A stretch of 36,870 bases of DNA from positions 1 to 36,870 of the forward strand of contig NZ_MWLO01000064.1 in assembly GCF_002198735.1 (NCBI RefSeq), written 5' to 3'. Positions within the stretch are counted from its first letter, which is position 1, and every line of letters starts with the position of its first letter. Source of the stretch: Ideonella sp. A 288 (lineage in GTDB: Bacteria; Pseudomonadota; Gammaproteobacteria; Burkholderiales; Burkholderiaceae_C). The notes under the pieces are model-generated. The model ran no database searches. It had not been told where the DNA came from and worked only from the letters and a program-made list of their open reading frames with translations. A program made the translations under genes and the position numbers. Positions 1 through 36,870 of the stretch are shown here, one piece after another.

Positions 1-124
1 GTGCGGCCACGGGGGGGCTGGCGGCACCGGCCTTCGGGGTGACCTGCGCCACCACCGAGATCAGCGCGCCGCAGCACAGCGCCAGCGCGGCCGCCACGAA
101 TGCAAACCTCTTGTTCCTGTTCAT
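1..124 (-). CDS. Exported or membrane-anchored protein, N-terminal fragment (redox module third gene)
   Basis: Only the first 41 codons lie in the window; the gene continues past the left edge. It starts at ATG (124-122), 10 nt after the stop of the NrfD-like gene, behind a purine-rich AGGGGG, so it is the third gene of the same operon. The visible protein has a basic start (MNRNKRF), a hydrophobic alanine/leucine stretch at about residues 8-26, then a polar Ala/Pro segment, as expected of a signal peptide or single membrane anchor. No haem motif (CXXCH) is present in the visible part. In DsrMKJOP-like and related complexes an anchored c-type cytochrome often accompanies the ferredoxin and NrfD subunits, so a periplasmic cytochrome is a reasonable guess, but nothing visible proves it. 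Confidence 0.7.
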   Translation of the reverse strand, partial: MNRNKRFAFVAAALALCCGALISVVAQVTPKAGAASPPVAA

Positions 125-134
125 GATCGCCCCC

Positions 135-1355
135 TCACTTCGCCGCGACGGCCGGGCTGGCGCCGGCCTTGATGTCGCCCACCAGGATGCCGATGGCGCC
201 CTTGAGCAGGATGGTCAGGATGAAGAAGCCGAAGGCCCAGATGCCCAGCGTCATCAGCCATTCGACGAAGGTGGGGTAGTACTCGGTCACCTCGCCGATG
301 GGCGACGGGATGAAGCCGGGCACGACCAGGCCCATGCCCTTCTCGATCCAGATGCCGGCAAACGCCATCGCGCAGACGATGGGCAGCTTGGACATGTCCT
401 TGCGCACCGAGGGGATCAGGAACAGCACGAAGGACACCAGCATCAGCGCCACGGCGCTCCAGAACCAGGCCACCAGGCCGGTGAGGCCGTGCAGGCCGAA
501 CATCAGGTAGTACAGGCCGTTGGCGTGCTCGGTGCGGGCGTACAGCTCGATCACCACCTCGGACAGCGTGAGGAAGATCGCGATGCCCAGGCACCAGGTG
601 ACGATGGTGGTGAGCAGGTGGATCGCGCTGTCGTCGATCCAGAACTTGGTGTTCTTGCGGATGATCAGGAAGGCGATGATGATCAGCGCCGGGCCGGCCG
701 CGAACGCGGTGGCGATGAAGCGGATGGGCATCATGCTGTGGAACCACATCGGCCGCGACGGGTTGGTGGCCAGCAGGAAGGCCGTGACGGTGTGGATGGA
801 CAGCGCCCAGACGATGGACACGTACACCAGCGGCATGAAGATCTTCTTGTTCACCGGCTTGCCCGTGTACTTGGAGTACAGGTACCAGAAGCCGACGATG
901 GCGTTCAGGATCAGGTAGCCGTTGAGCACCAGCACGTCCCAGCCCAGCATCGACGAGAAGCTGTAGATGCCGAACGGCGGGATCATGTGCCACAGCCGGT
1001 CGGGCCGGCCCATGTGGGCGAAGACGAACATCATCACCATGATCACCGCCGAGATGGCCAGCATCTCGCCCAGCACGGTCACCTTGTGCATGCCCTCGTG
1101 GTGGTACACGTAGGCCGGGAAGACGATGGTCACCGCCCCCGCCGCCACGCCCACCAGGAACACCAGGTTGGCCAGGTACAGGCCGTCGTGGATCTGGCTG
1201 GTCAGGCCGGTGACGATCAGGCCCTCGGTGTTCTGCAGGTAGTACACGTACAGCATGCCGGCGATGAGCAGCGACAGCAGGCCCATCCAGGCGTAGAACT
1301 TGGCGCCACCCTTGAGCACGTAGCGCACGTAGTCGGAAACGAATCTGAGCAGCAC
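135..1355 (-). CDS. NrfD/PsrC-family integral membrane quinone-interacting subunit (DsrP-like)
   Basis: A 406-residue, strongly hydrophobic protein with about nine or ten membrane segments. The whole-length pattern resembles DsrP/NrfD-type subunits: an N-terminal amphipathic start, a conserved-looking SIHTVTAFL segment in mid-protein, and PGFIPSPIGEVTEY near the C-terminus. Such proteins exchange electrons with the quinone pool for a periplasmic iron-sulfur partner. The start is GTG at 1355 with GGAG about seven bases upstream; the gap to the upstream ferredoxin gene is 13 nt, so the two are co-transcribed and probably form one complex. The tail is short and Ala-rich. It could serve a DsrMKJOP-type, polysulfide/tetrathionate-type or uncharacterised quinone complex; the catalytic partner is not in view, so the direction of electron flow is unknown. 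Confidence 0.88.
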   Translation of the reverse strand: MLLRFVSDYVRYVLKGGAKFYAWMGLLSLLIAGMLYVYYLQNTEGLIVTGLTSQIHDGLYLANLVFLVGVAAGAVTIVFPAYVYHHEGMHKVTVLGEMLAISAVIMVMMFVFAHMGRPDRLWHMIPPFGIYSFSSMLGWDVLVLNGYLILNAIVGFWYLYSKYTGKPVNKKIFMPLVYVSIVWALSIHTVTAFLLATNPSRPMWFHSMMPIRFIATAFAAGPALIIIAFLIIRKNTKFWIDDSAIHLLTTIVTWCLGIAIFLTLSEVVIELYARTEHANGLYYLMFGLHGLTGLVAWFWSAVALMLVSFVLFLIPSVRKDMSKLPIVCAMAFAGIWIEKGMGLVVPGFIPSPIGEVTEYYPTFVEWLMTLGIWAFGFFILTILLKGAIGILVGDIKAGASPAVAAK

Positions 1356-1368
1356 GGTCCGTCTCCGG

Positions 1369-2493
1369 TCAGTCGTAGAAGTAGAAGAACTTCGGGAAGG
1401 TGTTCAGCTCGGCCTTCAGGCGGAACACGTTCTTGCGCTCCAGCACCTTGCTGACCTCGCTCTCGGGGTCGAGCAGGTTGCCGAACTTGCGCGCACCCAC
1501 CGGGCACACTTCCACGCAGGCCGGGTAGCGGCCGTGGCGGGTGCGCTGCAGGCACCAGTGGCACTTCTCGACCACGCCGCGCATGCGCGGGCGGTTGCCC
1601 AGGTAGTGCGTCACCGGGTTCATCGCCTCCTTGGGCAGCACCGGCGTGGTCAGGTTGAAGCGCCGCGCCCAGTAGGGGCAGGCGTTCATGCACATCTTGC
1701 AGCCGATGCACCAGTTGTAGTCGATGACCACCGGGCCGTCGGCCTCGCGGTAGGTGGTGCGCACCGGGCACACCTTCACGCAGGGCGGCTTCTCGCACTG
1801 CATGCAGGCGATGGGCATGTAGTTGGCTTCCTTCTCGGGCACCTTCTCGGGCTCGTAGAAGTACTGGCCCTCGAGCACCTGGCCGGCCGGGCTGTAGGCG
1901 TTGCCGCCCACCTGGATGCCCAGGCCTTCGGGGTAGCCCTGGTTCATCTTCTCTTTCGTGAACTCGCCGCGCTCCATGCGCAGCACCTGGATCCACTCGA
2001 TGCGCTCGCCGGGGCGGGCACCGCGCGACTGGTTGTTCTCTTCGACGCAGGCCTTCACGCAGCGCCGGCAGCCGATGCACTTGCGGATGTTCAGGGCATA
2101 GCCCATCAGCATGCCGGGCTGGGCTTCCGTGATGTCCACGGACACCTTCTTGCCGTATTCGCCCGAATAGCGCTTCTCGAGGCGGGCGCGGGATTCGACC
2201 TTCTCTTCCGGCGTCATCAGACGATAGTTCTTCTGGAAGTGCTCGGCCCACTCGACCGCCGCCTTGGCATCGCCGGGCGCCGCCATCAAGGCCGCCGTGC
2301 CCATCAACGACGACAGGCTCACCTGGCCGCTCGACCGCAGGAAGTCTCGGCGCGAGCGCTTCACGACGGCCTTGGACGGGTCTGCGGAAGCCGGCGGCTC
2401 CACGCAGACGGGGGCGGGCTCCCTGGCCTCGGCGGCGGGGAGGGACGCTCGGGTGGTGGTCACGGTTCGGCTCCAGTTCGGGAAATACTTCAC
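1369..2493 (-). CDS. TAT-exported 4x[4Fe-4S] ferredoxin subunit (DsrO/NrfC-like)
   Basis: Electron-transfer subunit of a membrane redox complex, partner of the NrfD-like protein. Numbered from an upstream GTG at 2526, four cysteine groups lie at 150/153/156/160, 241/244/249/253, 273/276/279/283 and 322/325/337/341, enough for four [4Fe-4S] clusters. A twin-arginine motif (SRRDFL, about residues 58-63) followed by a hydrophobic stretch indicates folded export to the periplasm. I chose GTG at 2493 (374 residues; subtract 11 from the numbers above) because it has GAGGA seven bases upstream and lies downstream of the predicted transcription start near 2522. The GTG at 2526 lacks a good ribosome site and would lie upstream of that transcript start. 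The family fits DsrO, NrfC or PhsB; the physiological acceptor cannot be deduced. Confidence 0.87.
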   Translation of the reverse strand: MKYFPNWSRTVTTTRASLPAAEAREPAPVCVEPPASADPSKAVVKRSRRDFLRSSGQVSLSSLMGTAALMAAPGDAKAAVEWAEHFQKNYRLMTPEEKVESRARLEKRYSGEYGKKVSVDITEAQPGMLMGYALNIRKCIGCRRCVKACVEENNQSRGARPGERIEWIQVLRMERGEFTKEKMNQGYPEGLGIQVGGNAYSPAGQVLEGQYFYEPEKVPEKEANYMPIACMQCEKPPCVKVCPVRTTYREADGPVVIDYNWCIGCKMCMNACPYWARRFNLTTPVLPKEAMNPVTHYLGNRPRMRGVVEKCHWCLQRTRHGRYPACVEVCPVGARKFGNLLDPESEVSKVLERKNVFRLKAELNTFPKFFYFYD

Positions 2494-2521
2494 CCCGAAG
2501 TCCTCGGACTTCGACGAATCT

Positions 2522-2570
2522 GGCACGCATTGTGGAAAACCCTCACCCGCTGGCCATTGATCGAGGTCAA
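2522..2570 (-). promoter_or_regulatory. FNR/Anr-type class II promoter of the redox operon
   Basis: TTGAT-CGAG-GTCAA at 2557-2570 matches 9 of 10 defined positions of the FNR/Anr/Dnr consensus TTGAT-N4-ATCAA. If its centre is set at -41.5, the -10 hexamer must fall at 2534-2529, where the minus strand reads CACAAT, four of six matches to TATAAT. The transcript would then start near 2522. Both elements in the expected register support an oxygen- or nitric-oxide-responsive promoter. The site and spacing are seen; activation is inferred. Confidence 0.6.
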
Positions 2571-2685
2571 ATCAACCGGGCACGCGTTCTTTTCATGCGT
2601 TAGCGGCGCGCAGCCCATCCGTCGCCGGCCGCCGCGCCATCGACCGCGGGGCCTCCCTGGCGCGCGACGGCACGCCCGTGTGGCG

Positions 2686-3156
2686 TCAATCCAGGGGCAA
2701 GGCGCTCGTGCACTTCAACTCGTCCAGGCACACGCTCGAGCGCACGGTGTTGACGCCCGGCGTGCGCATCAGCGTGTCCATCAGGAAGTCCGACAGCGAC
2801 TTCAGGTCGCGCGCCACCACCTTGAGCACGTAGTCCGAATCGCCGGTGACGGCGTAGCACTCCTGGATCTGCGCCATGCCGGCGATCAGGTCCTTGAACT
2901 TGGGCAGTTCGCGCAGGTGCCCGCGCTCCATCGTCACGTGGATGAAGGCCACCACGCCCAGGCCGATGCGCCCGGCATCGACGCGGGTTTCGTAGCCCAC
3001 GATGAGGCCGCGCTCCTCGAGCCGCCGGTGGCGTCGATGGCACTGCGCCGGCGACAGGTGCACGGCCTCGGCCAGTTCCAGGTTGGACGCACGCCCATGG
3101 GCCTGCAAGTGGCCCAGGATGCGGCGATCGATGGGGTCGAGATCGGCTTCCTGCAA
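2686..3156 (-). CDS. Lrp/AsnC-family transcriptional regulator
   Basis: Small DNA-binding regulator with an N-terminal winged helix (LDPIDRRILGHLQ... LELAEAVHLSPAQCHRRHRRLEERGLI) and a C-terminal ligand-binding RAM domain (ECYAVTGDSDYVLKVVARDL), the full Lrp/AsnC layout. The open frame extends to TTG at 3174, but that codon has no ribosome site. TTG at 3156 has AGGAG six bases upstream and yields 156 residues beginning just before the helix-turn-helix, so it is the better start. It is divergent from hpd, which suggests control of tyrosine/phenylalanine catabolism, perhaps with an aromatic amino acid as effector (inference). A perfect inverted repeat overlaps its own ribosome site and suggests autoregulation. 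Confidence 0.93.
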   Translation of the reverse strand: MQEADLDPIDRRILGHLQAHGRASNLELAEAVHLSPAQCHRRHRRLEERGLIVGYETRVDAGRIGLGVVAFIHVTMERGHLRELPKFKDLIAGMAQIQECYAVTGDSDYVLKVVARDLKSLSDFLMDTLMRTPGVNTVRSSVCLDELKCTSALPLD

Positions 3157-3161
3157 GATCG

Positions 3162-3199
3162 TCTCCTGATTCAATGAAATCAGGAGAGATTATTTCTCC
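3162..3199. promoter_or_regulatory. Overlapping inverted repeats, candidate Lrp-type operator
   Basis: TCTCCTGATT (3162-3171) and AATCAGGAGA (3178-3187) form a perfect 10-bp inverted repeat with a 6-nt spacer. The right arm is shared with a second near-palindrome, GGAGAGAT-T-ATTTCTCC (3183-3199), with one mismatched pair. The block is AT-rich against a GC-rich background and covers the ribosome site of the Lrp-like gene. It lies about 120 bp upstream of the hpd start. It could be a multi-dimer Lrp/AsnC operator, or an mRNA hairpin that hides the regulator's ribosome site. Confidence 0.55.
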
Positions 3200-3319
3200 G
3201 CCCAGGGTCGATCCCGAGGCCCTTTGCAATGCAATTGCGCGCCACCTTGCCTACAGTGCCGCCACGTGCCCGCCACGGTGGACGGGCGCCCCCTTTCGAC
3301 GCTTCGTGGAGCAACCGAC

Positions 3320-4399
3320 ATGGCCGACCTCTTCGACAACCCCATGGGCCTGTGCGGCTTCGAGTTCGTCGAATTCGCTTCGCCCACACCCGGCGTGCTG
3401 GAGCCGCTGTTCGAGCAGCTGGGCTTCAGCCTGGTGGCCCGCCACCGCTCGAAGGACGTGCTGCTGTACCGCCAGGGCGGCGCCAACTTCATCGTCAACC
3501 GCGAGCCGCGCAGCCCGGCCGCTTACTTTGCCGCCGAGCACGGCCCCTGCGCCTGCGGTCTGGCCTTCCGGGTGAAGGACTCGCACCACGCCTACAACCG
3601 CGCGCTCGAGCTCGGCGCCCAGCCGGTGGACATCCAGACGGGGCCGATGGAGCTGAAGCTGCCGGCCATCAAGGGCATCGGTGGTGCGCCGCTGTACCTG
3701 ATCGATCGATTCGAAGATGGCTTGTCCATCTACGACATCGACTTCAACTTCCTGCCCGGCGTGGGCCGCCGGCCCCAGGGCCACGGCTTCTACGAGATCG
3801 ACCACCTCACGCACAACGTCTACCGCGGCCGCATGGAGTATTGGGGCCGGTTCTACGAGCGGCTGTTCAACTTCCGCCAGATCCGCTACTTCGACATCCA
3901 GGGCGAGTACACCGGCCTGACCAGCAAGGCCATGACGGCGCCGGACGGCCTGATCCGCATCCCGCTGAACGAGGAATCGGGCAAGGGCAGCGGGCAGATC
4001 GAGGAGTTCCTGATGCAGTTCAACGGCGAGGGCATCCAGCACATCGCGCTGCGCTGCGACGACCTGGTGGCCGCCGTCGACCGCCTGCAGCTGGCCGGCG
4101 TGCCGCTGATGACGGCGCCCAACGACGTGTACTACGAGATGCTCGACGAGCGCCTGCCCGGCCACGGCGAGCCGGTGGCCGCGCTGAAGACGCGCGGCAT
4201 CCTGCTCGACGGCTCCACCGCCGGCGGCGAGAAGCGCCTGCTGCTGCAGATCTTCTCGGGCACGCTGCTGGGGCCGGTGTTCTTCGAGTTCATCCAGCGC
4301 AAGAACGACGACGGCTTCGGCGAGGGCAACTTCAAGGCGCTGTTCGAGTCGCTGGAGCGCGACCAGCTGCGCCGCGGCGCGATCACGTCGGGGGCCTGA
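3320..4399 (+). CDS. hpd: 4-Hydroxyphenylpyruvate dioxygenase
   Basis: Non-haem iron enzyme converting 4-hydroxyphenylpyruvate to homogentisate in tyrosine and phenylalanine breakdown, cytoplasmic. The 359-residue protein has the two-VOC-domain layout of bacterial HPPD. The expected metal ligands are visible as H162 (EIDHLTHNV), H241 (GIQHIAL) and E323 (FFEFIQRK), and the C-terminal [18 protein letters not shown] helix that closes the active site is intact. The open frame extends upstream, but ATG at 3320 has GGAG nearby and begins the family's usual N-terminus ([10 protein letters not shown]). No hmgA or maiA homologue is adjacent, so the rest of the homogentisate route must be elsewhere. 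The divergent Lrp-type gene is the likely regulator. Confidence 0.97.
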
Positions 4400-4423
4400 G
4401 CGTCGCGCCACGGCGCGGCAGCG

Positions 4424-7015
4424 TCACAGCGCCAGGTCGACCGCCTCCGGGCGAACGGCGTCGGCCGCGTCGGCCTCGGCCGGCACCGCCTCGCCGTCGT
4501 CCACCGGCCGCGCCGCCGGCAGGCGGATGCGCATCACCGCGCCGCCACCGGCCGCGTTCTCGGCGGCGATGCTGCCGCCGTGCGCGCTCATGATCTTGCG
4601 GCAGATGGTCAGGCCCAGGCCGGTGCCGCCGGCGCCGTCGGCGGTGCGGCTGGACTGCACGAAGGCGTCGAAGATCGACTCCAGCTCGTCGGCCGGGATG
4701 CCCGGCCCATGGTCGCGCACCACGATCTCGGTGCCGCCGTCGGGCGTGGGCAGGCAGTCCAGCTCGATGGCGCTGCCGATCGGCGCGAAGCGCAGCGCAT
4801 TGGCCAGCACATTGCGGATGACCTGCTGCATGCGGAAGGCGTCGACGTCGGCGCCCAGCGGTTGCTGCGGCGGGCGCAGCACGAGCTCGATGTCGCGCTG
4901 CCCGGCCAGCGGCCGCAGCTCGCGCGCCACCTCGGACACCAGCGTGGCCAGGTCGCGACGGTGCAACGCCAGCGAGCCCACCGTGCTCTCGAGCTTGGAC
5001 AGGTCGAGCAGCGCGTTCACCAGCGTCAGCATGCGCCGGCCGCCGGCATGCACCTCGCAGAACATGTCGAGGAAGTCCTCGTGCGCGGCCGCCAGCTTGG
5101 TGCCCAGCTCGGAGAAGCCGATGATGGCCTGCAGCGGCGTGCGCAACTCGTGGCTCATGTTGGCGATGAACTCCGACTTGGCGCGGTTGGAGCGCTCGGC
5201 GGCGTCGCGCGCCTCGCGGGTGGTGCGCTCGGCCTCGCGGAACTCGGTCACGTCGATGATGCTGCCGATGATGCCCGCCGGGCTGCCGTCGGCGTCGGTG
5301 AAGCGCAGCTTGGTGACCACCGTGTCGCGCCACTCGCCATCGGGGCGCTGCAGGCGGTTGTCGTAGCTGATGCGCTCTTCCGACTGCATCAGCCGCTCGT
5401 CGTGGGTGATGTGGAACGGTGCCGCCGCGCCGTACAGGTCGGCCGAGGTGCGGCCGATCACCTGCGCGGCCGTGAGCTGCATCAGCTCGAGCCAAGCGCG
5501 GTTGACGTTGACGAAACGGCCCTGCCTGTCCTTGACGAACAGCGGCGTCGGGCTGATCTCGATGAGCCGGGCGGTGAAGTCCAGTTGCGCCTGCAGCCGC
5601 TCCCGGGCCTGCTGCCGCTCGGAGACGTCGACGGCGAAGCCGGCATGGCCGATCAGCACGCCATCGCCATCGCGCACCGCGCTCAGCGACACCTCGAGCG
5701 TGCGCTGCACCTGCCGGGCGTCCAGCACGCGCACCATGCGCTTGGTGGCACCGCCAGCGGCGGCCTGCGCCACCAGGGCCTCGACCTGCGGCCGGTCCTC
5801 GGGCAGGCAGAGCCTGGCCAGTTCCCGTCCCATCGCGTTGCCGACGGCGGTACCGCTGATTTCTTCCCAACGCCCATTGACGTAGGTGATCCGGCCGGCC
5901 GCATCGGTGCGGAAGATCAGCTCGTGCACGCTGTCGACCAGGGTGCGCAGGTCGCGCTCGCTGGAGGCCACCTGCTCGCGGCTGGATTCCAGCGCGCTGC
6001 GCACGGCCTCGTGGCTGCGCAGGCTGCGCCAGGCCATGCCGGCCATGGCGCCGATGACCAGCAGCGCGGCAGCGCACATGGCCGCCACCCAGACCCGCAC
6101 ATGGTCGAACTCGGCCATCACTCGCGCGTGGTCGTGCTCCACCAGCACGGCCAGCGGCCGCTGCCGCAGCAGGCGGAAGGCGGTGACCACCCGGCCGCCG
6201 TCGAGGCCGGGCCCGACGTAGCTGCCCTGCTCGTGGGCCGGCAGGAACTGGGTGAAGAAGCGGTGCTCCGACGCCTTGTGGCCCGGCGCCAGCGCGATGC
6301 CCTCGGTGGCGCTGAGCAGCGTGCCGTCGACGGACAGCAGGCCGGCCGAGCGGCCGGCATCGGCCAGGAGCAGCTGGTGCTCGTTGGCGAAGTAGTCGGT
6401 GTTGATCGCGGCCACCACGTAGCGAGGCGGCTCGCCCCGGTCGAACGCTGCCCGCACCAGCGGCACGAAGCTGCGCGGGCTGGCGGCCGAGGCCGCGCCT
6501 CCGGCCGTCGCGGCGGCATCGGCCAGGTCTCGGCCAGCCACCAGCGGGCCCAGCCGATCGACCACGCCGGGCAAGGGCAACGGCACGCGTTTCGGGTCGA
6601 GCACCATGCCCACGTTGGCCGCGCTGGAGCTGGCCAGCACGCGACCGCGATCGTCGATGAGCGACAGGCTGCGCAGGAACGGCAGGCCCTGCTGCGCATT
6701 GGCCAGCAGCGCCGCCAGGCGCTCGGGGTCGGGCTCGGCGCGCAGGTCGTTGAGCGAGCGCGACAGCGTGGCCAGCGACACATCCAGCGTGTTGAAGGTG
6801 CGATCGGCGTGGTCGGCCAGCACGCGGGCCAGGGTCTCGCTGCCGTGCAGCTCGTGCTGCTCGACGTCGTTCGACTCGTGCCACGCGAACCCGGCGGCCA
6901 GGGCCACGGCCAGCGCGGCCAGCAGCGCCCCCATCCAGGCCACCGAGGCGCTGCTCAGCCAGCGGGGCAGTTCCGTGCGCCGGGTGCGGTCCATGGTCGG
7001 TGCGGTGTCGGCCAA
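4424..7015 (-). CDS. Membrane histidine kinase with Cache-like periplasmic domain and two PAS domains
   Basis: An 863-residue sensor kinase. It has an N-terminal membrane segment at about 25-44 and a large periplasmic region at 45-305 with features of double-Cache sensors (LRSLSLIDDRGRVLASS, YVVAAINTDYF). A second membrane segment is at about 307-328. PAS domains follow at about 353-468 and 478-595. The HisKA phospho-acceptor is H622 (MSHELRTPL) and the ATPase domain has an N box near 735-739, DHGPGIP at 768 and GGTGLGL at 796. It is not a hybrid: no receiver domain. It starts at TTG 7015 (AGG six bases upstream), three bases after the binding-protein stop; ATG at 6994 is an alternative. It is third in an operon with an HD-GYP regulator and a binding protein, so it probably phosphorylates the HD-GYP protein in response to a bound periplasmic solute. 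Confidence 0.93.
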   Translation of the reverse strand: MADTAPTMDRTRRTELPRWLSSASVAWMGALLAALAVALAAGFAWHESNDVEQHELHGSETLARVLADHADRTFNTLDVSLATLSRSLNDLRAEPDPERLAALLANAQQGLPFLRSLSLIDDRGRVLASSSAANVGMVLDPKRVPLPLPGVVDRLGPLVAGRDLADAAATAGGAASAASPRSFVPLVRAAFDRGEPPRYVVAAINTDYFANEHQLLLADAGRSAGLLSVDGTLLSATEGIALAPGHKASEHRFFTQFLPAHEQGSYVGPGLDGGRVVTAFRLLRQRPLAVLVEHDHARVMAEFDHVRVWVAAMCAAALLVIGAMAGMAWRSLRSHEAVRSALESSREQVASSERDLRTLVDSVHELIFRTDAAGRITYVNGRWEEISGTAVGNAMGRELARLCLPEDRPQVEALVAQAAAGGATKRMVRVLDARQVQRTLEVSLSAVRDGDGVLIGHAGFAVDVSERQQARERLQAQLDFTARLIEISPTPLFVKDRQGRFVNVNRAWLELMQLTAAQVIGRTSADLYGAAAPFHITHDERLMQSEERISYDNRLQRPDGEWRDTVVTKLRFTDADGSPAGIIGSIIDVTEFREAERTTREARDAAERSNRAKSEFIANMSHELRTPLQAIIGFSELGTKLAAAHEDFLDMFCEVHAGGRRMLTLVNALLDLSKLESTVGSLALHRRDLATLVSEVARELRPLAGQRDIELVLRPPQQPLGADVDAFRMQQVIRNVLANALRFAPIGSAIELDCLPTPDGGTEIVVRDHGPGIPADELESIFDAFVQSSRTADGAGGTGLGLTICRKIMSAHGGSIAAENAAGGGAVMRIRLPAARPVDDGEAVPAEADAADAVRPEAVDLAL

Positions 7016-7018
7016 CGC

Positions 7019-7828
7019 TTACCTGGCGACCACGATCTCGTGCAGGCCGTGGCGACGGGCGGCGGCCTCGAGCCGGCCGTCGTGCTTGATGCGCTTGACG
7101 AACTCGTCCACCTGGCGCAGCCAGTCGTCGTCGCCGGGTTTCACCGCGTAGGCATAGGGCAGCACGTGGTACGGCGCGGGCGGCGACACCAGCCGGGCCC
7201 AGTCGGCGTTGTCGAGCAGGCGCCGGCTGTACGGGTAGTCGGTCATGAAGACGTCGACGCGGCCGGCCTCCAGCTCCTGCTCGCGCGTCTGCGGCGGCTT
7301 GACGACCACCATCTTGGCCTGCTTCAGCCCGGCGGCCATCACCGGCTCCATGAAGGTGCCGGCCTGCACACCCACCTGCACCCCGGGCTTGTCGATGTCG
7401 GCCCAGGTCTTGACGACGCGGCTGCTGCGGGTGGTGACGCCGTAGATGTCGCTCTGCAGGTAGGGCTGCGAGAACTTCAGGTGCTGCTGCCGCTGCGGCA
7501 GCACGCCCACGGCGAACATCGCGATGTCGCAGCGCTCGCCGGTCACGTCCTCGACGAGCTTCGGGAACGAGGTGTCGACGTGCACCACGGCGGCCCCCAG
7601 GTCCTTGGCCAGGGCCTGCGACAGCTCGATGTCGATGCCGGTGAGCTGCTGCGTGCGCGGGCTGCGGTAGGTGATGCCGTAGTAGTCGGGCCAGATGCAC
7701 ACGCGCAGCTGGCCCGACGCCTTGATGCGGTCGAGCACGGGCCCGGCCGCGGCCGGGCCGGCAGCGGTCATCGACAGCAGCACGGCCAGGGCCAGGGCGG
7801 CCGGGCGGCAGAGCAAACGGGATGTCAC
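7019..7828 (-). CDS. Periplasmic solute-binding protein, family 3 (amino-acid-type), sensory
   Basis: A 269-residue exported binding protein. The N-terminus carries a signal peptide (hydrophobic LALAVLLSMTAA, cleavage near PAAAG). The mature protein shows the SBP_bac_3 pattern: LRVCIWPDYYGITYR, LTGIDIELSQALAKDLG, CDIAMFAVGV, QPYLQSDIYGVTTR and GRVDVFMTDYPYSRRLL. These proteins bind amino acids or small organic acids. GTG at 7828 is preferred over TTG 7849 because GGAG lies upstream at normal spacing and the signal peptide then has normal length. No ABC permease or ATPase is nearby. It is encoded between an HD-GYP regulator and a kinase with a large periplasmic domain, so it likely delivers its ligand to that kinase rather than to a transporter (inference). 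Confidence 0.92.
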   Translation of the reverse strand: MTSRLLCRPAALALAVLLSMTAAGPAAAGPVLDRIKASGQLRVCIWPDYYGITYRSPRTQQLTGIDIELSQALAKDLGAAVVHVDTSFPKLVEDVTGERCDIAMFAVGVLPQRQQHLKFSQPYLQSDIYGVTTRSSRVVKTWADIDKPGVQVGVQAGTFMEPVMAAGLKQAKMVVVKPPQTREQELEAGRVDVFMTDYPYSRRLLDNADWARLVSPPAPYHVLPYAYAVKPGDDDWLRQVDEFVKRIKHDGRLEAAARRHGLHEIVVAR

Positions 7829-7864
7829 GACGGAGTCTCCAGACAGCAAAAGGGGGAGGGCCGG

Positions 7865-8995
7865 TCAGTGCACATCGGCCAGCAGCCTGACCGCGTTGTG
7901 CTCGGGTTCGGCAAAGCGGTGGCGGATCTGCTCGAGCTCGGGCACCAGGGTGACGAAGCAGTGCAGCATGGTCGGGTCGAAGTGCTTGCCGGCGTTGTCC
8001 AGCATGTAGCGCACCGCGTCGTCCACGGCCCAGGCCTTCTTGTACGGCCGCTCCGAGGTGAGCGCGTCGAACACGTCGGTGATGGCGACGATGCGCGCCG
8101 CCGCCGGGATGGCCTCGCCGGCCAGGCCGTGCGGGTAGCCGGTGCCGTCCCAGCGCTCGTGGTGCGACAGCGCGATCTCGCGGGCCATGTCGAGCAGTTC
8201 GTTGCCGGCGCCATGCAGGATCTGCGCGCCGATCAGCGTGTGCGTCTGCATCACCTCGCGCTCGTCGGCCGTCAGCGGGCCGGGCTTGAGCAGGATGCCG
8301 TCGGGGATGCCGATCTTGCCCACGTCGTGCATCGGGCTGGCATTGAGCACCAGCTCGCAGGCCTCCGGTGGCCAGCCCAGCCGCGCGGCCAGCAGCGCCG
8401 AGGCGTGGCTCATCCGCATGATGTGCTGGCCGGTCTCGTTGTCGCGGAACTCCGAGGCCCGGCCGAGCCGCTGCACGATGTCCAGCTGCGACTGGCGCAG
8501 CTGCTGCGTGCGCTGCTGCACCAGGGTCTCGAGCAGGCTGTTCTGGTCGTGCAGCAGGCGCCGGCCCCGGTGGGCCATCAGCGTGTTGCAGACGCGGGCC
8601 AGCAGCTCGCGCCGGTTGTAGGGCTTGGTCAGGAAGTCGGTGGCGCCGCCCTGCAGCGCGCGCACCAGCACCTCCTCGCCCGACTGCGCGGTCAGCACCA
8701 CCACCGGCGGGGCCAGCGGGTCGGCCAGCGCCGCCAGCTGGGCCAGCACGTCATGGCCGTCAAGGTGCGGCATGTTCAGGTCGAGCAGGATCAGGTCGGG
8801 CCGGGCGGCGCGGTAGCGGCCCAGCACCTCGCGCGGGTCCTGCACCAGCTCGATGTGCCGGTAGCCTTCGGAGCGCAGGATCAGGCTCAGCAGCTTGAGG
8901 TTGGCGGGCTCGTCGTCCACCACCATGATGCGCGCCGCCTGGACGTCATCGTGGCCGACAGGGTGGCCGTCATGGCAGCTGGCGGCTTCGCTCAT
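7865..8995 (-). CDS. Response regulator with HD-GYP domain (c-di-GMP phosphodiesterase type)
   Basis: A 376-residue RpfG-like protein. The receiver domain (about 21-140) has the acidic pair in VVDDEP, phospho-acceptor D72 (LILLDLNMP) and the conserved lysine K124 (TKPYN). A helical linker leads into an HD-GYP domain with HDVGKIGIP (H223/D224) and HHERWDGTGYP (278-288), so the catalytic signature is complete and degradation of c-di-GMP is expected. The open frame extends upstream, but ATG 8995 has GGAG nine bases before it and begins close to the receiver domain. It is the first gene of an operon with a binding protein and a kinase. A ligand-controlled lowering of c-di-GMP, affecting motility or biofilm, is the likely output. 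Confidence 0.95.
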   Translation of the reverse strand: MSEAASCHDGHPVGHDDVQAARIMVVDDEPANLKLLSLILRSEGYRHIELVQDPREVLGRYRAARPDLILLDLNMPHLDGHDVLAQLAALADPLAPPVVVLTAQSGEEVLVRALQGGATDFLTKPYNRRELLARVCNTLMAHRGRRLLHDQNSLLETLVQQRTQQLRQSQLDIVQRLGRASEFRDNETGQHIMRMSHASALLAARLGWPPEACELVLNASPMHDVGKIGIPDGILLKPGPLTADEREVMQTHTLIGAQILHGAGNELLDMAREIALSHHERWDGTGYPHGLAGEAIPAAARIVAITDVFDALTSERPYKKAWAVDDAVRYMLDNAGKHFDPTMLHCFVTLVPELEQIRHRFAEPEHNAVRLLADVH

Positions 8996-9231
8996 GGGCG
9001 CGGGCTCCGTGCAAGGGGATGGACGCGGCACGGCCGGCCCGAAGGGCCGACTCCACCGCACGATGTCCCGGTCTTCGGCACGCCGTGCCCACAACTTGAA
9101 TCGGCCCTCGGGCTCAAGGCCTCGGCACCGCGGCCGATATCCCCCTCAGCACTCGCTGGCTGCCGGGTCGGGACAGGTCTGTCCGGGCCGGTCTGGCCGT
9201 CCCGCGAGCGCACAGCACGGAGAAGCACCCC
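8996..9231. other. Divergent intergenic region between two sensory modules
   Basis: 236 bp separate the HD-GYP gene (minus) from the PhnD-like gene (plus), so it must hold both promoters. A short hairpin-forming motif CGGCCC-GAA-GGGCCG lies near 9030-9050. No convincing sigma-70 pair or longer palindrome was found by eye. A shared control site would be expected if the two modules are co-regulated. Confidence 0.4.
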
Positions 9232-10119
9232 ATGAGCCTGCGTTCGTTCCCGACCCTGCCTTCGATCCTGTCGCCGGCGCGCCGGCACCTCGTCCTGGCG
9301 CTGGCCGCGCTGGCCACGGCCACCTTGCCCGCCGTCGCCAGCGACGAGCCGATCTACCGCTTTTCGCCGGTCAACCAGACCGGCATCAACCTGACCGCCG
9401 CCTACTGGAACCCGATCATCGGCTACGTGTCCGAGAAGAGCGGCGTCAAGCTGCAGCTCAAGATCGGCCGCACCTCGGCCGACACCACCGCCTTCGTGCT
9501 GGCCCAGGAGATCGAGTTCGTCTTCACCAACCACCTGTTCAGCCCCGAGCGCGAGCAACTGGGCTGGAAGGTCTTCGGCCGTCGCCTGACGCCGCCGGTG
9601 CACGGCCAGATCGTGGTGCCGGCCGATTCGCCGATCACCAGCGTGGCGCAGCTGGAGGGCAAGGAGGTGGCCTTCCCCGGCCCGGAGGCGCTGGTGGCCT
9701 ACAAGTTCCCGACCGCGCACCTGCTGTCGAAGAAGATCGAGGTGAAGACCGTCTTCGGCGGCAACATGGACGGCGCGCTGGCGCAGTTGTTCAGCGGCAA
9801 GGTCGCCGCCGTGGGTGCCAACTCGCAGCTGGTCGAGGGTTACGCCCGGCGCGAGGGCAAGCAGTACCGCGTGCTGTGGAGTTCGCCGCCGGTGCACGAC
9901 CTGGCGCTGATGGTGTCGTCCAAGGTGCCCGAGAAGGCCCAGAAGGCAGTGGCCAAGGCCTTCGTCGACATGGCCGCCGACCCCAAGGGCCGCGAGATCC
10001 TGCACCAGGCCTCGGCCCAGGTGGGGCTGGGCGCCGACGCCCACTTCATCGCCTCGGACGGCAGCGAATACGCCACCTACCGCGAGTTCTACCGCACCGC
10101 CCCGGCGTCGCTGCGTTGA
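9232..10119 (+). CDS. PhnD-like periplasmic binding protein (phosphate/phosphonate type), sensory
   Basis: A 295-residue exported protein. It has a signal peptide with hydrophobic core (LVLALAALATATL, cleavage near AVASD), then the PhnD/SsuA-like periplasmic fold: PVNQTGINLTAAYWNPII, KIGRTSADTTAFVLA, GKEVAFPGPEALVAYKFP, and GGNMDGALAQLFSGKVAAVGANSQL. ATG at 9232 has GGAGA at normal spacing. Family members bind phosphonates, phosphite or other oxyanions for ABC import, but no phnC or phnE-like gene follows. Instead the next two genes are a membrane kinase and a receiver protein, so the protein probably acts as a ligand sensor for the kinase. The ligand cannot be predicted; many PhnD relatives bind non-phosphonate molecules. 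Confidence 0.9.
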   Translation: MSLRSFPTLPSILSPARRHLVLALAALATATLPAVASDEPIYRFSPVNQTGINLTAAYWNPIIGYVSEKSGVKLQLKIGRTSADTTAFVLAQEIEFVFTNHLFSPEREQLGWKVFGRRLTPPVHGQIVVPADSPITSVAQLEGKEVAFPGPEALVAYKFPTAHLLSKKIEVKTVFGGNMDGALAQLFSGKVAAVGANSQLVEGYARREGKQYRVLWSSPPVHDLALMVSSKVPEKAQKAVAKAFVDMAADPKGREILHQASAQVGLGADAHFIASDGSEYATYREFYRTAPASLR

Positions 10120-10172
10120 CCGCGCACCCCGCGCCCGGCGCGCCGATGCACCCCGCCCACTGCCACTGATCC

Positions 10173-12515
10173 ATGGCCAAGACCTTCAGCCTGCTGCCGC
10201 GCTCGCTCGTCGGCCGGGTGTACGCGCTGTACACCGTCACCCTGCTGGCCTTCGTGGCCGCCGGGCTGGGCCTGTTCTACCGCCACCAGTTCACCGTGGA
10301 GATGGACGAGGCCCAGGAGCGCGCTGCGACGCTGAGCGCGGTGATCGTGCCCAGCGTCACCGACAGCGCGGTGATCGGCGACTACGACACCATCCGCCGC
10401 ACGCTCGAGCAGGCCGTCTACCACTCGTCGTTCGCGAGCGCGAGCTTCATCGACATCCGCGGTGGCGCCGTCAGCGCAAAGCAGGCCGAGCGCCCGCGCA
10501 CCCAGCCGCCAGCCTGGCTGGCCAACCTGGTGGCCGCGCGCCTTTACGACACCAACCAGACCATCGCCGTGGGCGGCCGCGACTACGGCGTGCTGCGCCT
10601 GAGCTTCGCCACCGAGCGCATCGCCGGCCTGCTGTGGGAACAGGTGCGCATCGCCCTGCTGATGGCCGTGGCCAGCCTGGTCGGCGGCCTGGTGCTGATC
10701 CGCTTTCCGCTGGTGCATTGGCTGGGCAAGCTGGGCCGCCTGCAGGCCTTCGAGGAGGCCATGCATGGGGGCCACGCTGCACCGTCGATGCTGGCCGCCG
10801 AGGAGGCGCCGACCGAGTTCCAGGAAACCTTCGCCGTGCTCGGCCGCGCCGCCGAGCGGCTGCAGTCGCACCGCGTGCAGGCCACGGTGACGCTGGGGGC
10901 GATCGCCGACGGCGTGTTCACGCTCGACCCGACGGGCCGCGTGCTGCTGGCCAACCCCGCGGCCTGCGCGATGACCGGCCGCGACGCCGAGGCCGCCGCC
11001 GGTCAGCCGATCGGCCAACTGCTGCCCGGGCTGGTCTTCGGCGAAGAGGGCCTGGTCGCCTGGAGCGGCCGCCGCACCACGCTGCACCAGGCCGAGCGCG
11101 GCGAGGTGGTCGTCGACACCACGCTGTCGCCCATCCTGGCCCCCGACGGCAACACCTCGGGCTACGTGCTGGCCTGCCGCGACGTCAGCGAGCAGCACCG
11201 GCTCGACCAGCGCCTGCGCGCCGAACTGGAGGCGCGCGAGCAGGCCCTGGTGGCCCTGCGCCGCGTGCTCGAAGGCCTGACGCCCGACCTGCCGGCCCCG
11301 GCCACCGGCCCCGACGACCTGGCGGCGATCTCGTCCATGATCTCGGGCCTGGTGCACCGCCTGCAGATGCGCGGCGAGCAGCTCGACGCGATCTTCGCGC
11401 TCAGCCCCGACGGCTTCGTCTCGTTCGACGCGCGCCGCCGCGTCAACTACGTCAGCCCGGCCTTCACCCGGCTCACCGGCATCGCCGCCGAGCGCGTGCT
11501 GGGCGCACCCGAGGGCCAGGTCGAATCGCTGCTGCGCGCGCAGGGCGACGACACCCGCGGTTGGTGCGGCTTCGAGGCCATGCGCCGGGCCTCGACCGCC
11601 ACGAGCACGCGAGGGCGCCCGCCGCGCGAACTGATCGAGCTGGTGCGGCCGGCCGACCGCGTGCTGGAAGCGCGGCTGCGCCAGGGCACCACCGAGGCCA
11701 TCTCGCAGGTGCTGTCGCTGCGCGACGTGACGCACGAGACCGTGGTCGACCGCATGAAGAGCGAGTTCCTGTCCACTGCCGCGCACGAGCTGCGCACGCC
11801 GATGGCCAGCATCTACGGCTTCGCCGAGCTGATGGCACGGCGGCGCATGACCACCGACCAGCAGCACGAGATCGCGGAGACCATCCACCGCCAGAGCGAG
11901 CTGATGATCACCATCCTCAACGAACTGCTCGACCTGGCGCGCATCGAGTCGCGCAGCGGCCGCGATTTCGAGATCGAGACGCTCGACCTGTCCGAGCTGG
12001 CGGCGCAGGTGCTGCGCGACTTCAAGCCGCCGCAGGACCGCGCCTTGCCGGTGCTCGACGGCGACGAGGCGCCGGCCACGGTGCGCGCCGACCGCAACAA
12101 GCTGCGGCAGGCGCTGGGCAACGTGCTGTCCAACGCCTTCAAGTACTCGCCCGACGGGCAGCCGGTGAGCGTGACCGTGGTGCACCGCGACGGCCCCGAC
12201 GGCGCGGCCATCGGCGTGCAGGTGCGCGACCGCGGCATCGGCATGACGCCGGCCCAGCTGTCGCGCGTGTGCGAACGCTTCTACCGCGCCGACGCCTCCG
12301 GCAACATCCCCGGCACCGGCCTGGGCATGAGCATCGTGAAGGAGATCGTCGAACTGCTCGACGGCCAGCTGGCCATCGACAGCACGGCCGGCGTCGGCAC
12401 CACCGTGACCCTGTGGCTGCCGGCGGTGCCGGAGGCCGTGGTGCCTCGGCACCCGCGGGCCGACGCGCACCGCCATCTGCCCGAGGGCATTCCGAACACA
12501 TTGGAGCTGACATGA
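10173..12515 (+). CDS. Membrane histidine kinase with two PAS domains
   Basis: A 780-residue sensor kinase. Membrane segments at about 16-35 and 157-178 enclose a compact periplasmic domain of about 120 residues, which includes DSAVIGDYDTIRRTL as in other periplasmic sensors of this type. Two PAS-like domains follow at about 237-340 and 402-520. HisKA has phospho-acceptor H538 (STAAHELRTPMAS), and the ATPase part shows an N box (NVLSNAFKYS), DRGIGM and GTGLGMSIVKEI. No receiver domain is fused. The stop overlaps the start of the response regulator by 4 nt (ATGA), so the two are translationally coupled and form a cognate pair. The PhnD-like gene lies 53 nt upstream and probably supplies the signal. 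No clear ribosome site precedes ATG 10173. Confidence 0.93.
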   Translation: MAKTFSLLPRSLVGRVYALYTVTLLAFVAAGLGLFYRHQFTVEMDEAQERAATLSAVIVPSVTDSAVIGDYDTIRRTLEQAVYHSSFASASFIDIRGGAVSAKQAERPRTQPPAWLANLVAARLYDTNQTIAVGGRDYGVLRLSFATERIAGLLWEQVRIALLMAVASLVGGLVLIRFPLVHWLGKLGRLQAFEEAMHGGHAAPSMLAAEEAPTEFQETFAVLGRAAERLQSHRVQATVTLGAIADGVFTLDPTGRVLLANPAACAMTGRDAEAAAGQPIGQLLPGLVFGEEGLVAWSGRRTTLHQAERGEVVVDTTLSPILAPDGNTSGYVLACRDVSEQHRLDQRLRAELEAREQALVALRRVLEGLTPDLPAPATGPDDLAAISSMISGLVHRLQMRGEQLDAIFALSPDGFVSFDARRRVNYVSPAFTRLTGIAAERVLGAPEGQVESLLRAQGDDTRGWCGFEAMRRASTATSTRGRPPRELIELVRPADRVLEARLRQGTTEAISQVLSLRDVTHETVVDRMKSEFLSTAAHELRTPMASIYGFAELMARRRMTTDQQHEIAETIHRQSELMITILNELLDLARIESRSGRDFEIETLDLSELAAQVLRDFKPPQDRALPVLDGDEAPATVRADRNKLRQALGNVLSNAFKYSPDGQPVSVTVVHRDGPDGAAIGVQVRDRGIGMTPAQLSRVCERFYRADASGNIPGTGLGMSIVKEIVELLDGQLAIDSTAGVGTTVTLWLPAVPEAVVPRHPRADAHRHLPEGIPNTLELT

Positions 12516-12907
12516 GCCGCATCCTCGTCATCGAAGACCAGGCCGACATCCGCCGACTCATCCGCTGGACGATCGACACCGAACGCCACGAGATCCACGA
12601 AGCCGCCAATGGCCCGCAGGGGCTGGAGAGCGCGCAACGCCTGGTGCCCGACCTGGTGCTGCTCGACGTGATGATGCCCGGCGGGATGGACGGCTTCGAG
12701 GTCTGCGCCCGGATCAAGGCCGACCCGAAGCTGGCGCATGCCCCGGTCGTGATGCTGACCGCCCGCGCCCAGGAGAAGGACCACCGGGCCGGCGAGCAGG
12801 CCGGCGCCGAAGCCTTCCTGGCCAAGCCCTTCAGCCCGAGCGACCTGGTGGACACCATCGAGCGCCTGCTCGAGCAGGCCCGCGCACCGCAGCAATCGCC
12901 GCAATGA
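12512..12907 (+). CDS. Single-domain response regulator (CheY-like)
   Basis: A 131-residue receiver domain without output domain. The acidic pocket (VIEDQAD), phospho-acceptor D52 (LVLLDVMMPGG), TAR switch threonine region (VVMLTARAQ) and lysine (FLAKPFSP) are all present. Its start overlaps the stop of the kinase gene by 4 nt. With no DNA-binding domain it must act by protein contact, for example in a phosphorelay or on a c-di-GMP enzyme. The HD-GYP regulator of the divergent module is a nearby candidate for cross-talk, but that is speculation. Confidence 0.95.
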   Translation: MSRILVIEDQADIRRLIRWTIDTERHEIHEAANGPQGLESAQRLVPDLVLLDVMMPGGMDGFEVCARIKADPKLAHAPVVMLTARAQEKDHRAGEQAGAEAFLAKPFSPSDLVDTIERLLEQARAPQQSPQ

Positions 12908-13002
12908 CCCTGCGTCACGCTGGGGAATGCCCGGCGCGACGTTCGGCCCGCGGCGGCCCCGGACGTATGCTCCGCACCTTGTCCACCCGCCCGGAGTCGC
13001 CT

Positions 13003-13227
13003 ATGAAATTCCTGTTGCTGCCCCTTGCCTTCGTTGCCGGCACTGCGCTGGCCTGCCCCGGTGATGGCGCCAAGGACGCCATGGCACCGGCCACCAGCAA
13101 GCACGCGGCGTCCACCAAGACCGCCCCGTCGGCTCAAACGACCGTCTCCACGGCCGCCGTGCAGAAGACCAGCACCAAGGTCGCTGCCAAGCCTGCCGCC
13201 GACACGCGCAAGGCCGCGCCGCTCTGA
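13003..13227 (+). CDS. Small secreted Ala/Lys/Thr-rich protein
   Basis: A 74-residue protein with a clear signal peptide (MKFLLLPLAFVAGTALA, likely cleaved before Cys18 at an AxA site). The mature part is low-complexity, rich in Ala, Lys and Thr (KHAASTKTAPSAQTT, KTSTKVAAKPAADTRKA). ATG 13003 has GGAG at proper spacing and a terminator follows 38 bp after the stop, which supports a real short transcript. Cys18 might suggest a lipoprotein, but the -3 position is Ala rather than Leu, so ordinary secretion is more likely. I do not recognise the family. A basic periplasmic or envelope-binding peptide is possible. Confidence 0.7.
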   Translation: MKFLLLPLAFVAGTALACPGDGAKDAMAPATSKHAASTKTAPSAQTTVSTAAVQKTSTKVAAKPAADTRKAAPL

Positions 13228-13264
13228 CCGCGGCGCACGGGCGCGTTCGCCGCCCACGACATCG

Positions 13265-13289
13265 AAACGGCCCTTCGGGGCCGTTTTTC
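13265..13289 (+). terminator. Rho-independent terminator
   Basis: AAACGGCCC (13265-13273), TTCG tetraloop, and GGGCCGTTT (13278-13286) form a perfect stem running into a T5 tract (13284-13288). It ends the small secreted protein transcript and separates it from the haloperoxidase gene. Confidence 0.9.
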
Positions 13290-13391
13290 TTGGCTGAACG
13301 AACCGTGGCCCCCCGTCTGCTAGAGTGTTTTCTCACCGGCCACCGTCGCGACGATGCGGGCCGTGGCGACACCCCGCGGCGGAGGCAGTCC

Positions 13392-15500
13392 ATGGCGCCC
13401 AGATCCCCCTTCCTTCACGCGGCATCGGCCGTCACGCTGTGGCTGTCGATGCCGGGCGCGCCGGCCCTGGCCGCGCCGCTGCCCGACGCCCCCACCACCG
13501 TGGCAGTCTGGAACCAGGCCGCCCTCGACGAAGTGCGCGCCTCGCGCATGGGCCCGCCGGTGGTGGCGCGCGCGCTGGCCATCGCGCACACCTGCATGTA
13601 CGACGCGTGGGTGCCCTACGACGCCCGGGCGGCCGGCGCCGTGGCCACGCTGCCGCGCCGGCCGCTGGCCGAGCGCACCGAGGCCAACAAGGCCAAGGCC
13701 ATCGGCCACGCGGCCCACCGCTGCCTGCTCAACCTGTTCCCTGCCGGTGCCGCGAGGCTGGCCGCGGTGATGCGTGCCCAGGGCCACGACCCGGCCGATG
13801 CCTCGCTGCAGGTGTCCACGCCCCAGGGCATCGGCAACGCCGCGGCCGCCGCGGTGATCGCCAGCCGCCGCCACGACGGCTCCAACCAGTATGGCGACCT
13901 GGGCACCGGCCCCTACGCCGACACCACCGGCTACGCGCCGGTCAATGCGCCGATGCCCTTCTGCCTGCCGACGACGCCGGGCCCCTGCCCGTTGAACGTG
14001 TCCGACCCCTTCCGCTGGCAGCCCCTGGTCAACGACGTGGGCGCGGTGCAGACCTTCATCGCGCCGCACTGGGGCCTGGTGCGGCCGTTCGCGCTGAGCT
14101 CGGGCAATGTCTACGACCAGCGCCCCGACATCGCGCCAGTCCCCAACTACCTGCAAAGCCCGGCACGCCTGCAGGCCGACATCGACGAGATGCTGCGCCT
14201 CAGTGCCAGGCTGACGCCGCACCAGAAGCTCATCGTCGAATACTGGGCCGACGGCCCCGATTCGGAACTGCCCCCCGGCCACTGGGGCCTGTTCGCCCAG
14301 CACGTGTCGCGGCGCGACCGGCACACGATCGACGACGACGTGAAGATGTTCTTCGCGATGCACAACGCGTCCTTCGACGCCGGCATCGTGGCCTGGCATC
14401 TCAAGCGCAAGCACGAGGGCGTGCGGCCGATCACCCTGGTGCGCCACTTCAGGCGGGGCACGCTCGAGTTCGCCTGGGGCGGCCCCGGCCGGCCCCAGCA
14501 GCTGATCGACGCCGGCAAGTGGACACCGTACAACCCCGGCAGCAACCTCTCGCCGGCCTTCCCGGGCTACATCTCCGGCCACTCCACCTTCTCGTCGGCC
14601 AGCGCCGAGGTGCTGCGGGCCTTCACCGGCAGCGACCACTTCGGCTTCTCCGTCCTGGTGCCGCGCAATTTCGGCCGCGTGGAGCCCGGCGTGCCGGCGG
14701 TGGACACCGTGCTCACCTACCCGACATTCAGCGCGGCCGCCGACGAGGCGGGCCAGTCGCGGCTGTTTGCCGGCATCCACTCTTCCGACGACAACACCAT
14801 CGGCCAGGCCGTCGGCCGGCTGGTGGCGCAGCAGGTGCTGGCCAAGGCACGCGCCCTGTTCGACGGCGGCCTGGCGGCCGGCGCGTCCAGCCGGGCGTCC
14901 ACGCCCGAAGCCCGGTCGCTGAGCTGGCATCACACCGTCGGGCCGTCGAGCGACCGGCTGCTCGTCGTCGGCGTGGCCACCACCACCAAGGACAACCCGG
15001 TGCGCAGCGTCGCCTACGGCACCGCAGCCCTCGCCCGGCTGGCCTCGCAGAACGGGCCGGGTGGCGACAACCGCGTGGAGCTGTGGGTGCTGGTCGACCC
15101 ACCGGTCGGCACCGCCACCGTGCAGGTGCAGATGACGGCCAGGGACGACCTGGTCGCGGGCGCGACCAACTTCAGCGGGGTGCACCAGACCACGCCGTTC
15201 GGCACCCTGCGCGCGGCCGCCGGCACCGGCCGTGCGGCGTGCCTGACGCTGGCCAACGCCCCGGCGCCGCTGGTGGCCACGGTGCTGGCGGCCAATTCCG
15301 ACGCCGGCGGGGTGATGCCCGGTGCCGGCCAGGCCCTGGACTGGGCCGCGGTCAGCAAGCCCGGTGGCTCGGAGCCCTCGTCGGACGTCATCGGCGCCGG
15401 CTTCAGCGGCCCCGGGGGCCCGGTGGCCACGGTCTGCCAGACGCTGGCCAAGGCCCGGCCCTGGTCGATGCTGGCGGTGCCGCTGCTGCCGGCGCAGTAG
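13392..15500 (+). CDS. Secreted vanadium-dependent haloperoxidase-like protein (PAP2 superfamily)
   Basis: A 702-residue exported protein; ATG 13392 has a perfect GGAGG six bases upstream. A signal peptide spans about 1-28. The vanadate/phosphate-binding signature is present in order: K338-x6-R345-P346 (KRKHEGVRP), S395-G396-H397 (YISGHSTFS) and S456-R457-x3-G461-x-H463 with D467 following. H463 is the expected vanadate ligand and H397 the acid-base histidine. The residue before SGH is Ile, not the usual Pro. The core ends near residue 500; about 200 further residues are rich in Gly/Ala/Val and form an extra C-terminal domain I do not recognise. Halide oxidation or a phosphatase reaction are both possible; metal and substrate cannot be told from sequence. 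Confidence 0.85.
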   Translation: MAPRSPFLHAASAVTLWLSMPGAPALAAPLPDAPTTVAVWNQAALDEVRASRMGPPVVARALAIAHTCMYDAWVPYDARAAGAVATLPRRPLAERTEANKAKAIGHAAHRCLLNLFPAGAARLAAVMRAQGHDPADASLQVSTPQGIGNAAAAAVIASRRHDGSNQYGDLGTGPYADTTGYAPVNAPMPFCLPTTPGPCPLNVSDPFRWQPLVNDVGAVQTFIAPHWGLVRPFALSSGNVYDQRPDIAPVPNYLQSPARLQADIDEMLRLSARLTPHQKLIVEYWADGPDSELPPGHWGLFAQHVSRRDRHTIDDDVKMFFAMHNASFDAGIVAWHLKRKHEGVRPITLVRHFRRGTLEFAWGGPGRPQQLIDAGKWTPYNPGSNLSPAFPGYISGHSTFSSASAEVLRAFTGSDHFGFSVLVPRNFGRVEPGVPAVDTVLTYPTFSAAADEAGQSRLFAGIHSSDDNTIGQAVGRLVAQQVLAKARALFDGGLAAGASSRASTPEARSLSWHHTVGPSSDRLLVVGVATTTKDNPVRSVAYGTAALARLASQNGPGGDNRVELWVLVDPPVGTATVQVQMTARDDLVAGATNFSGVHQTTPFGTLRAAAGTGRAACLTLANAPAPLVATVLAANSDAGGVMPGAGQALDWAAVSKPGGSEPSSDVIGAGFSGPGGPVATVCQTLAKARPWSMLAVPLLPAQ

Positions 15501-15698
15501 CCGCCACCGGGCCGGGCGGTCCGGCGCGGGTCAGGCGCGGTCACCGGCCCGGCGATGGGCCTGGCGGCCCACGGACATCGCGCAGCCGTCACACTCCCCC
15601 ACGCGGCGCCGCGCAGTGGGCGCCAACCTCGCCATCTCACGCTGGCGCCCGGGCCAGGCCGCCGTCGCGCGGCCCGGCCGCCCCACCCGCCTGAAGCG

Positions 15699-17387
15699 AT
15701 GCACGATTCCATGCCCCTCATCGTCACGATGGCCGCCGCGCTGGGGCTGTCCCTGGTGCTGGGCTTCGCCGCCGCGCGGCTGAAGCTGCCGGCCCTGGTG
15801 GGCTACCTGCTGGCCGGCGTGCTGATCGGGCCCTTCACGCCGGGCTTCGTGGCCGACGTGGGGCTGGCCACGCAGCTGGCCGAGATCGGCGTGATGCTGC
15901 TGATGTTCGGCGTCGGCCTGCACTTCTCCATCGACGACCTGATGGCCGTGCGCAAGATCGCCATCCCGGGCGCGATGGTGCAGATGGCGGTGGCCACGGC
16001 GCTGGGCACCGTCGTGGCGCTGGGCTGGGGCTGGTCCATGGCCGGGGCGCTGGTCTTCGGTCTCTCGCTGTCGGTGGCCAGCACGGTGGTGCTGCTGCGC
16101 GCGCTCGAATCGCGCGGCGTGCTCGAATCGCAGAACGGCCGCATCGCCGTGGGCTGGCTGGTGGTGGAAGACCTGGCCATGGTGCTGGTGCTGGTGCTGC
16201 TGCCGGCGCTGGTGACCCTGGGCGACGCCGCCGGCGCATCGGCCACCGACCTGGCGCTCACCCTGGCGCGCACGCTGCTGGCGGTGATCGCCTTCGTCGC
16301 GCTGATGCTGGTGGTGGGGCGGCGCGTGCTGCCCTGGGTGCTGTGGCAGATCAGCGCCACGGGCTCGCGCGAGCTGTTCACGCTGTGCGTGGTGGCGGTG
16401 GCGTTGGGCATCGCCTACGGTGCCTACGCGCTGTTCGGCGTGTCGGTGGCGCTGGGCGCGTTCTTTGCCGGCCTGGTGCTGCGCGAATCGGAGTTCAGCC
16501 ACCGCGCGGCCGAGGAATCGCTGCCCTTCCGCGACGCCTTCGCGGTGCTGTTCTTCGTCTCGGTGGGCATGCTGTTCGACCCGCGGGTGCTGCTCGATCG
16601 CCCGCTGCAGGTGCTGGCCGTGGCCGCGATCATCATGGTCGGCAAGTCGGTGGCGGCCGCCGCGCTGGTGCTGGCGCTGCGCTACCCGTTGAACACCGCG
16701 CTCACGGTGTCGGTGAGCCTGGCGCAGATCGGCGAGTTCTCGTTCATCCTGGCCGCGCTGGGCGGCAGCCTGGGCGTGCTGCCGCCCGAGGCCAAGAGCC
16801 TGATCGTGGCCGGCGCCATCCTGTCGATCGCGCTGAACCCGCTGCTGTTCTCGCTGATCGAGCCAATGCGCCGCTGGGTGGTGGGCCGCTCGGCGCTGGC
16901 GCGGCGGCTCGAGGCGCGCGACGACCCGCTGGCCGAACTGCCGACGAGCACCAGCCGCCAGGTGCTGTCGCGGCAGGTGGTGCTGGTGGGCCATGGCGTG
17001 GTGGGGCGGGCGGTGGCCCGCTCGCTCACCGAGCGCGGCATCCCGTTCGTGGTGGTGGACCAGAACCGCGAGCGCGTCGAGTCGCTGCGCGAGGCGGGCC
17101 TGGCCGCGGTGGTGGGCGACGCGGGCGAGCCGTCGGTGCTGGTGCAGGCGCACATCGCCGAGGCCGCCCTGCTGGTGGTGGCCGCATCCGACAGCACCGA
17201 CGTGCGGCCGATGATCGAAACCGCCCACGCGCTGAACCCGGGCCTGCCGATCCTGGTGCGCGCCGCCAATGCCGAGGAGGCGCGCCTGCTGCTGGGCGCC
17301 GGCGCGCAGCGCGCGGTGCACGCCCAGGGCGCCGTGGCCGACGCACTGGTGCGCGACGTGGCCGAGGCCTGGGCCGCGCGGCGCTGA
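15699..17387 (+). CDS. ybaL: Cation:proton antiporter, YbaL/KefB type (CPA2) with C-terminal RCK domain
   Basis: A 562-residue protein close in length and layout to E. coli YbaL. An N-terminal Na+/H+ exchanger domain with about 12 membrane segments spans roughly 1-395, with strongly conserved stretches (LVGYLLAGVLIGPFTPGFVAD, LMFGVGLHFS, GWLVVEDLAMVL, FFAGLVLRESEFSHRAAEES). A Rossmann TrkA-N/RCK domain starts near 424 (VVLVGHGVVGRAVARSL) and binds nucleotide to gate ion flux. The likely role is K+ efflux coupled to proton entry in pH or electrophile stress. ATG 15699 is chosen because it opens with MHDS(M)PLIV, like YbaL; ATG 15711 is possible. It stands alone, convergent with the next gene at a 10-bp gap. 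Confidence 0.94.
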   Translation: MHDSMPLIVTMAAALGLSLVLGFAAARLKLPALVGYLLAGVLIGPFTPGFVADVGLATQLAEIGVMLLMFGVGLHFSIDDLMAVRKIAIPGAMVQMAVATALGTVVALGWGWSMAGALVFGLSLSVASTVVLLRALESRGVLESQNGRIAVGWLVVEDLAMVLVLVLLPALVTLGDAAGASATDLALTLARTLLAVIAFVALMLVVGRRVLPWVLWQISATGSRELFTLCVVAVALGIAYGAYALFGVSVALGAFFAGLVLRESEFSHRAAEESLPFRDAFAVLFFVSVGMLFDPRVLLDRPLQVLAVAAIIMVGKSVAAAALVLALRYPLNTALTVSVSLAQIGEFSFILAALGGSLGVLPPEAKSLIVAGAILSIALNPLLFSLIEPMRRWVVGRSALARRLEARDDPLAELPTSTSRQVLSRQVVLVGHGVVGRAVARSLTERGIPFVVVDQNRERVESLREAGLAAVVGDAGEPSVLVQAHIAEAALLVVAASDSTDVRPMIETAHALNPGLPILVRAANAEEARLLLGAGAQRAVHAQGAVADALVRDVAEAWAARR

Positions 17388-17397
17388 GCGGCGTCGT

Positions 17398-18336
17398 TCA
17401 GGCCGGCGGCAGCCGCGCCCGCTCGTCGTGCCGGGCCAGGCGGCCCAGCAGGTGCTCGACCTCGGCGCGGGCGGTGGCGCTCATCGCGGCCGCGGGCTGG
17501 CGCATCGCCGCGCTGGCGAGCAGGCCGCGGCGCATCAGCAGGTATTTGCGCACGGCCAGGCCCACGCCGGGCTGCTGCTCGTAGCGCAGCAGCGGCAGGT
17601 GGGCATCGAACAGGTCGTGCGCGGCCTCGCGCTGGCCGCTGGTGGACAGGCGCACCACGTCGCACAGCATGTCGGGGAAGGCATAGCCGGTGTTGGCGCC
17701 ATCGGCACCGCGCGCCATCTCGTAGTCGAGGAACAGGCCGTTGTTGCCGCACAGGATGGCGATGTGGCGCATGCTGCCGTCGCGCTCGAAGCCGCGCAGC
17801 GCCGAGATCTTCTCCAGGCCCGGCCAGTCCTCGTGCTTGAGCATCGCGCACGAGGGCAGCTCGTCGACGATGCGGCGGATCACCGCCGGCGTCATCTGCA
17901 CCGAGAAGGTCAGCGGGTAGTCCTGGATCACGAAGGGCACGTCGGCGCCCAGCGCCTGCACCGCCTGGCGGTAGTAGCCGACGATCTGGTCGTCGGTGCG
18001 CAGCGTGTTGGGCGGCGCGATCATCACGCCGGCGGCGCCGGCGGCCATCACGTCCTGCGTCAGCTCGCGCATCGCCGCGAAGCCGGGGGCCGACACACCG
18101 ACGATCACCGGCAGTCCGGGTGCGCGACGGATCATCTGCGTGGCCACCGCCACGCCCTCGGCATGGGTGAGCTTGGGCGCCTCGCCCAGCTGGCCCAGCA
18201 CGGTCAGGCCGGTCGCTCCGATATCGAGGTAGAAATCGACCAGGCGGTCGATCGACGCGGTGTCGATGCGGCCATCGTCGAGGAAGGGGGTCGGGGCGAT
18301 CGGGTAGACGCCTCGGGCGTCGGCGGTCAGTCTCAT
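17398..18336 (-). CDS. Dihydrodipicolinate synthase (DapA)-family aldolase/lyase
   Basis: A 312-residue TIM-barrel class I aldolase of the DapA/NanA family. The Schiff-base lysine is K167 (CAMLKHED) and the catalytic tyrosine is Y140 (VIQDYPLTF). The substrate motif reads GQLGE (48-52) rather than the GTTGE of true DapA, so lysine biosynthesis is unlikely. Related Burkholderiales proteins are annotated only as DapA-family; they may act on keto-acid sugars or aromatic aldol adducts. ATG 18336 has GGAG about eight bases upstream. Divergent from the TerB-domain gene across 174 bp; no neighbouring sugar-acid genes help to fix the substrate. Confidence 0.88.
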   Translation of the reverse strand: MRLTADARGVYPIAPTPFLDDGRIDTASIDRLVDFYLDIGATGLTVLGQLGEAPKLTHAEGVAVATQMIRRAPGLPVIVGVSAPGFAAMRELTQDVMAAGAAGVMIAPPNTLRTDDQIVGYYRQAVQALGADVPFVIQDYPLTFSVQMTPAVIRRIVDELPSCAMLKHEDWPGLEKISALRGFERDGSMRHIAILCGNNGLFLDYEMARGADGANTGYAFPDMLCDVVRLSTSGQREAAHDLFDAHLPLLRYEQQPGVGLAVRKYLLMRRGLLASAAMRQPAAAMSATARAEVEHLLGRLARHDERARLPPA

Positions 18337-18510
18337 CGGGGGCTCCAGGCGGGCAGGCACACAGGCAGGTCCAGGCCCGCATTCTGGCCGGCGCGGCGGA
18401 CGGCCGCTGCGGCTCACTGGAGTACCTTCGGACTGCGCCCTCCGGTGTTCGCCCTTGGGGCGGCCCGGCGGGCTCACTGCCCGGCCGACCGGGCATGCCA
18501 TCATCGCGCC

Positions 18511-18984
18511 ATGCTCCAGACCCTGAAGGACCTGTTCGACAGCCTGCTGCCGCCCGCCCCCGGCAGCGACACGCGCCAGGCCGAGCACCTGCTGCAGCTG
18601 GCCACCGCGGTGATGCTGGTGGAGGTGATGCGCGCCGATGCCAGCTTCCACGCCGGCGAGCGCGAGGCCGTGCTGGCCGCGCTGCGCGACAAGTTCGCGC
18701 TGTCCGACGACGAGGCCGGGCGCCTGGCCGAACTGGCCGAGACCACCGCGAAGGGCGCGACCGACCTGTTCTCCTTCACCTCGCGCATCAACGACCGCTT
18801 CGACATGGCGCAGAAGCTGCGCATGATCGAGCACATGTGGCGCGTGGCCTATGCCGACGGCCACCTCAGCGAGCACGAGCGCCATGTGCTGTGGCGCGTG
18901 GCCGACCTGCTGCACGTGCCGCAAGGCGCCTACGTCAACGCACGGCTGCGCGCCGAGCAGGCGGCCGGCGCGGGCGGGGCTTGA
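18511..18984 (+). CDS. TerB-domain (tellurite resistance/DjlA-like) protein
   Basis: A 157-residue, all-helical cytoplasmic protein with the TerB signature: two acidic, metal-binding-type segments ADASFHAGEREAVLAAL and ADGHLSEHERHVLWRVADLL. The domain also occurs in DjlA-type co-chaperones, but no J domain is present here. TerB proteins bind divalent cations and are tied to stress responses; actual tellurite resistance is unproven and no other ter genes are present. The promoter must lie in the 174-bp divergent gap (18337-18510), which contains a GCCCGG-CCGA-CCGGGC hairpin near 18479-18494. Monocistronic as far as can be seen. Confidence 0.88.
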   Translation: MLQTLKDLFDSLLPPAPGSDTRQAEHLLQLATAVMLVEVMRADASFHAGEREAVLAALRDKFALSDDEAGRLAELAETTAKGATDLFSFTSRINDRFDMAQKLRMIEHMWRVAYADGHLSEHERHVLWRVADLLHVPQGAYVNARLRAEQAAGAGGA

Positions 18985-19104
18985 CCGCCGCGGCCGGACG
19001 GTCCATACGCGACAAGGCGCCGCCGCCAGGGTCGTTGAGCACGCGCAACGAGGCCTGCGGGCCTCGGGCTGAGGTCCTCGGCGTCGTGGCACTGGCGGGC
19101 TCTG

Positions 19105-19464
19105 ATGCACCGCACCAGCCCGGCGTACCTGTACCCGCTGATGCGGGTCAAGGGCACGACGTCCAGCGGCGAGAAGACCGACAGCGTCGGGGCCCATCTG
19201 GGCGACACGATGCTGCGGCTGAACGGTTGGGGCGTCGGCAACTGGCAGATGAAGCCCTGCGAACCCTGGCGCTGCGAGCCCCTGGCCTGCGAATGGCCAA
19301 CCGGGACACACCGGGTCGAGGCGCTGTCGCGCCGCAGCGTGCAGTCCTTCGGCTTCCAGTTGGGCGACGACGCCCCGTTCGAAGCCCTCAAGGTCCACCG
19401 GGCCCATGGCAAGCTCGCGGTCGGTGGGTTCACGGCCTGCACCAACGTTCAGTTGTGGGACTGA
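19105..19464 (+). CDS. Hypothetical protein, Cys/Trp-containing
   Basis: A 119-residue open frame. Codon use is GC-rich at third positions and the protein reads as a real soluble domain (SGEKTDSVGAHLGDTMLRLNG, FGFQLGDDAPFEALKVHRA), while the overlapping minus-strand frame is low-complexity. It has CEPWRCEPLACEW, three cysteines close together. No signal peptide or membrane segment is visible. No clear ribosome site precedes ATG 19105; ATG at 19141 (M13, MRVKG) is an alternative start. I do not recognise the family. It may be intact or the remaining part of a longer gene. Confidence 0.5.
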   Translation: MHRTSPAYLYPLMRVKGTTSSGEKTDSVGAHLGDTMLRLNGWGVGNWQMKPCEPWRCEPLACEWPTGTHRVEALSRRSVQSFGFQLGDDAPFEALKVHRAHGKLAVGGFTACTNVQLWD

Positions 19465-19682
19465 GACCGCAGTTGCCAGGCGCGGCCCGGCGCCTGTCCC
19501 GGCGTCGACAACTGTGCTGCGGCGACCAGCCAAACAGCCGGCCAAGCGCCCGCACCAGCGCAGGGCGCAAAATGGGGGCTGGCGCACGACCGACCCCCCG
19601 GGGAAAGCGGCGCACCCCTGGTGCAGCACGCCCGATCTGGCCGCATCGCCTTCCTGTCTATTTGAAAGAGTGGTTGACCCGC

Positions 19683-20150
19683 ATGGACGTCCTTTGCTAC
19701 TGGAAGAACCACGACGCCGACATGAAGGCGGGCCGCATCGGCCACTTCAAGTCGACCCCCGACAAGCTGAAGGAATTCGCCGATGGCTATCCGGACTTCC
19801 TGTGGGTGTTCAACACCCCCAAGGGGCGCAAGGGCGAGGTGCAACTGCTGGCCCGCCTGAAATGGACCGACCGGCCGACGGTCCGCCACAAGCCGGAGCC
19901 GGGCACGGTGGCCATCCACTACGACCCGCATGACCTGATGTCGGTGTCCTTCGGCAGCGGCGGCAGCGATGCGGCCATCGCCGCCACCAGCCGGTGGATG
20001 GGCGGGCACTTCCCGAAGATGGCGGCCGCACACTTCATCGGCGCCTCTGGCCAGGAGGCCGTGCGCGGCTCGGTGCTGAAGGAACTGCAGCAACTGGCTG
20101 CGTCGATGGACGCGCAGCCCTTCATGACCTCGGAGGAGCCGGGCGCCTGA
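19683..20150 (+). CDS. Hypothetical soluble protein
   Basis: A 155-residue protein starting MDVLCYWKNHDADMKAGRIG. It has a mixed alpha/beta composition, aromatic-rich N-terminal third (YPDFLWVFNTPKG) and a charged middle (QLLARLKWTDRPTVRH). No signal peptide, membrane segment or known catalytic motif is recognised. The frame is open far upstream, but coding quality starts near 19660, and ATG 19683 gives a natural N-terminus; the ribosome site is weak (GAAAGAG about 12 bases upstream). It ends 21 bp before the convergent VWA/DUF2201 remnant. The 218 bp upstream (19465-19682) contain no gene or obvious signal. Function unknown. Confidence 0.65.
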   Translation: MDVLCYWKNHDADMKAGRIGHFKSTPDKLKEFADGYPDFLWVFNTPKGRKGEVQLLARLKWTDRPTVRHKPEPGTVAIHYDPHDLMSVSFGSGGSDAAIAATSRWMGGHFPKMAAAHFIGASGQEAVRGSVLKELQQLAASMDAQPFMTSEEPGA

Positions 20151-20171
20151 GCCCTTTCGGGGCGGTGAGCC

Positions 20172-20605
20172 TCACGACAGCGTGAGCTTGCGGCCGAAGG
20201 GCTGCACCGCCGCCCCCTTGGCTCCGGTCACGGCCCACAGCACCGGCGCGCGCCGCCGGTAACGCGCCGGCCCCTCGAGGTCGGTGAGCACCACGGTGAG
20301 ATCGGGGTCGTGCCGGTCGGCCTCCTCCAGCATCGGCGTGAAGTCGGTGCCGCCGCCACTGTGGAACTCGATCGCGCGCAGGTCGCACCGGCCGGGCTCG
20401 AAGCGCTGCACGCGGCGCACCTGCTGGTCGCCGATGACCAGCGTGACGCCGGCCTCGAGCCGGCGCGTGATGGCCTCGATCTCGGCCGGGCAGCGGTCCA
20501 TCAGCGCGTCGTCGATCGAGCCCGACCATCCACCACCAGCGGCGGCGCCGCCCGGGCCGGGCTGAGCCCGGGCTCGAAGGGCATGCGCCGGGGTGGTCGA
20601 TCGGC
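20172..20605 (-). pseudogene. Remnant of a DUF2201 (VWA-like) protein gene, frameshifted and truncated
   Basis: The minus strand encodes the C-terminal VWA-like half of a DUF2201 protein in two frames. One frame reads PFEPGLSPARAAPPLVVDG (from about 20605 to 20527). The other reads SGSIDDALMDRC... EFHSGGGTDFTPMLEEADRHDPD... VVLTDLEGPAR... VLWAVTGAKGAAVQPFGRKLTLS, down to a stop at 20172. Together they give the expected metal-site order (VVDxSGSID, then GGGTDFTP), but one base is missing near 20526-20531, so the frames do not join. The whole metallopeptidase-like N-terminal half (about 250 residues in the family) is absent; the GntR gene ends at 20665 just upstream. The partner MoxR-type AAA gene usual for this family is also not present. 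Confidence 0.8.
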
Positions 20606-20664
20606 TTGAAGGCCAGCCTGGACCTCGGCGGCGGTTGCCGCCGGGTCGGGGGTTCGGAGGTGCT

Positions 20665-21480
20665 TCAGCGGCGGGGCGACCCCGCCGCCGGCGCGACGCG
20701 CCTGCGCGCGGCCTTCGTCGGCGCGGCTTTCCTGGTCGCGGCCTTCCCTGTCGCGGCGCTCGGTGCCGGCGCCGGCTGCGCCCCGCTCGCCACCGGCGGC
20801 CTGGCCGGCTGGGGCTCGGTCAGCGCCGCGCGCAACCGGTCGCTGGCACTGCCGGCACCGGCCAGTGTCTCGTCCAGGCGCGCGGCCAGGCCGTCGATGT
20901 GGTCGCGCATCAGCGCTTCGGCGCGGGCGTTGTCGCCGACGGCCAGCGCCTCGACGATGGCGGCGTGGTCGTCGTTGCTGCCCTGCGCCTCGGTCTGCGA
21001 CTGGTACAGCGCCGACACCAGCGTGGTGCGCGCCGACAGATCGACCATCATCGCGGTGAGGATGCGGTTGCCCAGACACTCGGCCAGGCAGACGTGGAAA
21101 TCGGCCAGCTCGACGCTGCGTGCGCCGGCATCGCCGTGCTGGATGACCTCGCGCTCGCGGGCCACGTGCTGGCGCAGCGTGCGCAGCGCCGCCTGCAGCG
21201 GCCGGCCGGCGTCGCGCAGCATGCCGGTCTCGACGACGCGGCGCGCGGCATAGGTTTCGCGTGCCTCCTCGAACGAGGGCTCCACCACGTACCAGCCGAC
21301 GCGCGAGCGCACCGCCACGAAGCCGCGCGCCTGCAACTGCATCAGCGCCTCGCGCACCAGGGTGCGGCTGACGCCGAACAGGTCGGCCAGTTCCTGCTCG
21401 CCAAGCCGCTCGCCGGGGCGGATCTTGCGGGCCAGGATCGACTGGACGATGCGTTCGGCAATCTCGGCCTTGGTGACCAT
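20665..21480 (-). CDS. GntR-family (FCD) transcriptional regulator with basic C-terminal tail
   Basis: A 271-residue regulator. The N-terminal winged helix (residues about 5-70: AEIAERIVQSILARKIRPGERL, DLFGVSRTLVREALMQLQARGFV) is followed by an all-helical FCD ligand domain (FHVCLAECLGNRILTAMMVDL, DDHAAIVEALAVGDNARAEALMRDHI) with the histidines expected for metal/ligand binding. The last 50 or so residues form an unusual low-complexity, Ala/Lys/Arg/Pro-rich tail (ATGKAATRKAAPTKAARRR), reminiscent of histone H1-like or nonspecific DNA-binding tails. ATG 21480 has only a weak AGG. It lies 92 bp downstream of the NCS1 permease in the same direction and probably regulates it in response to a nucleobase- or hydantoin-like ligand. 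Confidence 0.92.
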   Translation of the reverse strand: MVTKAEIAERIVQSILARKIRPGERLGEQELADLFGVSRTLVREALMQLQARGFVAVRSRVGWYVVEPSFEEARETYAARRVVETGMLRDAGRPLQAALRTLRQHVAREREVIQHGDAGARSVELADFHVCLAECLGNRILTAMMVDLSARTTLVSALYQSQTEAQGSNDDHAAIVEALAVGDNARAEALMRDHIDGLAARLDETLAGAGSASDRLRAALTEPQPARPPVASGAQPAPAPSAATGKAATRKAAPTKAARRRVAPAAGSPRR

Positions 21481-21572
21481 CGCGGCGCCTGACTCTCGAA
21501 AGGAGGGGGATGGTGCGATTGTCGGCGAGCGCGGCCGGGGCGCCCTTGACCTGGCTCCGCCCGGCCCACCGG

Positions 21573-23030
21573 TCAGGCCCGCTGCAGCGTGGCCACGGTG
21601 CGCGGCCGCAGCGTGGCCATCACCAGGTACACGCCGCCGCCGATGGCCACGCCAAAGAACCAGCCGTAGGTGTTCCACCAGGCCGGCAGCAGGCTGGTGA
21701 AGTTGGGCAGGATCGTCGAGAACACCGAGCCGATGCCGGTGGCCACCAGCGCATTGACGTTCCAGCCGCCTTCGTAGCGGTATTCGCCGTGCTCCTGGTA
21801 CAGCGCCTGCACGTTGATCTGGCCCTTGGCGACCAGGTAGTAGTCGACCAGGATGATGCCCAGCAGCGGGCCCATCGTCGCACCGATGGCGTTGACGAAG
21901 TGCGCGGCGTTGCCCTCCCACGGCGCGAAGGGGTAGAGCACCAGCGCGATGGCCGCGGCGATGTAGCCGCCCTTCTTGAAGTCGATCGCCTTCGGGAAGA
22001 CGTTGGAGATGTCGAACGCGGCCGACACGAAGTTCGCCACCACGTTGATGCCCAGCGTGGCCACCGCAAAGGTCAGCGCGGCGATCAGCGCCAGCACCCA
22101 GCTGTCGAACTTGGCCGAGATCTGCTCGGGGTGCAGCAGCACCTCGCCGTACACCTTGAAGGCGGCGATGGTGGTGACGCCGGCCACCAGCGAGAACGCG
22201 ATCAGGTTCACCGGCAGGCCCCACAGGTTGCCCTTGCGCACCGCGTCCTTGTCCTTGGCGTAGCGCGAGAAATCGCAGAAGTTGAGGTACAGCGCCGCGA
22301 AGTAGGTGACCCAGGTGGCCCCCACCGCCATCAGCGCCCAGAACGAGCCGGGCTCGCCGCTGACCCCGGCGTCCTTGGTCTTGGCCAGCAGCACGTCCAT
22401 CGGGATGCCGTGGTCGAACGAGAAGCCACCGGCCTTGACGCACAGCCCGATGGCCAGCACCAGCATCGCCACCCACACCGCCGGCCCGGCCCAGTCCTGG
22501 AACTTGCGCACCGTCTCCATGCCCTTCTGGATGATCAGCAACTGCAGCGCCCAGATGACCACGTAGCACACCACCTCGAGCCCCGAGTGGCCGAGGAAGT
22601 GCACGTTCTTGTGGAAGTCGAGCATGGCCGGGCTGCGCACCAGCAGCGCCACCATCGCCCCTGACGCGGCGGCCGTCTGTGCGCCGTACCAGAAGCAGGC
22701 CACCACCGCGCGCACCAGCGCCGCCAGGTTGGCACCCCAGACGCCGAACGAGGCGCGGGCCAGCACCGGGTAGGGCACGCCGGTCTTCTCGCCGGCGTAG
22801 CCGATCAGGTTCATCAGCACGAAGATCACCAGCGAGCCCAGGCCGATGGCGATCACGAAGTTGGTGAAGCTGCCGCACAGCAGGAAAAGGCTGGCCGCGA
22901 GGTAGTAGCCCCACAGGCTGTGCACGTCCGAGGTCCAGACGTTGAAGATGCTGAAGGCACCCCAGTTGCGCTCCTTGGCAGGGGCGAGGTCCTCGTTGTA
23001 GAGGCCGGGTGAAGGGTTGCGGATGTCCAT
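21573..23030 (-). CDS. NCS1-family nucleobase/hydantoin/allantoin-type permease
   Basis: A 485-residue inner-membrane symporter of the NCS1 (Mhp1/CodB/PucI) family with about 12 membrane segments. Characteristic stretches are NEDLAPAKERNWGAFSIFNVWTSD at the N-terminus (residues about 12-35), GVPYPVLARASFGVWGANLAALVRA in segment 3, and LNFCDFSRYAKD. Such permeases use Na+ or H+ to import uracil, cytosine, allantoin or hydantoins. ATG 23030 has AGGAG seven bases upstream. The co-oriented GntR/FCD gene downstream suggests substrate-inducible control. No catabolic enzyme is adjacent, so the exact substrate cannot be assigned. Confidence 0.93.
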   Translation of the reverse strand: MDIRNPSPGLYNEDLAPAKERNWGAFSIFNVWTSDVHSLWGYYLAASLFLLCGSFTNFVIAIGLGSLVIFVLMNLIGYAGEKTGVPYPVLARASFGVWGANLAALVRAVVACFWYGAQTAAASGAMVALLVRSPAMLDFHKNVHFLGHSGLEVVCYVVIWALQLLIIQKGMETVRKFQDWAGPAVWVAMLVLAIGLCVKAGGFSFDHGIPMDVLLAKTKDAGVSGEPGSFWALMAVGATWVTYFAALYLNFCDFSRYAKDKDAVRKGNLWGLPVNLIAFSLVAGVTTIAAFKVYGEVLLHPEQISAKFDSWVLALIAALTFAVATLGINVVANFVSAAFDISNVFPKAIDFKKGGYIAAAIALVLYPFAPWEGNAAHFVNAIGATMGPLLGIILVDYYLVAKGQINVQALYQEHGEYRYEGGWNVNALVATGIGSVFSTILPNFTSLLPAWWNTYGWFFGVAIGGGVYLVMATLRPRTVATLQRA

Positions 23031-23115
23031 GCGGCGACTCCTGTGATGGGTGCGGGGGGCCTGCACCGGCCGTGGTCGGTGGACAGTTCACGGCTGTTGG
23101 CACGCAAACTGATAT

Positions 23116-23125
23116 ACAAGATTGT
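23116..23125. promoter_or_regulatory. Candidate GntR operator upstream of the permease
   Basis: ACAA-GA-TTGT, a 10-bp inverted repeat, sits in the only AT-rich patch (GATATACAAGATTGTGCG) of the upstream region, about 90 bp from the permease start. Short ACAA/TTGT-type palindromes are usual for FCD-GntR regulators, so the adjacent GntR protein could bind here. The link is inferred from position. Confidence 0.35.
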
Positions 23126-23194
23126 GCGCAAATAGACCTGATGGGCTGCGCGGGTTAACCCGCAGCGATTGGTGGTGGTTTCGGCAAAGCTGTT

Positions 23195-23221
23195 GCACCC
23201 GGGCGGCGGGTGCCCGGGTGC
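23195..23221 (-). terminator. Long GC hairpin in the secreted-protein/permease gap
   Basis: GCACCCGGGC (23195-23204) pairs perfectly with GCCCGGGTGC (23212-23221) across a 7-nt loop. It lies about 90 bp downstream of the stop of the minus-strand secreted-protein gene and upstream of the permease gene. No T tract follows on the minus strand, so termination would need Rho or the hairpin alone; it could instead stabilise a 3' end. Confidence 0.4.
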
Positions 23222-23273
23222 CCTCCGGGGGGGGCCGCTCCGGTTCGAGCGCGGGGCGCGAGGTGCCATTCAT

Positions 23274-23297
23274 CGAGCGGGCCCGGTGGCCCGCTCG
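23274..23297 (-). terminator. Strong hairpin just after the secreted-protein gene
   Basis: CGAGCGGGCC (23274-23283) and GGCCCGCTCG (23288-23297) form a perfect 10-bp stem with a CGGT tetraloop, ending 16 nt downstream of the minus-strand stop at 23313. The position fits a terminator or 3'-end stabiliser, although a U tract is missing. Confidence 0.5.
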
Positions 23298-23312
23298 GCA
23301 TCGGCACGCCCG

Positions 23313-24593
23313 TCAGTCGCGCAGGCCGCGCACGTCCCTGCCGCCCTTGCTGGACACCACCGTCACCGACGGCGGCGGGGCGGCCACCTTGGACAGCGTG
23401 GCGAGGTACTCGCCGGTGGTGGCCTGGCGCACCATCGCCAGCGGCGGCGCATCGCCGACCTGGGCGGTGAGCGTCGGCGGCACGCCCTTGTCGCTCGAGG
23501 TGGCGCGCACCTCCAGCGCGCGCAGCGTCGGGTTGTAGATCGCCGACACCACGTTCACCTGGTCCGTCACCGGCACCGTCAACGACGCCGATGGCAGCGC
23601 CGGGTTGGTGGTCAGCGTCAGGCTCTGCGGTGGCGACGTGGCCGCCGACAGTTGCACGAAGAAGTTGCCCGCGCCATCCGGCGTCAGCGTCGCGGCCGGC
23701 GTCAGGCCGGTCACCGGCTGCATCGTCACCGTGGCCGACGCATCGGCGCGTGCGAAGACGTTGAGCCGCGTGATGTTGCCGGTGCGGTCGTAGGTGGCGC
23801 GGTCGACCGCCAGCACCGGCGCGGTGGCTGCCGCGGTGTAGAGCTTGCCGGAGACGCTGAACTGCGCCGTCGAGGCCACCGACAGGCCCGGACCGGCGAT
23901 GTTCGGGCCCTCGATCCGGAAGGCGTGGACGTTGCACGCGCTGCCGGTGATCGTGTGGGTGACCTGCGGATCGCCCACGTAGCCCGCCGGGGCCAGCGGC
24001 GGCACGGCCGGATCCCAGCGCAGCACGTTGCCCGTGGCGCCCGCCACCAGCGCCCTGAAGGGCGAGCCGCCGCCGACCTCGGCGCGGTGGTTGATCACGG
24101 GCAGCCCCCCCACCGGCACGAGGTGGACATCGGGCAGGCAGGCGGGGAAAGCCATGTACGGATGGAACACCTTGTACACGCCCGGCCCCGGCACCTGGAT
24201 CCGGTACGCCAGGCGGCTGAAGACCTGCTGGTTGCCGTCGGCCACCACGTTCGGGCGATAGCCGGCCATCAGGCCGAGCGTCAATTCGGCCCGGCGGCCG
24301 CTGGGCATCACCAGGGTCGCCTGCGCCAGGCTGTAGGCCGCCTCGGCGCCGAAGCCCACGGTCGCGGCCCACAGGTTGCCGGGCAAGGCGCCGGCGGGTT
24401 CGAAGCGGCAGGGGCCGGTGGTCCCGTCGCCATCCAGGCAGGGCTGCACGGCAACGCGGCCGACGTCGGCCACATAGGCCGGGAAATGGCTGACCGGATC
24501 GACCGGACCGAGTTTCAACGCGATGTCCGCGGTGGCGGCACCGGACATGAGAACCAGGGCACCGGCGAGCGATGCGTGGGGGTACTGCTTCAT
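23313..24593 (-). CDS. Secreted beta-rich protein of unknown function
   Basis: A 426-residue exported protein. ATG 24593 has GGAG at good spacing and opens a signal peptide (MKQYPHASLAGALVLMSGAATA). The mature protein is rich in Val, Thr, Ala, Gly and Pro, with alternating beta-strand patterns. It contains a few cysteines in the N-terminal half (VQPCLDGDGTTGPCRF, FPACLPDV, GSACNVHAF) that could form disulfides. The C-terminal part (about 250-420) looks like tandem immunoglobulin-like repeats (VTMQPVTGLTPAATLTPDG, LTTNPALPSASLTVPVTD). No catalytic motif or sorting tail is recognised, and no lipobox is present. It may be a soluble periplasmic or extracellular binding or surface protein. Its promoter should lie in the repeat-bearing gap upstream. 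Confidence 0.8.
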   Translation of the reverse strand: MKQYPHASLAGALVLMSGAATADIALKLGPVDPVSHFPAYVADVGRVAVQPCLDGDGTTGPCRFEPAGALPGNLWAATVGFGAEAAYSLAQATLVMPSGRRAELTLGLMAGYRPNVVADGNQQVFSRLAYRIQVPGPGVYKVFHPYMAFPACLPDVHLVPVGGLPVINHRAEVGGGSPFRALVAGATGNVLRWDPAVPPLAPAGYVGDPQVTHTITGSACNVHAFRIEGPNIAGPGLSVASTAQFSVSGKLYTAAATAPVLAVDRATYDRTGNITRLNVFARADASATVTMQPVTGLTPAATLTPDGAGNFFVQLSAATSPPQSLTLTTNPALPSASLTVPVTDQVNVVSAIYNPTLRALEVRATSSDKGVPPTLTAQVGDAPPLAMVRQATTGEYLATLSKVAAPPPSVTVVSSKGGRDVRGLRD

Positions 24594-24811
24594 TGACTGC
24601 TCCTGCATGGGGTGGTTGGGCGCATCGCGCGGCCATGCACACGCCGATGCGCCCGAGGGGCGGCGGCGTCCCTCCCAGGGGATGCCTCCTTGGCCACCCT
24701 CTGGCGGGGCGGCTCAGCGTCGACAGAGCACGCCGGTTCGGGCTTGATACGAGTCAACCGCCATGGCGGCGGCCAGGTCGGCCGAGCGCCACCGCGACCA
24801 ATACGTATCAC

Positions 24812-24875
24812 CATTCGATACCTCGGGTTCAGCCGGCGGGAACAATGCGAGGATGGGTCGCGTCATTCGATACCT
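24812..24875 (+). repeat. 12-bp direct repeat CATTCGATACCT, two copies
   Basis: CATTCGATACCT occurs exactly at 24812-24823 and 24864-24875, 52 bp apart start to start, close to five helical turns. Two further GATAC/GTATC cores lie at 24746-24750 and inside the palindrome ATACGTAT (24801-24808). Same-face spacing suggests cooperative binding of a regulator. Confidence 0.7.
24839..24864 (+). promoter_or_regulatory. Candidate ECF-sigma promoter for the YiiX-like gene
   Basis: GGAAC (24839-24843) is followed after 17 bp by CGTC (24861-24864), the usual -35/-10 pair for RpoE- and EcfG-like ECF sigma factors. Transcription would start near 24872, about 50 bp before the ATG at 24924. The -10 overlaps the second CATTCGATACCT copy, so a protein bound there would block it. 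No sigma gene is in the window. Confidence 0.5.
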
Positions 24876-24923
24876 TCTGCCAAGCTGGCGTCCATCGCCA
24901 CCCCACTGCAGGAGAACCCCACG

Positions 24924-25658
24924 ATGACCCGCCACCCCCACCGCTCCGCCGCGCGGCTTCGCGTGCTGACCGCCACGCTGGCCGCGCTCGCCGTGCTGCA
25001 GATGCCGGCCGGCGCGACCGGCGCCGAGCCCGCGGCCAGCGGCGCCGCGGCGGCCTCGGCCACGCTGGCCGAGCTCACGCCCCGCCTGGCGGTGGGCGAC
25101 CTCGTGTTCATCCGCGTCGGGGCGCGGCCGTTCGTGGAGGTGGCTGCAGCCACCGGGTCATGGACCAACCATGTCGGCGTCGTGGTGGACACCACGGGCG
25201 CCGAACCGGTGATCGCCGAGAGCACGGTGCCGTGGTCGCGGCTGACGCCGCTGTCACGCTTTGCGGGTCGATCTCAGGACGGGCGCGTGGCGGTGGCGCC
25301 CTCGGCGGCGCCATTGTCGACCGACCAGCAGCGGCGGGTGGCCGAGGCGGCGCAGCGCCGCCTGGGCACATGGTACGACACCGGCTTCGACCTGCACTCG
25401 CGCCGGCAGTTCTGTTCGCGCTTCGTGCGCGAGGTGCTGGCCGAGGCCACCGGCGTGCAGGTCGGCGAGGTCGAGACCTTCGGCCAGTTGCTCGAGCGCC
25501 ATCCCGAGGCCGACCAGCGCTTCTGGACGCTCTGGTACCTTGGCAGCATCCCGTGGCAACGCGAGACGGTGACGCCGGCCAGCGTGCTGCACAGCCCTCG
25601 GCTGGTGGCGGTGTTCGACGGCCGGGTGGCCGCCCGCCGCGCAGGGCGGTCGGACTGA
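24924..25658 (+). CDS. YiiX/YebB-like permuted NlpC/P60 (papain-fold) secreted protein
   Basis: A 244-residue exported protein; ATG 24924 has AGGAG upstream. A signal peptide occupies about 1-33. The permuted papain-like order is visible: histidine first (SWTNHVGVVVDT), then a glutamate/polar stretch, then the cysteine nucleophile (RQFCSRFVREVL), as in YiiX, YebB and LRAT-like families. These enzymes act as amidases, peptidases or acyltransferases on cell-wall or lipid substrates in the periplasm. The WTLWYLGSIPWQRETVTPASVL stretch near the C-terminus also fits YiiX/YebB proteins. A lipid or peptidoglycan target is likely; the exact bond cannot be told. Confidence 0.85.
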   Translation: MTRHPHRSAARLRVLTATLAALAVLQMPAGATGAEPAASGAAAASATLAELTPRLAVGDLVFIRVGARPFVEVAAATGSWTNHVGVVVDTTGAEPVIAESTVPWSRLTPLSRFAGRSQDGRVAVAPSAAPLSTDQQRRVAEAAQRRLGTWYDTGFDLHSRRQFCSRFVREVLAEATGVQVGEVETFGQLLERHPEADQRFWTLWYLGSIPWQRETVTPASVLHSPRLVAVFDGRVAARRAGRSD

Positions 25659-25688
25659 GCGGCGCAAGCCCTCAGGCCGCGCCGACCT

Positions 25689-25913
25689 TCAGGGGATGAC
25701 CATGTAGGCGATGGCCTCGCGCAGCCGCCGCGCCCGTGCCGGGTCGGTGGATTCGCAGTTCTGGGCCAGCACCTGCAATTCGCGCGCGGCGTGCAGGCGG
25801 CCGTGCCGTTCCAGGCCATTCCACAGCGACCGGCCCATGCGCCGAAGCCCGTCGCCCGGGGCGATGCGGCGCCACAGGCCTTGCCAGGACTGCAGGGCCA
25901 TGAAGGTGACCAT
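25689..25913 (-). CDS. Small basic helical protein (DUF1127-like in style)
   Basis: A 74-residue, probably alpha-helical protein (MALQSWQGLWRRIAPGDGL, RHGRLHAARELQVLAQNCE, ARARRLREAIAYMVIP). It is Arg- and Trp-rich with no signal peptide, similar in style to short Burkholderiales proteins of the DUF1127/DUF3563 type, though I cannot assign a family. ATG 25913 has AGGG ten bases upstream. It is the second gene of a two-gene minus-strand unit, 44 bp after a 56-residue protein, and is convergent with the YiiX-like gene at a 30-bp gap. It may be an RNA- or membrane-associated stress peptide. Confidence 0.6.
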   Translation of the reverse strand: MVTFMALQSWQGLWRRIAPGDGLRRMGRSLWNGLERHGRLHAARELQVLAQNCESTDPARARRLREAIAYMVIP

Positions 25914-25957
25914 CGACGCCGCCCTGGTGTGAGAGGGTGCGTGCTTCGCGGGGACCA

Positions 25958-26128
25958 TCAACCGTGGGCGCGTGTCGACGGCGCCGACGGCGCCGTGACC
26001 ACGTGTGCGTGCCGGCGCACCCAGCGCAAGCCTTCGACAACCGACACCGCGATGGCGGCCGCCCAGAGGGCGCCGCGCGGCGCTGCCACGGTCGGCGGCA
26101 CGATGAACATCGGATTCGATGCAGGCAT
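25958..26128 (-). CDS. Very small protein with one hydrophobic segment
   Basis: A 56-residue open frame (MPASNPMFIVPPTVAAPRG... ending at TGA 25958) that is too short to be found by length alone. GGGAG lies about five bases before ATG 26128, a well-formed promoter with an operator-like element lies at the right distance, and it is co-oriented with the next small gene. The centre (ALWAAAIAVSVVEGLRWVRR) is a hydrophobic helix ending in basic residues, consistent with a membrane-associated peptide. I do not recognise a named family. Confidence 0.6.
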   Translation of the reverse strand: MPASNPMFIVPPTVAAPRGALWAAAIAVSVVEGLRWVRRHAHVVTAPSAPSTRAHG

Positions 26129-26179
26129 TGGGAACTCCCGGATTCGGATGAACGAGGCCCCACGGCCTCTCGCCAGCGA

Positions 26180-26209
26180 ATACTAGGGTAAACCCGATGT
26201 CCGTGGAAA
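26180..26209 (-). promoter_or_regulatory. Promoter with GGGTTTACCC element for the small-gene pair
   Basis: On the minus strand, TTTCCA (26209-26204) and TAGTAT (26185-26180) are -35/-10-like hexamers with an 18-bp spacer. Directly before the -10 lies GGGTTTACCC (26195-26186), an inverted repeat of GGGT/ACCC. A transcript from here would start near 26173, about 45 nt before ATG 26128. The element between the hexamers is placed like a repressor or MerR-type site. Confidence 0.5.
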
Positions 26210-26255
26210 TTGCGACGCTGAATGCGGCCATCAAGCCGGCGAATGCCCCGCGTTG

Positions 26256-26274
26256 CCTGCCCGCGCCGGGCAGG
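26256..26274 (-). terminator. Hairpin downstream of the LysR gene
   Basis: CCTGCCCG (26256-26263) and CGGGCAGG (26267-26274) form a perfect 8-bp stem with a 3-nt loop, about 30 nt after the LysR stop on the minus strand. No U tract follows, so this is only a possible terminator. Confidence 0.35.
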
Positions 26275-26303
26275 GGTGCTGCCGCGGCGGCGCCACCGCG
26301 GCG

Positions 26304-27275
26304 CTACTGTGCCCGCACCACGTCGGCCGCGACCTCGGCGGCCACGCGCGCGAGCATGTCGCGCAACCAGCGCTGCGCCGGGTCGCGCTCGTGCCGCCGG
26401 TGCCACAGCATCCCGACGTCGATGGGCAGCAGATCGAACGGCAGTGGCCGAACCGCCAGCCGCGACGCGAAGCCGATGGCCGGCACGAAGCTGAGCGGCA
26501 GCACCGTCAGCAGGTCGGACCGCTGCACCGTGGCCCCGGCGGTGGAGAACTGGCCCACCGTGATCGCCACGCGCCGCTCTCGGCCCAGCCGCGCCAGGGC
26601 CTCGTCGACGAAGCCCCGCGGCCGGCCGGCAAAGCTCACGCGCAGGTGCTGCGCGCCACAGAACCCGTCCAGGCTCAGCGCGCCCTCCGCCGCCAGCGGG
26701 TGGTCGTGGCGCATCACGCACACGTAGCGGCAGGTGTAGAGCGACTCCAGGCACACCAGCCCGGCGTCGCCCTCGGCCGCCAGCGCCGCGCGCACATCGG
26801 GAAAGAAGCCGACCGCGACGTCGGCCTCGCCATGCTCGAGCATCGGCCGCGGGTCGCGCGTGCTCAGGCCCGCGATGCGCAGCCTCACCTGCGCCTGCTC
26901 GCGCTGCAGCGCAGCCGCCAGCGCCGGCACGAACAACGCCGCCGTGGCGTCGGCCATCGCCAGCGTGAAGCTGCGCTCGTCGTGGCCGGCGTCGAAGCCC
27001 TGCGGCGCGAAGGCCTCCTGCAACTGCTGCAGCGCGCCGCGGACGGTGGGCCACAGCGCCTGCGCATGGGCGGTGGGCACCACGCCGGTCGAGGTCGGCA
27101 CGAACAGATCCTCGTGCGTGGCCTCGCGCAGCCGGCGCAGCGCATTGCTCACCGCCGGTTGCGTCATCGCCAGGTGATCGGCGGCGCGGGTGACGTTGCG
27201 TTCGACCATCACCGCATCGAAGACCTTGAGCAGGTTCAGGTCGAGCGTGCGGAAGTTGGTCGGGCGAGCGATCAT
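26304..27275 (-). CDS. LysR-family transcriptional regulator
   Basis: A 323-residue regulator. The N-terminal helix-turn-helix (residues about 10-68: LDLNLLKVFDAVMVERNVTRAADHLAMTQPAVSNALRRLRE) is typical of the NodD/SyrM-like branch of LysR proteins. A LysR substrate-binding domain follows (ADATAALFVPALAAALQ... ADVAVGFFPDVRAAL). ATG 27275 starts MIARPTNFRTLDL. The gene is 19 bp downstream of the thioredoxin-fold gene in the same direction, so both may be read together, and no divergent target is present; the regulated genes are probably elsewhere. The effector is unknown. Confidence 0.93.
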   Translation of the reverse strand: MIARPTNFRTLDLNLLKVFDAVMVERNVTRAADHLAMTQPAVSNALRRLREATHEDLFVPTSTGVVPTAHAQALWPTVRGALQQLQEAFAPQGFDAGHDERSFTLAMADATAALFVPALAAALQREQAQVRLRIAGLSTRDPRPMLEHGEADVAVGFFPDVRAALAAEGDAGLVCLESLYTCRYVCVMRHDHPLAAEGALSLDGFCGAQHLRVSFAGRPRGFVDEALARLGRERRVAITVGQFSTAGATVQRSDLLTVLPLSFVPAIGFASRLAVRPLPFDLLPIDVGMLWHRRHERDPAQRWLRDMLARVAAEVAADVVRAQ

Positions 27276-27294
27276 GGCGCCGACCGGCCGAGCC

Positions 27295-27741
27295 CTAGCG
27301 CCCGAAGGCGCTGGCCATGGCCTGGCGCAGCTCGTCGGTGGTCTGCGGCTGGTCGAGCGCGCCCACGCGCTTGCCCTGGCCGTCGAACAGCAGCACGATG
27401 CCGTCGCGGGCGCCGTGGCGGCTGGCAAACGCCTTGCCTTCCGCCAGGCCCAGGTGGGCCACCAGGAACTCCACCTGCCCGTCATGGTCGCCGCGGACGG
27501 CGTTCATCAATTCCATCACCGCAAAGCCGCCGGTGTGGTTGGAATCGTGGGCCAGCACCACGGCCGGGCGACCCTGGCCGATGCGCGTCAGGTCGGTCGG
27601 GTAGGCGCCGCTGGGCAACTGCCGCCAGATCAGCGCCACGATGGCACCGAGGGCGATGAGGGTGAACAAGGTGCGGCGCCAGCGGGGCGAGGGGCCGGAC
27701 GTGCCAGAGGGACCTGCGGGGCTGGAGGCGGGGTGGGTCAT
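27295..27741 (-). CDS. Membrane-anchored thioredoxin-fold protein lacking CXXC
   Basis: A 148-residue protein with a Ser/Pro-rich start, one membrane segment at about residues 25-41 (LFTLIALGAIVALIW) and a periplasmic thioredoxin-like domain (PAVVLAHDSNHTGGFAVMEL, QVEFLVAHLGLAEGKAFASRHGARDGIVLLFDGQGKRVGAL). At the usual CXXC place it reads DSNHTGG, so it cannot do normal disulfide exchange. It may bind a partner or a ligand in the periplasm. No ribosome site is seen before ATG 27741. It is followed by the LysR gene. Confidence 0.7.
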   Translation of the reverse strand: MTHPASSPAGPSGTSGPSPRWRRTLFTLIALGAIVALIWRQLPSGAYPTDLTRIGQGRPAVVLAHDSNHTGGFAVMELMNAVRGDHDGQVEFLVAHLGLAEGKAFASRHGARDGIVLLFDGQGKRVGALDQPQTTDELRQAMASAFGR

Positions 27742-27922
27742 GCGTGTGGGCGAGGTTGGGGCGACCAGGGGCGGAGTCGGCAGGATACACAACGCGCCGC
27801 GCGACCAGTCGCCGCCAAGACCCTGCGGCCGGCCATGCCGCCCGGCGACCGATGCCGCCGCCGCGCCCGTCGCCGACCGCTCGGTGCACCACGCCCTGCG
27901 CACCACGCCCAGTGCGCCGTGC

Positions 27923-30271
27923 TCAGTGCACCGCGCTCAGCACCGACGATTCGTGCTGCCAACCGCGCTGCAGGCGCAGGAACTCGGGCAGCGGCACCGC
28001 CGGCGACACCAGGTAGCCCTGCATCTCGTGGCAGCCGGCCCGGGCCACGGCCTCGAGTTGCAGCGCCGATTCAACGCCCTCGCACACCGTGCGCATGCCC
28101 AGGGTTGTGGCCAGGTGCGAGATCATCTGCACGATGGCGCGGGCATCGGGCTGCACCAGCACCTCGCTGACGAAGGCGCGGTCGATCTTCAACGTGTCGA
28201 ACGGGAAACGGCGCAGGTAGGCCAGCGACGAGTAGCCGGTGCCGAAATCGTCGAGCGCCACGCGCACGCCCAGGCCGCGCAGCGTGTGCAGTTTCTCGAG
28301 CGCGCCGTCGGCGTCGTCGATGAACACCGATTCGGTGATCTCCAGTTCCAGCCGCGACGGCGGCAGGCGACATTCGCGCAGGGTGTCGCGCACCTGGGCG
28401 ACGAACTGAGATTCGCGCAACTGCAGCGGCGACACGTTGACCGACACCGTCAGGCCCGCCAAGGGGCCGGCCGCGGCGCGGCAGGCCTCGCGCAGGGCCC
28501 AACGGCCGAGTTCGTCGATCAGGCCGCACTGCTCGGCCACGCCGATGAACTCGCCAGGGGGCACGCGCCCCAGCACGGGATGCTCCCAGCGCATCAGCGC
28601 CTCGGCGCCGGCGATGCGCCAGTCGGCGATGTCGACCTTGGGCTGCCAGTGCAGCGCCAACTGGCCGCGCTCGAGGGCCTGCCGCAGGCCCTGCTCGATC
28701 GCCAGGCGGCGACGGCTGCGTTCGCCCAGGTGGGGCGCATACACCGCGAAGCGGCCGCGGCCCGACTCCTTCGCCGCGTAGAGCGCGGTGTCCGATCGCG
28801 CCAGCCACTCGTCGACGCCCAGCGTTGCGTCGTCGCTGGCGGCCACGCCCACGCTGGCCCCGACGCGCAGCCGCCGCGACGACAGCTCCACCGGCAGTGA
28901 CAGCGCGTCGACCAGGCGCTGGGCCATCGTGGCGGCGTCGGGCGCCTCGCCCACGTGGCGCATCAGCACCGCGAACTCGTCTCCACCCAGCCGGGCCACC
29001 AGGTCGTCGGGGCGCACACAGGCGCGCAGGCGCTGCGCGACGGCCTTCAGCACATCGTCGCCGGCGCTGTGGCCCATGCTGTCGTTCACCGTCTTGAAGT
29101 GGTCCAGGTCGATCAACAGCAGCGCCGCGCTGCGGTCGCCGTGCACCACCTCGGCCAGCGCATCGCGCAGCATGAAGCGATTGGCCAGACCGGTGAGCGA
29201 ATCGGTGTGCGCCAGTCGGCGCAGCTGGCGCTCGCCCTCGAGCTTTTCGGTGACATCGGCCAGCACGCCGCGCCAGCCCAGCGTCTGCCCCTCGTCGTCG
29301 ACCAGGCGCTTGCCATTGATGGCCAGGTGCCGCGGCGCGGCATCGGTGCGCAGGGTGAGCTGCAGGTTGCGGAACGGTCGCCCGGCATCGAACGCCAGGC
29401 GCAGCGCGGCCAGGCCGTCGTGGGCCCTGGGCTCCAGCAGGGCCAGCAGGGTGCCGGCGCGGATGTCGTCCTCGCCGACGCCCAGCAGCTCGGCCAGACG
29501 CGGCGACAGGTGCCGCAGCCGGCCATCGACGCCAACCTCCCACAGGGCCTCGTCGGCATGCTGCTCGAAGTCGTGCAGCAGCACCGCCAGCGTGCGCTCC
29601 TGCTGGGCCGAGCGCGCCTGGGCCCGGATCAGCGCAGTGGCCTTGCCCCAGGCCGACAGCGAGCCGATCACGACCATCGGAGAGTAGAGCCCGATCAGCG
29701 CGGCCAACGCGGCCAGGTCCGGATCGCCGGCCCGCCACAGCGCGCCCAGCGCCGACAGCGAGAACACACCGACGTAGGCCATGCTGGCCAGCGGCAGCGT
29801 GCTGAGCATGAAGCTGCCGGCACCGATCATGCCGGTGACCAGCGTGGCCACCACCATCTGCTGCGCCGGCGCGGCCGTCGGGAACCACAGCAGCAGCGGC
29901 ACGGTCCAGAGCCCCGCCAGGAAGGCGGCATGCAGGGTGGCGCGGTGCACCGCGCGCACCGACACCGTGTCGCGCGGCCGCCGTGCCTGCCGCCACCAGG
30001 CCCGCAGGCCCAGGCCGGACAGCACCAGCAGCACCGCCAGCCACAGCCACAGCCCGGGCGGTGCCCCCGGGGTGAAGGACCAGACCACGAGCACGGCGCT
30101 GCCCATGTGGCAGGCCAGTGCATAGGGTGTGAGGCGCACCACCTCGCGCAGGTGGGCACCGCGCAGCAGCGCGGCATCGCGGTCGCCATTGCCGTACATG
30201 TCGGCCACGGCGCTGCGCAGGCTTCGAAACTGTGCTGCGTCGACGAACGTCATCGTGCCCGGCGCCGCCAC
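27923..30271 (-). CDS. Bifunctional diguanylate cyclase/phosphodiesterase (GGDEF-EAL) with membrane sensor
   Basis: A 782-residue inner-membrane protein. The N-terminal 210 residues hold about six membrane segments (MASE-like). A PAS-like domain spans about 222-350, GGDEF spans about 352-515 with an intact GGDEF motif (429-433) and an RxxD inhibitory site (R420-D423) five residues before it, and EAL spans about 523-770 with EAL at 557-559, ELEITES, DDFGTGYSS and KIDRAF. Both domains therefore look active; the usual late Q-G-Y-x-F-S is changed to QGYLVSPAVP. The start is GTG 30271 (AAGGGG upstream); ATG 30253 is an alternative. The gene stands alone between the thioredoxin-like gene and atoA and probably responds to a membrane-sensed cue. 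Confidence 0.93.
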   Translation of the reverse strand: MAAPGTMTFVDAAQFRSLRSAVADMYGNGDRDAALLRGAHLREVVRLTPYALACHMGSAVLVVWSFTPGAPPGLWLWLAVLLVLSGLGLRAWWRQARRPRDTVSVRAVHRATLHAAFLAGLWTVPLLLWFPTAAPAQQMVVATLVTGMIGAGSFMLSTLPLASMAYVGVFSLSALGALWRAGDPDLAALAALIGLYSPMVVIGSLSAWGKATALIRAQARSAQQERTLAVLLHDFEQHADEALWEVGVDGRLRHLSPRLAELLGVGEDDIRAGTLLALLEPRAHDGLAALRLAFDAGRPFRNLQLTLRTDAAPRHLAINGKRLVDDEGQTLGWRGVLADVTEKLEGERQLRRLAHTDSLTGLANRFMLRDALAEVVHGDRSAALLLIDLDHFKTVNDSMGHSAGDDVLKAVAQRLRACVRPDDLVARLGGDEFAVLMRHVGEAPDAATMAQRLVDALSLPVELSSRRLRVGASVGVAASDDATLGVDEWLARSDTALYAAKESGRGRFAVYAPHLGERSRRRLAIEQGLRQALERGQLALHWQPKVDIADWRIAGAEALMRWEHPVLGRVPPGEFIGVAEQCGLIDELGRWALREACRAAAGPLAGLTVSVNVSPLQLRESQFVAQVRDTLRECRLPPSRLELEITESVFIDDADGALEKLHTLRGLGVRVALDDFGTGYSSLAYLRRFPFDTLKIDRAFVSEVLVQPDARAIVQMISHLATTLGMRTVCEGVESALQLEAVARAGCHEMQGYLVSPAVPLPEFLRLQRGWQHESSVLSAVH

Positions 30272-30417
30272 GATCGCGTCGCCCCTTCCCTCTGGCTCAG
30301 TCTATGGGCGCAGAGCGTGCCGTGGCACACCCGCACTGGACCCCGAACCCGCCAGATTGCACGCCGACCCGCCGTTCGTGCCGGCGGCGGCGCAGCGGGC
30401 CGCGGGGCCGCTGCGGA

Positions 30418-31071
30418 TCAGGCCGAGGCCATGGTCGGCACCACGTCCGGCACGATCAGCCGGGTGCCCGTGGCCGCCTGCACCTGCGCCACCGTGACGC
30501 CGGGGGCCAGTTCCTGCAGCACCATGCCGTCGGACGTGGGCCGCAGCACCGCCAGTTCGGTGACGACGAGGTCGACGCAGCGCATCGACGTGAGCGGCAG
30601 CGTGCACTCGTCGACGATCTTGTGCTCGCCCTTGGCGGTGTGCGTCATGGCCACGATGACGCGCCGCGCGCCAGTCACCAGGTCCATCGCGCCGCCCATG
30701 CCGGGCACCATCTTGCCGGGCACCATCCAGTTGGCCAGGCGGCCGTTGCGGTCGACCTGCAGGCCGCCCAGCACGGTGACGTCGAGGTGGCCGCCGCGCA
30801 CCAGTCCGAAGGACATGGCGCTGTCGAAGGTGGCCGCGCCCGGCAGCGCGCTGATGGGCCGGCCGCCGGCGTCGGTGAGGTCGTCGTCCTCCAGCCCGTG
30901 CTCGGGCACCGACTGCATGCCGATGATGCCGTTCTCGGACTGGAAAAAGATGTGCGCGTCGCGCGGCACCAGGCCGGCCACCAGCGTGGGCAGGCCGATG
31001 CCCAGGTTGACCAGCGTGCCGGGGCGCAGTTCCTGGGCCACGCGCGAGGCGATCAGCAGCTTGTCATCCAT
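30418..31071 (-). CDS. atoA: 3-Oxoacid/acetate CoA-transferase subunit beta
   Basis: A 217-residue subunit B of a class I CoA transferase, which moves CoA between short-chain acids such as acetoacetate and acetyl- or succinyl-CoA. The catalytic glutamate is E46 in FQSENGIIG, and PGMGGAMDLVTGARRVI and VNLGIGLPT are conserved. Length and sequence match AtoA/ScoB. ATG 31071 has AAGGAG at good spacing and lies within the 3' end of atoD (8-bp overlap), so both are translationally coupled and form the heteromer. In these bacteria it serves acetoacetate or aromatic-acid breakdown. ScoB is an equivalent name. Confidence 0.95.
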   Translation of the reverse strand: MDDKLLIASRVAQELRPGTLVNLGIGLPTLVAGLVPRDAHIFFQSENGIIGMQSVPEHGLEDDDLTDAGGRPISALPGAATFDSAMSFGLVRGGHLDVTVLGGLQVDRNGRLANWMVPGKMVPGMGGAMDLVTGARRVIVAMTHTAKGEHKIVDECTLPLTSMRCVDLVVTELAVLRPTSDGMVLQELAPGVTVAQVQAATGTRLIVPDVVPTMASA

Positions 31072-31726
31072 GAGCGGACTCCTTGGCGATGATGTGGGTG
31101 ACGACGACCGAGGGGGTCATCACCGCGTCGGGCGGGATCACGCCCACCGGCACGATCTCCTGGGGCTCGGCCAGCACCACGTCGGCCGCCATCGCGATCA
31201 GCGGGTTGAAGTTGCGCGCGGTCAGGGCGTAGGCCAGGTTGCCGATGTGGTCGGACTGGCGCGCATTGACGAGCGCGAAGTCGGCCCGCAGCGGCAGTTC
31301 GATCAGGAAGGTGCGGCCGTCGATCTCGACGGTGCGCTTGCCCTCGGCCACGATGGTGCCCACGCCGGTGGCGGTGAGCACGCCGCCGAGGCCGAAGCCC
31401 CCGGCCCGCACGCGCTCGGCGAGCGTGCCCTGGGGCACCAGTTCCACCTCGATGTCGCCGGAAATCATCCGGGCCTGGGTCACGGGGTTGGTGCCGATGT
31501 GGCTGACGATCACGCGCCGCACCAGGCCGGCGTCGATCAGCTTGCCGATGCCCACGCCGGGGCGCGCGGTGTCGTTGGCGATCACGGTGAGGCGGCGCTT
31601 GCCCTGCTTCACCAGTTCGTCGATCAGACGGGGCGGCGTGCCCACGCCCATGAATCCGCCGATCATCAGCACCGCCCCGTCGGGGATGCGCGCGACCGCG
31701 TCTGCTGCCTTGATGGTCTTGCTCAC
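31064..31726 (-). CDS. atoD: 3-Oxoacid/acetate CoA-transferase subunit alpha
   Basis: A 220-residue subunit A, the same length as E. coli AtoD, with matching blocks: VLMIGGFMGVGTPPRLIDEL, LTVIANDTARPGVGIGKLI, VSHIGTNPVTQARMISG, VPQGTLAERVRAGGFGLGG and ARNFNPLIAMAADVV. It pairs with the beta subunit encoded by the next gene. The start is GTG at 31726 with GAGGA upstream. The 175-bp gap before the divergent kinase contains an inverted-repeat element and should hold the promoter. No thiolase is adjacent. Confidence 0.95.
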   Translation of the reverse strand: MSKTIKAADAVARIPDGAVLMIGGFMGVGTPPRLIDELVKQGKRRLTVIANDTARPGVGIGKLIDAGLVRRVIVSHIGTNPVTQARMISGDIEVELVPQGTLAERVRAGGFGLGGVLTATGVGTIVAEGKRTVEIDGRTFLIELPLRADFALVNARQSDHIGNLAYALTARNFNPLIAMAADVVLAEPQEIVPVGVIPPDAVMTPSVVVTHIIAKESAHG

Positions 31727-31757
31727 CTTGGATGTCCTCGCCTTCCTGAAGCTGATG

Positions 31758-31783
31758 CCCCGGATTCAACGTCCGAATCGGGG
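31758..31783. promoter_or_regulatory. Inverted-repeat element between atoD and the PAS kinase
   Basis: CCCCGGATTC (31758-31767) pairs with GAATCGGGG (31775-31783) with one bulged G and a 7-nt spacer, in the divergent gap. It is the only palindrome seen there and could be the operator of a regulator of atoDA. No local regulator gene is a clear candidate. Confidence 0.35.
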
Positions 31784-31901
31784 TGGGCTTAAGGCTGAGA
31801 AGCCACAGGTTTGCGGCAGGTCAACCCTGATGTGCGGTACTTGCCCCCTGCAACGTTGCCAATGGCACCACCCATCGCCGGCCCACTGCTCGCCCGCGAT
31901 A

Positions 31902-33809
31902 ATGTCGCCTCCCACCATGACCGCCGCCACACGCCAGGCCTCCGACTACCAGCGGCTGCTGCTGGACCGGGTGCCGTCGATGCTGTCGTACTGGGGCACC
32001 GACCTGCGTTGCCGCTTCGGCAACCGGGCCTACGCCGACTGGTTCGGCATCGCTCCCGAGACGCTGGTCGGCGCCTCGCTGCGCGACGTGCTGGGGCCCG
32101 AGTTGTATGCACTCAACGAACCGCAGTTCCGGGCCGCCTTCCGCGGCCAGGGGCAGACCTTCGAGCGCGGCGTCCGCGACGCGCACGGCCAGCCACGGCA
32201 GGCCCTGATCACCTACATCCCGGATGTCGTCGACGGCCAGGTGGTCGGCGTGCTGGTGCAGGTGACCGATGTCAGCCCGCTGAAGGTGGCGCAGGACGCA
32301 GTGAAGCGCAACGAGGAGTACCTGCGCGAGCTGTTCATGCAGTCGTCCGAGGGCATCCTGGTCGCCGACGCCGACGGCCGCTTCTGCGACGTCAACGAAG
32401 CCTGCTGCACGATGCTGGGGTGCACCGCAGGCGACATCCTGGGCAAGACCTTCGAAGACCTGGTGTGGCCCACCGAGGTGGCGCGCATTCCCCTGGCGCG
32501 CGCCCGGCTGCAGACCGGCGTCCGCCACGTCGAGGAATGGCTCTTCCGGCACCCCGATGGCACCGCGGTGCCGGTCGAGGTCCGGTCCAGGTTCCTGACC
32601 GACGGCCGGCGCGTCGGGTTCATGCGCGACATCACCCGCCACAAGCAGGCTCTGGCGGCCGGACATCAGCTCGCCCAGGAACTGGGCCGGCAGGTGCAGC
32701 ACCGCACCGACGAACTGGCGCTCACCGCCCAGGAGCTGAAGCTCAGCGAAGCGCGCCTGCGCGGCATCTTCGAGTCGGCCATCGACGCCATCGTCACCCT
32801 CGACGAGCGGCAGATCATCGTCGAGGCCAACCCGGCCGCTGCGACGATGTTCGGCTGCCCGCTGAACGAACTGATCGGGGCGCCAGTGGAGCGCTTCATC
32901 CCCACACGTTTCAGGCCCGGGCACCGCGACAAGGTCGAAGCGTTCGGCAACAGACCCGATGTGGGCCACCAGATGGGCGCGCAACGCCATGTCTCGGCCG
33001 TGCGCGCCGACGGCGTGGAGTTCTCGGTCGAGGCCGCGATCTCGCACGTGCAGGTCGGCGGCCACCACCTGTACACGGTGATCCACCGCGACATCACCGA
33101 GCGCCAGCGCTCCGAGGCCGAGCGCCACGCCGCGCATGCCGCGCTGCAGCGGCTCATCGCGGCGCAGGATGCCGTGCAGGAGAACGAGCGCCGGCGCATC
33201 GCACTCGAGTTGCACGACGACCTGCAGCAGAAGCTGGCCGCCATCCAACTCAACCTCGGCGCGGTAGGCGGGCGCCTGCCCCCCGAACGCGGCCCGGTGG
33301 CGGACATGCTGGCCGAGGCCATGGACCTGGCCTCGGCGGCGATCGAGTCCACCCGCCGCATCGTCAACGACCTGCGCCCGCAGATCCTCGAAGACCTGGG
33401 CCTGGTGGCGGCGCTGAACGCCCTCGTCAGGCAGTTCTCGCAACGCAGTGGCATCGCCTGCCGGCTGGTGGCGCCCACCGACGACGCCGACGCCGCGCTG
33501 GCCGCGCCGGCGATCGCCACGGGCCTGTTCCGTATCACCCAGGAAGCCCTCAACAATGTGCTGAAGCACTCTCGCGCCAGTGCCGTCGAGGTGCGCATCG
33601 CCAAGCTGCCAGATGGCCGGTGCACGCTGACCATCCACGACAACGGGCACGGCATGGCGCCCGGCGACCGCCACAAGGCGCAGTCCTTCGGCCTGCTGGG
33701 CATGCAGGAGCGCGTGCGCGCCATTGGCGGCCACCTGCACATCGACACGCACGCCGGCCGGGGCACCACGGTGGCGGTGACGGTGCCGGCGCCGCCGCCG
33801 GCCGATTGA
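31902..33809 (+). CDS. Cytoplasmic PAS-sensor histidine kinase, NarL-partner type (HisKA_3)
   Basis: A 635-residue soluble kinase without membrane segments. Three PAS domains are visible, at about 10-125 (YWGTDLRCRFGNRAYADWFG), 138-255 (SSEGILVADADGRFCDVNEAC) and 285-410 (AIDAIVTLDERQIIVEANPAA), the last two joined by a coiled-coil-like linker. The HisKA_3 histidine is H438 (RRIALELHDDLQQKL), and the ATPase part has LFRITQEALNNVLKHS and DNGHGM plus FGLLGMQERV. The partner regulator should be a LuxR/NarL-type protein, but none is adjacent, so it is an orphan kinase here. ATG 31902 or 31917 are both possible; neither has a clear ribosome site. It may control atoDA, from which it is divergent. 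Confidence 0.92.
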   Translation: MSPPTMTAATRQASDYQRLLLDRVPSMLSYWGTDLRCRFGNRAYADWFGIAPETLVGASLRDVLGPELYALNEPQFRAAFRGQGQTFERGVRDAHGQPRQALITYIPDVVDGQVVGVLVQVTDVSPLKVAQDAVKRNEEYLRELFMQSSEGILVADADGRFCDVNEACCTMLGCTAGDILGKTFEDLVWPTEVARIPLARARLQTGVRHVEEWLFRHPDGTAVPVEVRSRFLTDGRRVGFMRDITRHKQALAAGHQLAQELGRQVQHRTDELALTAQELKLSEARLRGIFESAIDAIVTLDERQIIVEANPAAATMFGCPLNELIGAPVERFIPTRFRPGHRDKVEAFGNRPDVGHQMGAQRHVSAVRADGVEFSVEAAISHVQVGGHHLYTVIHRDITERQRSEAERHAAHAALQRLIAAQDAVQENERRRIALELHDDLQQKLAAIQLNLGAVGGRLPPERGPVADMLAEAMDLASAAIESTRRIVNDLRPQILEDLGLVAALNALVRQFSQRSGIACRLVAPTDDADAALAAPAIATGLFRITQEALNNVLKHSRASAVEVRIAKLPDGRCTLTIHDNGHGMAPGDRHKAQSFGLLGMQERVRAIGGHLHIDTHAGRGTTVAVTVPAPPPAD

Positions 33810-33819
33810 CGGGGCCGAC

Positions 33820-35016
33820 TCAACCCCGGGGCCGCCGCAGCGGCGACGGCCGGGCGATGGCCAGCAGCGTCAGCGCGGCGAATCCTGCGCCAACGTAGAA
33901 AGTGAGCGACGAGCCGAAGCGGTGCCACAGCAAGCCCGCGATGGCGCTGGACGCCAGCATGGCCACGCCGCTGACCAGGTTGAACACGCCGTAGGCGGTG
34001 CCACGCAGATCGGGCGGCGCGGTATCGGCCACCATGGCCGCCAGCAGGCCCTGGGTCATGCCCATGTGCACACCCCAGAGGGCCACGCCCAGGCCCAGGC
34101 CGGCCCAGCCGGAGGCCCGCGCCAGCACCAGATCCGAGGCGATCAGCACCACCAGCCCGCCGGCCAGCAGCGCGCGGTGGCTGACCGAATCGGACCACTT
34201 GCCGAACGGATAGGCCGACGCCGCATACACCAGGTTCATCGCCACCATGACCAGCGGCACCCAGGCCACGGGCACGCCGATTTCCGCGGCCCGCAGCACC
34301 AGGAAGGCCTCGCTGAAGCGCGCCAGCGTGAACACCGCACCCACCGCCACCACCCACCAGTAGGCGCCGCCCAGCCGGGACAGCGCCTCGCGGCGGATCG
34401 GGTTCACCGGCGGGCCCGTGCGCTCGCGCACCGGCTCGCGGACGCCGACCATCAGCAGCACCACCGCCAGCAGCCCCGGCACCACCGCCACCCAGAACAC
34501 CGCCCGGAAGTCGTTGGCCCACAGCAGCATCAGGCCGGTGGCCAGCAGCGGGCCGACGAAGGCCCCCACCGTGTCGAGCGACTGGCGCAGCCCGAACGCC
34601 GCGCCGCGGATGGCCGGCGGCGTGATGTCGGCGATCAACGCATCGCGCGGCGCGCCGCGCAGGCCCTTGCCGACGCGGTCGATGAAGCGCGCCGCGACCA
34701 CGGCGCCCACCCCGGTGGCCAGGGCGAACACCGGCTTGGTGAACGCCCCCATCGCGTAGCCCAGCACGGCCAGGCCCTTGCGCCGGCCCAGGTAGTCGCT
34801 GAGCGTGCCCGAGAACACCTTCGAGATCAGTGCGATCGACTCGGCCAGGCCCTCGATCAGGCCCACCGCCAGCACGCTGACGCCGAGCGTGCCGACCAGG
34901 AACAGCGGCAGCAGGCTGTGCACCATCTCGGACGAGATGTCCATCAGCAGGCTCACGAAGCCCAGCACCCACACCCCGCGGGGGATGCGCGGGCGGTCGA
35001 CGGTCGATGGCGGCAT
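33820..35016 (-). CDS. MFS transporter
   Basis: A 398-residue major facilitator with about 12 membrane segments. The loop 2-3 signature is visible (KVFSGTLSDYLGRRKGLAVLG) and the repeat in the second half fits as well (AYPFGKWSDSVSHRALLAGG). Other recognisable parts are FIDRVGKGLRGAPRDALIAD and LRGTAYGVFNLVSG. Members of this branch act as drug or metabolite exporters; the substrate is unknown. It is convergent with the kinase gene (stop codons 10 bp apart). ATG 35016 is preceded by an inverted repeat rather than a ribosome site. Confidence 0.9.
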   Translation of the reverse strand: MPPSTVDRPRIPRGVWVLGFVSLLMDISSEMVHSLLPLFLVGTLGVSVLAVGLIEGLAESIALISKVFSGTLSDYLGRRKGLAVLGYAMGAFTKPVFALATGVGAVVAARFIDRVGKGLRGAPRDALIADITPPAIRGAAFGLRQSLDTVGAFVGPLLATGLMLLWANDFRAVFWVAVVPGLLAVVLLMVGVREPVRERTGPPVNPIRREALSRLGGAYWWVVAVGAVFTLARFSEAFLVLRAAEIGVPVAWVPLVMVAMNLVYAASAYPFGKWSDSVSHRALLAGGLVVLIASDLVLARASGWAGLGLGVALWGVHMGMTQGLLAAMVADTAPPDLRGTAYGVFNLVSGVAMLASSAIAGLLWHRFGSSLTFYVGAGFAALTLLAIARPSPLRRPRG

Positions 35017-35017
35017 G

Positions 35018-35033
35018 GCCGATTGTGATCGGC
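35018..35033. promoter_or_regulatory. Inverted repeat just before the MFS start
   Basis: GCCGAT (35018-35023), TGTG spacer, ATCGGC (35028-35033): a perfect 6-bp inverted repeat 2 nt upstream of the MFS ATG. It may be an operator for self-repressed export, or a hairpin that masks initiation. Confidence 0.35.
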
Positions 35034-35199
35034 GCGCCGGCGCACCGGCCCTGGCATCCGCCGATCGCTGGCGACGGTCGCGCTGTCCTCCGGCCTCGAC
35101 ATGCGGCGTGGTCCTACACGCCGGGCGGGCGGCATTGCCGACACTGGTCGGGCACCGCCGCGCGGGGCTGCCGCGACACGCATGCGCACGCTCGGGCCG

Positions 35200-35216
35200 A
35201 TGTGGCCTTGCCACAT
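35200..35216. promoter_or_regulatory. Inverted repeat in the MFS/FecR divergent gap
   Basis: ATGTGGC (35200-35206), CTT, GCCACAT (35210-35216), a perfect 7-bp inverted repeat about 65 bp before the FecR-domain gene. The 265-bp gap (35017-35281) has no other gene or clear promoter. It could be an operator for the divergent pair. Confidence 0.3.
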
Positions 35217-35281
35217 GGGTCGATCAGCCGAGGATGGCCCGCTCTGGCCGGCCTCGGTGCGCTCAGAACAAAGGCCACGCC

Positions 35282-36870
35282 ATGGACCTCTCCTTCGCCC
35301 GTCGCACACTTCGATGGATAGGCCTCGCCCTGTCGATCGCCTTCGCCGGGCCGGCCGCGGCCGAGCCGCCGCTGCGCGCCGGCCGCCTGGGCTACCTGCA
35401 GGGCACCGTGAGCTTCTCACCGGCCGGCCAATCCGACTGGGTGCAGGCCACGGTCAATCGGCCACTGACCACCGGCGACCGGCTGTGGACCGACGCTGCC
35501 TCGCGCGCCGAACTGCAGGTGGGCGGCACCGCGATCCGCCTGGGCGAGGACACCGACGCGACCCTGCTCAACCTCGATGACCGCATCGCGCAGGTGATGC
35601 TGTCGCAAGGCACGCTGATGCTGCGCGTGCGGCGCATGGGGGCGGGGCAGAGCATCGAGGTGGACACGCCCAACCTGGCGTTCACGGTGCGCCGTGCCGG
35701 CGAGTACCGCATCGAGGTCGATCCCAACGACGACGCGACGGTGGTGCTGGTGCGCAGCGGCGAGGCCGAGGTGTTCGGCGACGGCGCGTCGTATGCGATC
35801 AGGCCGGCGCGCGGCCATCGCTTCCACGGCACCGACTTGTCCGACCACGACGACGTGGCGGCCCGGCGCGTTGACGACCTGGACCGCTGGTCGCGCGAGC
35901 GCGACCGCCGCCTCGCCGCCTCGCCGTCCGCCCGCTATGTGTCGGCCGAGGTGGTCGGCTACGACGACCTGGACGCCTACGGCCACTGGCGCTCCGACCC
36001 GGACTACGGCAACGTCTGGACGCCCAGCCGCGTGTCGTCCGGCTGGACACCGTTCCGGGACGGCCACTGGACCTGGATCGACCCCTGGGGCTGGACCTGG
36101 GTCGACGACGCCCCCTGGGGCTTTGCCGTGTCGCACTACGGCCGCTGGGCCCACATCCGCGGCACCTGGGGCTGGGTGCCGGGTCCGCCGCGCGAGCGCG
36201 CGGTGTATGCGCCGGCGCTGGTGGCCTTCGTCGGCGGCAGCGGCTTCCAGGGCGCGGCCGCCACCGGCGGCGGCGCGGTCGGCTGGTTCCCGCTGGCACC
36301 GCGCGAGGTCTATCGGCCGGCCTACCCGGTGAGCCGCGGCTACTTCGACCATGTCAACCGCAGCAACGCGGTGATCGCCCCGACCATCATCACCAACGTC
36401 TACAACACCACTATCGTCCAGCAGACGACGATCGTGAACACCCGCCGCCCGGTCGCCCCCCTGCGCTACGCCAACCAGCAGGTGGCCGGCGCGGTGGTGG
36501 CCGTGCCGGTGCAGTCCTTCGTGCAGTCGCGGCCGGTGGCCCCGGCCACGATGAGGCTGTCCCGCGAGGATGCCCTGGCCGCACGCGTGGCACAGGTCGC
36601 GGCCATCGCACCCGAGCCGAAGAGCCTGCACGGCGGCGCCCGGGACGCCTCCGCCAGACCGCCGGCCCGCGCTCAGGCCGTGGTGGCCCGCACGGCCCCG
36701 CCGCCGCCGCCCGTGCCCTTCGCCGAGCAGCAGAAGCCGCTGGCGGCCCGGCCGGGCCGACCCGTCGACGACGCGGAGCGCAAGCGCCTGATGCCCACGG
36801 CCGCGGCCCCCTCGGCGCCGCGGGTGACCGTGGTGGCCGCGCCCCAGGGCCCGGCCCGCGCCGCCTTGCC
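35282..36870 (+). CDS. FecR-domain/DUF6600-like secreted protein, C-terminus beyond window
   Basis: At least 529 residues; the frame is open at the right edge, so the C-terminus is missing. A signal peptide (about 1-27, LALSIAFAGPAAA) is followed by a FecR-type domain (about 35-160: QGTVSFSPAG, ELQVGGTAIRLGEDTDATLL, VRSGEAEVFG). Next comes an aromatic repeat region near 230-310 with repeated G-x-W, W-x-W and Y-G-x-W units (GHWTWIDPWGWTWVDDAPWG, YGRWAHIRGTWGWVPG), as in DUF6600 proteins. The rest is low-complexity and rich in Ala/Pro/Arg, which is normal for these proteins. They are envelope proteins of unknown function. ATG 35282 has only a weak ribosome site (AAGG). Confidence 0.85.
   Translation, partial: MDLSFARRTLRWIGLALSIAFAGPAAAEPPLRAGRLGYLQGTVSFSPAGQSDWVQATVNRPLTTGDRLWTDAASRAELQVGGTAIRLGEDTDATLLNLDDRIAQVMLSQGTLMLRVRRMGAGQSIEVDTPNLAFTVRRAGEYRIEVDPNDDATVVLVRSGEAEVFGDGASYAIRPARGHRFHGTDLSDHDDVAARRVDDLDRWSRERDRRLAASPSARYVSAEVVGYDDLDAYGHWRSDPDYGNVWTPSRVSSGWTPFRDGHWTWIDPWGWTWVDDAPWGFAVSHYGRWAHIRGTWGWVPGPPRERAVYAPALVAFVGGSGFQGAAATGGGAVGWFPLAPREVYRPAYPVSRGYFDHVNRSNAVIAPTIITNVYNTTIVQQTTIVNTRRPVAPLRYANQQVAGAVVAVPVQSFVQSRPVAPATMRLSREDALAARVAQVAAIAPEPKSLHGGARDASARPPARAQAVVARTAPPPPPVPFAEQQKPLAARPGRPVDDAERKRLMPTAAAPSAPRVTVVAAPQGPARAAL

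Follow-up and report, generated by a model that had tools for sequence, protein, structure and literature searches.

The question raised by this locus is whether two sensory gene sets that lie head to head form a single signalling unit or are two separate modules. The window, i.e. the whole stretch of DNA analysed, comprises 36,870 nucleotides of Ideonella sp. A 288 (contig NZ_MWLO01000064.1, positions 1-36,870, forward strand), and the two modules occupy positions 4424-12907. The left module is one operon-like run on the minus strand. It consists of an HD-GYP response regulator, with a receiver domain and a domain of the c-di-GMP phosphodiesterase type (7865-8995; Response_reg 4.7e-29, HD_5 5.2e-35), a family-3 periplasmic binding protein with a predicted amino-acid-type ligand (SBP3, 7019-7849; SBP_bac_3 8.7e-23), and a sensor kinase, HKa (4424-7015), for which Pfam and fold prediction gave a double-Cache sensor, two PAS domains, HisKA and HATPase_c. 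The right module, on the plus strand, consists of a PhnD-fold periplasmic binding protein (9232-10119; Phosphonate-bd 2.3e-37), a second sensor kinase, HKb (10173-12515), with a predicted LapD/MoxY-type periplasmic sensor, PAS in two stretches, HisKA and HATPase_c (Pfam and fold prediction), and a single-domain receiver of 131 aa (12512-12907; Response_reg 1e-28), which has no output domain and whose start overlaps the stop of HKb by 4 bp. Pfam and the translations agreed with an earlier sequence-only reading on the six genes, their domains and their places. The divergent intergenic region noted there was also confirmed; its 236 bp (8996-9231, no strand assigned) are the exact distance between the ATG at 8995 (minus) and the ATG at 9232 (plus). 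A consensus scan of this region gave no sigma-70-like promoter and no terminator, and an inverted-repeat search gave no clear operator. The longest inverted repeat (23 nt, 74%) spans the two gene starts.

The left module recurs in relatives. An HKa-type match adjoins SBP3 in 29 of 30 loci, and 18 of the 30 have an HD-GYP gene upstream in the same orientation, the window included in both counts. We also found the three-gene unit HD-GYP/SBP3/kinase in G169 and G264, which belong to one genus, and in G219. The SBP3 of the window clusters with that of G169 (97/92), a genome with the HD-GYP-SBP3-kinase unit and no PhnD protein. Three loci (L069, L145 and L146) kept the same order, with HD-GYP proteins 63-70% identical to that of the window. 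In three relatives, the receptor position beside SBP3 is taken by a GGDEF-EAL protein (L074 and L085) or a GGDEF protein (L075). Among 28 SBP3 loci with long flanks, L079, L140 and L143 had no receptor gene adjoining SBP3, and in L086 the neighbour comprised only PAS domains according to Pfam. Some relatives encode the receiver and the HD-GYP domain as two proteins (L070 and L071 were examined closely), and HKa may therefore have another partner there. The motifs HDVGKIG and HHERWDGTGYP are present within the HD_5 domain of the window's HD-GYP protein, a predicted c-di-GMP phosphodiesterase. Because of this HD-GYP partner and the GGDEF or GGDEF-EAL receptors of the three relatives, the left module probably acts on c-di-GMP; the c-di-GMP output proposed for the locus was accordingly judged likely for this module only. 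The sensor of HKa had been called Cache-like. Fold prediction for residues 1-340 (pLDDT 91.5) confirmed this as a double-Cache fold, with the extracellular domain of a putative histidine kinase as the best PDB match (3lif, E 1.3e-13), although Pfam dCache_1 scored only 18.8 in the window protein against a 45-bit cut-off. At E 0.01, dCache_1 was detected in 11 of the 20 HKa members scanned, including that of the window.

In the right module, the PhnD gene is followed, in the same orientation, by an orthologue of the HKb sensor region at all 49 loci. This set excludes five distant homologues (36-42%, L017-L021) and a PhnD-like fragment in G017 (L066, one internal stop), beside which there is no HKb-type gene. 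Over its first 236 residues, HKb shares 40-71% identity with 48 relatives (L114 was left out of the alignment), and the outputs vary between a plain kinase and a hybrid kinase with a fused receiver; a REC motif was present in 21 of 49. The predicted fold of these 236 residues (pLDDT 83.4) had a single PDB match under 0.001, the periplasmic domain of a LapD orthologue (4u64, 2.5e-4). The LapD/MoxY periplasmic domain, PF16448, scored 25.2 bits with the N-terminal piece against a cut-off of 25, and 22.8 bits with the whole protein; it was found at E 0.01 in 28 of 49 HKb members, the window included. The model thus suggests a periplasmic sensor of the LapD/MoxY type. The conserved adjacency of binding protein and receptor that defines SBP-dependent receptor modules is present in both modules.

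The sequence-only reading regarded the two modules as a paired system that would integrate two periplasmic ligands, with the single receiver as a possible route for cross-talk. The divergent layout, with its shared 236-bp region, suits such a system. We surveyed a family sample of 399 genomes, scoring up to six candidates per genome. In 15 of the 15 other genomes with both modules, these lay on separate contigs or at a distance of 27 kb to 1.7 Mb, and they were also apart in G214, which is of the same genus as the window. No SBP3 was found in the flanks of the 49 PhnD loci (three of which have less than 2.5 kb upstream), and no PhnD protein in the 28 long-flank SBP3 loci. The latter represent 27 genomes: 19 drawn from the 45 that have SBP3 in a 200-genome sample (G194 twice) and eight further same-genus genomes, with preference given to same-genus genomes and to genomes also having PhnD. 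Genome-level co-occurrence speaks for the sequence-only reading. In the 399-genome sample, 15 of 31 PhnD genomes also had SBP3, about twice the 7.9 expected (one-sided Fisher test, P = 0.003, with kinship and genome size ignored). Counted by genus, the figure was 11, window genus included, versus 5.4 expected (P = 0.003), and in the smaller 200-genome sample it was 6 versus 3.3 (P = 0.08), kinship and genome size again being ignored in both. The G017 fragment was scored as PhnD in the 200-genome table and fell under the threshold of the 399-genome table. The receivers can be read both ways. Seven of 11 PhnD-module receivers sit among SBP3-module receivers in the tree; such intermixing implied a single receiver subfamily behind both kinds of module, as a paired system might have. 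However, the window receiver itself clusters with four PhnD-module receivers (96/92). Receivers 65% identical to it come after HKb in L052 and L089. Modules lying apart in other genomes is the very observation that the sequence-only reading had named as evidence against pairing, and the paired reading is thus not supported. We rejected the paired unit on linkage in the 399 family genomes and the 49 and 28 loci, and consider a true paired system unlikely. The head-to-head placing looks like a local arrangement, not a conserved system. In our judgement, the locus is likely to comprise two independent two-component modules, each dependent on a binding protein with its own receptor, that are neighbours by chance in the window genome.

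Other explanations concern the binding proteins themselves. The best-known members of both families supply ABC importers, and the two proteins might be importer components or scavengers with kinases merely nearby. This is quite improbable considering the conserved adjacency to receptors (PhnD 49/49, SBP3 29/30). In addition, those window ORFs that were scanned with Pfam included no ABC permease or ATPase gene, in line with the earlier remark that importer genes are absent beside both modules. A search with PF00528 in five genomes gave 314 matches. Among the matches listed, the best of the 314, none fell on the contig of the window; the listed ones closest to either module in the remaining four genomes were still some 39 kb or more away. 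SBP3 might also be no sensor at all, but a periplasmic cyclohexadienyl dehydratase (a PheC-like enzyme), as its closest solved chains are cyclohexadienyl dehydratases and their reconstructed ancestors. The best profile match, however, is the ancestor AncCDT-1, described as an arginine binder (PMC7683729). The dehydratase PaCDT is described with nine active-site residues, including the essential catalytic Glu173 (PMC10520331). By alignment, with numbering mapped by eye, SBP3 kept only two of the nine, Tyr22 and Thr169. Trp60, Lys100, Asn128 and Thr132 of PaCDT correspond to Phe95, Ile135, Gln162 and Phe166, and Asn133, Asn152 and Glu173 to Met167, Pro186 and Tyr207. The PaCDT residue occurred in none of 29 SBP3 sequences at these seven places; at the Glu173 place, 27 had Tyr and two had Phe. 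Arg120 and Asp204 of SBP3 were invariant in the 29. PheC identity was rejected on the active-site residues, and the enzyme reading is extremely unlikely.

For the right module, it could be argued that it is a sensor of arsenic or phosphite oxyanions. Among solved binding proteins, only ArrX (6.5e-8) and AioX (0.0017) matched the PhnD-fold profile, besides a partial transferrin match. The order of binding protein, sensor kinase and regulator is also common to the right module and AioXSR/ArrXSR; the AioXSR, ArxXSR and ArrXSR systems are described as having a PhnD-fold protein, a sensor kinase and a response regulator in one cluster (PMC5908839). However, none of the four reported pocket residues of AioX, Cys106, Ser161, Ser163 and His192 (PMC5908839), is kept in the window protein, and at these four places (numbering mapped by eye) the AioX residue was found in 0 of 38 orthologues. 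The whole sequence of the window protein contains no Cys; the Cys106 place is Thr99, with Ser or Thr in 38 of 38 orthologues. Ser161 is replaced by Ala153 (Ala in 38/38), Ser163 by Val155 (Ser in 0/38) and His192 by Met179 (His in 0/38; column taken from the ArrX alignment). The right module also differs from AioXSR in that its regulator is a receiver without a DNA-binding domain, and from all three systems in its LapD/MoxY-type kinase sensor. Nor did the scanned window ORFs include a recognisable catalytic subunit of arsenite oxidase. AioX-type oxyanion sensing was rejected on the pocket residues, and an AioXSR/ArrXSR-type sensor is very unlikely. As the oxyanion residues are missing, annotating the PhnD-fold protein as a phosphonate or arsenic binder is probably misleading.

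We return to the reading as two independent modules. Of 10 other same-genus loci, 7 have genes of the kynurenine pathway ahead of the left module, which hints at a tryptophan-type ligand for SBP3; the window genome has no such arrangement. As a family-wide rule the link was rejected. In the 200-genome sample, 34 of the 45 genomes with SBP3 had a tryptophan dioxygenase gene, which adjoined SBP3 in only two of the 34 (G011 and G143, both same genus; positions compared by eye). It lay on another contig in the window genome (C30) and in G209, and 161 kb off in G206. Other genes around the modules, namely hppD (3224-4399), the DsrO/DsrP-like genes at the left edge and a haloperoxidase-like gene, had no matches in the 49 and 28 loci at E 1e-12. 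Their placing here is thus probably incidental, and they were rejected as functional neighbours.

Each module is most likely an ordinary relay from a binding protein to a receptor. In the left module, SBP3 would bind a small periplasmic ligand, probably of the amino-acid type, and, once loaded, dock on the double-Cache domain of HKa; HKa would then alter the phosphorylation of the receiver in the HD-GYP protein, altering c-di-GMP breakdown. In the right module, the PhnD-fold protein, with a pocket lacking the known oxyanion residues, would catch a ligand and dock on the LapD/MoxY-type sensor of HKb, which might hand phosphate to the single-domain receiver. Ligand binding, docking, the phosphotransfer partners and the direction of the c-di-GMP change are what we infer. 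That binding proteins stimulate sensor kinases, cyclases and phosphodiesterases has been presented as a mechanism of general occurrence (PMC9602780). In BctC/BctE (PMC9602780) and in LuxP and TorT (PMC5908839), a periplasmic binding protein is likewise described as acting on a receptor that spans the membrane and has its sensor domain in the periplasm. Their protein families and sensor domains are other than those of the two modules here, of which the left one has a separate HD-GYP response regulator or, in three relatives, GGDEF/EAL receptors. In the published account of RmcA of Pseudomonas aeruginosa, a family-3 binding domain is also coupled to c-di-GMP turnover, but SBP_bac_3 lies inside the RmcA protein (PMC8846402), whereas the SBP3 of the window is a separate gene.

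A speculative paired system is thereby replaced by two recurrent sensor modules that are open to testing. The left one offers a concrete path to c-di-GMP that starts at a periplasmic binding protein, and kynurenine-pathway neighbours in same-genus loci allow a guess at its ligand. The right one offers a PhnD-fold signalling protein in which the oxyanion residues of AioX are missing. A rather doubtful joint reading is that the SBP3/double-Cache pair is a swappable front end from an aromatic amino acid of the tryptophan/kynurenine kind to c-di-GMP, its outputs (kinase plus HD-GYP, GGDEF or GGDEF-EAL) being exchanged between lineages, and that the PhnD-fold/LapD-type pair is a second front end, for a non-oxyanion ligand. 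Neither front end was found described in the portions of the literature covered by our searches for such combinations. If the ligands are found, both modules could supply the front ends of biosensors, and they would account for one environmental input to the control of c-di-GMP in these organisms.

The left module lies on the minus strand and consists, in transcription order, of an HD-GYP response regulator (7865-8995), the family-3 periplasmic binding protein SBP3 (7019-7849) and the kinase HKa with two PAS domains (4424-7015). By their ORF limits, these genes are spaced by 15 bp and 3 bp. The right module lies on the plus strand and consists of a PhnD-fold binding protein (9232-10119), the PAS-domain kinase HKb (10173-12515) and a single-receiver protein (12512-12907), with a spacing of 53 bp followed by a 4-bp overlap. 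Both modules are closely packed, as in operons, and 236 bp separate the ATG starts of the two divergent modules. All six genes were found with the strands and domain content described in the sequence-only reading.

That reading had interpreted the head-to-head modules as one paired ligand-sensing system. Among 399 family genomes, 102 had SBP3 (45 of 200 in a smaller sample), 32 had the PhnD protein (E 1e-90), which is thus not ubiquitous, and 16 had both. In all 15 other genomes with both, the modules were apart: on separate contigs in 12, and on one contig in three, with gaps of about 27 kb (G235), 0.38 Mb (G075) and 1.7 Mb (G091). Contig edges in fragmented genomes could in principle mask adjacency, but the longer flanks gave no sign of it: none of the 28 long-flank SBP3 loci contained a PhnD match, and no SBP3 match was found in 49 PhnD loci from relatives (46 with at least 2.5 kb upstream). 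Within the genus, both modules occurred elsewhere in one genome alone (G214), on two contigs. Both modules shared a genome more often than by chance (15 genomes observed vs 7.9 expected, P = 0.003; 11 genera vs 5.4, P = 0.003; both uncorrected for kinship), but were not found adjacent elsewhere. The same reading had named regular separation as a result that would refute pairing, and as to linkage this is what the other genomes with both modules show. We conclude that these are two separate modules, real and recurrent, and that their divergent placement here appears to be a local feature.

Of 30 short loci, the window counted among them, 29 had an HKa-type match adjoining SBP3, and 18 had a same-strand HD-GYP match upstream. 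Three genomes (G219, G264 and G169) had the window's gene order of HD-GYP, SBP3 and kinase, with 63-70% identity for HD-GYP and 70-79% for SBP3. In two closely inspected loci (L070 and L071), REC and HD-GYP are encoded separately (gene order REC, HD-GYP, SBP3, kinase), and the match pattern suggests such a split in other loci too. The receptor beside SBP3 was a c-di-GMP enzyme in three genomes (GGDEF-EAL in L074 and L085, GGDEF in L075). No receptor gene adjoined SBP3 in L079, L140 and L143, and the gene beside it in L086 showed PAS domains only. With the receptor-less loci weighed, the HD-GYP pairing and the GGDEF and GGDEF-EAL receptors support c-di-GMP as the probable output of the left module, for which this part of the earlier proposal is supported.

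An HTH-REC gene lay nearby in nine of the 28 long-flank SBP3 loci, from other genera (L070-L073, L078, L081-L084). Its product has HTH_17 at the N-terminus and the receiver at the C-terminus, an unusual domain order for a response regulator; one member was confirmed in Pfam. A second receiver gene, read as encoding two domains, was present in seven of the 28. In L078, the kinase at L078:7779-9557, which lies between HD-GYP and SBP3, carries a heme-NO-binding-associated (HNOBA) domain, which suggests an additional input at this locus.

A search for PhnD across a one-genome-per-species collection gave 37 named loci, whose titles include Piscinibacter, Leptothrix, Sphaerotilus, Roseateles, Pelomonas, Rhodoferax, Curvibacter, Hylemonella and Dechloromonas; 10 more genomes from the family and two from the genus brought the total to 49 loci, window excluded. 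In the genus, three of 21 genomes had the protein, window counted. The HKb sensor region opened the same-strand gene directly behind PhnD in all 49 loci. Downstream of this sensor the architecture varied, with the kinase H-box at about residue 307 to 815. A receiver motif was fused to the HKb-type protein in 21 loci, and separate receivers (45-65% identity) lay within 5 kb in nine. The window receiver clustered with four PhnD-module receivers (support 96/92), so it belongs to the PhnD module. The remaining seven of 11 PhnD-module receivers sat among 17 SBP3-module receivers, so the receivers of both modules make up one subfamily. In Leptothrix discophora and Sphaerotilus mobilis (L090 and L092), different single receivers flanked the PhnD-kinase pair on either side. 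In genome G017 (L016, L066) the PhnD orthologue is a fragment interrupted by a stop, and no HKb-type gene adjoins it; it is likely a decaying copy.

The predicted fold of HKa residues 1-340 (20-sequence alignment; mean pLDDT 91.5) showed a double-Cache domain and long helices, and its top PDB matches (best E 1.3e-13) were the two chains of 3lif, a structure of the extracellular domain from a putative histidine kinase. HKb residues 1-236 (49-sequence alignment; pLDDT 83.4) were predicted as one small domain between two helices, and the sole PDB match below 0.001 was to a LapD orthologue's periplasmic domain (4u64). This agrees with the Pfam LapD_MoxY_N match, which scored 25.2 on the N-terminal piece (cut-off 25) and 22.8, below cut-off, on the whole protein.

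The closest solved proteins to SBP3 were the reconstructed AncCDT-1, described as an arginine binder (PMC7683729), and cyclohexadienyl dehydratases. The active site of one of these near relatives, PaCDT, is given as nine residues with Glu173 essential (PMC10520331). SBP3 was rejected as such an enzyme: it keeps two of the nine, and Glu173 is replaced. The aligned Tyr207 is conserved in 27 of 29 sequences, and the other two have Phe. Arg120 and Asp204, which would correspond to the residues that bind the carboxylate and amino groups in amino-acid-binding family-3 proteins, were unchanged in all 29. Kynurenine-pathway genes (tryptophan dioxygenase, kynureninase and formamidase-like cyclase; one member of each cluster confirmed in Pfam) lay upstream of the SBP3-kinase pair on the same strand in seven of the genus's 10 other SBP3 loci (L067, L068, L138, L139, L141, L142 and L144). 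The dioxygenase was 75-227 bp from the module in six, and L139 had kynureninase alone. L140 and L143 had none of these genes, and L137 stops at SBP3. For the family, it is reasonable to guess that the ligand is an aromatic amino acid. For the window copy this guess is weak, because the dioxygenase of this genome is on a different contig and SBP3 clusters with that of G169 (97/92), outside the kynurenine-linked group.

A profile of 38 PhnD-fold orthologues gave ArrX (6.5e-8) and AioX (0.0017) as the best solved binding-protein matches. The oxyanion-holding residues of AioX are reported to include Cys106, Ser161, Ser163 and His192 (PMC5908839), whereas the aligned window residues are Thr99, Ala153, Val155 and Met179, and none of the 38 orthologues has the AioX residue at any of these four positions (numbering mapped by eye; the AioX alignment is poor near the histidine, so that column was taken from ArrX). 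Cysteine is absent from the window protein and from 18 of the 38 sequences; the others have one or two. With 77 invariant columns and a mean column identity of 64%, the orthologues are similar enough that they probably share one ligand. A Kef-type cation/proton antiporter gene was present in six of the 49 PhnD loci, adjoining the module divergently in L100, L107, L108 and L123 and about 6.5 kb off in L118 and L119; in the window, such a gene (15555-17387) lies downstream of the right module, at a distance of 2.6 kb. This association is only a lead.

It is described as a general mechanism that binding proteins stimulate sensor kinases, cyclases and phosphodiesterases, and about ten kinase examples have been characterised (PMC9602780). 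Both modules would be further cases of binding-protein-stimulated receptors and are thus ordinary in kind. A review of c-di-GMP states that within the binding-protein clan SBP_bac_3 alone has been studied in c-di-GMP networks, in RmcA (PMC8846402); the window likewise has SBP3 with a likely c-di-GMP output. No description of either module was found in the open-licence literature searched.

Other signalling genes in the window are a GGDEF-EAL protein (27923-30271) and a multi-PAS kinase with HisKA_3 (31239-33809); within the window, no link to the two modules was seen. At the left contig edge, two minus-strand genes (135-2526) resemble the DsrMKJOP sulfur electron-transfer complex, with 380 bits for DsrP (NCBIfam cut-off 350) and 173.7 bits, under the cut-off of 200, for the DsrO-like protein. 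Their position beside hppD is unexpected, and the remainder of any dsr cluster would fall beyond the contig. Adjoining the right module, a large protein with DUF6851, VCPO second and PAP2 domains (13290-15500) is, by its domains, a predicted vanadium-dependent haloperoxidase-like enzyme.
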